Part shown: piece after piece, positions 1 to 44,201 of the stretch
Layout: every line of letters begins with the position of its first letter
Numbering within the stretch: the stretch's first letter is position 1
DNA from: Lachnospiraceae bacterium
GTDB taxonomy: Bacteria > Bacillota > Clostridia > Lachnospirales > Lachnospiraceae
NCBI GenBank assembly: GCA_017428265.1
Contig: JAFRRD010000016.1
Span: 1 to 44,201 of the forward strand
Direction of reading: 5' to 3'
Length of the DNA stretch: 44,201 bases
Notes under the pieces: generated by a model
What the model was told of the DNA's origin: nothing
Databases searched by the model: none
Seen by the model: the letters and a program-made list of their open reading frames with translations, nothing else
Translations under genes and position numbers: made by a program

Positions 1-38
1 CAACTTCGTTCTTCTATGCTAAGATGTTTGTAGTTCAT
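1..38 (-). CDS. IS30-family transposase, N-terminal fragment running off the window
   Basis: Reading leftward from an ATG at 38-36, the 12 visible codons give MNYKHLSIEERS. This closely resembles the conserved start of IS30-family transposases (the helix-turn-helix region that begins YKHLxxEER). A strong ribosome binding site, AAAGGAG (complement of 46-52), sits 7 bases upstream. Only the start is in the window, so the DDE catalytic domain cannot be seen, and whether the element is intact is unknown. The start codon lies inside the 3' arm of an inverted repeat (32-44 with 88-100), described separately. The family call rests on a dozen residues and is an inference, though the match is characteristic. 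Confidence 0.7.
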   Translation of the reverse strand, partial: MNYKHLSIEERS

Positions 39-100
39 ACGAATTCTCCTTTGTGGATTGGTGTGTGGTAGCTTCATTCTACATGAGATTCGTATGAACT
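32..100 (-). promoter_or_regulatory. Inverted repeat enclosing the transposase start codon
   Basis: Arms at 32-44 and 88-100 are perfect 13-base complements (AGTTCATACGAAT / ATTCGTATGAACT). On the - strand the 3' arm contains the transposase ATG, and the Shine-Dalgarno sits in the loop beside the stem. A -10-like TAGAAT with an upstream TG (complement of 76-81) lies in the loop. Transcripts starting there would lack the 5' arm and leave the start codon free. Transcripts entering from outside would fold and hide it. The fold is seen; the regulatory role is inferred by analogy with IS10 and IS50. Confidence 0.55.
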
Positions 101-151
101 TTTCATTTTTTTATCTGTTGCACTTGATAGTATAATTCACCGTCTCACATG

Positions 152-181
152 AAAAACGGCCTCCCTGCGGAGGCCGTTTTT
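152..181. terminator. Bidirectional intrinsic terminator
   Basis: A perfect hairpin, AAAAACGGCCTCC (152-164), loop CTGC, GGAGGCCGTTTTT (169-181), has T-runs in both directions. It lies 19 bases beyond the stop codon of the first ABC exporter gene and would end that - strand operon. It could also stop + strand transcription coming from the left. Confidence 0.9.
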
Positions 182-199
182 TTATTGCTGTTTCCGGCA

Positions 200-1966
200 T
201 CAGCTCAGCGCGAACTGGCTCTTGTACAGCTTCGCGTAGAAGCCGCCCTGGGCCATCAGTTCGTCGTGATTTCCCTGCTCGACGATGTGGCCGTCGCGCA
301 TCACGAGGATCACGTCCGCTTCGCGGATGGTTGAGAGCCGGTGCGCCACGATGAAGCTCGTGCGGCCCTGCATCATGCGGGCAAAGGCGGACTGAATGTT
401 GATCTCGGTGCGGGTGTCGATGGAGCTCGTCGCTTCGTCGAGGATCAGCATGGGCGGGATGTTCAGCATCACGCGGGCAATGCACAGCAGCTGCTTCTGG
501 CCCTGCGAAAGGTTGCCGCCGTTCTCCGTGATCACGGTGTCGTAGCCCTGCGGCAGGCGTTTGATGAAGCTGTGGATGTGCGCGGCTTTCGCTGCCGCGA
601 TCACCTCTTCTTCCGTCGCATCCGGCCGGCCGAAGGCGATGTTCTCGCGGACCGTCCCGCGCTTTAACCAGGTGTCCTGCAGGACCATGCCGTAGTTTTT
701 CCGCAGGCCGTGCCGCGTCATGCTGCGGATGTCGGTCCCTTCCACGAGGATCCGGCCGCCGTCCACGTCGTAAAAGCGCATCAGCAGATTGATCAGCGTG
801 GTCTTGCCGCAGCCGGTCGGGCCGACGATCGCGATGCGCTGCCCCGCCTTCACGGAGAGCTTGAAATCCTCGATGAGCGGCCGCTCGGGGACGTAGCGGA
901 ACGAGACATTTTCAACGTCCACATTTCCCTCCGCCTCGAAAGCCGCGGCATCCGGCGCTTCCGCCGGCTCTTCCGCTTCATCCAGCAGGGCGAAGATGCG
1001 GGCAGCGCAGGCCAGGGCATTTTCCAGCTCGGTGATCACGGAGGAAATCTCGTTGAAGGGCTTTGCGTACTGGCTCGCGTAGCTCAGGAAGATCGACATC
1101 CCGCCGACGGTCATGCCGCCGCCTACGGCGGTCAGCGCGCAGACCAGGACTACCGCTGCGTAGACGACGTTGTTGACCAGGCGCGTCGAGGGATTCGTCA
1201 GGCTCGAGTAAAAGACCGCCTTCATGGAGACGTCCCGCAGGCGTTCGTTGACCTCGTCAAACTGCGCGAGCGAGGCCTCTTCGTGGCCGAAGGAGCGCAT
1301 GACCTTCAGGCCTTCGATGCTCTCGTTGATGAAGGCCGTCTCCTCACCGCGGACCTCCGACTGGGCCTTGAAAAAGCGGCTCGTGCGCTTCACGATGAAG
1401 CTCGCGACAAAGATGGAAAACGGTGTAAGGATCACGACGATCGCCGCCACGGCCGGATTCAGCCGCAGCATGATCACAAGGATGCCCGCGATCATGATCA
1501 CACCGGTAAAGAGCTGCGAAAAGCCCATGAGAAGGCCGTCGCCGATCGTCTCCGCGTCCGCCACGATGCGGCTTAAAAGATCGCCCGAGGGGTGCGCATC
1601 CAGATAGGACAGCGGGAGTTTCTGCAGCTTCGCGATCGCTTCATCCCGGAGGTCGTGGACTACGGAGAAGGTCAGGCGGTTGCCCGCATAGGCGAGCAGC
1701 CACTGCGCGCCGGCGGAAAGAGCGACCGCGATGCCGATCTTCAAAACCGCCTGCGCGATGACCGTGAAGTCGACCTGTCCCTTGTCGATCATCGCGTCGA
1801 TCGCCGCGCCGGAAAAGACCGGGACGAGCAGCTGCGCCGCGCAGACGACTGCCGCGCTCACCAGGCTGAGGACAAAGAATAAACGGTAAGGACGGATATA
1901 GGCCAGCATGCGCTTCAGGGCGCCGCGGCGGATCATTTTTTCTTCAGGCGAAGGACGCTTGCGCAT
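200..1966 (-). CDS. ABC exporter half-transporter (canonical ATPase subunit of heterodimer 1)
   Basis: Membrane and ATPase domains are fused in one chain of about 588 residues, as in MsbA/LmrA/BmrC-type type IV exporters. A six-helix membrane domain fills roughly residues 20-320. The ATPase domain follows: Walker A GPTGCGKTT near 380, signature LSQGQ near 485, Walker B LILDEATS near 507 with the catalytic Glu, and the switch His in VAHRL near 540. The signature departs from LSGGQ, which complements the partner's altered Walker B. I chose the ATG at 1966 because AAAGGAG lies 9 bases upstream. The ATG at 1975 directly abuts the Shine-Dalgarno and is less likely. The gene overlaps the end of the upstream partner by 23 bases, so translation is probably coupled. 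Substrate unknown; multidrug, peptide or lipid export is typical of the family. Confidence 0.93.
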   Translation of the reverse strand: MRKRPSPEEKMIRRGALKRMLAYIRPYRLFFVLSLVSAAVVCAAQLLVPVFSGAAIDAMIDKGQVDFTVIAQAVLKIGIAVALSAGAQWLLAYAGNRLTFSVVHDLRDEAIAKLQKLPLSYLDAHPSGDLLSRIVADAETIGDGLLMGFSQLFTGVIMIAGILVIMLRLNPAVAAIVVILTPFSIFVASFIVKRTSRFFKAQSEVRGEETAFINESIEGLKVMRSFGHEEASLAQFDEVNERLRDVSMKAVFYSSLTNPSTRLVNNVVYAAVVLVCALTAVGGGMTVGGMSIFLSYASQYAKPFNEISSVITELENALACAARIFALLDEAEEPAEAPDAAAFEAEGNVDVENVSFRYVPERPLIEDFKLSVKAGQRIAIVGPTGCGKTTLINLLMRFYDVDGGRILVEGTDIRSMTRHGLRKNYGMVLQDTWLKRGTVRENIAFGRPDATEEEVIAAAKAAHIHSFIKRLPQGYDTVITENGGNLSQGQKQLLCIARVMLNIPPMLILDEATSSIDTRTEINIQSAFARMMQGRTSFIVAHRLSTIREADVILVMRDGHIVEQGNHDELMAQGGFYAKLYKSQFALS

Positions 1967-3695
1967 GCTGCTCATCTCCTTTCCTGAACTGGCTTTCATG
2001 GATCTCCCTATAGACCGGGCAGGACGCCATCAGCTCATCATGGGTTCCGGAGCCGGCCAGATGACCGTCCTCCAGAACCAGGATGCGGTCCGCATGGCGC
2101 AGGCTCGAAGTGCGCTGCGACACGATGAAGACCGTGGTCGATGCCGGGAGCGCGCGGAGCGCACGGCGAAGGGCTGCGTCGGTCGCGTAGTCGAGGGCAC
2201 TCGAGCTGTCGTCGAGGATCAGGATATCCGGCTTCATGACGAGGGCCCGTGCGATGGTCAGGCGCTGTTTCTGGCCGCCGGAGAGGTTCCGGCCGCCCTG
2301 CTCGATCTTCGCATCCAGGCCGCCTTCCTTTTCCCGGACGAAGTCCGCGGCCTGCGCGATCTCCAGCGCCTGCCAGAGTTCTTCATCCGTCGCTTCGGCA
2401 TTGCCCCAGAGCAGGTTCGAGCGCACCGTGCCGGAGAAAAGCTGCGCCTTCTGCATCACGACCGCGATGTGCCGGCGGAGCGTCTCCGCCGACCAGTCTT
2501 CGATCGGCTGGCCTTCCAGGAAAATTTTCCCGTCAGTCACCTCATAAAAGCGGGGAATCAAGTTGACAAGAGTGGATTTACCGCTGCCCGTGCCGCCGAT
2601 CACGCCGACCGTCTGTCCGCGCAGCGCCGTAAAGCTGATGTCATTCAGGCTCTCGCCCGCCGCCCCGCGATAGGCCATGCCCACATGTTCGAAGCGCACC
2701 GCCTCGTCCGCGCCGCTCCACTCCGCCTTATCCTTTTCCGGAAACTGCATTCCGTTCAGCGTGTCGAGCACCTGCTCCACGCGCTTCATGGAGGCGATCG
2801 CCCGCGCGATCGTGACGATCAGGTTCGCGAGCTTGACCAGCTCCACAAGGATCTGGTTCATGTAGTTGATGAGCGCGACCACGTCGCCGGACATGAGCGC
2901 GCCGCTCTCCACGTGCTGCCCGCCCTTGTACAGGATCAGGATGACGCAGAGGTTGACGACGACGTAGGTGAGCGGGTTCGTGAGCGCGGCGATGCGGCCG
3001 GTCCGCAGCTGCGCCGCCTTCAGCGCGCCGTTGACGGCATGGAAGCGTTCCTCTTCCCTTCGTTCCATGCCGAAGGCACGGATCACCCGGACGCCTTCCA
3101 GGTTCTCCCTGGCCGCACCGGTCACGCCGTCCAGCTGATTCTGAATGCCGCGATATTTCGGAGCGGTGATACGCATGATCCCGATCACGATAACGGACAG
3201 TACGGCGATCCCGCCCAGGAAGATCAGGGCGATCCGCGGCGAGATCTTGAAGGCCATGACCGCCGCGCCGGCCACCACGAAGGGGCTGCGCAGGAACAGG
3301 CGCAGGAAGAGATTCACACCGTTCTGCACCTGATTGACGTCGCTGGTCATGCGGGTGATGAGCGTCGGCACGCCTGCCGCATCCATTTCCGCAAAGCCCA
3401 GACTCTGAATGTGCCGAAAGAGCTGATGCCGCAGTTTCGACGATACGCCGGTCGCCGCGCGCGAGGCAAAGTACTGCGCCGTAAAGGAGCAGACCAGGCC
3501 GATGAGCGCCATCAGCACTAAAAGCCCGCAGTTCCTCAAAATGAAAGCCTTGTCACCCCCGCGGATGCCGATGTTGATGATGCGGGCGACCACGAGCGGC
3601 ACGAGCAAGTCGAAGGTCGCTTCGAGCATCTTAAACAGCGGAGCCAGAATGCTCTCCGCGCGATGCTTCCGCATGAGTTTCTTCAGGTATTTCAA
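1944..3695 (-). CDS. ABC exporter half-transporter (degenerate ATPase subunit of heterodimer 1), TTG start
   Basis: Fused membrane-ATPase exporter subunit of about 583 residues. Walker A GGTGSGKST lies near residue 365 and the canonical LSGGQ signature near 468. Walker B reads ILILDDSSSALD near 490, so the catalytic Glu is replaced by Asp. The switch position reads VSQR, with Gln where His is expected. These two changes define the degenerate site in heterodimeric exporters such as TM287/288 and BmrCD, so this subunit should pair with the product of 200-1966. The frame is open further upstream, but the only good initiation signal is GGAGG followed 8 bases later by TTG at 3695 (MKYLKKLMRKHR). 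The longer N-terminus is not conserved-looking and would start inside the promoter region. First gene of a two-gene operon. Confidence 0.92.
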   Translation of the reverse strand: MKYLKKLMRKHRAESILAPLFKMLEATFDLLVPLVVARIINIGIRGGDKAFILRNCGLLVLMALIGLVCSFTAQYFASRAATGVSSKLRHQLFRHIQSLGFAEMDAAGVPTLITRMTSDVNQVQNGVNLFLRLFLRSPFVVAGAAVMAFKISPRIALIFLGGIAVLSVIVIGIMRITAPKYRGIQNQLDGVTGAARENLEGVRVIRAFGMERREEERFHAVNGALKAAQLRTGRIAALTNPLTYVVVNLCVILILYKGGQHVESGALMSGDVVALINYMNQILVELVKLANLIVTIARAIASMKRVEQVLDTLNGMQFPEKDKAEWSGADEAVRFEHVGMAYRGAAGESLNDISFTALRGQTVGVIGGTGSGKSTLVNLIPRFYEVTDGKIFLEGQPIEDWSAETLRRHIAVVMQKAQLFSGTVRSNLLWGNAEATDEELWQALEIAQAADFVREKEGGLDAKIEQGGRNLSGGQKQRLTIARALVMKPDILILDDSSSALDYATDAALRRALRALPASTTVFIVSQRTSSLRHADRILVLEDGHLAGSGTHDELMASCPVYREIHESQFRKGDEQHAQASFA

Positions 3696-3771
3696 GAAGA
3701 TATCCTCCGTTATCTGTGAAGTCAGGCGCGGCCTCCGAAACGTCCCGGAAATGCCCTTCGCCGTCCGTTTC

Positions 3772-3801
3772 ACTATAGCACGGAAAGCCTGTGCGCCGCA
3801 A
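3772..3801 (-). promoter_or_regulatory. Probable promoter of ABC exporter 1 operon
   Basis: On the - strand TTGCGG (complement of 3796-3801) is followed after 18 bases by TATAGT (complement of 3772-3777). The likely start site is about 70 bases upstream of the TTG start codon. I see no leader ORF or attenuator here, unlike exporter 2. Confidence 0.5.
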
Positions 3802-3883
3802 GGAAAACCCGTACACCGCAAGCCAGTGCAGATCCTGCCGCCGACCGGGCCGCGCCGGAACCTGAGGTCCGCGCAATTACCTA

Positions 3884-3912
3884 TTGACTTCGTAGGTTTT
3901 TGGCAGTATAAT
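3884..3912 (+). promoter_or_regulatory. Sigma-A promoter of cysK
   Basis: TTGACT (3884-3889), a 17-base spacer and a perfect TATAAT (3907-3912). It lies about 50 bases upstream of the cysK start codon. Confidence 0.85.
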
Positions 3913-3919
3913 CCTCCCA

Positions 3920-3936
3920 GGTCCGTAAGCCGGACC
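3920..3936 (+). promoter_or_regulatory. Small hairpin in the cysK 5' leader
   Basis: GGTCCG (3920-3925), loop TAAGC, CGGACC (3931-3936) forms a perfect 6-bp stem at about +2 to +18 of the predicted transcript. It may stabilise the 5' end or act as an operator. The leader is too short for a T-box or S-box. Role unknown. Confidence 0.4.
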
Positions 3937-3961
3937 TCAACGCATGAAAGGAAGTATTGCC

Positions 3962-4894
3962 ATGCCGAAGATCTACACTTCTGCCGATCAGCTGATCGGA
4001 CATACCCCCCTCCTGGAACTCACCCATATCGAACGTACGGAAAAGCTGGGTGCGAAAGTCCTGGCTAAGCTTGAATATTTCAACCCTGCCGGCTCCGTCA
4101 AGGACCGCATCGCGAAGTCGATGATCGACGACGCCGAGGAAAAAGGCCTCCTGAAGGAAGGCTCCGTCATCATTGAACCGACCTCCGGCAACACCGGGAT
4201 CGGCCTCGCCTCCGTGGCCGCGGCGCGCGGCTACCGCATCATCATCGTGATGCCGGACAGCATGAGCGTGGAGCGCCGCCAGCTGATGAAGGCCTACGGT
4301 GCCGAGCTGGTGCTTTCCGAAGGCGCAAAGGGCATGAAAGGTGCGATCGCGAAAGCGGAGGAACTTGCTGCGGCGATCCCCGGCAGTTTCATTCCCGGTC
4401 AGTTCACGAATCCGGCCAACCCGAAAGCCCACCGTGAGACCACCGGCCCCGAGATCTGGGAAGATACCGACGGCAAGGTCGACATCTTCGTTGCCGGCGT
4501 GGGCACAGGCGGCACGCTCACCGGCACCGGCGAGTATCTGAAGGAGAAGAACCCTGCCGTCAAAGTCGTCGCGGTCGAGCCGGCCTCCTCTCCCGTCCTC
4601 TCGAAGGGGACTGCGGGGCCGCACAAGATCCAGGGCATCGGCGCGGGCTTCGTTCCGGACGTCCTGAATACTGCGGTATACGATGAGATCATCCCCGTGG
4701 AAAACGAAGACGCTTTCGCCGCCGGCAAGGCCTTCGGCAGACAGGAAGGCGTCCTCGTGGGCATTTCCTCCGGTGCGGCGCTGCATGCGGCCGTACAGCT
4801 TGCGAAGCGCCCGGAAAATGCCGGCAAGACGATCGTCGTCCTGCTTCCGGACACCGGCGACCGCTATCTTTCGACGCCGCTTTTTTCCGACTGA
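3962..4894 (+). CDS. cysK: Cysteine synthase A (O-acetylserine sulfhydrylase)
   Basis: A PLP enzyme that makes L-cysteine from O-acetyl-L-serine and sulfide in the cytosol. At 310 residues it is the usual CysK length. The PLP lysine is K47 in NPAGSVKDR, the substrate loop TSGNTG is at 74-79, the phosphate-binding loop [10 protein letters not shown] lies near 178-187, and a conserved GISSGAAL follows near 265. The start is the ATG at 3962, which follows AAAGGAAG with 7 bases between. The in-frame ATG at 3944 overlaps that Shine-Dalgarno and is rejected. The gene has its own strong promoter. Its 3' end carries the promoter of mnmA, which supplies a protein using cysteine-derived sulfur, a plausible functional link. 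Confidence 0.96.
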
Positions 4895-4919
4895 CAAAGG
4901 CGCGAAAACATGCTATACT
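4891..4919 (+). promoter_or_regulatory. Promoter of mnmA overlapping the cysK stop codon
   Basis: CTGACA (4891-4896), a 17-base spacer and TATACT (4914-4919). The -35 box includes the cysK TGA (4892-4894). The mnmA start is about 45 bases downstream. Confidence 0.7.
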
Positions 4920-4962
4920 CCAGGCAGACGCAGCCTTTGCGAAGCCCTGAGAGCAGGAACGG

Positions 4963-6027
4963 ATGATGAAAATCTTGACAGCAATGAGCGGCGGCGTGGA
5001 TTCCAGTGTCGCCGCTCTTCTTTTGAAAAATGAGGGTCATGAGCTGATCGGCGCGACCATGAAGCTTTATGACAACGAGACCGCGGGCCTTCAGACGAAG
5101 ACCTGCTGCTCCCTCGACGATACCGACGACGCGCGCCGGGTCGCGATGCGGCTGGGCTTTCCTTATTATGTCTTCAATTATCAGGAAGATTTCGGCCGGG
5201 AAGTCATCGACCGTTTCGTCTGCGCCTATGAAAAGGGCTGCACGCCGAACCCCTGCATCGACTGCAACCGTTACATGAAATTCGGAAAGCTGTATGAGCG
5301 GGCCGCCGTCCTCGGCTGCAATGCCGTCGCGACCGGCCACTATGCGCAGGTCGTCTTTGAGGACGGGCGGTGGCTGCTGAAAAAGGGCCTCGACATGAGC
5401 AAGGACCAGAGCTACGTGCTGGCCTGCCTCACGCAGGAGCAGCTCGCCCACACCCGCCTGCCGCTCGGCGGCCTCACCAAGGACGAAGTACGCCGCCTCG
5501 CCGCGGAAAACGGCTTTTATAATGCGAACAAGCCCGACAGCCAGGACATTTGCTTCGTGCCGGACGGCGACTATGCGGGCTTCATTTCCCGCTATACCGG
5601 GAATTACTGCCTGCCCGGCGATTTCGTTCTGGAGGACGGGACCGTCGTCGGCCGCCACAAGGGCATTACGCACTATACGATCGGGCAGCGGCGCGGCCTC
5701 GGCATCGCCTGGAGCCACTCGCTCTTCGTCAAAAAGATCGACACCGAAACGAACTGGGTCATCCTCTCCGACAACGATGGGCTGTTCGCGCGCGAACTCT
5801 TTGCGAACGGGATGAACTGGATCCGCTGGGATGTCCCGCCGGCGGAATTCCGCTGTGCGGCGCGCATCCGCTACCGCCACACGGAGCAGCCAGCAACGGT
5901 CTTTTTGCAGGAAGACGGCTCCGTCCGCGTGCTCTTCGACGAGCCGCAGCGCGCGGTCACGCCCGGCCAGACCCTCGTCCTTTACGACGGCGACACGGTC
6001 CTCGCCGGCGGCACGATCGTGAAATGA
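4963..6027 (+). CDS. mnmA: tRNA-specific 2-thiouridylase MnmA
   Basis: Transfers sulfur to U34 of the wobble position in tRNA-Lys, tRNA-Glu and tRNA-Gln, using ATP to adenylate the base. The 354 residues match the family. The PP-loop SGGVDSSV is at residues 9-16. The catalytic cysteine lies in the PNPCIDCNRYMKFG block near residue 100, and the second active-site cysteine in SQDICFVPDGDY near 195. The family's GQRRGLG motif lies near residue 245. Two consecutive ATG codons (4963 and 4966) could serve as the start; the Shine-Dalgarno is modest. A terminator follows at 6048. It stands alone rather than beside its sulfur donor IscS, but directly follows cysK. Confidence 0.96.
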   Translation: MMKILTAMSGGVDSSVAALLLKNEGHELIGATMKLYDNETAGLQTKTCCSLDDTDDARRVAMRLGFPYYVFNYQEDFGREVIDRFVCAYEKGCTPNPCIDCNRYMKFGKLYERAAVLGCNAVATGHYAQVVFEDGRWLLKKGLDMSKDQSYVLACLTQEQLAHTRLPLGGLTKDEVRRLAAENGFYNANKPDSQDICFVPDGDYAGFISRYTGNYCLPGDFVLEDGTVVGRHKGITHYTIGQRRGLGIAWSHSLFVKKIDTETNWVILSDNDGLFARELFANGMNWIRWDVPPAEFRCAARIRYRHTEQPATVFLQEDGSVRVLFDEPQRAVTPGQTLVLYDGDTVLAGGTIVK

Positions 6028-6047
6028 GCCTTATCCGATATCCTCAG

Positions 6048-6078
6048 GACGCAGCACTTCCCGGTGCCGCGTCTTTTT
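6048..6078 (+). terminator. Intrinsic terminator of mnmA
   Basis: GACGCAGCAC (6048-6057) pairs with GTGCCGCGTC (6064-6073) with one mismatch, followed by TTTTT. It lies 20 bases past the mnmA stop. Confidence 0.75.
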
Positions 6079-6123
6079 ATTGCGTTTTTTCCTCAACGGT
6101 CTGCTGTTCTGCGTTTATTATTC

Positions 6124-6162
6124 TTGAAAAAAAGCCGTAAAAATGATACAAAACAAGTATCA
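6124..6162 (+). promoter_or_regulatory. Putative promoter with overlapping palindromic operator
   Basis: TTGAAA (6124-6129), a 17-base spacer and a weak -10 TACAAA (6147-6152). The -10 lies within the perfect dyad TGATAC-N7-GTATCA (6144-6149 and 6157-6162), which is shaped like a binding site for a dimeric repressor. Its target would be the zinc-ribbon gene pair beginning 112 bases downstream. The dyad is seen; regulation is inferred. Confidence 0.4.
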
Positions 6163-6273
6163 GTCTATTTGCAGCCCGTAAACCCCTGACCTTACTCTCT
6201 GACCCCCGAACACCTGATAAGTGAAAACATATCAGCACCGTACAGCCCCCACCATACAGGAAGGAGATCCCCT

Positions 6274-7422
6274 ATGGCGAAATTCTGCACAAAATGCGGC
6301 GCCGCGCTTGCCGAAGGAGCAAAATTCTGCACCTCCTGCGGCACGCCTGTTGCTGCGCCGCAGCCCGCCGCTGCACCTGTCCGCGGACCGGCCGCCGAGC
6401 CGGCAGCAACACCTGCTGAAGCACCCGCAGAGAAGAAACGGCTCCTGCCGCGGAAAGAAAAGCAGCCCGAACCCGAGCCGGCAGCGAAGACGGAACCCGT
6501 GGCTGAACCGACCCCCGTCCCTGCTTCTGAACCGGCCCCTGCTCCCGCTCTTGAACCGGCGGCAGTTCCCGAAACCGAAGCAGCAGCCGCTCCGCAGACC
6601 TTCAGTTTCAACGCCTCGTCGGTCCTCGGCGAGACGGCTCTCGGCAGCATCGGCGGAGACCTTTCCGCTGCGGCAGCCGAAGCGCTCCCCGGCCCGTTCA
6701 AGGTCATCGGCAGCAGCATTAAGACCTTCATCTCTTCGGTCGCCGCAGTGATCAAGGAACCGAAGAAACTGATCCCGGCCCTTGTTCTGGCCGTCATCTG
6801 GCTCGTCCTGAACATCCTGCAGGCCACGGGCGTCGAGTCGGAATTCACCGACATCCTGTCCTTTGTCACCTTCGCCAAAGGCGGCATGAGCGGCGGGATC
6901 GCCGGCGCGGTCGGCGGCATCCTCGGCAAGGGTCTCTTCGCCGGCGCCGTCACAATGCTGATCGGCAGGATCGGCCGCAAAGGCAGCGGTGAAAAGCGCT
7001 CGCTTATCGAAAGGCTGAAGGGCTCTTTCGGCTTTTCTTCCGAAACGCTCTTTCTGTGGCTGACCGGAGCCGGCGCTGCCATGCTGATCTTCCTTTTCAT
7101 CTCCGGCGGCGATACGAGATCTGCCTTCATGGCCGGCCTCGCCTGTACTTTCCTTTCCGGCAGCGCTGCCTTAAGCAACGGCTTCGTCAAACAGATCCTC
7201 TCCTCCTTCGTCAGAAAGAGCAAAACTGACGTGAGCGGAAAGGTCAGCGAACTCATCCGGGGCGGAACGGCCGGTTTTGCCGCCGCTTCCTTCATCGGCC
7301 TGTCCGGGATCAGACTCATCCTGAGCCTCCTGGGCGGTTTCCTCTTCGTCGGCGGCATCGTGATGATCATCCTCACCAAGGCAGGCGTTGTCATGTACAG
7401 AAAGAAGGTGCCGGCAAAATGA
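6274..7422 (+). CDS. Zinc-ribbon membrane protein with Pro/Ala-rich linker
   Basis: A protein of 382 residues. It opens with a double-Cys zinc ribbon (Cys 5, 8, 19 and 22; CTKCG and CTSCG). A long low-complexity linker rich in Pro, Ala and Glu follows (about 28-110), then a hydrophobic half with about five membrane segments, for example near 165-185, 205-230 and 340-375. Clear Shine-Dalgarno, GGAG 7 bases before ATG. Its last codon overlaps the start of the next gene by four bases (ATGA), so the two are almost surely one operon. Zinc-ribbon membrane proteins of this kind are common in Clostridia, but no biochemical role is established to my knowledge. A cytosolic ribbon anchored at the membrane suggests a scaffold or sensor for the partner protein. 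Confidence 0.75.
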   Translation: MAKFCTKCGAALAEGAKFCTSCGTPVAAPQPAAAPVRGPAAEPAATPAEAPAEKKRLLPRKEKQPEPEPAAKTEPVAEPTPVPASEPAPAPALEPAAVPETEAAAAPQTFSFNASSVLGETALGSIGGDLSAAAAEALPGPFKVIGSSIKTFISSVAAVIKEPKKLIPALVLAVIWLVLNILQATGVESEFTDILSFVTFAKGGMSGGIAGAVGGILGKGLFAGAVTMLIGRIGRKGSGEKRSLIERLKGSFGFSSETLFLWLTGAGAAMLIFLFISGGDTRSAFMAGLACTFLSGSAALSNGFVKQILSSFVRKSKTDVSGKVSELIRGGTAGFAAASFIGLSGIRLILSLLGGFLFVGGIVMIILTKAGVVMYRKKVPAK

Positions 7423-10400
7423 AAAAACGGATAATAGCAGTCATCCTGGCCTCGTTCATGCTTCTGAGCGTTACGGCGCTCCCGGTCCTGGCCGCGGAGA
7501 ATTCCCCGGCGGATCCTTTCCCCTTTGACAAGTATTCCGACAAGTATGTCAGGCTGTACAAAAGCGGCAGGATCGCGCACCATGACAATGTATCCTCCAT
7601 GGAGTATATTGCCGAAGGCGAGGCCTTTATCGAGGTCTACGAGAACGAATTCAATCCCAGCAGTAAAAACACCTTACGCGCCAGTCAGGGCGTGTTCATA
7701 AAATTCAGGAATATTCCCGGTCTTGATTACATCATTGGAAAAAACCCGTATTTCTATTATTCCATTGAGCTGTATGACGAAGCAGACAGGGCCAAACAGA
7801 TCGAGACCTGGGAAAAGCGGGCGGAAAGAGCAAAACTGTCCGAAGCCGCGCGGGCAACCGAGCAGTATCCCGACGGCGATATCTTTACCGAGGTCGTTTA
7901 TGAAAGCGGCGACGCCATCGTCACCGAGCTACGCTGGGACGATTATACCCTGTACAATATCCACGACCCTTCCGTTCTGACCGGCAGGATGCACTGCTTT
8001 GAAATGATCAGGCCCATCAAGGAGATCCCCGGTCTGTATATCTACATGGACATTGACAATCAGGAAAGCTTAAACAACTCCCACACGGAATTCGACGATG
8101 CGACCTTCGCGCTTCACGAGTCCTGGCGGGAAACGATGATGTCGATGGATTATATCCTGATCTGGAAAGACAATTTCCAGGAATATGACGAAAACGGCCG
8201 TGAGATCACGGAAAGCACGGCAGCCCGGGAAACAAAGGAAACAAAAGAAACTAAGGAAACCGCAGAGACCAAGCGGCACGAAAGCGTCACCCAGCATGCC
8301 CGGGAGGACACGGGTGAAGACAGCGGCGTCAGCATACCTGCCGTGATCGTGATCGGTGTGGGCAGTGCGGCCGCGGCGGTCGGCGCAGCAGCGGCGGCTT
8401 CGGGTTCCGGCAAAAAAGATGATGACGAGAGGAAGAAAAAGACGTACAAGATGTACGTCAAAAAGAATTTCGGCGACGCGCTGCGGCGCGGCGGGGATCC
8501 CGTAAGCGTCTGTGCCAGGATCGCTGAAATATATGAGGGCACGGAGCGCGACCGGGACGACCTGACCGCGGATATCTCCGTCTCCGGCAATGGCCTGACG
8601 ATCCACGGCGCTTCGCTTTCGGGCCGCTACTGCGAAACCAGCGTCAGCGTTCCTGCCGACAGCAAGGACGACAGAGCGACGGTGACCTTTACCTACACTG
8701 GCGAAGGCGGAACCTTCTCCAACAGCATCATCTTCCGGGTGTCCGACGGCCCGCAGCTGAAGTTCCTTGCGGAAACGGCGCCGGGCAGCGGAGAATACTA
8801 TCCTTATCACGAAAACTGCGGCATTGACGCCATCCACGGCGACGGTTTCACCTATGAAGAGCGCTTCCTGATCGAAGACGCGCCGGTGCTGCCGAAGACA
8901 CAGGACATCACCGCGGTCAATCCCGGCAAATTCGACGTGGAATTCGAAGCGACGCCCAATCCCGCCGTCTTTAAGATGAGCGTGAAAAACAACACCGAAG
9001 CGGAGGAGGAGCACGACATATTCGCCAGGCCGGAAGCCAGACAGTTTGAGATCCACGTGACCGTCGAAGGCGAAAAAGAACCGCTCAAGGGCTATGTGAC
9101 CGTAAATCTGTATCCGGAAGGGATCAGCGTACAGTCCCGCGATATCGGCACGAAGAACGGCGAAAAGTATGTGAGAGTCCAGGCCTACGAAAAGGATTAC
9201 GTGGGCGATCTCGATAAGAAATGGCAGGTCAGCGAGATGAAGCTCACACTGGCCGTCAGAGGTGATGATAAGGCAATCATCAACCCGACCGGAACGGAGT
9301 ACCGCATTGACAAGCTGAAAGGCTCCGGCGGCCGCGGCACCTGGGCCGACTGGGAGGAGTCGCTTGCTTCCAAGTACGAATACAAGGAATCCTGGGGCAT
9401 CTGGAACGACGATTTCGTCTATACCTTCGAACCGAACGCCAACCTCGTGGAACCCGACAACGGCTTCTTCCTGCTGCTTCTCCCCGTCGAGGCGGAGTAT
9501 GACGGCGGGACCTTCGCAGCCGAGGTTCCGATCCGCTTGAGAGGCCGGGATATCGACCCGATGGAGGCCTGGGAGAAGGAATACGCCAAGCTGAAAGAAC
9601 GGATCGAAAAGTTCTCTCTCCCGGACAACAAGGATCATTGGCTGAAAAAATTCGAAGAGATGGCGAACGATCCGAAGCCTTCGGTCGAGGAACTCCGTCT
9701 GACGAGCAAGTATGTGGTCCGCCAGTACATGCGTTACTGGACCATCGAGGGCATGAAGCACCGCGATGACGCCGAGATGTACGACGTCATCGTTAACTAC
9801 CTCGAGTGGGCGAAGTTCTTCGGCGACGTGGCCTTCTCGATTCTGGTCGATCTGTACGCGGGGCCTCTGGCGGAAGCGCTGATCTCCCCGGCGAAGGATT
9901 TCTTTACCGGCGCGATCGGCGAAGTGATCGCGGCCTGGAACTACGGGCAGGAGATCGACGTCGACAAGTTCGAATTCTCCAAGAACCTTGCCGCGGCCGG
10001 CGACAACCTCGTTTCCGGTGCGATCGATATCACGAACTGGAAAATGGCGGCGGCGACGCTGGGCTGTTATTTCGCCTATGCCTCGATCAAGAATTTCATT
10101 CTGACACTGCGTGAGGAAGACAAATTCGATATTTACGGCGCACTGGTCAAGGGCTTTTCGGACATGACCTCGCAGGCGCTCAAGGCGGCGGCCAAACAGC
10201 TGTTCAGCGCCTGGCTGAAGAACTGCAGCAAGTTCCGGAGCAAGGTCAGCCAGTTCTGCGGCAAGTTCGTGACCAAGCATCTCGGCGAAGGCAAGTTCCT
10301 GGATATGAGAAACATGGACGGACTCGTGAAAGACGATATCCTGCGCAAGAACGTTGACGCCCTCTTCGGCCTTGCGGTCGACAAGCTGATGGAAGTCGCC

Positions 10401-10661
10401 GGGAATGTCCATGACAAGATCGTCGAATCCCAGACCGGCTTTGAATTCGATGAGAACGGCCACGTCATCGCCACCTTCTACTTCGACGTGCTTGACAAGC
10501 ATTACCTCTGCTCTTTGGATATGACTGAGGCGCTCACGAATGCCGGTGATTTCATGACCGGCGGACTGTTCTCGTTCGTCTATGACCAGATCTTCGGAAA
10601 TGTTCCGTCCGCCGAGGCTATCGTTACATTCCCGAAAGATCCGCCGCTTCCGAAGAATTAA
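7419..10661 (+). CDS. Large signal-peptide-bearing membrane protein, function unknown
   Basis: A protein of 1080 residues, not recognised as any named family. A signal peptide spans about 1-26 (KKR start, hydrophobic core, VLA-AE cleavage site). The N-terminal domain (27-265) is followed by a short TKE-rich repeat (TKETKETKETAETK, about 270-284) and a second hydrophobic segment near 306-330 rich in Ala and Gly, flanked by GKKDDDERKKK. The C-terminal 740 residues contain beta-rich regions (about 385-450, 550-640) and a helical tail (about 720-1000). If the basic cluster obeys the positive-inside rule, the N-terminal domain is outside the cell and the large C-terminal part inside. Coupled to the zinc-ribbon gene by a 4-base overlap, and ended by a strong terminator at 10691. 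A shared membrane-complex role is inferred only from coupling. Confidence 0.7.
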   Translation: MKKRIIAVILASFMLLSVTALPVLAAENSPADPFPFDKYSDKYVRLYKSGRIAHHDNVSSMEYIAEGEAFIEVYENEFNPSSKNTLRASQGVFIKFRNIPGLDYIIGKNPYFYYSIELYDEADRAKQIETWEKRAERAKLSEAARATEQYPDGDIFTEVVYESGDAIVTELRWDDYTLYNIHDPSVLTGRMHCFEMIRPIKEIPGLYIYMDIDNQESLNNSHTEFDDATFALHESWRETMMSMDYILIWKDNFQEYDENGREITESTAARETKETKETKETAETKRHESVTQHAREDTGEDSGVSIPAVIVIGVGSAAAAVGAAAAASGSGKKDDDERKKKTYKMYVKKNFGDALRRGGDPVSVCARIAEIYEGTERDRDDLTADISVSGNGLTIHGASLSGRYCETSVSVPADSKDDRATVTFTYTGEGGTFSNSIIFRVSDGPQLKFLAETAPGSGEYYPYHENCGIDAIHGDGFTYEERFLIEDAPVLPKTQDITAVNPGKFDVEFEATPNPAVFKMSVKNNTEAEEEHDIFARPEARQFEIHVTVEGEKEPLKGYVTVNLYPEGISVQSRDIGTKNGEKYVRVQAYEKDYVGDLDKKWQVSEMKLTLAVRGDDKAIINPTGTEYRIDKLKGSGGRGTWADWEESLASKYEYKESWGIWNDDFVYTFEPNANLVEPDNGFFLLLLPVEAEYDGGTFAAEVPIRLRGRDIDPMEAWEKEYAKLKERIEKFSLPDNKDHWLKKFEEMANDPKPSVEELRLTSKYVVRQYMRYWTIEGMKHRDDAEMYDVIVNYLEWAKFFGDVAFSILVDLYAGPLAEALISPAKDFFTGAIGEVIAAWNYGQEIDVDKFEFSKNLAAAGDNLVSGAIDITNWKMAAATLGCYFAYASIKNFILTLREEDKFDIYGALVKGFSDMTSQALKAAAKQLFSAWLKNCSKFRSKVSQFCGKFVTKHLGEGKFLDMRNMDGLVKDDILRKNVDALFGLAVDKLMEVAGNVHDKIVESQTGFEFDENGHVIATFYFDVLDKHYLCSLDMTEALTNAGDFMTGGLFSFVYDQIFGNVPSAEAIVTFPKDPPLPKN

Positions 10662-10683
10662 GTGATGCGGAAAAACAAATGAC

Positions 10684-10716
10684 AAAAAAAGGACTGTGTC
10701 CGCACAGTCCTTTTTT
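10684..10716. terminator. Bidirectional intrinsic terminator between convergent operons
   Basis: GGACTGTG (10691-10698), loop TCCG, CACAGTCC (10703-10710), with an A-run before and a T-run after. It serves the 1080-residue protein gene on + and the GH2 gene on -. Confidence 0.92.
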
Positions 10717-10732
10717 GATATCCCGGCCTTTC

Positions 10733-12439
10733 TTACTGCTGCTTCACCGCCTCCGTCAGCAGCGGGGCGATGTCGGCAAATTCCCCGGGTGTGATCTTGG
10801 CCTTTTTTCTATCGTAGGTGAGAAGCCCGTTCGTCTCCTCTTCCACGTCCGAGACCTGCGTATAGACTGCGCCGCAGAGCCCCTGCGGGATGAGCGGCAG
10901 GATCTGCTCCAGGTAGAGCGTGCGCAGGTCCTTTACGAAAGTTTCCCGTGTCTTGCAGATCTTATAGCCGTAGACCTTGTCCGGAACCGCGCTGTGCTCC
11001 GGGATCTGATAAACGTAGCCGCCGAATTCGGAAAGGAGGAAGGGTCTTTCACTTTCCACCGGCTTCACCTTCTTAAAGTAGACGTGACGGCTCGTGACGT
11101 CGCTTTCCTTCTGTTCAAACCAGCCGGACGCCGCATCGACGAAGCGGTCCGGATCGAGTTTCTTCAGCCGCTCATACACGCCGTCGGCATCGAACTGGCC
11201 CCAGCCCTCGTTGAACGCCGTCCAGAGCGCGATCGACGGATGGCTGCCGAGATGCCGCACCGTTTCTTCCATCGCGGCCAGGAAATTCTCGCGGGCCGCG
11301 GCGCTCACGGGACTCTTTTTATCCGAGATCTTCAGCCCTGCCGTCGCCAGCGCGGTATCGCGCAGGAAGCTGTAGTCCCCGCAGTTCACCATGTCCTGGA
11401 AGACGACCATCCCCAGCCGGTCGCAGTCGTAGTAGAACTGCTCCGGCTCGATCTTGATGTGCTTGCGCAGGGTGTTGAAGCCGAGCGCCTTCATCCGGCG
11501 TATGTCCCGTTCATACTCCCGCGGCGACGGCGCGGTGTAGATCCCGTCGGAAAAATAGCCCTGGTCCAGCAGGCCGTTGAAGAAGTACGGCTCGCCGTTC
11601 AGGCAGAGGCGCGGGATGCCGTTCACTTCCTTGGTGGAGAAGCGCCGCAGGGCAAAATAGGACGAAACCTCGTCTTCGCCCGCCTTCAGCGTGAAGCGGT
11701 AAAGATACGGGTCCTCCGGGCTCCAGACATGCGGATACGGCGGCACGATCCGGGCTTCGCCGTTCTTCAGGGCACAAGTCAGCAGCAAAGCGCCGCCGTT
11801 TTCACTCTCCCTTGCCACTTCGATCACGCCGTCTGAAACGCCTTCCGCGCGGATCGACGCACTGCATTCATCCGTATGGATCACCAGGCGCCGGATATAC
11901 GTCTCCGGCACGCTTTCCAGCCAGACCGTCTGCCAGATCCCGGAGACCGGCGTGTACCACATGCCCCCGCGGTCGCGTTTCTGCTTGCCCCAGGGAAGGT
12001 CGTGATTGAGGTCGTCGCGGACCTTCACGAAGAGCTCGTTCTCAGCGTCCGGCCGCACGAGTTCCGTGATATCAAAGGAAAACGGCAGGTACCCGCCCGT
12101 GTGCGAACCGGCTTTCACACCGTTCACGAACACTTCCGCGATCTGATCCACGGCCCCGAAATACAGCAGAAGCCGCCTGCCCTCAAGCGGCAGGCTGACC
12201 ATGAATTCTCTCCGGTAACAGAACAGCGTCCCTTCGGGGAAAGTCCTTCCGATCCGCGAGAGCAGGCTTTCCGGGCAGAACGGCACGAGGATCTGTTCCT
12301 TCAGCCGCTCCGGATCTGTCCCGAACGCCCACAGGCCGTTCAGGTTCTGCCAGTTTTCACGCACCATCTGCGGGCGCGGATAAGCGTCCCATTTCCGGCC
12401 GCCGGTCTTCTCACCGGCTTCGGTATACAAAGGTCTCAT
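10733..12439 (-). CDS. Glycoside hydrolase family 2 enzyme (beta-galactosidase/glucuronidase type)
   Basis: 568 residues with the three core domains of GH2: a jelly-roll sugar-binding domain (about 20-170, including YRREF and GYLPFSFDIT), an immunoglobulin-like domain (about 175-270) and a TIM barrel (about 275-560). The acid/base Glu sits in the NEGWGQ motif near residue 409. The nucleophile Glu is probably in LLSEFGGY near 470. No signal peptide is evident, so it should act in the cytosol on imported oligosaccharides or glycosides. It is shorter than typical LacZ and near the size of beta-glucuronidases; substrate cannot be read from sequence. It follows the deacylase gene by 12 bases with GAGGGA as ribosome binding site, so both are probably co-transcribed. 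Confidence 0.88.
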   Translation of the reverse strand: MRPLYTEAGEKTGGRKWDAYPRPQMVRENWQNLNGLWAFGTDPERLKEQILVPFCPESLLSRIGRTFPEGTLFCYRREFMVSLPLEGRRLLLYFGAVDQIAEVFVNGVKAGSHTGGYLPFSFDITELVRPDAENELFVKVRDDLNHDLPWGKQKRDRGGMWYTPVSGIWQTVWLESVPETYIRRLVIHTDECSASIRAEGVSDGVIEVARESENGGALLLTCALKNGEARIVPPYPHVWSPEDPYLYRFTLKAGEDEVSSYFALRRFSTKEVNGIPRLCLNGEPYFFNGLLDQGYFSDGIYTAPSPREYERDIRRMKALGFNTLRKHIKIEPEQFYYDCDRLGMVVFQDMVNCGDYSFLRDTALATAGLKISDKKSPVSAAARENFLAAMEETVRHLGSHPSIALWTAFNEGWGQFDADGVYERLKKLDPDRFVDAASGWFEQKESDVTSRHVYFKKVKPVESERPFLLSEFGGYVYQIPEHSAVPDKVYGYKICKTRETFVKDLRTLYLEQILPLIPQGLCGAVYTQVSDVEEETNGLLTYDRKKAKITPGEFADIAPLLTEAVKQQ

Positions 12440-12451
12440 ACTTAGTCCCTC

Positions 12452-14041
12452 TCAGTCTCTTCCGCAAAGAAGCGCCCGGCCGGGCCGCGCGTCCGTGATC
12501 TGGCCATGGTCCACGATCAGTTCGCCGCGTACAAAAACATATTCGATGCCTTCGGGCTTCTGCATAGGCTCGGTAAAGGTCGAGCGGTCCCGCACCCGCT
12601 CAGGATCGAAGACCGTCACGTCGGCGATCTTCTTTTCCTCCAGCGTACCTAGCGTTTTCAGCCCCATCATCTGCGCCGGCAGGCCGGTCATTTTCCAGAT
12701 GACGGTCTCAAGCGGGAGGAGTTTTTCGTCCCGCGCCCAGGCCAGCGCGTGCGGGAAGGTGGAAAAACAGCGCGGATAGAGTTTGTCCTTCGTGATCTCC
12801 GGGTCGCAGGACAGGTTGTAGCCGTCGCTGATGACGGCGATGTCCGGCCGCGAAAAGACCTCACGGACCACCTTTTCGTCCTGCGCGAAGGTGATGATGA
12901 AGACCTCCGGGCCGCAGAGCGTGAGGATCTGCATGATCGCGTGCAGCGGGTCGGTCCCGAGTTCTTCTGCGATCTCGCCGATGAATTTGCCTTCCCAGTC
13001 GGGCCTGAAGCCCCTTGTCGAGCAGACCATGACGCCGTTCGCGCCGCCGCGCGTTTCGAACTTGACCGAAGTCTCCCGGAGCAGCCGCTCGTCCGGACGG
13101 AGGACCGTCTGCAGCATGGCTTCGATCCCGCCGTCGTGCGCCCAGTGCGGCAGCAGGGCGGACAGCGCCAGCGCCGAAGCGGTGTAGGGATACTGGTCGC
13201 AGCTCACGCGCAGGCCCTGCGCATTTGCCTCATCGATCAGCCGCATTTCCTCCGGAAAAAGCTTCCAGTTCGGCTTCTGCATGACCTTAAGGTGCGAGAT
13301 CTGCACATGTACACCGGTCTTTTCCGCGATGCCGATCATCTCCCGGACGCTGTCCAGAACGCCTGCGCCCTCGTCGCGCATGTGTACCGTGAGCAGGCGG
13401 TCATGGCGCGCCAGCACGCGGGCGAGCGTCTCCAGTTCCTCCGGCGGTGCGAAGCAGCTGGGCGGATAGGCAAGCCCGAGGGACATGCCGAAGGCGCCGT
13501 CAAGGAGTTCCTGCTCCAGCAGTTCTTCCATCCGGCGCATCTCTTCTCCCGTCGCCGGGCGGTCCTCAAAGCCCATCACGGCGCCGCGCAAAGTCCCGTG
13601 CCCGACCAGCATGCCGTAGTTCGTGGACATCGGATGCGCTTCGAGGTGCCGCGCGTAGGCCGCGGTCGAATAGGTCGTGATCTTCGTCCCGAGCATCGGG
13701 ATCTCCAGCTCGGCGGCGCAGTAATTTTCGATCTCCTCACGTCTTTCGTCATTGCAGGGCAGGATGGAAATACCGCAGTTACCGCAGAGTTCGCTGGTCG
13801 CACCCTGGTAGAGCTTGCTTTCGGGCAGATACGGCACCAGCGGGCAGATGTCCGAATGCGAATGGATATCGATAAAGCCGGGGCAGACGACGAGGCCGTC
13901 CACGCCGAGGATCTCGTCCGCCTCGGCGCCGGCTTCCGGGAAATATACGAGGCCGTCCTTCATGCCCAGGTCGGCTTTCCGAGGCGGCGCACCGGTCCCG
14001 TCCACGACCGTGCCGCCCCTGAGGATCCGGTCATATCTCAT
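12452..14041 (-). CDS. N-acyl-D-amino-acid deacylase (D-aminoacylase family amidohydrolase)
   Basis: 529 residues of the amidohydrolase superfamily. The N-terminal beta-sandwich carries DxIIxGGTVVDGTG-like sequence and leads into the metal motif GFIDIHSHSD near residues 54-62. Downstream motifs typical of D-aminoacylases are HMRDEG, QISHLKVM, CDQYPYTAS and the late VISDGYN. The enzyme removes acyl groups from N-acyl-D-amino acids, or acts on related D-amino-acid conjugates, using zinc. The start is the ATG at 14041 with AAGGAG 7 bases upstream; the ATG at 14059 is rejected. Transcription starts from a promoter back to back with that of pcrA. Pairing with a GH2 glycosidase suggests scavenging of conjugated or wall-derived compounds, an inference. 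Confidence 0.87.
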   Translation of the reverse strand: MRYDRILRGGTVVDGTGAPPRKADLGMKDGLVYFPEAGAEADEILGVDGLVVCPGFIDIHSHSDICPLVPYLPESKLYQGATSELCGNCGISILPCNDERREEIENYCAAELEIPMLGTKITTYSTAAYARHLEAHPMSTNYGMLVGHGTLRGAVMGFEDRPATGEEMRRMEELLEQELLDGAFGMSLGLAYPPSCFAPPEELETLARVLARHDRLLTVHMRDEGAGVLDSVREMIGIAEKTGVHVQISHLKVMQKPNWKLFPEEMRLIDEANAQGLRVSCDQYPYTASALALSALLPHWAHDGGIEAMLQTVLRPDERLLRETSVKFETRGGANGVMVCSTRGFRPDWEGKFIGEIAEELGTDPLHAIMQILTLCGPEVFIITFAQDEKVVREVFSRPDIAVISDGYNLSCDPEITKDKLYPRCFSTFPHALAWARDEKLLPLETVIWKMTGLPAQMMGLKTLGTLEEKKIADVTVFDPERVRDRSTFTEPMQKPEGIEYVFVRGELIVDHGQITDARPGRALLCGRD

Positions 14042-14077
14042 GGCTGATCTCCTTGTCACGAAACTGTTTCTGCCTTG

Positions 14078-14107
14078 ATTTTACCGCCGGAGCGCCCTCC
14101 GTGTCAA
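14078..14107 (-). promoter_or_regulatory. Promoter of the deacylase-GH2 operon
   Basis: On the - strand TTGACA (complement of 14102-14107), an 18-base spacer and TAAAAT (complement of 14078-14083). The -35 box is perfect. It lies two bases from the opposing -35 box of pcrA. Confidence 0.75.
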
Positions 14108-14109
14108 TC

Positions 14110-14138
14110 TTGACAAAAGGCCCGCATTCCTGTAAAAT
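14110..14138 (+). promoter_or_regulatory. Promoter of the PcrA/UvrD helicase gene
   Basis: TTGACA (14110-14115), a 17-base spacer and TAAAAT (14133-14138). With the divergent box it forms the dyad TGTCAA-TC-TTGACA. Confidence 0.8.
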
Positions 14139-14213
14139 CGATTCGAACAGACATTCGAAACCCGCACACCGCACGGCGCCATGCCGTTTTCCGCAGCCAT
14201 AAAGGAGCATCTC

Positions 14214-16373
14214 ATGGAAGAATATTTAAAAGGACTCAATCTGCCGCAGTTTGAGGCGGTCACGACCACCGAGGGGTACGTGCGCGTCGTCGCCGGCGCC
14301 GGCTCGGGCAAGACTCGCGCGCTCGCGGCCCGCTTCGCCTATCTCGTGCGCGAGATGGGGATCCTGCCCTCGAACATCCTCTGCGTCACCTTCACGAACA
14401 AGGCCGCCGGGGAGATGAAGCGCCGCATCCACAACCTTACCGGCGACAATGACACCGGCTACGTCAACACCTTCCACGGCTTCTGCGTGTCCATCCTGCA
14501 GGAGGATTCCTATGCGGTGCAGTACCCGCGGAGCTTCCTCGTGCTGGACAATTCCGACATCGACGACCTGCTCCGGATCATTTACGAGGAGCGCGGCCTC
14601 ATGATGAAGGACATGACCTTCAAAGACGCCCGCGACATGTTCGAGATCCGCAAATGCCTCACCGAGCCGGGCTACTACCTCGACATGCTGAACCTCTCCC
14701 TCGACGAGCTGAAGCTGAAATACGAGAACGCCACAGAAGTCCGCGACATCCTCTTCTACGGCTATCTCTACCAGGAACGCAAATGCTTCGGCCTCGACTA
14801 CAACGACCTGATCATCTTCTCGCTGTACATCTTCGAGACCCATCCGGACATCGCGAAAAAATGGCAGGAGCGCCTCGAATACATCATGATCGACGAGTTC
14901 CAGGATATCGACGCGCTGCAGATCCGCCTGATGGAAGTCCTACAGGGCTATCACAAAAACCTCTTCATCGTGGGCGATCCGGACCAGACCATTTACACCT
15001 GGCGCGGTGCGAACGTGAAATACCTCCTGGATTTCGACAAGCAGTTCCCGGGCACGAAGACCATTTTCATGAACGACAACTACCGCTCAACGCCCGAGAT
15101 CCTGCAGACCGTGAACTCCCTGATCGAGAAGAACAACAACCGGCTGCGCAAGGACCTGATCGCGCATCAGGAAAACGGGCCGATGGTCCGCGCGAACCTC
15201 TGCGAGAACGCCGAGGAAGAGGCCAAATGGGTCGCCGAGCGCATCCGGGAACTGAAGAAAAAGCTCGGCGTGAAATATAAGGACATGACGATCCTCTACC
15301 GCTCGCATTACCTGACCCGCAGCATCGAATCCGAGCTGATGGACCGGAAGATTCCCTACACGATCTACAGCGGCGTGGCCTTCTTCGACCGCGCCGAAGT
15401 GAAGGATGCGCTCTCCTACCTGCGCATGATCGCAGCGCAGGATGACCTCTCCTTCCGCCGCGTGGCCAACCAACCGAAGCGGAACCTGGGGATCAAGCGG
15501 ATGAAATACCTGCGGGAGACTGCGGCAGCCGAGGGCAAGACGCTCTGGCAAACGCTCCTTGCCCACCGCGAAGATCCGATTTTCAGGGGCACGAAGGCCG
15601 AGGAATTCATCAAGCTCATCGAGCGCTTCATGAAGCTCGCGGAAAAGATGCCGGTCTCGAAACTCTTTACCGAGATCCTGGCGGCCTCGGGCTACGAAGC
15701 CATGCTGCGGACCGAAGGCGACCAGGTGCGGCTCGACAACATCGCCGAACTTAAGCAGACCATCCTGCAGTACGAGATCAGCTGCGGCGAGGAGGCGGCC
15801 CTGCCCGATTTCCTAGCACACATCGCCCTCTTTACCGAGGCGGATGCGATCGACGAAGCCGACAAAGTGAAGCTCATGACCGTCCACGCCGCGAAGGGTC
15901 TGGAATTCCCCTACGTCTTCCTGATCGGGCTGAATGAAGGCGTCTTCCCGGCCAAGCGGACCGATTCCTTCGAGGGCATGGAGGAGGAGCGGCGCCTGTG
16001 CTTCGTCGCGATGACCCGCGCGCAGAAAGCCCTGTTTTTAAGCGGCACCGAGGGCCGGACCTTCGACGGTGCGCCGAAATACATGTCCCGCTTCCTGCTG
16101 GACATCGAGCCCGGGCTCGTCGCCTACGACAGCGACCCGCGCGAGGAACTCGTCAAGCTCAGCCGCGAATATGCCGAAGCCTACAATAAGACGCTGTCCG
16201 CGAAGAGCGCCGCACCCGACTTCCACGTGGGCGACCGCGTGAAACACGCCATCATGGGCGAGGGCGTCATCAAGGACGTCGACATGAAGAAGAACGCCTA
16301 CATCGTCCAGTTCGCAGAGCTGAAGACACCCCGCGCGATATCGTTCAGAGCAAAGCTGGAGAGGATGAAATAA
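14214..16373 (+). CDS. pcrA: ATP-dependent DNA helicase, UvrD/PcrA type
   Basis: 719 residues with the full set of superfamily 1A helicase motifs. Walker A AGAGSGKT lies near 27-34, motif Ia FTNKAAGEM near 60, motif II DEFQD near 226-230, and motif III GDPDQTIYTWRGAN near 252. Motif V TVHAAKGLEFP lies near 556 and motif VI FVAMTRAQ near 597. The C-terminal 50 residues (VGDRVKHAIMGEGVI...) match the Tudor-like tail that binds RNA polymerase in PcrA/UvrD. The protein unwinds DNA in nucleotide excision repair, replication restart and transcription-coupled repair. The start is the ATG at 14214, with AAAGGAG 6 bases before it. Monocistronic, with its own promoter and terminator. Confidence 0.94.
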   Translation: MEEYLKGLNLPQFEAVTTTEGYVRVVAGAGSGKTRALAARFAYLVREMGILPSNILCVTFTNKAAGEMKRRIHNLTGDNDTGYVNTFHGFCVSILQEDSYAVQYPRSFLVLDNSDIDDLLRIIYEERGLMMKDMTFKDARDMFEIRKCLTEPGYYLDMLNLSLDELKLKYENATEVRDILFYGYLYQERKCFGLDYNDLIIFSLYIFETHPDIAKKWQERLEYIMIDEFQDIDALQIRLMEVLQGYHKNLFIVGDPDQTIYTWRGANVKYLLDFDKQFPGTKTIFMNDNYRSTPEILQTVNSLIEKNNNRLRKDLIAHQENGPMVRANLCENAEEEAKWVAERIRELKKKLGVKYKDMTILYRSHYLTRSIESELMDRKIPYTIYSGVAFFDRAEVKDALSYLRMIAAQDDLSFRRVANQPKRNLGIKRMKYLRETAAAEGKTLWQTLLAHREDPIFRGTKAEEFIKLIERFMKLAEKMPVSKLFTEILAASGYEAMLRTEGDQVRLDNIAELKQTILQYEISCGEEAALPDFLAHIALFTEADAIDEADKVKLMTVHAAKGLEFPYVFLIGLNEGVFPAKRTDSFEGMEEERRLCFVAMTRAQKALFLSGTEGRTFDGAPKYMSRFLLDIEPGLVAYDSDPREELVKLSREYAEAYNKTLSAKSAAPDFHVGDRVKHAIMGEGVIKDVDMKKNAYIVQFAELKTPRAISFRAKLERMK

Positions 16374-16390
16374 CCCGTAAACAAAACAAG

Positions 16391-16424
16391 AAAGCGGCTG
16401 CCGCACGGCAGCCGCTCTTTCTTA
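16391..16424. terminator. Bidirectional intrinsic terminator
   Basis: AGCGGCTGCCG (16393-16403), loop CA, CGGCAGCCGCT (16406-16416), then TTTCTT; AAG-rich sequence on the other side. It lies between the convergent pcrA and YdcF-like genes. Confidence 0.85.
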
Positions 16425-16435
16425 ATTATTTTGTC

Positions 16436-17161
16436 TCACCCGAACACCCACATATACAGGATCCCGCAGCATTCGCGGAGAACGTAGGTCGGGACCAGAT
16501 ACAGGGCCGTCTGCGCCGGCCATGAGAAGGCCGTGAGCCCGGCCTTTTTCGCCAGCTGCAGCGCCCGGTAGCAGTGGAAGCCGTTTGTCACCAGCACCAC
16601 GTCCTGCTCCAGGCCTTCCGCCTCGATCAGCGCCTTCGAGAAAGCGATATTTTCCTTCGTGGAGGAAGACTCTTCTTCGACATAAAGCCGCTCCGGATCG
16701 ATCCCGCCCTGCACCAGATAGTTGTAAATGCAGCGGCCTTCGGAGATATGTTCATCGCCTCCCTTGCCGCCGGAGCAGATTGCCTTGACCTCGGGATGCG
16801 CCTCCAGATAACGCTGCGCCGTGCTGATGCGGTTCCAGAGCATGAGGCTCGGCACGGAGTCGTTCACCCGGCAGCCGAGGATGATCATCGTAACCGGCTG
16901 CCCTTCCTCCGGCTGCTGTTTCGTTCCGTACCACTGCAGGCCGCCGAGAACGAGAAGCCCTGCCAGAGCAAGCGCAGCCAGGATGTGCACGAGCCTATGG
17001 AGTTTCGGCCCCAGGCGTTTCCGCAAAAGCCCGTACAGGATCAGCGCGCAGCCGAGACCGATCCCCAGGGCGGATCCGATGTTGAACACGATCCCGGGAA
17101 GCGGTGCGATGAATATGAACAGGCAGAGAATGCCGAGGATGATAAAAACAATACTGACCAT
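16436..17161 (-). CDS. YdcF-like (DUF218) membrane protein
   Basis: 241 residues from the ATG at 17161. Three hydrophobic helices occupy about residues 1-80, followed by a DUF218 domain. That domain shows the expected ILGCRV strand, the CSGGKGGDEHISEG loop, and a STKENIAFS motif, all shared with YdcF, SanA and ElyC proteins. These are linked to cell-envelope metabolism in other bacteria, without an established reaction. The frame is open 20 codons further upstream, but that extension is made of a 19-base direct repeat (17174-17192 and 17202-17220) beside a REP-like element and is unlikely to be translated. The Shine-Dalgarno for the chosen ATG is weak. Confidence 0.82.
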   Translation of the reverse strand: MVSIVFIILGILCLFIFIAPLPGIVFNIGSALGIGLGCALILYGLLRKRLGPKLHRLVHILAALALAGLLVLGGLQWYGTKQQPEEGQPVTMIILGCRVNDSVPSLMLWNRISTAQRYLEAHPEVKAICSGGKGGDEHISEGRCIYNYLVQGGIDPERLYVEEESSSTKENIAFSKALIEAEGLEQDVVLVTNGFHCYRALQLAKKAGLTAFSWPAQTALYLVPTYVLRECCGILYMWVFG

Positions 17162-17173
17162 AGTTTCAGGAGT

Positions 17174-17220
17174 CCATATAACGGAATTGTCAATCAAAAG
17201 CCCATATAACAGAATTGTCA
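17174..17220. repeat. 19-base direct repeat, two copies
   Basis: CCATATAAC(G/A)GAATTGTCA occurs at 17174-17192 and 17202-17220 with one mismatch and a 28-base period. It abuts the REP-like element and may mark an insertion or slippage event. Confidence 0.7.
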
Positions 17221-17296
17221 TCCTGAGCGAGCGAAGCGAGTCGAAGGATCTTCATATGAAGACCTGACAGGATCCTTCGCTGCGCTCAGGATGACA
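17217..17296. repeat. REP-like inverted repeat (copy 1)
   Basis: GTCATCCTGAGCG...GAAGGATC faces GATCCTTCGC...GCTCAGGATGAC, forming a long imperfect hairpin between the DegV and YdcF-like genes. The core CATCCTGAGCGnnGCGAAGGATC is a palindromic intergenic repeat family common across bacteria. Related copies lie at 19019, 26869 and 40353. Confidence 0.85.
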
Positions 17297-17318
17297 GTAT
17301 TCGGGGATAAATGATCAA

Positions 17319-17334
17319 GAATCAGCGATGATTC
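17319..17334 (-). terminator. Weak hairpin after the DegV gene
   Basis: GAATCA, loop of 4, TGATTC (17319-17324 and 17329-17334) just past the DegV stop. No good T-run follows, so termination may depend on the neighbouring REP-like hairpin. Confidence 0.35.
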
Positions 17335-17339
17335 CCCTT

Positions 17340-18191
17340 TTACTCTGCTTCGCAGATGGCAAAGCCGATGGCATCCGGCCCGACGTGGGCTCCGATGATC
17401 AGGCTGACGTCGCCGATATAGAGAGGCACCGCGCCCGTCAGTTCCTTTGCCTTCGCGAGATACTCCAGTTCTTCTTCCATGCATTCAGTCTGCGCACCGA
17501 CAAAGTAGCGCGGATCGAGTTTTTTCTGGGCGATCACTTCGAGCAGCTGCTTCTTTGCTGCCTTCCGGCCGCGGCATTTCATGAGCGGAACGATCTTTCC
17601 CTTTTCAAAGTGCAGGATCGGCTTGATCTGCAGCATGCTGCCGACCGCACCGGACAGGGGCGAGAGCCGCCCGCCGCGCACCAGATAATCCAGGTGATCG
17701 ATGATGAAATAGACATTGCAGCCGAGCTTGCGCCGTTCAAGGATCTCCACGTTCTCTTCGAACGTCTTGCCGGCTTCCTTCAGATCCTGCGCCATCCAGA
17801 CGAGCATGCCGGATGCCACCGTTTCCAGCAGGGTGTCGACCACGTGGATCTTCGCGCCGGGGTACTGCTCCATCAGCTCATTTGCCTCTGTCAGCACGGT
17901 GTTGTAGCTGCCGCTGCACTCCGAGGATGCCATGATTGCGATGATGTCATGTCCTTCCTTCAGCGCTTCTTCCATGATCCCGTGCACGCGCTCGGGGTTG
18001 CAGCCCATGGAATAGGCTCTTTCCTTCGCCAGGCGTTCATAGAACTGCTTCGGCGTCAGTTTGATCTCGTCGCCGTAGATCACGCCGTCGTTGAAATGGT
18101 AGTACTGCGGAAAGATCGCAATGCCCTTTTCTTCGGCAAACGCCGGGTCGATGTCGCAATTCACATCGGACATGATCACATAATCTCTCAT
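17340..18191 (-). CDS. DegV family protein (fatty-acid-binding)
   Basis: 283 residues. DegV proteins bind a fatty acid between two domains; in Firmicutes the related FakB proteins present it to the kinase FakA for phospholipid synthesis. The sequence has the N-terminal IMSDVNCDI strand with Ser/Asp, the SSECSGSYNT motif near residue 90-100, VDTLLETVASG near 118-128, and YLVRGGRLSPLSG near 170-182. All are family hallmarks. The start is the ATG at 18191 after GGGAGG with 8 bases spacing; a TTG one codon earlier is possible. No FakA gene is visible in this window. Confidence 0.93.
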   Translation of the reverse strand: MRDYVIMSDVNCDIDPAFAEEKGIAIFPQYYHFNDGVIYGDEIKLTPKQFYERLAKERAYSMGCNPERVHGIMEEALKEGHDIIAIMASSECSGSYNTVLTEANELMEQYPGAKIHVVDTLLETVASGMLVWMAQDLKEAGKTFEENVEILERRKLGCNVYFIIDHLDYLVRGGRLSPLSGAVGSMLQIKPILHFEKGKIVPLMKCRGRKAAKKQLLEVIAQKKLDPRYFVGAQTECMEEELEYLAKAKELTGAVPLYIGDVSLIIGAHVGPDAIGFAICEAE

Positions 18192-18238
18192 CAATGGATC
18201 CTCCCTTAATGGAGTAATAATTCTCAGAACAGTGAAAT

Positions 18239-18267
18239 ATTATAGCACAGCCGTACCCGTTTGAAAA
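18239..18267 (-). promoter_or_regulatory. Probable promoter of the DegV gene
   Basis: On the - strand TTTTCA (complement of 18262-18267), a 17-base spacer and a perfect TATAAT (complement of 18239-18244), about 48 bases upstream of the start codon. Confidence 0.55.
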
Positions 18268-18269
18268 GC

Positions 18270-18311
18270 AAAAACGCCCGCGAAAGACGGAAAAGACCGT
18301 CAGGGCAGGCG
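18270..18311 (-). terminator. Terminator of the MTA/SAH nucleosidase gene
   Basis: An outer stem (18275-18281 with 18305-18311, one mismatch) encloses an inner GACGG/CCGTC stem (18286-18290, 18297-18301). TTTTT follows on the - strand (18274-18270). Confidence 0.65.
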
Positions 18312-18324
18312 GATAATGCCTCTT

Positions 18325-19002
18325 TTACAGCGAACGGATGATGCGGTCCGCGATCTCCAGGCAGATCTTCGAGGAATTGCCGACTTCGCGCTCAAATTCC
18401 TCGGCTCCGCCCGTGATCCCGTCGGAGACCGCCTTGATCATCAGGCAGGGGATGCCGCAGCGCTTTGCCGTCAGCAGAACACCGGCCGCTTCCATCTCGC
18501 AGATATCCGCGCCGAAGGCCTCATGCAGCGCACGCTTTTTCTCTTCACCTGCAATAAATTTGTCCGCGGAGGCGCAGGTCACGGGAACCAGTTCCGGGAA
18601 GACTTCCTGCGCCAGCTGCACCAGCTGCGGCGTCGCCTCGATATAGCGGGAAGGATAGTCGGGATAGCGGCCCGGCTCGAAGCCGTTCCAGGCTGTCGTG
18701 TCGAAATCGGTATGGACCACGCGCTCGACCACGACGGTCTTCGCCATGGTCATCGCCTCCGTGAGACCGCCGACCACGCCGAAATTGACGATCAGTTCGG
18801 CGCCGCAGCCCGTGATCAGCAGCTGCGTCGCCGCAGCGGCCGCCAGTTCTCCGGCACCGGAGTTGATCACGTACAGGTCGTATGTGTCATTTTCATAGTT
18901 GTAGATAGTAAAGCCGCCGCACTGCTCCCTGCCTTTCGGCTCACCGTACAGGGACAGGACGGCGTCCATCTCCACGGCCACGATCATTCCGATCTTTTTC
19001 AT
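18325..19002 (-). CDS. mtnN: 5'-methylthioadenosine/S-adenosylhomocysteine nucleosidase
   Basis: 225 residues. Cleaves adenine from 5'-methylthioadenosine and S-adenosylhomocysteine, in methionine salvage, the activated methyl cycle and autoinducer-2 precursor formation. The N-terminus KKIGMIVAVEMDA has the catalytic-region pattern of Pfs, with the Glu that positions water. INSGAGELAAAAA and NFGVVGG follow, then ICEMEAAGV near residue 170 (Met/Glu contact ribose) and AVSDGI with the catalytic Asp near 195. The start is the ATG at 19002, preceded by AAGGAG at 6 bases; the ORF extends seven codons upstream without a better signal. No luxS is visible nearby. Confidence 0.93.
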   Translation of the reverse strand: MKKIGMIVAVEMDAVLSLYGEPKGREQCGGFTIYNYENDTYDLYVINSGAGELAAAAATQLLITGCGAELIVNFGVVGGLTEAMTMAKTVVVERVVHTDFDTTAWNGFEPGRYPDYPSRYIEATPQLVQLAQEVFPELVPVTCASADKFIAGEEKKRALHEAFGADICEMEAAGVLLTAKRCGIPCLMIKAVSDGITGGAEEFEREVGNSSKICLEIADRIIRSL

Positions 19003-19018
19003 ACAGCGCTCCTTATCT

Positions 19019-19066
19019 GTCATCCTGAGCGAAGTCCGCCTTCAGGCGGACGCAGCCGAAGGATCT
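19019..19066. repeat. REP-like element (copy 2)
   Basis: GTCATCCTGAGCG ... GCCGAAGGATCTT with an internal GTCCGCC/GGCGGAC hairpin. It lies between the M20 gene stop (19074) and the mtnN start. Confidence 0.8.
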
Positions 19067-19073
19067 TCTTGCT

Positions 19074-20462
19074 TTACAGGTCCGTCAGCGCGCGGGGCCG
19101 GACGCCCTCCGGGATCGGCGCGACGTAGCCCTTGCCGACGCGGCCGCGGAACTCCTCTTTCGCCTTTTCCAGCAGGTCCGGATGCTCGAGCAGGCTGATC
19201 AGGGTCTCGCCCATGATGATGCCGGCGTAGCGCATCGCTTCCTTGGCCGCGGCGCGCTTGCCCTGCGTGACCGCCTGCCAGGAATGGCCGGGCGTGCCCA
19301 GGCACCAGGTCGCCGTCGTCAGCTGCGCGAGCGGACAGAGCCAGCTGGCATCGCCCACGTCGGTCGAGCCGGCGCTCGCGATCTCGCCTTCGTTGAAATC
19401 GTAGGACATCTTTTCATATGCATACGGATGGTCCGGGTTCGCGTGCGGGGCGCCCATCAGCGTTTTCAGCGTCAGTTCGCGTGCAAAGGCCATATCCTCA
19501 TTGTTCGGGACGGGCGGCGCGATCTCCTGCATGATGCGGTCCATTTCGTGCTGCATCGTCTCGTTCATGACCAGATTCGAACAGGCCTTGACAAAGTCAT
19601 GGCTTTCCTTCGTTTCCGTCATCAGCGCCGCGCCTTCGGCGATCTTCAGGACCCGCTTGTAGAGTTCCTTCACCCCGTCGTTGTCCGCGTCGCGGATCAG
19701 GTACAGGGCTTCGGCATGCGGCTGTACGACGTTCGGGGAAATGCCGCCGGCGTCGATGATGGAGTAATGGATCCTGGCCGAGATGGGCATGTGTTCGCGA
19801 AGGAACTGCACGCCGATGTTCATAAGTTCCAAAGCATCCAGCGCGCTTCGCCCCATATGCGGGGCGCCCGCGGCATGCGCAGCCAGCCCGTCGAATTTGA
19901 AGAGGATCTGGTAATTGGCCAGCGAGGAACGGGTACGAACCTTGTTCAGCACGCCGGGATGCCAGCAGACCGCCGCATCCAGTTCATCAAAGACGTGGTC
20001 ACGCGCCATGAATGCCTTGCCGGAGCCGCCCTCCTCGCCGGGGCAGCCGTAATAGATCACGGTGCCTTCGGCGCCGGACTCTTCGAGATAATGCTTGACG
20101 GCGATGGCCGCGGCAAGCGAGCCCACACCGAGCAGGTTGTGGCCGCAGCCCTGGCCGGCATTTTTGCCGTTCGGCTTCTTCTCCAGGCAGTTCGCCTCCT
20201 GGCCGAGGCCGCTCAGGGCATCATATTCGCCCAGCACGCCGAGCACCGGCTTGCCGTGGCCGAAGCGCCCGGAAAATGCGGTCGCGATCCCGGCGATCCC
20301 CTCTTCCACTTCAAAGCCTTCCTCGCGCAGGAAATTGATCAGCGTCGCCGCCGACTGCCATTCGGTAAAGGCCAGCTCGGGCGTCTCCCAGATCGCATCG
20401 GCCGCCGCGTCCAGGCGCGGGGCATATTCATCTATCGTCTGTTTTGCAGTATACACGGTCAT
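19074..20462 (-). CDS. M20 family amidohydrolase, AbgB-like
   Basis: 462 residues. M20 peptidase-fold metalloenzyme resembling p-aminobenzoyl-glutamate hydrolase subunit B (AbgB). Seen are GEYDALSGLGQ near 90, the metal motif GCGHNLLGVG near 120, GCPGEEGGSGK near 155 with the catalytic Glu, and the late AGSTDVGDASW motif diagnostic of AbgB-like proteins. It probably cleaves an N-acyl or amide bond in a folate catabolite, dipeptide or conjugated amino acid. No AbgA or AbgT partner is present, so the substrate is open. The start is the ATG at 20462 with AGGAGG four bases upstream; the longer frame lacks a ribosome binding site. Confidence 0.87.
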   Translation of the reverse strand: MTVYTAKQTIDEYAPRLDAAADAIWETPELAFTEWQSAATLINFLREEGFEVEEGIAGIATAFSGRFGHGKPVLGVLGEYDALSGLGQEANCLEKKPNGKNAGQGCGHNLLGVGSLAAAIAVKHYLEESGAEGTVIYYGCPGEEGGSGKAFMARDHVFDELDAAVCWHPGVLNKVRTRSSLANYQILFKFDGLAAHAAGAPHMGRSALDALELMNIGVQFLREHMPISARIHYSIIDAGGISPNVVQPHAEALYLIRDADNDGVKELYKRVLKIAEGAALMTETKESHDFVKACSNLVMNETMQHEMDRIMQEIAPPVPNNEDMAFARELTLKTLMGAPHANPDHPYAYEKMSYDFNEGEIASAGSTDVGDASWLCPLAQLTTATWCLGTPGHSWQAVTQGKRAAAKEAMRYAGIIMGETLISLLEHPDLLEKAKEEFRGRVGKGYVAPIPEGVRPRALTDL

Positions 20463-20529
20463 TCGCCTCCTGTTCGTACTGTGTTTATCATAGCGCTTTT
20501 CCGGCCGTTTGCCAACGTTATCATTTTCC

Positions 20530-20625
20530 TTATTCTTGATCCATTCTGCTTTTCTCTCTGCCGATAAACAGAAAGACAATGAGCATGATCAAAAGCAAGA
20601 CTAGAGCAATTAGTATTCTCTCCAT
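20530..20625 (-). CDS. 31-residue single-pass membrane peptide or gene remnant
   Basis: An ATG at 20625 opens a 31-codon frame: one hydrophobic helix (about residues 4-21, LIALVLLLIMLIVFLF) followed by GREKSRMDQE. It starts two bases after the stop of the upstream 233-residue gene, with GGTGG upstream, so coupled translation is plausible. The peptide matches the last 25 residues of the 224-residue membrane protein at 23909-24583 (...LLLIMFFVFLFISREKSGMD), and the DNA is about 85% identical over 71 bases (20539-20609 with 23918-23988). It is therefore either a small membrane protein derived from that tail or the leftover end of a deleted paralog. I cannot tell which. Confidence 0.5.
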   Translation of the reverse strand: MERILIALVLLLIMLIVFLFIGREKSRMDQE

Positions 20626-20627
20626 AA

Positions 20628-21329
20628 TTATCCACCGTTTTTTTTAATGAATTTAACTTCAAAATTGCCTCTGATACTCATCCGTGCCGGTACCGGATCG
20701 GAAGTCTCGCAAATAAGCTGTTTATCGCTCCACCTCACAACATTGATATCCGTAATATCAGGAACGCATTTGCTGCATTCTTCATACAGATCGATCCACT
20801 TATCCGCTTCCACAGAGGTCATCGGATCGGTAAAATCCAACACAATGACGTCGTCCGGAGAGGCCCAGAAACAGCCGTCTACGGCTAACTGATCCGTGAT
20901 CGCGTTATAGAAACAGTCACACCAGATAAATGTCTCCTTCGGCGTTTCTCCGTACGATTCCGCGGGAAGATAGTGCATACATTCGAGCGTATTCAGATCA
21001 AGCACACTGTATCCGTACAGATCCTCATCGAAAACAAGGTAATCGCTGCCGTTGGAATGATGAATGATCTTCGCCATCCGGGACCTTCCGTCAAGGTTTT
21101 TCCATTCGAAAAGCATTTCGTCATTCTTGTACAGTCTGCAGATCTCTCCGTCGATGGGGGCATGACCGGAGATGCAGTGCTCGACATCGGCAAAGTAATA
21201 ATGCCTGACACAAAGGCCGTCTTCCAGTTCGGTGACCCTTTCCGGTTCAGCGAAGGAAATCTTGGAAAAGACCTGTTCGTCAAGGGCTTTTACTCGTTTT
21301 ATGTATTCATCAGTGCCGAAGTAATTCAT
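20628..21329 (-). CDS. Uncharacterised protein in accessory island
   Basis: About 233 residues, soluble, acidic and rich in aromatic residues. No signal peptide or membrane segment. I recognise no family or catalytic motif. The composition (many Asp/Glu, alternating strands such as YLVFDEDLYGYSVLDLNTLE) suggests a beta-rich binding protein, perhaps a partial propeller or an immunity-like protein. The start is uncertain: ATG at 21329 or GTG at 21338, both with poor Shine-Dalgarno. It follows the DUF4288-like gene by 30 bases and precedes the 31-residue peptide by two. AT content is higher than in the surrounding housekeeping genes, consistent with acquired DNA. Confidence 0.6.
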   Translation of the reverse strand: MNYFGTDEYIKRVKALDEQVFSKISFAEPERVTELEDGLCVRHYYFADVEHCISGHAPIDGEICRLYKNDEMLFEWKNLDGRSRMAKIIHHSNGSDYLVFDEDLYGYSVLDLNTLECMHYLPAESYGETPKETFIWCDCFYNAITDQLAVDGCFWASPDDVIVLDFTDPMTSVEADKWIDLYEECSKCVPDITDINVVRWSDKQLICETSDPVPARMSIRGNFEVKFIKKNGG

Positions 21330-21359
21330 TATTTTCACTAATACAATATCTATTTCTTT

Positions 21360-21749
21360 TTATTGGATTGTCTCTAATTCTTCCGGGTGTTCCGGATCCG
21401 GCCATTGTCTTAACGGCAACAGATCTTTTCTCGAACAGTCCTCTTCCCAAAAAGCCATTACAGCTTCTTCCGGCAGATCCTCCCGACACTTAATGAAAGA
21501 GGAGTAAACTTCCATCACATCATCTTCGAATACAGAAAAACAATCAGCGAAGGAAATCACTTCCGATTTCACGGTCTTTCCATACATATTTTGATAAGTA
21601 TCGTTGACGCCGTATTCCTCGACATATTGCTCAGCCTTCAGATATGCATCATCAAAAGAATCGGCGTCCAACATGATAATGGATTCTTCCAGAAAAACTT
21701 CACCGGTCTCGACGGTATGTCTGATGATTAGTTTAACGCTGTATTTCAT
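21360..21749 (-). CDS. Small DUF4288-like protein
   Basis: 129 residues, acidic, no membrane segment. The N-terminus (KYSVKLIIRHTVETG...FLEESIIMLDADSFDDAYLKAEQY) resembles DUF4288: a strand, then FEExIIxxxAxSxxxAxxKAE. Function unknown. The assignment is from memory of the pattern, not a search. The ATG overlaps the stop of the 545-residue gene by four bases (ATGA), and that gene's end supplies the AAAGGAG ribosome binding site, so the pair is translationally coupled. Confidence 0.6.
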   Translation of the reverse strand: MKYSVKLIIRHTVETGEVFLEESIIMLDADSFDDAYLKAEQYVEEYGVNDTYQNMYGKTVKSEVISFADCFSVFEDDVMEVYSSFIKCREDLPEEAVMAFWEEDCSRKDLLPLRQWPDPEHPEELETIQ

Positions 21750-23383
21750 ATATCTCCTTTGGCTGCAGGATCAAGACGCCATATATGGGTCGAGGTTACA
21801 TCAAATAAGCCGCCGTAAACCATCCCATATGTGTCCGGTCCGCGCTGTTCAACAATAAACGTTCTCTCATTTTCGGAGATCACACGGCAGATCTCGCCGG
21901 ATACGGTGAAACGGGATACAACGGTTCCCGAACTGCTGAATACCGTCAAAATGTTTTGTTTTTCGTTGACGCCGATGATCCTTCCGTCAGCGAGTATAGC
22001 CATCAGATATACCGGGATCTCCAGGGATACTTTCTGAACGCTCCCATCACGTAAATCACAGATATGTACTGATCGAAGATCAGGATCGTACCAATGATAA
22101 TTGCCACAGAAATAATCGTCTGTGAGATAAAGGCCCCACTCATATCCGTGTAATCTGCGCGTTTCATGAAGATCCTCGTCCAGGAAAACAAGTTCTTTTG
22201 CTGAACGTTTATAGTATATGAACGCACTTATTGATTGAACATATGTCAGTTCAAAAACCTCATCGGTGTATGGGATGCTTAGAAAATGAAGCAATTCACC
22301 TGTTTCGCCGTTGATCTGCCAAATCAGTGTATCTGCCTTCACAGCAGCATTTATTCCTGAAGCAAAGAGAGTGATGATGCCTTCCGGTGAACTGTAAATA
22401 TGAGTCATTACCTGGCGTGGGTGCATCGCCGGGCTGAATCGCCAACGTTCAGTTCCATCATTCCCCAAACAGCTGACATAGCCCAGTCCGGAAATAAGGG
22501 ACCATTCATATTTATTGCAATGTTCCTGAAGGGTATGATGAAACAGAATAACCTGTTCATTATTTGCCGTATTCCATACTGCACAATTTATGACATCGGG
22601 AAAAGGCCCCAAATCTTGCTTTTCTTTTGTTTCGCCGTTGAACAGAAACAAACGTGCCTGATGAGATTTATTGTCAAGGTACGGATACGCCACAAGCAAA
22701 TGACTGCCCGGGACAAGGTAGCGCTTCATATTTATTTCATAGAGCAAAGTACTGAGATCGTATTTTTGCCACTGAGGCCGGAGCATCTCCAAAAGCGATT
22801 GCCGAAGCTTCATCTCCTCCGGCCAATCCTCTCTGGCTATTTCGGTAAGCGCGAATTGGTTGGGGCGTTTCCGCAGTAATGCCTCCCGTTTTTTTATTGC
22901 TGCCACTGTTGAATCGCTTCGGGGAACCGTTCGCGCTTCCTCTTCCTGAAGATCATACAAGGCAGCGCCGACAGTTTCTTCGAGTAATTGTATTTGTTCT
23001 TCCAGACTGCAGCAGTGGGAAGCATAGCGAAAAGCCTTGGAGGGTTTATCACTCTCAAACAGTTCATTCAGTTTTTTGCCCAGTTTAGCCCAAGACGCAT
23101 CGCTTTCGCACGTGGCTTTTTTTCTCCCATCCTGATAAAAATGGCAGGAGAACAAATCGTCATCAAAGTAATCGAAAAGCAATGCAGCCGTTCCGCTTGA
23201 CTTTGTTATCCTTCCGGCCAGCCTGCCCAACCGACGCACATCGTCTATCTCTGTTTCATGAGATGGAACAACCGTAAGCCACGGCAGATTCTGATCCCGC
23301 AGAATATCTGTCGGAGCGAGCATCGGCGTTAAAGCAGAACGTGCCACTCCATATAAACTAAGAGTTGTTAATGTTGTTCCCAT
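21746..23383 (-). CDS. Uncharacterised propeller-like protein
   Basis: 545 residues. No signal peptide; a mildly hydrophobic N-terminus (TTLTTLSLYGVARSALTPML). Residues about 30-110 form a compact alpha/beta region (ALLFDYFDDDLFSCHFYQDG). A helical middle follows (about 115-225). The C-terminal half has repeating beta-strand units ending in W, F or L doublets, spaced like WD40 or PQQ propeller blades (for example WSLISGLGYVSCLGNDGTERWRF and FSSSGTVVSRFTVSGEICRV). I do not recognise the family. The start is the ATG at 23383; TTG codons upstream are less likely. It begins three bases after the stop of a truncated upstream frame (23386-23502) and overlaps the DUF4288-like gene. A 32-base piece of it recurs at 25475. 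Confidence 0.65.
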   Translation of the reverse strand: MGTTLTTLSLYGVARSALTPMLAPTDILRDQNLPWLTVVPSHETEIDDVRRLGRLAGRITKSSGTAALLFDYFDDDLFSCHFYQDGRKKATCESDASWAKLGKKLNELFESDKPSKAFRYASHCCSLEEQIQLLEETVGAALYDLQEEEARTVPRSDSTVAAIKKREALLRKRPNQFALTEIAREDWPEEMKLRQSLLEMLRPQWQKYDLSTLLYEINMKRYLVPGSHLLVAYPYLDNKSHQARLFLFNGETKEKQDLGPFPDVINCAVWNTANNEQVILFHHTLQEHCNKYEWSLISGLGYVSCLGNDGTERWRFSPAMHPRQVMTHIYSSPEGIITLFASGINAAVKADTLIWQINGETGELLHFLSIPYTDEVFELTYVQSISAFIYYKRSAKELVFLDEDLHETRRLHGYEWGLYLTDDYFCGNYHWYDPDLRSVHICDLRDGSVQKVSLEIPVYLMAILADGRIIGVNEKQNILTVFSSSGTVVSRFTVSGEICRVISENERTFIVEQRGPDTYGMVYGGLFDVTSTHIWRLDPAAKGDI

Positions 23384-23385
23384 AG

Positions 23386-23502
23386 TCAAACTTTCCAATG
23401 CTTCGGTTTAAGACCATCAATCAGTATTACCGACAGTTTTCCGTCAGATGAATACGGCATCAATGCCTCTTTAAACTCCGGAATGCTCTGAAAAAGTAAC
23501 TG
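23386..23502 (-). pseudogene. C-terminal remnant of a deleted gene
   Basis: Directly upstream of the 545-residue gene, the - strand is open from 23502 to a TGA at 23388-23386. It encodes a protein-like tail of 38 residues ending KLSVILIDGLKPKHWKV. No start codon with a ribosome binding site fits, and an in-frame stop bounds its 5' side. The stop lies two bases before the next ATG, the spacing of an operon junction. The simplest reading is that an upstream operon gene was deleted, leaving only its end. Confidence 0.5.
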
Positions 23503-23520
23503 TCAACGTAACACTTTTTA

Positions 23521-23841
23521 TTACACCGTAATGCGCTTTTCCTCAATGGCTTTTTTCAGCCATTCAGCAGCGCGATGGATTTTTTCTCGAGGTGATCCGC
23601 TTCTTTGATCAAATTCATTTATGTATTCATCGGCATCAAAACCTAGCGAATTGGAATCATATATGAATATGGTAATAGGGTCTTGTTCAGCTAGTTCATT
23701 GTAGAGAACCTTTATTTTTTTATTTGTATTCCTCCAAGTGATGAAATACCACGATCCACGCTTCTGCTTCATGTATATATCAAATCCATAAGTTTTTGCT
23801 AAAAACATAAATTCTCTTTTTATCGTTGCATATCTTCCCAT
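23521..23841 (-). CDS. Small uncharacterised basic protein
   Basis: 106 residues, no membrane segment. Aromatic, Lys-rich beta strands in the first half (FDIYMKQKRGSWYFITWRNTNKKIKVLYNEL) and a helical tail (PREKIHRAAEWLKKAIEEKRITV). Good Shine-Dalgarno: GAGGGGG 9 bases before ATG. A plausible promoter precedes it at 23868-23896. No family recognised. Its size and setting would fit an immunity protein or small regulator, which is only a guess. Confidence 0.6.
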   Translation of the reverse strand: MGRYATIKREFMFLAKTYGFDIYMKQKRGSWYFITWRNTNKKIKVLYNELAEQDPITIFIYDSNSLGFDADEYINEFDQRSGSPREKIHRAAEWLKKAIEEKRITV

Positions 23842-23867
23842 ATGTTTTTACCCCCTCATTGTATTTT

Positions 23868-23896
23868 AATACATTCATAATACGATTACCTGTCAA
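23868..23896 (-). promoter_or_regulatory. Possible promoter for the 106-residue gene
   Basis: On the - strand a perfect TTGACA (complement of 23891-23896), a 17-base spacer and TGTATT (complement of 23868-23873), in AT-rich DNA. Confidence 0.4.
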
Positions 23897-23908
23897 AGGG
23901 TGTAAGCT

Positions 23909-24583
23909 TTATGCGCTATCCATTCCGCTTTTCTCTCTGCTGATAAATAGAAAGACAAAGAACATGATCAGAAGCAAGGCTAAAGCATAAAAAGGACTAT
24001 TATACAGGAATGATTCCAATGGGACTTCCTGGTCTGAATGCACATAATCATAATACACGCTGACCAATACTATACAGGTTATTGTAAAGATAACGGAGGA
24101 AACAGCCATAATGATCAAATAGTTGTTCCGGATCCGGAGTCTTTCCTGAACCGGTTTTTGCACCAGAGACAAAACAGTCAATGAAATCGTGATCAGGCTG
24201 ATGATAATAGCGGTATAATAACATTCTTCCCGTCCCCATGTTGCGATGGTGATTCCTGTCAGGAAATAGACCGGCATAAACAGCATAAGGACATCATCGA
24301 TTCGTTTTTCCTTATGATGAAACATAAACAGCCATAAAACCAAATAAGCCAGCGCGGTGATCGCCGCCATACACATCCCAAATACCCAGGACATTCTCGA
24401 CAGCGGAACAAATGCTCCAAATGCAGTAAGTACCCAGAAAACCAGGATAATGATGATACATACTTTGGTTCGCTTCCTGTAAAACAGCGCTTTTTCAGCC
24501 GGCGAGGCCTCATTGTTTCTGCTGTCAGTTAAAACAATGGCACAGATGACCAGAACAAATAAGAGGGGAAAATACCGTAACAT
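23909..24583 (-). CDS. Polytopic membrane protein, unknown function
   Basis: 224 residues with six or seven hydrophobic helices: about 3-20, 43-60, 68-90, 98-116, 122-140, 155-177 and 192-215. Loops are short and no catalytic motif is visible. The tail after the last helix reads REKSGMDSA. The same tail and helix recur in the 31-residue ORF at 20530-20625, which marks a duplication within the island. The start is the ATG at 24583 with AAAGGAAG upstream. It follows the 266-residue gene by 41 bases and may be co-transcribed with it. Confidence 0.65.
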   Translation of the reverse strand: MLRYFPLLFVLVICAIVLTDSRNNEASPAEKALFYRKRTKVCIIIILVFWVLTAFGAFVPLSRMSWVFGMCMAAITALAYLVLWLFMFHHKEKRIDDVLMLFMPVYFLTGITIATWGREECYYTAIIISLITISLTVLSLVQKPVQERLRIRNNYLIIMAVSSVIFTITCIVLVSVYYDYVHSDQEVPLESFLYNSPFYALALLLIMFFVFLFISREKSGMDSA

Positions 24584-24624
24584 AGCAAGTAGCTTCCTTT
24601 CTTTTTTACTGGATTATGCGTCTA

Positions 24625-25425
24625 TTATTTCACAGGCTGAGAGCCCGTCCATGTGTTTCCTCCAAGGGATGGAGACTGCCACCACAAAAAATCGCGAAAG
24701 ATAAGATCTGCAGAAAGGAGAAAAAGCACGTCGCTTTCATCTTCGGGTTCATACTGAAGTTGATATGCTCCGATACTTTCTCCGTTTTTGTTCAGATTAT
24801 CGATAACTGCCAGGCATTGGTTCGCAGCTGCATTGATCGTATCGATATCTGGCGTCGTTCCTTTTTCATCTTTATATGAAAGAGTTACTTGATAGCCTCC
24901 TAAAGAATACTCACTGCACTCTAAGACTTCAAGCGACAGACCGTTTTGCCGGAAGCTTTCTTTTAATGCAGCAACTGTTTCTTCTTTTGAGTGAGTGGGT
25001 TTGTTCTCTGAAATATAGAGCGATTCCGTATTATCCTTTGAAATCGTTTCAAAATTCATTAGTTTCTGATCATACAGGACTGTTCCGTTTGGACTGACAA
25101 TCACTTGTCTAAGAGCTGAATAACGATGGAAAAGCCGCGGGCTTCTCATCGCCTCGAAGCGAGCCTGCTCTCTCTCCGCCCTGATGAGAAGCATGTCCTG
25201 GATCCCAAGAATCTTTTCCTGATCTGTTGTTGCTGTATAGCAAACGATTCCGTCCTGGAAACTGACGTTTTGCAGTTGGAGATATCCCTGAGATCGTAAC
25301 TCTTCTTTCATCCGGGATGATCGTTCAGTAATGTTGCGTTCAGTTAAGACTTTAACAGTTAAAAATGATATACAAAGGAATAATATTATTCCTAATATTG
25401 CAAATACTATTTTTTTGGTTCTCAT
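24625..25425 (-). CDS. Membrane-anchored extracytoplasmic protein, unknown function
   Basis: 266 residues. An N-terminal KKIVFAILGIILFLCISFLTVKVL helix-type segment (about residues 4-27) would be a membrane anchor or uncleaved signal. No proper lipobox precedes the Cys. The remaining 235 residues should be outside the cell: mixed alpha/beta with a stretch around 145-200 (EETVAALKESFRQNGL...GYQVTLSYKDEKG) and a C-terminal end rich in Trp and Gly. No family recognised. First gene of the island reading away from tRNA-Ala. Shine-Dalgarno is weak. Confidence 0.6.
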   Translation of the reverse strand: MRTKKIVFAILGIILFLCISFLTVKVLTERNITERSSRMKEELRSQGYLQLQNVSFQDGIVCYTATTDQEKILGIQDMLLIRAEREQARFEAMRSPRLFHRYSALRQVIVSPNGTVLYDQKLMNFETISKDNTESLYISENKPTHSKEETVAALKESFRQNGLSLEVLECSEYSLGGYQVTLSYKDEKGTTPDIDTINAAANQCLAVIDNLNKNGESIGAYQLQYEPEDESDVLFLLSADLIFRDFLWWQSPSLGGNTWTGSQPVK

Positions 25426-25474
25426 CTTTTTAACCCATAATCAGATAATATGTTTTATCATTAGATGTTTATTT

Positions 25475-25506
25475 TTCATATTCATTGCAATGTTCCAGAA
25501 GGGTAT
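25475..25506 (-). pseudogene. 32-base relic of the propeller-like gene
   Basis: This stretch matches 22505-22536, inside the 545-residue gene, at 30 of 32 bases. Translated in the same sense it gives TLLEHCNEYE against TLQEHCNKYE. It is the remains of a second, otherwise deleted copy. Confidence 0.6.
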
Positions 25507-25583
25507 CTGCTTTTCTTATACCACTTTCTCCAGGCTTTTTCAATTTAAGAAAGGTAACCGCACGTAACCCGTTCAAAAACAAC

Positions 25584-25606
25584 AAAAAACCGCATAAAAA
25601 TGCGGT
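25584..25606 (-). terminator. Intrinsic terminator beside the tRNA-Ala 3' fragment
   Basis: On the - strand ACCGCA (complement of 25601-25606), loop TTTTTA, TGCGGT (complement of 25589-25594), then a T-run. It lies 10 bases past the duplicated tRNA 3' end at 25616-25632, as expected for a former tRNA transcription unit. Confidence 0.6.
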
Positions 25607-25615
25607 AAAAGAAAG

Positions 25616-25632
25616 TGGAGCATAGGGGATTC
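25616..25632 (-). repeat. Duplicated 3' end of tRNA-Ala (17 bases)
   Basis: TGGAGCATAGGGGATTC is identical to 25799-25815, the acceptor and T-arm end of the tRNA gene. The two copies are 183 bases apart in the same orientation. Either this is an attachment-site repeat left by an integrated element or the residue of a second tRNA-Ala gene. Confidence 0.7.
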
Positions 25633-25752
25633 CCCGACTCGGCGCCGGAGGCGCCTCGCTGGATAGTTCCGGCAGCTGCATCTCAGCGCCTTGCAGGCTC
25701 GATCTGCAGGCCGTCACAGAGAACCCCTGCGGGGTTCTCATCCATCGTACCG

Positions 25753-25797
25753 TTTTTATTGCAAAAGCCGGCTATTCGCCGGCTTTTGCAATAAAAA
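25753..25797. terminator. Long perfect hairpin after tRNA-Ala
   Basis: A perfect 20-bp stem (25753-25772 with 25778-25797), loop TATTC. The GC core AGCCGGC/GCCGGCT is followed on each strand by TTTT within the stem, so it can act as a terminator in both directions, but the T-runs are themselves paired. It ends two bases from the tRNA 3' end. Confidence 0.6.
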
Positions 25798-25798
25798 A

Positions 25799-25871
25799 TG
25801 GAGCATAGGGGATTCGAACCCCTGACCTCCACACTGCCAGTGTGGCGCGCTCCCAGCTGCGCTAATGCCCC
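25799..25871 (-). tRNA. tRNA-Ala(GGC)
   Basis: The complement folds as a 73-base tRNA. Acceptor GGGGCAT pairs with ATGCTCC, including the G3-U70 pair that identifies alanine tRNA. The D-arm is GCGCAGCTGGGAGCGC, the anticodon stem CCACA/TGTGG holds loop CTGGCAG with anticodon GGC, and the T-arm is AGGGG-TTCGAAT-CCCCT. The discriminator base is A; the CCA tail is not encoded, and TTTTTT follows. No other tRNA is adjacent. Confidence 0.97.
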
Positions 25872-25973
25872 AGACGAGGAGTATTGTATCACAGCCGAAA
25901 AAAAATGCAAGCACTTTTTTCCGAAATATTGTATATTAAAAATACACGATCCTGGCAAGTGAAAGGAACCCCT

Positions 25974-26810
25974 ATGTTTCCCTCTTACAACATGGCTACG
26001 ACGATGAAGAGTTCAACGATGGAGAACGATATCGTTCTCGCGGCGAAGGCCGGTTTCCGACATATCGAACTGCGGAAGGAAAAACTGCTGAATTTTCTGC
26101 AGCGGGGCGGTACCCTGACCGGTCTGAAAACGCTTCTTGAAGATAACGGCATCAAGCCGATGTGCATCAACGCCCTGGCGGACATCAGTTTCCACAAGGG
26201 GCAGTCGCGCACGACGGTGCAGGAGCTCTGCCACTTCCTCTGCTACGCGGGGCAGTTCGTCGGCTGTCCGGATCTGGAGGTGATCGCAGCCTTCGGCGCG
26301 CCGACCGATGACCGTGAGGAGGTCACGGCGGAGACGGCAGGCGTGCTGGCCGAGCTTTCGAAGATCGCAGCGGACTATCACATGCGCCTTGCTCTGGAAT
26401 ACATGGGCGTTCCGAAAAACAGCGTGCGGACCTATGCCCACGCCATGGAGATCGTGGAACGGACCGGCGCGGACAACGTCGGCCTGCTGGTCGATACCTG
26501 GCATCACTTTGCCGGCGGCTCGAAGCCGGAGGAACTGCTCGGCCCCGGTTCGGATAAGATTTTTACCGTCCATATCGGCGACGCGCCGGACAAAGCGCCT
26601 CTTACGCTTCGCCGGAACGAATGCATCTGGCCGGGTGACGGCGCCGCTCCCATCCCGGAAATGCTCCGGAACCTGAAGAAGGTCGGATACGAAGGCATCG
26701 TCTCCGTCGAGATCTTCGATCCGGGCGTGCAGGCGATGGATCCCGGGTTCTGCATTCCGCTTGCCTATGAACGCACCGCGCAGGTCATGAAAGCAGCCGG
26801 CGTGCTGTAA
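25974..26810 (+). CDS. Sugar phosphate isomerase/epimerase-like TIM-barrel protein
   Basis: 278 residues of the xylose-isomerase-like TIM-barrel superfamily (AP endonuclease family 2 fold), which includes IolE, hydroxypyruvate isomerase and sugar epimerases. Metal-ligand patterns are visible: LALEYMG near 138 (Glu), LLVDTWHHF near 175-183 (Asp and His), FTVHIGDAP near 200-208 (His and Asp) and VSVEIFDPG near 245 (Glu). The reaction cannot be assigned; likely ketose epimerisation or isomerisation with a divalent metal. The start is the ATG at 25974 with AAAGGAAC just upstream, rejecting an ORF start 90 bases earlier near the tRNA. It stands alone between tRNA-Ala and REP-like repeats. Confidence 0.85.
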   Translation: MFPSYNMATTMKSSTMENDIVLAAKAGFRHIELRKEKLLNFLQRGGTLTGLKTLLEDNGIKPMCINALADISFHKGQSRTTVQELCHFLCYAGQFVGCPDLEVIAAFGAPTDDREEVTAETAGVLAELSKIAADYHMRLALEYMGVPKNSVRTYAHAMEIVERTGADNVGLLVDTWHHFAGGSKPEELLGPGSDKIFTVHIGDAPDKAPLTLRRNECIWPGDGAAPIPEMLRNLKKVGYEGIVSVEIFDPGVQAMDPGFCIPLAYERTAQVMKAAGVL

Positions 26811-26868
26811 CACACAGATTTTCTCAAAAACTGTCAAGCCGAGTGTCAACAGACTGAAATAAAAAGCT

Positions 26869-27004
26869 GCCATCCTGAGCGAGCGCAGCGAGCCGAAGGA
26901 TCTTTCTATCTGAGGGAAAGATCCTTCGCTTCGTCTGCCGAAGCAGACTCCGCTCAGGATGACAGTTTATTTTTGTCTCTGAGCAGACTCCGCTCGAGAT
27001 GACA
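26869..27004. repeat. REP-like repeat cluster (copy 3)
   Basis: CATCCTGAGCGAGCGCAGCGAGCCGAAGGATC is followed by the inverted GATCCTTCGCTTCG...CGCTCAGGATGACAG. A partial extra unit then reads GAGCAGACTCCGCTCGAGATGACAG. The cluster fills most of the gap between the isomerase and ABC exporter 2. Confidence 0.85.
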
Positions 27005-27043
27005 GTTTGTTTTTTGCCTTGCTTCAGCGCAAAGGCTGTTGCT

Positions 27044-28858
27044 TTACTTCAGCACGTCGGCCGTGGCCTCGTCCTCGTACTGGCGCGTGTAGAGTTCCCT
27101 GTAATACCCGTTCAGCGCCAGCAGTTCGCTGTGGCGGCCCTGTTCGACGATCTTTCCGCCCTTGACGACCAGGATGCAGTCCGCGTTCCGGACCGTGGAC
27201 AGCCGGTGCGCGACCATCACGCAGGTACGGCCCTTGATGATGGTGTCGATCGCGGCCTGGATCTTCTGTTCCGTGATCGTATCGACCGAGGAGGTCGCTT
27301 CATCCAGGACCAGGATCTTCGGATCCGCCAGGACCGCGCGGGCAAAGCTGATGAGCTGCTTTTCACCGGTAGACAGGAGCGAGCCGTCCTCGCCGACGTC
27401 AGTGTCCAGGCCCTTTTCCAGCTTGGCAACCACGTCGTCCGCCGAGACCAGCTTCAGCGCGCGTTCAATGTCTTCGTCCGTCGCGTTCGGATTGCCGTAG
27501 AGCAGGTTTTCACGAACGCTCCCCGAGAACAGGTGCGGCGTCTGCAGGACGTAGCCGAGCGCACTGTGGAGCCACAGCTGGCTGCGTTCCCTGGCGTCGC
27601 GGCCGTCGATCAGCACCTGCCCCTTGGTCGGTTCGTAGAAGCGGCAGATCAGGTTCACCAGCGTGGATTTGCCCGCACCGGTCTCGCCGACGATCGCGAT
27701 GCTGCTCCCGAAGGGGATCTTCAGGCTGAAATGCTCCAGCACCGTCTCCTCTCCGTCCGGATATTTGAACGTCACGTCCCTGAACTCGATGTCGCCGCGG
27801 ATCTCTTCCCAATTCTCCTTCTTCGGTTCGAACACGTCACCGTAGATCGCCAGCACTTCCTCGCTGTCCGTGACATCCGATTTTGTTCCGAGGAGTTTCG
27901 TCAGACGCTCGATATTGACCTGCGTCGTGATGAAGTCCGAAATGCAGTCGATGACCCAGCGGACGGGCTCCATCATGCCTGTCGCGTAGCTCATGAAAAG
28001 GGAGAAGGTACCGACGTCTTCCGCCGCCAGCATCCCGCCCTTCCAGAGCACGATGGCGAGCGCGAGGGACGACGCCAGGCTGATCGTGGAGGCAAAGAGC
28101 CCCCGGTAACGCGCGGCCTTCACCGTCGTGCGGCGCATATTTGCCGTTTCGTCCGTGAAATCCTTGCCGATCCGCTGCTCGACTGCCAGGGTCTTGATGG
28201 TCCGCGCCCCGGTGATGCCTTCGTTGAAGTTGCCGGTGATGCGGGAGTTGATCTCACGCACCTGGCGGTTCGTGGAGATCAGTTTCGCCTGGAAAATACT
28301 GAAGAATACCGCGATGAGCGGCAGGACCAGCAGGATGAGCAGGGCCAGACGCGCATTGACGACCAGCATGACCACGATCGCGCCGACCAGGTAAGCCATT
28401 TGCCAGCTGCCCTCGACGAGGGACCAGGAGAACAGGATGCCGATGCGGCCGGTGTCGCTCATGACCCGCGAGTGGATGTAGCCGACGCTGTTCTGATTGT
28501 AATACGAAAAGGACAGCGTCTGCAGGTGCCGGAAGGCCAGCGCCCGCAGGTCACGGTTGATGGAGGATTCAAGTTTCTGCGCCAGATATCCGTTGATGTA
28601 GTTGCCGACTGCCGTAACGAGGATGCTCGCCACGTAGATCAGGATGAACAGGGGCAGGGTGTCCAGCGTGCCCTCGCCCACGAAATGGTTCAGCGCGTAG
28701 CGCTGGTACAGGGGGATCAGGACGTCGATGATGCTGCCGAGCAGCCCTGTCACGATCATGATGAGGATCTCCGGCCGGTAGCCTTTTACGTAAGGCAGGA
28801 TCTTCGGGATTCCGAAAAACGGCAGGGAGACCTTTTCGTTTTTGTCATTATCCGGCAT
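27044..28858 (-). CDS. ABC exporter half-transporter (canonical ATPase subunit of heterodimer 2)
   Basis: 604 residues, fused membrane domain (six helices, about 30-340) and ATPase domain. Walker A GETGAGKST lies near 390-398, and Walker B ILVLDEATSSVD near 512 keeps the catalytic Glu. The switch motif MVAHRLST lies near 548. The signature is LSTGE near 495 instead of LSGGQ, the mark of the subunit that contributes the altered signature to the degenerate site in heterodimeric exporters. It overlaps the upstream partner by 11 bases, so the two are co-translated. Substrate unknown; the leader attenuator ahead of the operon suggests a drug or peptide that affects ribosomes. Confidence 0.94.
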   Translation of the reverse strand: MPDNDKNEKVSLPFFGIPKILPYVKGYRPEILIMIVTGLLGSIIDVLIPLYQRYALNHFVGEGTLDTLPLFILIYVASILVTAVGNYINGYLAQKLESSINRDLRALAFRHLQTLSFSYYNQNSVGYIHSRVMSDTGRIGILFSWSLVEGSWQMAYLVGAIVVMLVVNARLALLILLVLPLIAVFFSIFQAKLISTNRQVREINSRITGNFNEGITGARTIKTLAVEQRIGKDFTDETANMRRTTVKAARYRGLFASTISLASSLALAIVLWKGGMLAAEDVGTFSLFMSYATGMMEPVRWVIDCISDFITTQVNIERLTKLLGTKSDVTDSEEVLAIYGDVFEPKKENWEEIRGDIEFRDVTFKYPDGEETVLEHFSLKIPFGSSIAIVGETGAGKSTLVNLICRFYEPTKGQVLIDGRDARERSQLWLHSALGYVLQTPHLFSGSVRENLLYGNPNATDEDIERALKLVSADDVVAKLEKGLDTDVGEDGSLLSTGEKQLISFARAVLADPKILVLDEATSSVDTITEQKIQAAIDTIIKGRTCVMVAHRLSTVRNADCILVVKGGKIVEQGRHSELLALNGYYRELYTRQYEDEATADVLK

Positions 28859-30686
28859 AGGGACCTCCTTCCTGCAGCTCCGCCAGACCCGTCTGGATCT
28901 CGTAGATCTGCTGATAGATGCCGCCGGCGTTCTTCAGTTCGTCGGGGGTGCCGAGCTCCGCAATGCGACCCTTGTCCAGCACCAGCACCGTGTCCGCCTG
29001 GGACAGCGTGGTGATGCGGTGCGAGATCAAAATGACCGTGGAGCCGGCAAAATGTGTTTTCAGCGCAGCGCGGATCTTCGCGTCGGTCTCGGTGTCCACG
29101 GCGGACAGGGAGTCGTCGAAGATCATGATAGGCGTCTTCTGCGCCAGGGTCCGGGCGATGGCCGCCCGCTGCTTCTGGCCGCCGGAAAGCGTCACGCCGC
29201 GCTCGCCCACGAAGGTATCGTAGCCCTTCGCAAAGTCCATGACCGTCTCATCCAGACAGGCGGAACGGGAGACCTCCCGCACCTCTTCCAGATCCATTTC
29301 CGGTCTTGTGATGGCAATATTGTCGCGGAGCGTCCGCGAGAACAGGAAGGGTTCCTGAAGGACCATGCCGATGTTGCGGCGCAGGTAATTCGTGTCGATG
29401 TCGCGGATGTCCACGTCGCCGACCGTGATCGAACCGCCTGCTTCGGGCAACGGATAGAGTTTGTTCAGGAGCGCCATCAGGGTGGATTTGCCGCTGCCGG
29501 TGCCGCCCAGAATGCCCAGCGTCTTCCCCGCGGGCAGGCGGAAGCTGATGTTGTGCAGCATTTCCGGACTGTCCTCGTAGGCGAAGCTGACGTTGTCGAA
29601 CTCGATCGTCTTATCGAGCGGCGGGGTCAGGCCTTTCTCCGAAGGCTTTTCCTCTTCGGCAGACATGATGTAGGCGATGCGGTCCAGGGACACGCCGGCC
29701 TTGCTCATTTCCGCGATCATGCGGCCGAGCATGCGGATCGGCCAGATCAGCATGCCGTTGTAAGTGATGAAGGCGACGTATTCGCCGGCCAGCATCTGGC
29801 CGTTGATGCAGCGCACGGCGCCGAAAATGACGACCAGCATGACCTGGAGGCTCCCCAGCACGTCCGCGCTGCACCAGTAGCGCGCCATGACGCGGGCGAG
29901 TTTGATCCAGAGGTTCGTATAGGATTCATTCTGCTCGGTGAAGCGGTCCATTTCGCGCCGCTCGCGACCGAAGGCACGCACCACACGGACACCGGTCAGG
30001 TTCTCCTGCACCATCGCGGACAGCACGCCCTCGGCCTCATCCGCTTCCTCGAAGCCCTTCTCGATCCGCTGCGAGAACACAAAGGAATAGAGCAGGATCA
30101 CGGGCATGAGGGAAAGCGCGATCAGCGTCAGCGTCACGTCCATGCGCAGCATGAAGATGAGGGACAGCACCACCAGGATCACGATGCGGAAGACCTGCGT
30201 CAGCTGTTCGGAGACGAAGTTCTTCAGGGTGTCGATGTCGGAGGTGCAGCGCTGGATGATGTCGCCGGTGCGGTTTTTGCCGTGCCAGGCGTAGGGCAGA
30301 CGCTCGATATGGTTGAACAGCGTGTCGCGCATGGTCTTGACCAGTGTCTCCGAGGCCTTCGTGTCCGAGACACGGAACAGGTACTGGGAGACAGCCTTGA
30401 CGACCGCCACGATCACGATGGCAAGCGCCATGATCCAGAGGTGCTTCGCCAGGTAATCCATGCCGCCGATCTTCTCCACCAGATCCAGGACGAACTGCGG
30501 CTGGGTCGGCTCCGCGCCGCCAAGCACGTTGTCGATGGCCATGCGGATGATCTGCGGGTTGATCATGTCCGCGAGCGCACTCACGATGGCGGACAGGATA
30601 GCCGCAGCAAAGAGAAGCCAGCTCCCCTTCAGGAAGCGGCTTAAGATTTTCAGATTCAGCTTGGTGTTTTTCTTCTTGGTTTCCAT
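28848..30686 (-). CDS. ABC exporter half-transporter (degenerate ATPase subunit of heterodimer 2)
   Basis: 612 residues with a membrane domain (about 20-330) and an ATPase domain: Walker A GGTGSGKST near 390 and LSGGQKQRAA near 499. Walker B reads PIMIFDDSLSAVD near 518, with Asp in place of the catalytic Glu. The switch His is kept in ISHRI. Together with the partner's LSTGE signature this gives one catalytic and one degenerate ATP site, as in BmrCD and TM287/288. The ATG at 30686 has no recognisable Shine-Dalgarno: the terminator T-run ends 8 bases upstream of it. First structural gene of the operon, downstream of a leader ORF and terminator. Confidence 0.93.
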   Translation of the reverse strand: METKKKNTKLNLKILSRFLKGSWLLFAAAILSAIVSALADMINPQIIRMAIDNVLGGAEPTQPQFVLDLVEKIGGMDYLAKHLWIMALAIVIVAVVKAVSQYLFRVSDTKASETLVKTMRDTLFNHIERLPYAWHGKNRTGDIIQRCTSDIDTLKNFVSEQLTQVFRIVILVVLSLIFMLRMDVTLTLIALSLMPVILLYSFVFSQRIEKGFEEADEAEGVLSAMVQENLTGVRVVRAFGRERREMDRFTEQNESYTNLWIKLARVMARYWCSADVLGSLQVMLVVIFGAVRCINGQMLAGEYVAFITYNGMLIWPIRMLGRMIAEMSKAGVSLDRIAYIMSAEEEKPSEKGLTPPLDKTIEFDNVSFAYEDSPEMLHNISFRLPAGKTLGILGGTGSGKSTLMALLNKLYPLPEAGGSITVGDVDIRDIDTNYLRRNIGMVLQEPFLFSRTLRDNIAITRPEMDLEEVREVSRSACLDETVMDFAKGYDTFVGERGVTLSGGQKQRAAIARTLAQKTPIMIFDDSLSAVDTETDAKIRAALKTHFAGSTVILISHRITTLSQADTVLVLDKGRIAELGTPDELKNAGGIYQQIYEIQTGLAELQEGGPYAG

Positions 30687-30693
30687 TTTCGCA

Positions 30694-30722
30694 CAAAAAA
30701 AGCGCTGCCCAAAGGCACGCTT
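30694..30722 (-). terminator. Attenuator terminator ahead of ABC exporter 2
   Basis: On the - strand AGCGTGCC (complement of 30714-30721), loop TTTG, GGCA-G-CGCT (complement of 30701-30709, one bulge), then TTTTTTT. It lies between the leader ORF and the first exporter codon, so unrelieved termination would silence the operon. Confidence 0.75.
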
Positions 30723-30803
30723 GCATCAAAAGGTTCAGAGGCCCTATGGGTTTTCGTGCAGGCCGCGCCCGGATCCGTTCCGGTTCCGCCTGCCGTATTC
30801 AGT

Positions 30804-30842
30804 TCAGCGGGAATGTCCCTCCCAAAGGATGCTGATGATCAT
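30804..30842 (-). CDS. 12-residue leader peptide of ABC exporter 2
   Basis: An ATG at 30842 encodes MIISILWEGHSR followed by TGA. AGGAGG (complement of 30850-30855) stands 7 bases upstream, a near-ideal ribosome binding site. A good promoter starts transcription about 37 bases before the ATG. The stop lies 10 bases before a segment (30788-30793) that pairs with 30758-30763. That second segment overlaps bases (30755-30759) able to pair with the 5' arm of the terminator. A ribosome held near the end of this ORF could therefore favour read-through. BmrB, the leader of bmrCD in Bacillus subtilis, is a known precedent for such control. Translation itself is inferred. Confidence 0.65.
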   Translation of the reverse strand: MIISILWEGHSR

Positions 30843-30885
30843 GATGCTGCCTCCTTTCCTGAATATTTATCATCAAACAGGGCAT

Positions 30886-30914
30886 ACGTTACCACAAAGT
30901 CCTGCCCCTGTCAA
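30886..30914 (-). promoter_or_regulatory. Promoter of the leader peptide-ABC exporter 2 operon
   Basis: On the - strand a perfect TTGACA (complement of 30909-30914), a 17-base spacer and TAACGT (complement of 30886-30891). Confidence 0.75.
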
Positions 30915-30947
30915 GCGCTTCCTGCCGCGAAAGACGTTTTTTACGCA

Positions 30948-30987
30948 CAAAAAGCGGGCAGAAGGATGCTTCCCCTCCTGCCCGCTT
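30948..30987 (-). terminator. Terminator of the tadA-AKR-mscS operon
   Basis: On the - strand AAGCGGGCAG (complement of 30978-30987) pairs with CTGCCCGCTT (complement of 30952-30961), followed by a T-rich run. It lies just past the mscS stop. Confidence 0.8.
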
Positions 30988-30998
30988 CTCCGGACGGA

Positions 30999-31832
30999 TC
31001 ACTCTCCGTCTTTTTCTTCTTCCGCTTCTTCGCTGACGAGCCGGACTGCGATGCGTTCCTCGGGATCGTCGATGCCGTGGTCCGCGAGCGCCTTGCTGCA
31101 GGTCTCGATCAGGTCGAAATAGGAATCCCAGTAAGTCTCGGTATTGCACCAGGCCCTGACCGTGAAGATGTAGGTATCGTCATCGACCGCGGTCAGCCGC
31201 GCAAAGGGCGGCGGATCCAAAAGGGTGCTTTCGCACTTTTCGGCTGCGTCAAACAGCACGGATTTGACAAAGTTCTGGTCGATGTCGTTCGTGATCTTGA
31301 AGTCCAGATCGATCCGGCGGACCGGTTCCGCCGTCAGGTTCGTGACGTTCGAACTCATCAGGTCGCCGTTCGGGATCAGGACCGTTTTGTTGTCCAGCGT
31401 CAGCAGCTTCGTATAGAAAATGCTGATGTCCTTCACGACGCCTTCCGCGTCCGCTGCCTGAATGTAGTCGCCGAGCTTGAAGGGCTTGAAGATCAGGATG
31501 AGGAAACCGCCGGCGAGGTTCGCGAGGGCGCCCTGGAAGCCGAGGCCGACCGCGAGACCGCCGGAAGCGATCAGGGCCGCCACGCTCGTCATCGGCACGC
31601 CGAGGATCTCGATCAGCCCCACCAGAAGGACCACGTAGAGCAGGATCTTGATGAGCTTGCCCAGCACGTTTTTGACCGTCGGATCCAGTTTCGATTTCTC
31701 CAGCCGCTTATTGACCATCTTCGTGACGAATTTGATCAGCAGCAGGCCCACCACCAGCACGATGATCGCCAGCATGATCTTGCCGCCGGATGTCGCTCCG
31801 ATTTCGATGATTTTGTTCATGAATTCATCCAT
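30999..31832 (-). CDS. mscS: Small-conductance mechanosensitive channel, MscS family
   Basis: 277 residues, typical of MscS. Three membrane helices lie about 18-38, 60-80 and 84-115. The third holds the Gly/Ala-packed pore helix (GGLAVGLGFQGALANLAGGFLIL). A cytosolic beta domain follows with FKLGDYI, LDNKTVLIPNGDLMSSNVTNL and PVRRIDLDF, all family hallmarks. A charged tail ends in EEAEEEKDGE. The channel opens under membrane tension to release solutes during osmotic downshock. Start at 31832 with AAGGGAAG 6 bases upstream. Last gene of an apparent tadA-AKR-mscS operon, 58 bases after the reductase. Confidence 0.94.
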   Translation of the reverse strand: MDEFMNKIIEIGATSGGKIMLAIIVLVVGLLLIKFVTKMVNKRLEKSKLDPTVKNVLGKLIKILLYVVLLVGLIEILGVPMTSVAALIASGGLAVGLGFQGALANLAGGFLILIFKPFKLGDYIQAADAEGVVKDISIFYTKLLTLDNKTVLIPNGDLMSSNVTNLTAEPVRRIDLDFKITNDIDQNFVKSVLFDAAEKCESTLLDPPPFARLTAVDDDTYIFTVRAWCNTETYWDSYFDLIETCSKALADHGIDDPEERIAVRLVSEEAEEEKDGE

Positions 31833-31890
31833 TGCTGTCTTCCCTTCTGTTTACGATGCGTTTTGCCGCAGCCTGAAATACCGCTGCCGT

Positions 31891-33036
31891 TTATTCCGGC
31901 TTTTTCTCAAACACTTCCGCGGCCTTCGCCAGCAGGTCCCGGATCGGGAGGTGCTGCGGGCAGACTCCCTCACAGCCGCCGCAGCCGATGCAGTCGGACG
32001 CCTTGCCGTACTCTCCGCCCGTCAGCGTCCCGTTGTAATAGCCCATGACGGTCCAACTGCGGAAGGTCTCATAGGTGTTGCGTGCCGCGAAGATGTCCGG
32101 GATGCGGATGTTCATCGGGCAGACATTTTCGTCGACGCAGTAGCGGCAGCCCGTGCACGGGATCAGCTTCTGCTCCTTGAAAATGCGGCAGACCTCGGCG
32201 ACCGCCGCCATTTCCTTCTCGTCGAGCGGCTTGAAATCCTTCATGGCGGAGAGGTTGTCTTCCATCTGCGCCATGTCGCTCATGCCGGAAAGGACCATCG
32301 TCACCTGCGGGAAGCTTGCCGCGTAGCGCACGGCATAGCTCGCGTTGCTGCCGCCGCCGAGATCGCGAAAGACCTTGTCTGCCGCAGGAGGAAGGTTCAC
32401 GAGGCTCCCGCCCTTTACCGGTTCCATGATGATGACCGGCTTGCCGTGCTTTTCGCAGACTTCGTAGCAGCGGCGGCTCTCCACGGACGGTTCCTCATAA
32501 TCCACGTAGTTGAACTGGATCTGGACGAATTCGATCTCCGGATGCTCGGTCAGGATCATATCCAGGACCTCCGGCTTGTCATGGAAGGACATGCCGAAAT
32601 GCCGGACCTTTCCTTCTTTCTTCAATTCGTAAGCCGTCTCGTAGGCTCTGCATTCCTTATATTTCGGGTAGTTCCGCGCGCCCTGAGCATGCATCAGATA
32701 AAAGTCGAAATACTCAACGCCGCAGGCTTCAAGCTGCGAGGCAAAGAGCGGGCGGATCTCCTCCTGCGAGTGGAAAAAGCTGCCGGACAGCTTGTTCGCG
32801 AGAAGGAACTGACTGCGGTCATAGCGCTTCGCAATGCATTCGCCGATCGCTGTCTCGGACTGGCCGCCGATATAGGGGCGGGCCGTATCGAAATAGTTGA
32901 AGCCTGCCGCAATGAAAGCGTCTGCCATGCGGCAGAACTGTTCCTTGTCGACCGTCTTGTCTTCAAGCATGGGAAGGCGCATGCAGCCGAAGCCGAAAGT
33001 GCCGCGGATCTCAGGGAAAAATGTGTTTTCTTTCAT
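31891..33036 (-). CDS. Aldo/keto reductase with C-terminal 4Fe-4S ferredoxin domain
   Basis: 381 residues. An AKR TIM barrel (about 10-270) has the catalytic Asp and Tyr in FNYFDTARPY near 45-55, Lys in LLANKLSG near 80 and His in YLMHAQG near 110. A C-terminal domain (about 285-375) carries two cysteine clusters, CTGCRYCVDENVCP and CIGCGGCEGVCP, matching two 4Fe-4S clusters. This fused architecture is common in anaerobic Firmicutes. It presumably couples reduction of a carbonyl substrate to ferredoxin-level electrons; the substrate is unknown. The start is the ATG at 33036, GGAGG 7 bases upstream. Middle gene of the operon. Confidence 0.92.
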   Translation of the reverse strand: MKENTFFPEIRGTFGFGCMRLPMLEDKTVDKEQFCRMADAFIAAGFNYFDTARPYIGGQSETAIGECIAKRYDRSQFLLANKLSGSFFHSQEEIRPLFASQLEACGVEYFDFYLMHAQGARNYPKYKECRAYETAYELKKEGKVRHFGMSFHDKPEVLDMILTEHPEIEFVQIQFNYVDYEEPSVESRRCYEVCEKHGKPVIIMEPVKGGSLVNLPPAADKVFRDLGGGSNASYAVRYAASFPQVTMVLSGMSDMAQMEDNLSAMKDFKPLDEKEMAAVAEVCRIFKEQKLIPCTGCRYCVDENVCPMNIRIPDIFAARNTYETFRSWTVMGYYNGTLTGGEYGKASDCIGCGGCEGVCPQHLPIRDLLAKAAEVFEKKPE

Positions 33037-33107
33037 GGACCGACCTCCATTTTCCGTTATCGTGGTGCCATGTTCACGGATACGCCGCATCCGGAGTTTT
33101 CAGTGCT

Positions 33108-33596
33108 TCAGCAGTTTGCTTCTGCTTTCTTCTCTTCTCTCACTCTCACCCGCAGGTCTTTGAAGAAGTCCTGCAGGACCCTGCTGCACTCTTCCTGCAG
33201 CACGCCGGCAGTGATCTCCACCTGGTGGTTGAATTCGGGCATCTGCAGGAGGTTCAGAATGGAACCTGCGCAGCCCGCCTTGGGGTTCATGGTCCCGATG
33301 ACCACGCGGTCGATGCGGGACTGGACCAGCGCGCCGGAGCACATCTGGCAGGGTTCGAGGGTCACGTACATGGTGCAGCCTTCCAGCCGCCAGTCGCCGA
33401 GCTTTTTGCTGGCCCGGTCGATCGCACTGATCTCGGCATGCGCCAGAGTCGACTTTTTGTGCAGTCTTTCGTTGAAGCCGCGGGCGATGATCTTCCCGTC
33501 ACGGACGATCACGCAGCCGATCGGGATCTCGCCGATCGCTGCCGCCCGCCTCGCCTGATGAAGGGCTTTTTTCATGAATCTTTCGTCTTCGCTCAT
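33108..33596 (-). CDS. tadA: tRNA-specific adenosine deaminase TadA
   Basis: 162 residues. Converts A34 to inosine in tRNA-Arg(ACG), allowing decoding of CGU/CGC/CGA. The zinc-dependent cytidine/adenosine deaminase motifs are clear: TLAHAEISAID (His ligand and proton-shuttling Glu) and LEPCQMCSGAL (two Cys ligands). Other family residues include GEIPIGCVIV near 24, FNERL near 42, and DPKAGCAGS-like NPKAGCAGS near 110. The start is the ATG at 33596 with GGAG shortly upstream. The frame stays open 93 codons further upstream, but that runs through the promoter and the divergent TIR gene region. A perfect TATAAT promoter precedes it. Confidence 0.95.
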   Translation of the reverse strand: MSEDERFMKKALHQARRAAAIGEIPIGCVIVRDGKIIARGFNERLHKKSTLAHAEISAIDRASKKLGDWRLEGCTMYVTLEPCQMCSGALVQSRIDRVVIGTMNPKAGCAGSILNLLQMPEFNHQVEITAGVLQEECSRVLQDFFKDLRVRVREEKKAEANC

Positions 33597-33641
33597 CGCT
33601 TCTCCATGCTTTCCGGCTGCGCCGTGCCTGTAGTTTAAATA

Positions 33642-33670
33642 ATTATACCATATGCGGAAAACAGCGGCAA
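33642..33670 (-). promoter_or_regulatory. Promoter of the tadA operon
   Basis: On the - strand TTGCCG (complement of 33665-33670), a 17-base spacer and TATAAT (complement of 33642-33647). It is divergent from the TIR gene promoter. Confidence 0.65.
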
Positions 33671-33693
33671 GAAGTCTGACATGCCGAAACGAC

Positions 33694-33722
33694 TGGAAAA
33701 CATACTTTTCTTTTGCTATAAT
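33694..33722 (+). promoter_or_regulatory. Extended -10 promoter of the TIR-propeller gene
   Basis: TGGAAA (33694-33699), a 17-base spacer and TGC-TATAAT (TATAAT 33717-33722), an extended -10 with a weak -35. It is 63 bases upstream of the start codon. Confidence 0.55.
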
Positions 33723-33785
33723 CGCTTTCGGATACGACGCAAAATCAGGCTGCAGCAATGCGGCCGCCAACCGGCGAGGTACGGC

Positions 33786-36700
33786 ATGGAACGAAAATAC
33801 AAAGCTTTTATCAGCTATCGGCATCTGCCCCTGCAGATGGAAGTGGCCAAGGCGGTCCACCGGCGGATCGAGCATTACACCGTCCCGAAAAACCTGCAGA
33901 AAGACGGCTCACGCAAAGTGGGTCTGGTTTTCCGTGATCAGGATGAACTGCCGATCGCGGGAAGCCTGTCCGCCAATATTCAGACGGCCCTGGACAACTC
34001 GGAGTTTCTGATCGTCATCTGTACGCCCGAGACGTCCGGCTCGCAGTGGGTGCTTCGGGAGATCAGCTATTTCCTGGAACATCATGACCACGATCATGTC
34101 CTGGCTGTACTGGCAGACGGGGAGCCGGACGAAGCATTTCCGAAACAGATCACCGAGATCCGCAATGATGACGGCGAACTGATCGAGATCGTGGAACCGC
34201 TTGCCGCCAACATCGCGGCACCGACGAAGGCCAAACGCCGCAAACTGTTCCAGACGGAATCCCTGCGCATCCTGGCTGCCCTCATCGGCTGCCCTTATGA
34301 CGCCTTATACCGCCGCGAGCAGCGCTACCGTTTCCGCCGCCTGGCTGTCGCCTCCGGCCTCGTCCTCGGCCTGGCCGCCGCATTCGTAGGCCTTCTGCTT
34401 AACCGTAATGCGAAGATCCGGGATCAGCTGCGGGCTTCTCAGATCAATGAATCCAAAGCCCTAGCGGCACTCAGCCTTGCCTCGTTCAAAAACGGCAATT
34501 ACCGTGAAGCGCTGTCTTCCGTGCTGGAAGCCCTGCCGTCCGAGGATAATGACCGGCCTTATGTTGCGGATGCAGAGTATACTCTGAGACAGGAAATTTC
34601 ACTTTTTTCCAGGGGAGGCCTGGATTTTGACCAGTCCGTCACGCAGCCGGCAGCCGTCTCAAAAATGCTGATGTCACGCGATACCGGGTTTCTCGCCACA
34701 ATGGACGCTTCCAATATGATCCGCGTCTATGATACGTATTCGGGAAAGCTGCTTTGGGAAAAACAGCGCAAGCGGGACATTGATTTTGAATATGTCGATG
34801 CGCAGCAGGCTGTCTTTGCCGGCGGGGAACTGCTGGATGCGGCAACGGGTGAGCAGCTCTGGGACCTTGGGATCAGTTATAATCATTCGGCCTTTTCCCG
34901 AAACGGACTTTATGCGGCCTTCAGTATATACTATGAAAGCCAGGACTATCTTTGCATTGCGGATGCCAAAACAGGAGAGATCCTCCGCAGCTGCGCTCTG
35001 AAAGACAATCTCTTTACGATAACGGCGCTCGCTGTCAGTGACGACGGGCTCCGTGCAGCTGTCAGTTCGGCTTCTTCAAGCCAGGCTCACGGCGTTCTGC
35101 AGCTTTTTGATGCGGAGAATGACTCGCTTCTGACTCTGGATGATCAGCTGCCTTTCTCCATGGGGATCCTTCGCGAACTGATGTTTCTGGATGACGGAAG
35201 CCTGCTGACCGCCTTTGCCGGAACGGGAGATGACAACGGCGGCGTGACCGTATATGACAGGGATCAAAGCTGGGCGAAGCGATTTGATACGGCGCTCAGG
35301 TTGGACCAGAATTCCGTCTATATGAACGGAAAACTGATCATGAGCGGCAGTATCGATTTTCTCGATTTTTCCGCGAACAGTATCATTTACGGCAGTCTGA
35401 AAAATCTCTATCTGATCGACAGGGAAACCGGGGAGATCACCATGGATCTGCTCCTGCCGGATGTCATCTGCGGCGGGATCCTCAACGAGAATGATTCTTA
35501 CGGCCTGATCCTTGAAAACGGTCTGATCACAGGCGGGATCTCCAGCGGCATCCTGACCAGAGATGCGGGAATGTTCTATGAAGACCTGGACTTTTCCCTG
35601 TTCAAAGGCGTCATAGGCGGCCAATCATACCGCTCGGGCGTTTTTGCCGTGGTAAACGATGATTACAAGACGACGATCTCGATCCTGCGCTGGCAGCAGG
35701 GGAAGGATCTGGAACCGGTCGTTCCCGAAGAGACGGAAATGGATCTGTCAAGAGCCAGGATTTATGCCTCTCCTTCCGGAAAACTGATGGCGGCTGTGCA
35801 TTACGCTTCTTCCGAAAAAGTCCTGTCCTTTATGCTGTGGCATGCAGCAGACCCGGAGCCTCAGTTTTATACGCTGCAGTGTGACGCCTCATTTATCTAT
35901 GATCCCGGTGATATTTTCCTGACTGAAGACGGAAAGCTGATCGCGGGGGATTATCTCTTCGATCCCGCGGGCGGAACGGTCTCCGGACTGACACCGTCCG
36001 GAAAAACGCCGGTAGAACTGGATCTGTACTCCTTTCAGCATAACGCCCGTTCGGTATACGACCTCCGTGACAACAGCGTGTTTTCGGCAGCGCTGATCAA
36101 CACGGATACGAAGGAGCCGCCTCAGATCAGTCTGTGGAAAGACGGCAGTCAGCTCAGAACGGTTACTTTCCCGGATGATCTTTATGCCTGGCAGCTCCGC
36201 TATATGGTCTGTGCCGCAGGACGCAATGACTGGGTGATCCTGACGACATCCGTCCGCGAAGGAGATGTCCCGGAAACGGTATCGGACTCTTATGCGTATA
36301 ACGTAAAGGAAGACCGGTTCATTGCACTGACACAGCTTGCGCGGGAGCATGCTTTCACGTGCGACCTGGCGGAGAACAGCCCGCTCCTCGCAGCCGTCGG
36401 CGAGAACGGCAGCATTCTGCTGGTGAACATCCCGGACGATACCGTAACGAAAACACTGGAGACCGGCATACCGTCTTCCGCGATCGCGAAACTGCTTTTT
36501 GTGAAAGATGACACACTGCTGCTTGTGATGAGCACATCCGGGGAGCTGCTGATCTATGACGTGCAGACGGGCAAACAGCTCAGCCGCGCCTATTTCGGTG
36601 ACAGAAACTTCAGTTTTCATCTCAGCGCATGCTTTACACCGGTGTTTTCCGCAGACGGGCGGCAGCTGCTGCTCATCGTAAACGACGATATGTATACCGA

Positions 36701-36899
36701 ATCGGTCGCCATCTGCATGGAAACGGAAAACTGGAACTGTGTGGAGATACGTATCAGCGCGGCACATTATCTGCCGGACAGCAATCAGCTGATCATCAAA
36801 CCGTATCAGGGCGATATCTATTACACTCCCTTATATTCCCGGGAGGAAATCATGGAAAGAGCCAAAGCTGTTCTGAACAGGGAACCGCTCGCTCCTTAA
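33786..36899 (+). CDS. TIR-TM-beta-propeller receptor-like protein
   Basis: 1037 residues. A TIR domain occupies about 1-170: KAFISYRH at 6-13, GLVFRDQDELPIAGS at 46-60, and SGSQWVLREISYF at 84-96, whose Glu92 aligns with the catalytic Glu of TIR NAD-cleaving enzymes. One membrane helix follows (about 186-206), preceded by RREQRYRFRR, which should hold the TIR domain inside. A short helical stretch (210-275) leads to about 750 residues of repeating beta units that look like WD40/PQQ propeller blades (for example IRVYDTYSGKLLWEK and VLQLFDAENDSLLTL), expected outside. This gives the topology of a surface receptor. The start is the ATG at 33786 (GAGG 6 bases upstream). Followed 116 bases later by an ECF sigma factor gene. 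Confidence 0.85.
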   Translation: MERKYKAFISYRHLPLQMEVAKAVHRRIEHYTVPKNLQKDGSRKVGLVFRDQDELPIAGSLSANIQTALDNSEFLIVICTPETSGSQWVLREISYFLEHHDHDHVLAVLADGEPDEAFPKQITEIRNDDGELIEIVEPLAANIAAPTKAKRRKLFQTESLRILAALIGCPYDALYRREQRYRFRRLAVASGLVLGLAAAFVGLLLNRNAKIRDQLRASQINESKALAALSLASFKNGNYREALSSVLEALPSEDNDRPYVADAEYTLRQEISLFSRGGLDFDQSVTQPAAVSKMLMSRDTGFLATMDASNMIRVYDTYSGKLLWEKQRKRDIDFEYVDAQQAVFAGGELLDAATGEQLWDLGISYNHSAFSRNGLYAAFSIYYESQDYLCIADAKTGEILRSCALKDNLFTITALAVSDDGLRAAVSSASSSQAHGVLQLFDAENDSLLTLDDQLPFSMGILRELMFLDDGSLLTAFAGTGDDNGGVTVYDRDQSWAKRFDTALRLDQNSVYMNGKLIMSGSIDFLDFSANSIIYGSLKNLYLIDRETGEITMDLLLPDVICGGILNENDSYGLILENGLITGGISSGILTRDAGMFYEDLDFSLFKGVIGGQSYRSGVFAVVNDDYKTTISILRWQQGKDLEPVVPEETEMDLSRARIYASPSGKLMAAVHYASSEKVLSFMLWHAADPEPQFYTLQCDASFIYDPGDIFLTEDGKLIAGDYLFDPAGGTVSGLTPSGKTPVELDLYSFQHNARSVYDLRDNSVFSAALINTDTKEPPQISLWKDGSQLRTVTFPDDLYAWQLRYMVCAAGRNDWVILTTSVREGDVPETVSDSYAYNVKEDRFIALTQLAREHAFTCDLAENSPLLAAVGENGSILLVNIPDDTVTKTLETGIPSSAIAKLLFVKDDTLLLVMSTSGELLIYDVQTGKQLSRAYFGDRNFSFHLSACFTPVFSADGRQLLLIVNDDMYTESVAICMETENWNCVEIRISAAHYLPDSNQLIIKPYQGDIYYTPLYSREEIMERAKAVLNREPLAP

Positions 36900-37015
36900 G
36901 TGAAGTTATCGGAGCCGGATGACGTGTCCGCTTCGTATTCAGTTTGTATCCATTTGAAGTTTCCGGTCATATTTCCTGCCGGATGCCGTCTATAAAGACA
37001 GAGGAGGTTATTCGT

Positions 37016-37576
37016 ATGGATGACGATAAGATCGTGCAGCTTTTCCTGGCCAGAGATGAAGCCGCCATACGGGAATCATCGGCAAAATACGGAAATTACT
37101 GCTATCTGATCGCGCACCGCATCCTCGGAGATCCCGACGATGCCGACGAATGTGTCAATGATACCTGGCTCCGGGCCTGGAATGCGATCCCGCCGCAGGA
37201 ACCGGCTTCCCTGTCCCTCTTTTTCGGAAAGATCACAAGGAACCTTGCCATCGACCGTTACCGGGAAGCGCACCGGATCAAACGGGGAAGCGGAGAACGA
37301 TTTCTCGCCCTGGACGAACTCGGCGATCTTGTCTCCGGGAGCGACAGCCCCGAAGCGATGCTGCAGGCAGATGAACTGAAGGCGGATATCAACCGTTTTC
37401 TGCTGTCTCTTCCGCAGGAAAAGCGCTATATGTTCATCCTGCGCTACTGGTATGCCGAAAAGATCGCGAACATTGCCGTTCGCTTCAGTATGACGCCGAA
37501 TCATGTCTCCGTCATTTTAAAGCGGATCAGGAAGCAGCTGAAGCACTATCTGCAAAAGAGAGGATATGACTTATGA
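37016..37576 (+). CDS. ECF-type RNA polymerase sigma factor
   Basis: 186 residues. Region 2 (about 10-80: YGNYCYLIAHRILGDPDDADECVNDTWLRAWNAIPP, then FFGKITRNLAIDRYR) and region 4 (about 120-180: LSLPQEKRYMFILRYWYAEKIANIAVRFSMTPNHVSVILKRIRKQLKHYL, a helix-turn-helix) match sigma-70 family ECF factors. The start is the ATG at 37016 with a strong GAGGAGG 8 bases upstream. It overlaps the serpin gene by four bases (ATGA), the arrangement typical of a sigma factor and its membrane anti-sigma factor. I could not identify an autoregulated promoter with confidence. Confidence 0.93.
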   Translation: MDDDKIVQLFLARDEAAIRESSAKYGNYCYLIAHRILGDPDDADECVNDTWLRAWNAIPPQEPASLSLFFGKITRNLAIDRYREAHRIKRGSGERFLALDELGDLVSGSDSPEAMLQADELKADINRFLLSLPQEKRYMFILRYWYAEKIANIAVRFSMTPNHVSVILKRIRKQLKHYLQKRGYDL

Positions 37577-39003
37577 AGAAAGAAGATCTGTTTGAGCTCC
37601 TGTCGGATATAGATGAGAAAAGCGTGCAGGAAGCGCAGGACTTCAGCGTAAAGAAAACGCCGCTGTGGAAAGGCTGGGGCATTTACGGCGCCCTGGCAGC
37701 CATGATCGTTCTGGCCGTCCTAATCATGCCGCTGTTTGGAAAACGCGGACAGCAGGGACAGACAGCCGGGGTGAAGACCGTGCTTGCTGCCGCGCCGGAA
37801 GCTGTCGGCGAAGGCATGAGTTCCGCCGATTTTGTGTACAGTGACGCCTATCAGAAATGGAGTACGGAGCAGGCGGCGGTTCGTGAAAAGGCGTCAGCCG
37901 TCAGCGGGAACACCCTCGCATACTGCAGCGCGCTGATGCAGCAAGTCCTTGCCTCTCCGGATAAGAACACTGTCTGCTCGCCGCTCAACACCTATTTTGC
38001 CCTGGCGATGCTGGCTGAGACCTGCGACGGCAACAGCAGGAAACAGATCCTGGACATGCTTGGTGCGGCGGACATTGAAAACCTGAGGGAGGCCGTTTCC
38101 GCCCTCTGGAACGCCAACTGCGTGGAGACGCCCCTGGTCACCAGTCTTCTTGCGGACTCGCTCTGGCTGGATTCTTCCGTCGAATTTAAAGAGACGACCC
38201 TGCAGACACTGGCGGATATTTACCATGCCTCCTCTTTCCGCGGCAAAACCGGCTCCGGGGAAATGGATAAAGCCCTGCAGGACTGGACGAACGACGCGAC
38301 CGGCGGCCTACTGGCCGATTACGTCAGAGATCTGACGCTAGATCCGGCCACGGTCATGGCTCTCATGTCCACACTGTACTATAAAACCGAATGGTATGAG
38401 GCTTTCGATAAAGCAAATACAGTCCCTATGACCTTTCACGGCGCGAAAGGCGATACCACCGTTCAGATGATGAAAAAAGACGTCGGGTCGTATGTACAAA
38501 CCGACAGTTTTACAGCAGTCGGGCTGAGCCTTAAAGGCGGAAACATGTATTTTTATCTGCCGCAGGAAGGCGTCAGCGTCAATGCGCTTCTCTCCGATCC
38601 GGATGTGCTGAAAAGCGTGAGCAGCGACGGAGCCGGTCTCTGGACCTATGCCGACATCAATCTGCTGCTGCCCCGTTTCAAAGTTTCGGCAAAGACCGAC
38701 CTCATCCCCACGCTGGAAGCACTCGGCGCAACAGACGTCCTGAATCCCGCCAGGGCTGATTTTTCGCCGCTCACAAAAGATCCGATGGGCCTGTATGTCG
38801 GCAAGGTGGAACACGCTGCCATGGTCGAGATCGACGAGGAGGGCGTGACCGGCGCCGCCTATACGCTGATTGCCCTTTATACAGGGATCCACGATCCGAA
38901 GCCTGAATTTGACCTCGTCTTCGACCGGCCTTTCCTCTTCATGGTCACCAGTGCTGACGGCAGCATCCTCTTTACCGGGGTCGTACGAAATATTACAGAA
39001 TAA
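37573..39003 (+). CDS. Membrane-anchored serpin, in the anti-sigma factor position
   Basis: 476 residues. The N-terminal 33 residues (KKEDLFELLSDIDEKSVQEAQ...) are helical, charged and cytosolic, as in small anti-sigma factors. One membrane helix lies at about 36-54. Residues about 105-476 form a full serpin: CSPLNTYFALAMLAE, LYYKTEWYEAF, FYLPQEGVSVNALL, and a hinge with EEGVTGAAYTLIAL before the reactive loop. The FDLVFDRPFLFMVTSADGSILFTGVV end is the serpin signature. The small-residue hinge suggests an inhibitory serpin acting on a protease outside the cell. The gene overlaps the sigma factor gene by four bases. This fusion would let loss of the serpin or membrane anchor free the sigma factor, an inference. 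Ends with a terminator. Confidence 0.9.
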   Translation: MKKEDLFELLSDIDEKSVQEAQDFSVKKTPLWKGWGIYGALAAMIVLAVLIMPLFGKRGQQGQTAGVKTVLAAAPEAVGEGMSSADFVYSDAYQKWSTEQAAVREKASAVSGNTLAYCSALMQQVLASPDKNTVCSPLNTYFALAMLAETCDGNSRKQILDMLGAADIENLREAVSALWNANCVETPLVTSLLADSLWLDSSVEFKETTLQTLADIYHASSFRGKTGSGEMDKALQDWTNDATGGLLADYVRDLTLDPATVMALMSTLYYKTEWYEAFDKANTVPMTFHGAKGDTTVQMMKKDVGSYVQTDSFTAVGLSLKGGNMYFYLPQEGVSVNALLSDPDVLKSVSSDGAGLWTYADINLLLPRFKVSAKTDLIPTLEALGATDVLNPARADFSPLTKDPMGLYVGKVEHAAMVEIDEEGVTGAAYTLIALYTGIHDPKPEFDLVFDRPFLFMVTSADGSILFTGVVRNITE

Positions 39004-39048
39004 GCCTGCACCGCACAGCGTGTTCCATGATGCGTCTGCAGATTTCAG

Positions 39049-39075
39049 GAGGAGGTCTTCCCCTCCTCTTTTTTG
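39049..39075 (+). terminator. Terminator of the sigma factor-serpin operon
   Basis: GAGGAGG (39049-39055), loop TCTTCC, CCTCCTC (39062-39068), then TTTTTT. Confidence 0.85.
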
Positions 39076-39209
39076 TCCTTTTCGCAAAAAGTTCAATTTC
39101 TCCCTGAAATCAGCCCAAAAACCGCTTTATTTTTGAACTTCTTTGTGTTATGGTGAGGGCAGCGAAGAAGTTCGTACTTTATATTTTCCGATAACAAGGA
39201 GGATTTATC

Positions 39210-40334
39210 ATGATTATTGGCTGCCCCACCGAGATCAAGGCCCAGGAGGGCCGTGTCGGCGTTACCCCGGCGATGGTCTACGCTTTCGTGAAAGCCGGCC
39301 ACCGCGTGCTCATTCAGAAAGGCGCCGGACTGGGAAGCGGCTTCCCGGATGAGGAATACAGCGCAAACGGTGCCGAGATCCTGGATACCGCGAAGGAAGT
39401 CTTCGACGCTTCCGAGATGATCATCAAGGTCAAGGAACCTCTGCCGGCCGAATACGATCTCTTCCATGAAGGCCAGATCCTGTTCACTTATCTGCACCTT
39501 GCTCCCGATCCCGAACAGACCGAAGCCCTGCTCCGGAAGAAAGTCATCGGTATCGCCTATGAGACCGTGCAGCTGGCCAACGGCGCCCTGCCCCTTCTGT
39601 CCTGCATGAGCGAGATCGCAGGCCGCATGGCGGTCCAGGTCGGCGCGCACCTGCTGGAGAGCCCCGTTTCCGGCGGCCGCGGCATCCTGCTTTCCGGCGT
39701 TTCCGGCGTGGAAAAGGGCAATGTGGTCATCATCGGCGGCGGTGTGGTCGGTACCAGCGCCGTGAAGATCGCCATCGGCATGGGCGCGAACGTGACCGTT
39801 ATCGACATGAACGCGCAGCGACTGGCCTACCTGGACGACATTTTCGGCAGCCGCATCCAGACCCTCATGAGCAATCCGTTCAACATCGCGAAGGCCGTGG
39901 AAAATGCGGACGTCGTCATCGGCTGCGTGCTGGTGCCCGGACGCCGCACGCCGGTCCTCGTGACCAATGAAATGGTCTCCCACATGAAGCGCGGCAGCGT
40001 CCTCATCGACGTCGCCATCGACCAGGGCGGCTCCATCGAAGCCATCGACCGCATCACGACCCACGCAGATCCCTTCTACACCAAGGAAGACGGCATCATC
40101 CGCTACTCGGTCGCGAATATGCCCGGCGCCGTGCCGAGAACGTCCACGCTGGCCCTCACGAACGTCACCCTGCCGTACGCGCTGAAGATTGCCAATCTCG
40201 GCGCGGAAGGCGCCTGCAAAGCCGATCCCGCCATCATGAAAGGCCTGAACGTCTACAAAGGCCTGCTGACCTACAAGGGCGTTGCCGACGCGCAGAACCT
40301 GCCGTACACTCCGGCCGAAGAAGCGATCGGGTAA
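39210..40334 (+). CDS. ald: Alanine dehydrogenase
   Basis: 374 residues. Catalyses reversible NAD-linked oxidative deamination of L-alanine to pyruvate and ammonia. The N-terminal domain has GCPTEIKAQEGRVGVTP with the substrate-binding Arg and the active-site Lys in IIKVKEP near 74. A His lies in LFTYLHLAPD near 96. The NAD domain has VVIIGGGVVGTSAVKIAIGMGANVTVID near 170-197, and DVAIDQGG near 268 holds the catalytic Asp. AAGGAGG stands 7 bases before ATG. Next to the NfnAB pair, it fits amino acid and nitrogen metabolism linked to pyridine nucleotide balance. Confidence 0.96.
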   Translation: MIIGCPTEIKAQEGRVGVTPAMVYAFVKAGHRVLIQKGAGLGSGFPDEEYSANGAEILDTAKEVFDASEMIIKVKEPLPAEYDLFHEGQILFTYLHLAPDPEQTEALLRKKVIGIAYETVQLANGALPLLSCMSEIAGRMAVQVGAHLLESPVSGGRGILLSGVSGVEKGNVVIIGGGVVGTSAVKIAIGMGANVTVIDMNAQRLAYLDDIFGSRIQTLMSNPFNIAKAVENADVVIGCVLVPGRRTPVLVTNEMVSHMKRGSVLIDVAIDQGGSIEAIDRITTHADPFYTKEDGIIRYSVANMPGAVPRTSTLALTNVTLPYALKIANLGAEGACKADPAIMKGLNVYKGLLTYKGVADAQNLPYTPAEEAIG

Positions 40335-40352
40335 AGCGTTCCGCTGTCATCT

Positions 40353-40407
40353 GTCATCCTGAGCGAGCGCAGCGAGTCGAAGGATCCTTCGCTCCGCGCA
40401 GGATGAC
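40353..40407. repeat. REP-like inverted repeat (copy 4)
   Basis: GTCATCCTGAGCGAGCGCAG ... GAAGGATCCTTCGC ... GCAGGATGAC forms an imperfect palindrome between ald and its terminator. Confidence 0.85.
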
Positions 40408-40430
40408 AAAGAAACTTCCGTAAACACAAA

Positions 40431-40460
40431 AAAGAGCGGTCCGGGAGGACCGCTCTTTTC
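40431..40460. terminator. Bidirectional terminator between ald and the NfnB gene
   Basis: AAAGAGCGGTCC (40431-40442), loop GGGA, GGACCGCTCTTT (40447-40458), with A- and T-rich flanks. Confidence 0.92.
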
Positions 40461-40475
40461 TTTTGCTGTCGAGCT

Positions 40476-41885
40476 TTATTTGCCTGACAGGTATTCGTCG
40501 ATGGCCTTCGCGGCGACCTTGCCGGCGCCCATGGCGGAAATGACGGTGGCCGCACCGGTCACGGCGTCGCCGCCGGCGTAGATGCCCTTGCGGGAGGTCA
40601 GACCGTCTTCATTGACCACGAAACCGCCGTGCTTGTTGACTTCAAGGCCTTCGGTGGTGTCCTTGATCAGCGGGTTCGGCGAGGTGCCGATGGCGATGAT
40701 CACGGTATCCGCTTCCAGCTCATAGAAGGCACCGGGGATCGGGACCGGGCGTCTTCTGCCCTTCGCATCCGGTTCGCCCAGTTCCATTTCCTGGATGCGG
40801 GCGCCGATGACGAAGCCGTTCCGCTCGTCGCGGGGGTTGTCCGGGTTCTTATAGCCGAGGATCTCGACCGGGTTGCGCAGCAGCTGGAAGTCGATGCCTT
40901 CCTCGATGGCGTGTTCCACTTCCTCGCGTCTGGCCGGCAGCTCTTCCATGGAACGGCGGTAGACGATGGAGACCTTCTCGGCGCCCAGACGGAGCGCGGT
41001 ACGGGCCGCGTCCATGGCGACGTTGCCGCCGCCGACCACGATCACCTTGCCGCCCTTCATGACCGGCGTATCGGGGTTCTCGCCGTACGCCTTCATGAGG
41101 TTGTTGCGGGTCAGGAATTCGTTGGCGGAGTACACGCCCTTCAGGGATTCGCCGGGGATGTTCATGAAGTTGGGCAGGCCCGCGCCGGATCCCACGAAGA
41201 CCGCTTCATAGCCCTCTTCGAAGAGCTCGTCGATAGTCAGGGTCTTGCCGATGACCACGTTGGTCTCGAGGTCGACGCCTAGTTCCTTCAGGGTCTCGAC
41301 TTCCTTCGCGACGATTGCCTTCGGCAGACGGAATTCCGGAATGCCGTACATCAGCACGCCGCCGGCCTTGTGCAGGGCCTCGAAAATGCTGACGCTGTAG
41401 CCCTTCTTCGCAAGGTCGCCCGCGCAGGTCAGGCCGGAGGGGCCGGAACCCACGATTGCGACGCGGTGGCCGTTCGGGGCAGGCGCCTGGGCCTTTTCCT
41501 TGGCGTTGGCGTTGTGCCAGTCGGCGACGAAGCGCTCGACGCGGCCGATGCCGACCGGTTCGAAGCGGATACCCATGGTGCATTTGCTCTCGCACTGGGT
41601 CTCCTGCGGGCACACACGGCCGCAGACGGCAGGCAGGGAGGAGGTCTTATTGATGACCTGGTAGGCACCTTCGAAATCGCCGGTCTTGGCCAGCTGGAGG
41701 AAGGCGGGGATATCGATGTTCACCGGGCAGCCGGCGATGCAGGGCTTATTCTTGCAGTTCAGGCAGCGGGCCGCTTCCGCGAGGGCCAGTTCTTCGGTGT
41801 AGCCGAGAGCAACCTCGCTGAAATTGTGCGCGCGGACCTCGGGGGCCTGGCTGGGCATTTCATGTTTCTTCGGATCAAGTGCCAT
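40476..41885 (-). CDS. NfnB-type NADPH-binding flavoprotein (GltA/GltD-like)
   Basis: 469 residues, homologous to the glutamate synthase small subunit and to NfnB of the electron-bifurcating NADH-dependent ferredoxin:NADP oxidoreductase. Two Cys-rich blocks hold 4Fe-4S clusters: ARCLNCKNKPCIAGCP near 40 and CGRVCPQETQCESKC near 88-102. An FAD site lies at IVGSGPSGLTCAG near 148 and an NADPH site at VVGGGNVAMDAARTALRLG near 283. A late AGGDAVTGAATVI motif binds FAD. Immediately downstream of the NfnA-like gene with AGGAGG between them, which favours NfnB over a stand-alone glutamate synthase. Databases often label both as GltA; the two cannot be separated without phylogeny. Confidence 0.9.
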   Translation of the reverse strand: MALDPKKHEMPSQAPEVRAHNFSEVALGYTEELALAEAARCLNCKNKPCIAGCPVNIDIPAFLQLAKTGDFEGAYQVINKTSSLPAVCGRVCPQETQCESKCTMGIRFEPVGIGRVERFVADWHNANAKEKAQAPAPNGHRVAIVGSGPSGLTCAGDLAKKGYSVSIFEALHKAGGVLMYGIPEFRLPKAIVAKEVETLKELGVDLETNVVIGKTLTIDELFEEGYEAVFVGSGAGLPNFMNIPGESLKGVYSANEFLTRNNLMKAYGENPDTPVMKGGKVIVVGGGNVAMDAARTALRLGAEKVSIVYRRSMEELPARREEVEHAIEEGIDFQLLRNPVEILGYKNPDNPRDERNGFVIGARIQEMELGEPDAKGRRRPVPIPGAFYELEADTVIIAIGTSPNPLIKDTTEGLEVNKHGGFVVNEDGLTSRKGIYAGGDAVTGAATVISAMGAGKVAAKAIDEYLSGK

Positions 41886-41897
41886 AATTTACCTCCT

Positions 41898-42749
41898 TCA
41901 GCCCTGTTTGAAGAGGTTGCAGGCCTCATCATACGCGTGGCGTTCTTCGGGAATATACATGCGGCCGCGGGACATCGCTTCGTCAAAGTCGATCTCGTAG
42001 GCGTCGAATTCGGGGCCGTCCACGCAGGCGAACTTCGTGACCTTCGTGCCGTCTTCCTTCACCAGGGTCAGGCGGCAGCCGCCGCACATGCCGGTGCCGT
42101 CGATCATGATCGGGTTCATGGACACGCGGCAGGGGACGCCGTAAGGCTTCGCGGTCAGGGCGGTGAATTTCATCATGACGCCGGGGCCGATGGCCAGGAC
42201 CAGGTCAAAGCGTTCGCCGGCTTCCAGCATTTCCTTGAGCGGCACGGTGACGTTGCCCTGGCGGGCGTAGGAACCGTCATCGGTCATGACGATCAGCTTG
42301 TCGGAGCAGGCACGGAACTCGTCTTCCAGGATCAGCAGGTCCACGCTGCGGAAACCGATGATCGAGGTCACTTCGATGCCCTGTTTGTGCATCGCTTCCG
42401 CCACGGGGAGCGCGATCGCGCAGCCCACGCCGCCGCCGACGATGCAGACCTTCTTCAGGCCTTCCATCTCGGTGGGACGGCCGAGCGGGCCGACAAAGTC
42501 GGTGATGCTCTCGCCGGCTTCCTTCTGATTCAGCAGGAAGGTCGTCTTGCCGACGATCTGGAAAATGATCTTCACAGCGCCGCGTTCGGGGTCGGTGCCG
42601 GCTACGGTCAGCGGGATACGTTCGCCTTCTTCATTGACCCTGAGGATGATGAACTGGCCGGGCTTGGCTTTCTTCGCCACCAGCGGGGCCTCGATCTCCA
42701 TCTGAGTCACGTTCGGATTCAGTACTTTTTTGGAAAGGATCTGATACAT
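41898..42749 (-). CDS. NfnA-type FAD/2Fe-2S subunit (PyrK-like)
   Basis: 283 residues, similar to the electron-transfer subunit of dihydroorotate dehydrogenase (PyrK), sulfide dehydrogenase SudB, and NfnA. The FAD domain (about 1-100) has PGQFIILRVNEEGERIPLTVA. The NAD domain has VCIVGGGVGCAIALPVAEAM near 107-126. A C-terminal Cys cluster (GMCGGC ... FACVDGPEFDA near 222-245) binds 2Fe-2S. With NfnB it should couple NADH, ferredoxin and NADP+ by flavin-based bifurcation. The start is the ATG at 42749 with AAAGGAG 8 bases upstream. First gene of the pair. Confidence 0.9.
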   Translation of the reverse strand: MYQILSKKVLNPNVTQMEIEAPLVAKKAKPGQFIILRVNEEGERIPLTVAGTDPERGAVKIIFQIVGKTTFLLNQKEAGESITDFVGPLGRPTEMEGLKKVCIVGGGVGCAIALPVAEAMHKQGIEVTSIIGFRSVDLLILEDEFRACSDKLIVMTDDGSYARQGNVTVPLKEMLEAGERFDLVLAIGPGVMMKFTALTAKPYGVPCRVSMNPIMIDGTGMCGGCRLTLVKEDGTKVTKFACVDGPEFDAYEIDFDEAMSRGRMYIPEERHAYDEACNLFKQG

Positions 42750-42798
42750 GAAGCTGTCTCCTTTGGATGATCTGTTGCTCGACTTACACAACAGTGAA

Positions 42799-42827
42799 AT
42801 TATATCGCATTTTCTGCGGAAAGTACA
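42799..42827 (-). promoter_or_regulatory. Possible promoter of the nfn pair
   Basis: On the - strand a perfect TATAAT (complement of 42799-42804) with a poor -35 TGTACT (complement of 42822-42827) at 17 bases. It lies 50 bases upstream of the start codon. Confidence 0.4.
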
Positions 42828-42927
42828 GAATAAAAATATGGTTTTCTCCCTGTACGGCTAAGAAAATGAAGCCCTGCGCGTCCCTTTGCGCGTTCCCCGC
42901 CCGGCCCTGCACGCTGAACGGAATCTG

Positions 42928-42957
42928 TTGACGAAAAGCGCCGTCCCCTGCTATCAT
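42928..42957 (+). promoter_or_regulatory. Promoter of the uORF-DHH phosphoesterase unit
   Basis: TTGACG (42928-42933), an 18-base spacer and TATCAT (42952-42957). It lies 25 bases before the upstream ORF. Confidence 0.6.
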
Positions 42958-42981
42958 AAGGCAGGATCAGGGAGGCAGATC

Positions 42982-43038
42982 ATGTCTGAAGCGGCCGGCC
43001 GATCCCGAAATTCTTTCAAAGAAAGCGGTCAAAAATGA
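42982..43038 (+). CDS. 18-residue upstream ORF coupled to the DHH gene
   Basis: The ATG at 42982 follows GGGAGG with 6-7 bases between, a strong ribosome binding site. It encodes MSEAAGRSRNSFKESGQK and a TGA (43036-43038) that overlaps the next gene's ATG by four bases. That gene has no good Shine-Dalgarno of its own, so its translation probably depends on ribosomes arriving through this ORF. No known peptide family. Confidence 0.5.
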   Translation: MSEAAGRSRNSFKESGQK

Positions 43039-44012
43039 CGAAAGATACGGCGCTCGCCGTTTTGGAAAAAATGGAAAGCTATGAGCGGATCATCATCACG
43101 CGGCACCTCAGGCCGGACGGGGACGCCGTCGGCTCCGCCAAGGGCCTGCAGGCGATTCTGAAGGCCACTTACCCGGAGAAGGAAGTCCTTGTAATCAGCG
43201 AGGACTACGCGGACCAGACCGCATTCCTGGGACCGGAGGATACACAGCGCCCCGAGGAGGATTACCGGGACGCCCTCGTGATCGTACTGGACAGTGCGGA
43301 AAAAAGCCGCGTATCCAATAAAAACATCGGCGCGGCAAAGGAACTCATCTGGCTGGACCACCATGCGGCAGTGGAACCCTGCGGAGATATTTCAGTCGTT
43401 GAACCTGAGCTTTCCAGTACCTGCGAGCTCATCGTCAACTGGTACCGCCTGCTTGAGGACCGGCTGGTGCTGAACAAAGAGGCCGCGACGTATCTGTACG
43501 CAGGTATGGTCACGGATTCGGGACGCTTCCGCTTTGAGTCAACGACCGCCGAGACCCTGCGCGATGCTGCTCTTCTCCTCGACCGGGGCGTCGAGACCGA
43601 GCCGCTCTATGCGAACCTCTACATGGAGGATTTCGACATCCTGAAATACCAGGCCTACGCCTACGGGCAGATGAAGCGCACCGAGAACGGCGTGGTGTAC
43701 CTTTTCGTCGACAAAGCCATGAAGGAACAGTTTCACCTGACTCCGGAGCAGGCCGGCAACTCGGTCAATCTCATGGACAGCATCAAAGGAAGCCTCATTT
43801 GGCTGGCCTTCATCCAGTATGACAAATTTATCCGGGTGCGTCTGCGCTCGCGCTTCGTACCGATCCGCGAACTCGCTGCGGAATATAACGGCGGCGGTCA
43901 CGGCATGGCCGCCGGTGCGACCGTTTACAGCGAAGAGGAAATGCAGGAAATGATCCGCAAGGCGGATAAGATCCTGAAGGAATACAAAGAGACCCACGAA
44001 GGGTGGCTGTGA
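43035..44012 (+). CDS. DHH/DHHA1 family phosphoesterase, NrnA-like
   Basis: 325 residues. The DHH domain has the metal motifs RPDGDAVGS near 26-34, VLDSAE near 84, LDHHAAVEPCGD near 105-116 and AGMVTDSGRFRF near 156-167. The DHHA1 domain ends with the substrate-binding GGGHGMAAGA near 287-296. NrnA proteins degrade oligoribonucleotides of 2-5 nucleotides and dephosphorylate pAp to AMP; some members cleave pApA from c-di-AMP. No N-terminal membrane or PAS-GGDEF domain, so it is not GdpP. Start at 43035 overlapping an upstream ORF; ended by a perfect terminator at 44025. Confidence 0.92.
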   Translation: MTKDTALAVLEKMESYERIIITRHLRPDGDAVGSAKGLQAILKATYPEKEVLVISEDYADQTAFLGPEDTQRPEEDYRDALVIVLDSAEKSRVSNKNIGAAKELIWLDHHAAVEPCGDISVVEPELSSTCELIVNWYRLLEDRLVLNKEAATYLYAGMVTDSGRFRFESTTAETLRDAALLLDRGVETEPLYANLYMEDFDILKYQAYAYGQMKRTENGVVYLFVDKAMKEQFHLTPEQAGNSVNLMDSIKGSLIWLAFIQYDKFIRVRLRSRFVPIRELAAEYNGGGHGMAAGATVYSEEEMQEMIRKADKILKEYKETHEGWL

Positions 44013-44024
44013 CTGTCCGATACA

Positions 44025-44060
44025 AAAAGAACGCTCCGGAACAAACCGGAGCGTTCTTTT
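44025..44060 (+). terminator. Intrinsic terminator after the DHH gene
   Basis: AAAAGAACGCTCCGG (44025-44039), loop AACAAA, CCGGAGCGTTCTTTT (44046-44060), a perfect 15-bp stem with T-run. Confidence 0.93.
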
Positions 44061-44069
44061 AGGCTTATA

Positions 44070-44201
44070 GGACAAAAAGCGTTGGTAAAAACCGCTGTAA
44101 TCGTTGATATATCAAGGGTTACAGCGGTTTTATCTTGTTTCAGAGAAGATACAGGGTGGACAAAACGAGTTGGTAAAAACGTCGGGAACCGTAGATTTAT
44201 C
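44070..44201. repeat. Imperfect direct repeats at the right edge
   Basis: A 44-base unit beginning GGACAAAA and containing the exact 12-mer GTTGGTAAAAAC occurs at 44070-44113 and 44158-44201 (period 88). The first half is nearly identical (20/23) and the second half looser (14/21). The window ends inside the second copy, so more may follow. It could be a recombinase-binding region of a mobile element. Confidence 0.6.
44088..44131. repeat. 13-bp inverted repeat between the direct repeats
   Basis: AAAACCGCTGTAA (44088-44100) and TTACAGCGGTTTT (44119-44131) are perfect complements with an 18-base spacer. The first arm overlaps the first direct repeat. It may be a terminator-like hairpin or a recombinase core site. 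Confidence 0.6.

What the first reader, a model, noticed from the sequence alone, without database searches (positions are those of the whole stretch)
33694..39075. TIR receptor, ECF sigma factor and membrane serpin form one candidate signalling block
Three unusual parts lie in a row on one strand, between an unrelated divergent operon and an unrelated metabolic gene: a TIR protein with an apparent extracellular propeller, a sigma factor, and a serpin tethered to the membrane in the anti-sigma position. Together they could sense an outside protease or ligand and switch gene expression or NAD level. A 116-base gap separates the TIR gene from the sigma gene, so linkage is not proven. The resemblance to serpin-Toll logic in animals is only an analogy.
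Basis: partly seen in the sequence, partly recalled or inferred. Interest (0 to 1): 0.75.

Follow-up and report, generated by a model that had tools for sequence, protein, structure and literature searches.

The report
Serpin-bearing anti-sigma factor beside TIR gene
A rumen gut bacterium appears to use a serpin, a one-shot protease trap best known from animals, as the outside part of the membrane protein that holds a gene switch (a sigma factor) silent; the neighbouring TIR gene looks like an unrelated neighbour.

Summary
In detail: TIR-membrane-propeller gene (33786-36899), ECF sigma gene (37016-37576), membrane serpin gene (37573-39003). The three-gene block is not supported. In the same slot one congener has the TIR gene alone, another the sigma-serpin pair alone; of 23 TIR genes read in the genus only the window's is directly beside an ECF gene. 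The pair is real and recurrent: 34 of 85 serpin ORFs in 16 genus genomes directly follow an ECF gene and have an N-terminal tail plus membrane segment; 43 of the other 51 look like lipoproteins. The tail marks ECF partners: 20 of 20 non-serpin proteins fetched for it directly follow an ECF gene, and 3 carry DUF3298, the ectodomain of the lysozyme receptor RsiV. ECF-linked serpins are not one clade (AU p 2e-8). The hinge is conserved; the reactive loop diverges overall, though not in every orthologue pair. Most likely an RsiV-like anti-sigma receptor with a serpin as sensor. Sigma binding, protease inhibition and signalling are untested. New variant of a known kind.

The parts
33694..33722 (+). 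housekeeping-type promoter (TGGAAA-17-TATAAT) of the slot, upstream of the TIR gene
   Evidence: 4 such sites found, 3.5 expected by shuffling, so the scan alone is weak; conserved in three congeners whether TIR or ECF follows
33786..36899 (+). TIR - membrane segment - propeller-like protein, 1037 aa; judged an independent neighbour, not part of the pair
   Evidence: separability
36965..36994 (+). ECF-type promoter candidate of the sigma-serpin operon: degenerate -35 (GGTCAT), 16-bp spacer, -10-like CGTCTATA (36987-36994)
   Evidence: read; -10 and leader shared with G009; -35 not shared; the motif counted is NOT met here
37016..37576 (+). ECF sigma factor, 186 aa
   Evidence: Pfam Sigma70_r2 and r4_2, TIGR02937
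37573..39003 (+). serpin-bearing candidate anti-sigma factor, 476 aa, overlapping the sigma gene by 4 bp
   Evidence: PF00079 206.9 bits
37573..37647 (+). N-terminal partner tail (MKKEDLFELLSDIDEKSVQEAQDFS)
   Evidence: of the 33 other ECF-linked serpins in the genus 30 have a tail that reads alike and 3 (C41 type) a different one; matched by alignment A1 in 20 non-serpin proteins that all follow ECF genes
37675..37740 (+). membrane segment, about residues 35-56
   Evidence: hydropathy maximum at residue 39
37924..38991 (+). serpin domain, residues 118-473
   Evidence: nearest solved chains by sequence conserpin and tengpin
38836..38910 (+). hinge and reactive-centre loop (EEGVTGAAYTLIALYTGIHDPKPEF)
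39047..39070 (+). terminator-like hairpin behind the serpin gene
   Evidence: 7 found, 5.8 expected by shuffling

Best explanation
The sigma and serpin genes form a two-gene ECF sigma / membrane anti-sigma unit in which the sensor outside the cell is a serpin. The short cytoplasmic tail holds the sigma factor (inferred). The single membrane helix carries a serpin domain with a conserved hinge and an overall diverging reactive loop. When a target protease attacks the loop, the serpin traps it or is cut and changes shape; this exposes the anti-sigma protein to site-1 cleavage near the membrane (perhaps by signal peptidase, as in RsiV) and then to the site-2 protease, and sigma is freed (all inferred). 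The TIR gene is a separate neighbour. The confidence given is for the core, a sigma/anti-sigma unit whose serpin senses protease; the cleavage steps and the replacement loop are less sure.
For: 34 of 85 serpin ORFs in 16 genus genomes directly follow an ECF gene on the same strand, and all 34 have a tail plus membrane segment; of the other 51, 43 have a lipobox, 4 are cut by contig ends, 4 are other. 20 of 20 non-serpin proteins fetched for the same tail follow ECF genes; 3 of these 20 carry DUF3298, the ectodomain family of RsiV, which represses sigmaV, binds and inhibits lysozyme, and is remade by sigmaV (PMC5014341, passages). ECF-linked serpins are not one clade: AU p 2.4e-8; two groups nest among lipoprotein serpins. 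Mean pairwise identity: hinge 0.58, body 0.36, loop core 0.21. ECF-type promoter motif upstream of 21 of 34 ECF genes vs 3.8 in shuffles. The strict form TGTTAC-N16/17-CGWYNNTA occurs twice in the own genome, both times before a sigma-serpin pair (reversed control pattern 1). A site-2 protease gene is present.
Against: No binding, inhibition or signalling was tested. The window's own pair lacks the promoter motif; 2 of the 21 motif matches lie under 35 bp from the start and look like chance; outside the genus the motif is not enriched (1 of 22 vs 1.7 shuffled). Among 8 orthologue pairs the loop is less alike than the body in 6 (one by 0.01) but more alike in 2 (C2/G009 0.92 vs 0.76; C35/G009 0.93 vs 0.90). 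The hinge of most ECF-linked serpins departs from the lipoprotein form GTRAAAVTAV (V at P14, Y at P9; numbering recalled), so fast loop insertion is not assured. The tail has no Pfam match. Three linked serpins (C41 type) have a different tail. One serpin with such a tail (L273) has no ECF hit in the stretch held upstream. 9 of 34 linked proteins have a lipobox-like string inside the membrane segment. The overlaps lean on the script, which took the start codon nearest to a 4-bp overlap. No structure could be predicted.
Confidence: 0.5

Rival explanations
1. It is an ECF anti-sigma factor with a serpin ectodomain, but sensing does not use serpin inhibition: an outside protease simply cuts the exposed loop or stalk, which itself acts as site-1 cleavage, and the serpin fold is a convenient bait.
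For: Same genomic evidence as the best explanation; the hinge is unorthodox.
Against: The hinge is better conserved than the serpin body while the loop diverges overall (0.58, 0.36 and 0.21), the pattern expected (recalled) of working inhibitors with changing targets; a bait needs no conserved hinge.
Confidence: 0.2
2. The serpin is only an effector: a membrane-tethered inhibitor whose tail regulates sigma in response to something else, such as envelope stress, with no sensing by the serpin domain.
For: In B. breve serpin expression uses a separate protease-inducible two-component system (PMC8012564, passages). In L291 an ECF gene is followed by a separate 176-aa membrane protein and only then a serpin.
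Against: In sister proteins with the same kind of tail the ectodomain differs, and RsiV, whose domain family 3 of 20 carry, is a sensor; serpins were joined to ECF partners more than once.
Confidence: 0.17
3. One reading: TIR receptor, sigma and serpin act as one pathway.
For: Same strand, 116-bp gap in the window; in G001 a TIR orthologue (73%) lies 2.1 kb before a different ECF-serpin pair with a lipoprotein gene between.
Against: G011 has TIR only and G009 the pair only in the same slot; of 23 TIR genes read in the genus only the window's is adjacent to an ECF gene; the gap has its own -10-like element.
Confidence: 0.04
4. The serpin gene is merely co-transcribed with sigma and has no regulatory part.
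For: None beyond the lack of direct tests.
Against: All 34 ECF-linked serpins carry a tail and membrane segment, and 43 of the 51 others begin with a lipoprotein signal instead; the tail marks ECF partners without serpins too.
Confidence: 0.06

Closest known systems
RsiV-SigV of Bacillus subtilis and Clostridioides difficile (PMC5014341, passages read; PMC9044953, search listing only)
   Same: ECF sigma with membrane anti-sigma whose ectodomain, per PMC5014341, binds and inhibits the enzyme it senses and is remade by the freed sigma; DUF3298, the RsiV ectodomain family, sits on the same kind of tail in 3 of 20 sister proteins
RsgI anti-SigI factors of Clostridium thermocellum and relatives (PMC3413522, passages)
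   Same: many paralogous sigma/anti-sigma pairs with different sensing ectodomains
   Different: SigI is not an ECF sigma of this group (recalled); the RsgI ectodomains described there sense polysaccharides
Bacterial secreted serpins (siropins, B. longum serpin, C. thermocellum serpins; PMC6718151, passages)
   Same: serpin domain; protease inhibitors
   Different: described there as secreted or cellulosomal inhibitors; one C. thermocellum serpin is called a membrane protein, with no sigma link stated in the passages seen
Protease-inducible serpin control in Bifidobacterium breve (PMC8012564, passages)
   Same: serpin gene linked to a protease-responsive regulator
   Different: a separate two-component system, not a serpin that is itself the regulator

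Membership tests
ECF sigma / membrane anti-sigma pair | ECF gene with Sigma70 regions 2 and 4 | tested here: met
   window sigma over cut-off for r2 and r4_2; of 13 other ECF genes checked 13 match r2, one of them (L106) just under its cut-off, and some have no r4 match over cut-off
ECF sigma / membrane anti-sigma pair | partner gene directly downstream, translationally coupled | tested here: met
   4-bp overlap in the window; in 34 genus pairs 25 overlap by 4 bp, 6 by 8, 3 by 11, with starts chosen nearest to 4
ECF sigma / membrane anti-sigma pair | cytoplasmic tail shared among partners of this ECF group, then one membrane helix | tested here: met
   31 of 34 genus tails alike, 3 different; 20 of 20 non-serpin bearers follow ECF genes
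ECF sigma / membrane anti-sigma pair | tail binds and inhibits sigma | not testable with these tools
   needs binding and reporter assays
ECF sigma / membrane anti-sigma pair | autoregulatory ECF-type promoter | tested here: inconclusive
   21 of 34 genus pairs vs 3.8 shuffled, post hoc; the window pair not met; outside the genus 1 of 22
RsiV family | DUF3298 ectodomain | tested here: not met
   Serpin is the only Pfam match over its cut-off in the window protein and three paralogues
RsiV family | site-1 cleavage by signal peptidase then site-2 protease | tested here: inconclusive
   [AV]xA string within 35 aa after the membrane segment in 30 of 34 (18.7 in shuffles), 19 of 25 outside the genus (10.8), but 5 of 20 non-serpin proteins (6.6); site-2 protease gene present
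Serpin | serpin family PF00079 | tested here: met
   206.9 bits vs cut-off 27
Serpin, inhibitory | hinge of small residues and full-length loop | tested here: inconclusive
   long loop and conserved hinge, but V at P14 and Y at P9 (numbering recalled)
Serpin, inhibitory | covalent protease trapping | not testable with these tools
   needs enzyme assays
TIR protein | TIR domain with the WxxxE glutamate (recalled as the NADase residue) | tested here: met
   PF13676 over cut-off; motif seen in all 23 genes read in the genus; activity not tested
Serpin-Toll-like pathway | TIR receptor and serpin linked | tested here: not met

The most novel reading that the evidence does not exclude
A serpin used as a signalling receptor: the protease's own attack springs the serpin, and that shape change is passed through one membrane helix to free a sigma factor, whose main job is to remake the spent serpin. 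It would be a single-use fuse with a built-in replacement order, assembled more than once in Lachnospiraceae and related Clostridia by putting serpins onto anti-sigma tails.
Probability: 0.36. Interest if true: 0.85.

Novelty: new variant of a known kind. Interest (0 to 1): 0.72.

Why it matters
Serpins are known as inhibitors, carriers and chaperones; a serpin as the sensor of a bacterial anti-sigma factor would be a new use of the fold and a direct route by which gut bacteria could read protease activity. It also gives the physiological role of bacterial serpins, called elusive in the review seen in passages (PMC6718151), a testable place: part of them would be regulators. The genomic pattern is strong enough for a simple test in a relative whose record is not marked as a metagenome assembly (Lachnospiraceae bacterium YSD2013, L143).

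Tried and rejected
Three-gene block: rejected on synteny. Wide regulon by promoter motif: the strict motif gave only two own-genome sites, both before pairs (reversed control 1); the looser one gave 24 sites in 16 genomes, 6 before ECF-serpin pairs, 1 before a secreted protein and an ECF-less serpin beside such a pair (G007 C27), 17 elsewhere, and the reversed control pattern had 50 hits, so the looser motif is not informative alone. Tandem lipoprotein serpins near pairs in G004, G005 and G006 as a local regulon: an opposite-strand gene lies between, and no shared promoter was looked for systematically. The genus motif as a rule outside the genus: not met (1 of 22); a TGTAAG-N15/17-[CT]G[TG] form was then counted in 11 of 25, chosen by eye and without a control. 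Signal-peptidase site as a shared feature of all partners: not enriched in non-serpin partners. ECF tree: placement of the four non-serpin ECFs of the own genome is unsure because of long branches. Pfam gave no ectodomain for 15 of 20 sister proteins (1 more only a DUF4179 match under its cut-off) and none below E 0.01 for 4 of 4 in the own genome.
Full report
What is there. The window is contig C8 of a 2.16-Mb, 52-contig genome, 95% complete. On the + strand lie a TIR - membrane segment - propeller-like gene (33786-36899), an ECF sigma gene (37016-37576) and a serpin gene (37573-39003). The sigma and serpin genes overlap by 4 bp. Upstream, on the other strand, are a TadA-like deaminase, an aldo-keto reductase, an MscS channel and an ABC exporter gene; downstream is alanine dehydrogenase, behind a terminator-like hairpin.

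The TIR gene is separable. The same slot, between the deaminase and alanine dehydrogenase genes, was read in two congeners. G011 (L073) has the TIR orthologue (76%) and no sigma-serpin pair in the slot; a different pair lies about 8.5 kb away on the other strand. G009 (L074) has the sigma-serpin orthologues (84% and 54% by blastp) and no TIR gene in the slot; it has a distant TIR gene elsewhere. Alignments show that the flanks and the TATAAT promoter are shared by all three, that window and G011 then run on into TIR, that G009 breaks off after TATAAT into the sigma leader, and that window and G009 share the sigma leader with CGTCTATA. In the 16 genus genomes 13 have a TIR match; 23 TIR genes were read with their neighbourhoods, some cut by contig ends; an ECF gene is directly adjacent only in the window. 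In G001 an ECF gene lies 2.1 kb away behind a lipoprotein gene, and two more stretches (L073, L078) hold one farther off on the other strand.

The sigma-serpin pair is a recurrent unit. All serpin places listed with the window serpin in 16 genus genomes (16 of 16 have matches) were fetched and classified. Of 85 serpin ORFs, 34 directly follow an ECF gene on the same strand: 25 overlap by 4 bp, 6 by 8, 3 by 11; the script took the start codon nearest to a 4-bp overlap, so the exact overlaps lean that way. All 34 have an N-terminal tail followed by a membrane segment; 31 tails read alike, 3 (C41 type) differ. Of the 51 others, 43 have a lipobox near the N-terminus, 4 are cut at the 5' end by the contig, and 4 are different: two membrane serpins without the tail, one tail-less serpin beside a pair, and one without a recognised signal. 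By the same rule 9 of the 34 linked proteins have a lipobox-like string, but inside the membrane segment behind a long charged tail. In the own genome 4 of 8 serpins are ECF-linked (C2, C8, C35, C41). The ECF calls were made with a profile built here; Pfam agrees for the window and for 13 of 13 further ECFs checked (in one, L106, region 2 is just under the cut-off).

Beyond the genus. A scan of named genomes gave 36 loci with 37 serpin ORFs, 19 ECF-linked, including Lachnospiraceae bacterium YSD2013 (L143) and MAGs named Oscillospiraceae (L146, L171) and Christensenellaceae (L155); 3 of the 19 are genus genomes seen before; no TIR match lay in these loci. In 200 family genomes (200 genera, own included), 93 match; in the 30 loci returned, 12 of 32 serpin ORFs are ECF-linked, one of them the own genome's, so 11 further genera; in 4 of the 12 the genes do not overlap but lie 17-71 bp apart; 14 of the other 20 have a lipobox-like string. 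In 391 class genomes, 151 match at 1e-30; in 29 loci read, 3 of 33 serpin ORFs are ECF-linked (L274, L279, L293), one (L291) follows an ECF gene with a separate membrane protein gene between, and one (L273) has a similar tail without an ECF hit; 16 of the 29 without any ECF hit have a lipobox-like string. So ECF-serpin pairs are common in this genus, scattered in the family and rare in the class sample read.

The tail is an ECF-partner module. In the own genome four ECF genes of the same group are followed by non-serpin membrane proteins with similar tails. In the family search many matches covered only the tail. I fetched 20 of the 22 that I counted in the printed table: all 20 are directly downstream of an ECF gene, 18 with a 4-bp overlap. 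Pfam finds DUF3298 in 3 (L263, L264, L267), DUF4349 in 1, a DUF4179 match under its cut-off in 1 more, and nothing at E 0.01 in 15. DUF3298 is the RsiV ectodomain family; PMC5014341 (passages) reports that RsiV represses sigmaV, binds and inhibits lysozyme, is cut by signal peptidase and then RasP, and is produced by active sigmaV. So the serpin sits where sister proteins carry an RsiV-type or other ectodomain. That the tail binds sigma is inferred.

Repeated recruitment. In a tree of 83 of the 85 serpin domains, 30 of the 34 ECF-linked serpins fall in one group of 35; the other 4 nest among lipoprotein serpins: three from G004, G005 and G006, close to the tandem lipoprotein serpins beside them, and one from G012, sister (support 94, not starred) to that genome's own lipoprotein serpin. 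Seven changes of label are needed, six forced by starred branches, 26.5 on average in shuffles. The unrooted count cannot tell gain from loss; nesting makes gains the simpler reading. A single clade of ECF-linked serpins is rejected (AU p 2.4e-8, quick tree; the label came from gene neighbourhood, not from the tree). The ECF tree, with long branches, suggests two swaps: the G012 sigma groups (98) with sigmas whose serpins are of the main type, so that one serpin seems to have been replaced by another on the same sigma lineage; and the C41-type serpins, in the window's own serpin group, are paired with a very different sigma and tail.

The serpin domain. Nearest solved chains by sequence are conserpin and tengpin. 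Mean pairwise identity in ECF-linked serpins is 0.36 in the body, 0.58 in the hinge and 0.21 in the loop core; in the others 0.41, 0.71 and 0.33; window against its G009 orthologue 0.59, 0.88 and 0.33. Of the 8 orthologue pairs looked at, the loop is less alike than the body in 6 (in one by 0.01) and more alike in 2 (C2/G009 0.92 vs 0.76, C35/G009 0.93 vs 0.90). A conserved hinge with an overall diverging loop suggests working inhibitors with changing targets, but not in every lineage. Against inhibition, the hinge of most linked serpins (GVSAASY, GVTGAAY) departs from the lipoprotein form GTRAAAVTAV.

Promoters. [TA]AC-N16/17-CG[TA] occurs within 110 bp of 21 of 34 genus ECF genes, 3.8 (sd 1.9, max 11 of 300 runs) in dinucleotide shuffles (post hoc); 2 of the 21 lie under 35 bp from the start and look like chance. 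The strict form TGTTACN16-17CGWYNNTA occurs in the own genome exactly twice, before the C2 and C35 pairs; the reversed control pattern occurs once. A looser form in the 16 genomes gave 24 sites, 6 of them before ECF-serpin pairs, against 50 for the reversed control. This favours autoregulation and does not show a wide regulon. The window pair has only a degenerate form; outside the genus the genus form is absent (1 of 22) and a TGTAAG form was counted in 11 of 25, chosen by eye and without a control. Hence autoregulation of the window pair itself is inferred from its sisters.

Mechanism and confidence. Shown: gene order, overlap, shared tail, membrane segment, serpin domain, recurrence, more than one joining. 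Inferred: sigma binding (about 0.85), protease sensing through the serpin (about 0.5), regulated intramembrane proteolysis (about 0.45), self-replacing loop (about 0.4). The best-supported reading is an RsiV-like receptor with a serpin in place of the lysozyme-binding domain. It works like RsiV; it is not an RsiV family member, since DUF3298 is absent.

Literature. Searches of the held library for serpin with anti-sigma factor (9 papers) and with extracytoplasmic function (4 papers), and the 20 listed of 1,590 for serpin, sigma factor and related terms, showed none whose title or abstract start describes a serpin anti-sigma factor; passages of PMC3413522 and PMC3990059 mention serpins and anti-sigma factors separately. 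PMC8233489 (term search) has no occurrence of the word sigma. The library lacks most subscription papers, so absence there is weak evidence of novelty.

Noticed in passing
upstream of ECF genes in the genus, e.g. L078 (G000 C2), L088 (G004 C32): A palindrome-centred TGAAR-4-YTT string (TGAAAGCGCTTT, TGAAAACGTTTT and others) lies near the promoter of 13 of 34 ECF-serpin pairs, 0.045 on average in 200 shuffles (post hoc); it looks like a cre/LacI-type operator (recalled), and B. longum serpin is under carbohydrate control.
   Followed up: partly
L095 (G007 C27), 2327-3814: A membrane serpin without the tail lies beside an ECF-serpin pair, behind a 276-aa secreted protein that has an ECF-type promoter site 44 bp upstream: a possible regulon member.
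   Followed up: partly
L291, turned strand 279-2622: ECF gene, then a 176-aa membrane protein, then a secreted serpin in one run: sigma, separate candidate anti-sigma and serpin.
   Followed up: no
L106, L107, L108: Tandem lipoprotein serpins lie a few kb behind ECF-serpin pairs with the same serpin type, with an opposite-strand gene between.
   Followed up: partly
L072 7508-9457: A 649-aa lipoprotein-like gene lies between a TIR-propeller gene and an ECF-serpin pair in G001.
   Followed up: no
window 20600-26000: Stretch of low G+C (0.43-0.49 against about 0.58) with ORFs that lack Pfam matches (two tested: 21746-23398 and 24625-25425, minus strand); possible acquired island.
   Followed up: no
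window 7419-10661: A 1080-aa open frame without a Pfam match, overlapped by an 871-aa frame on the other strand; which one is coding was not settled.
   Followed up: no
L224 (G006 C29): The TIR-propeller gene of this congener is interrupted by a stop codon.
   Followed up: no
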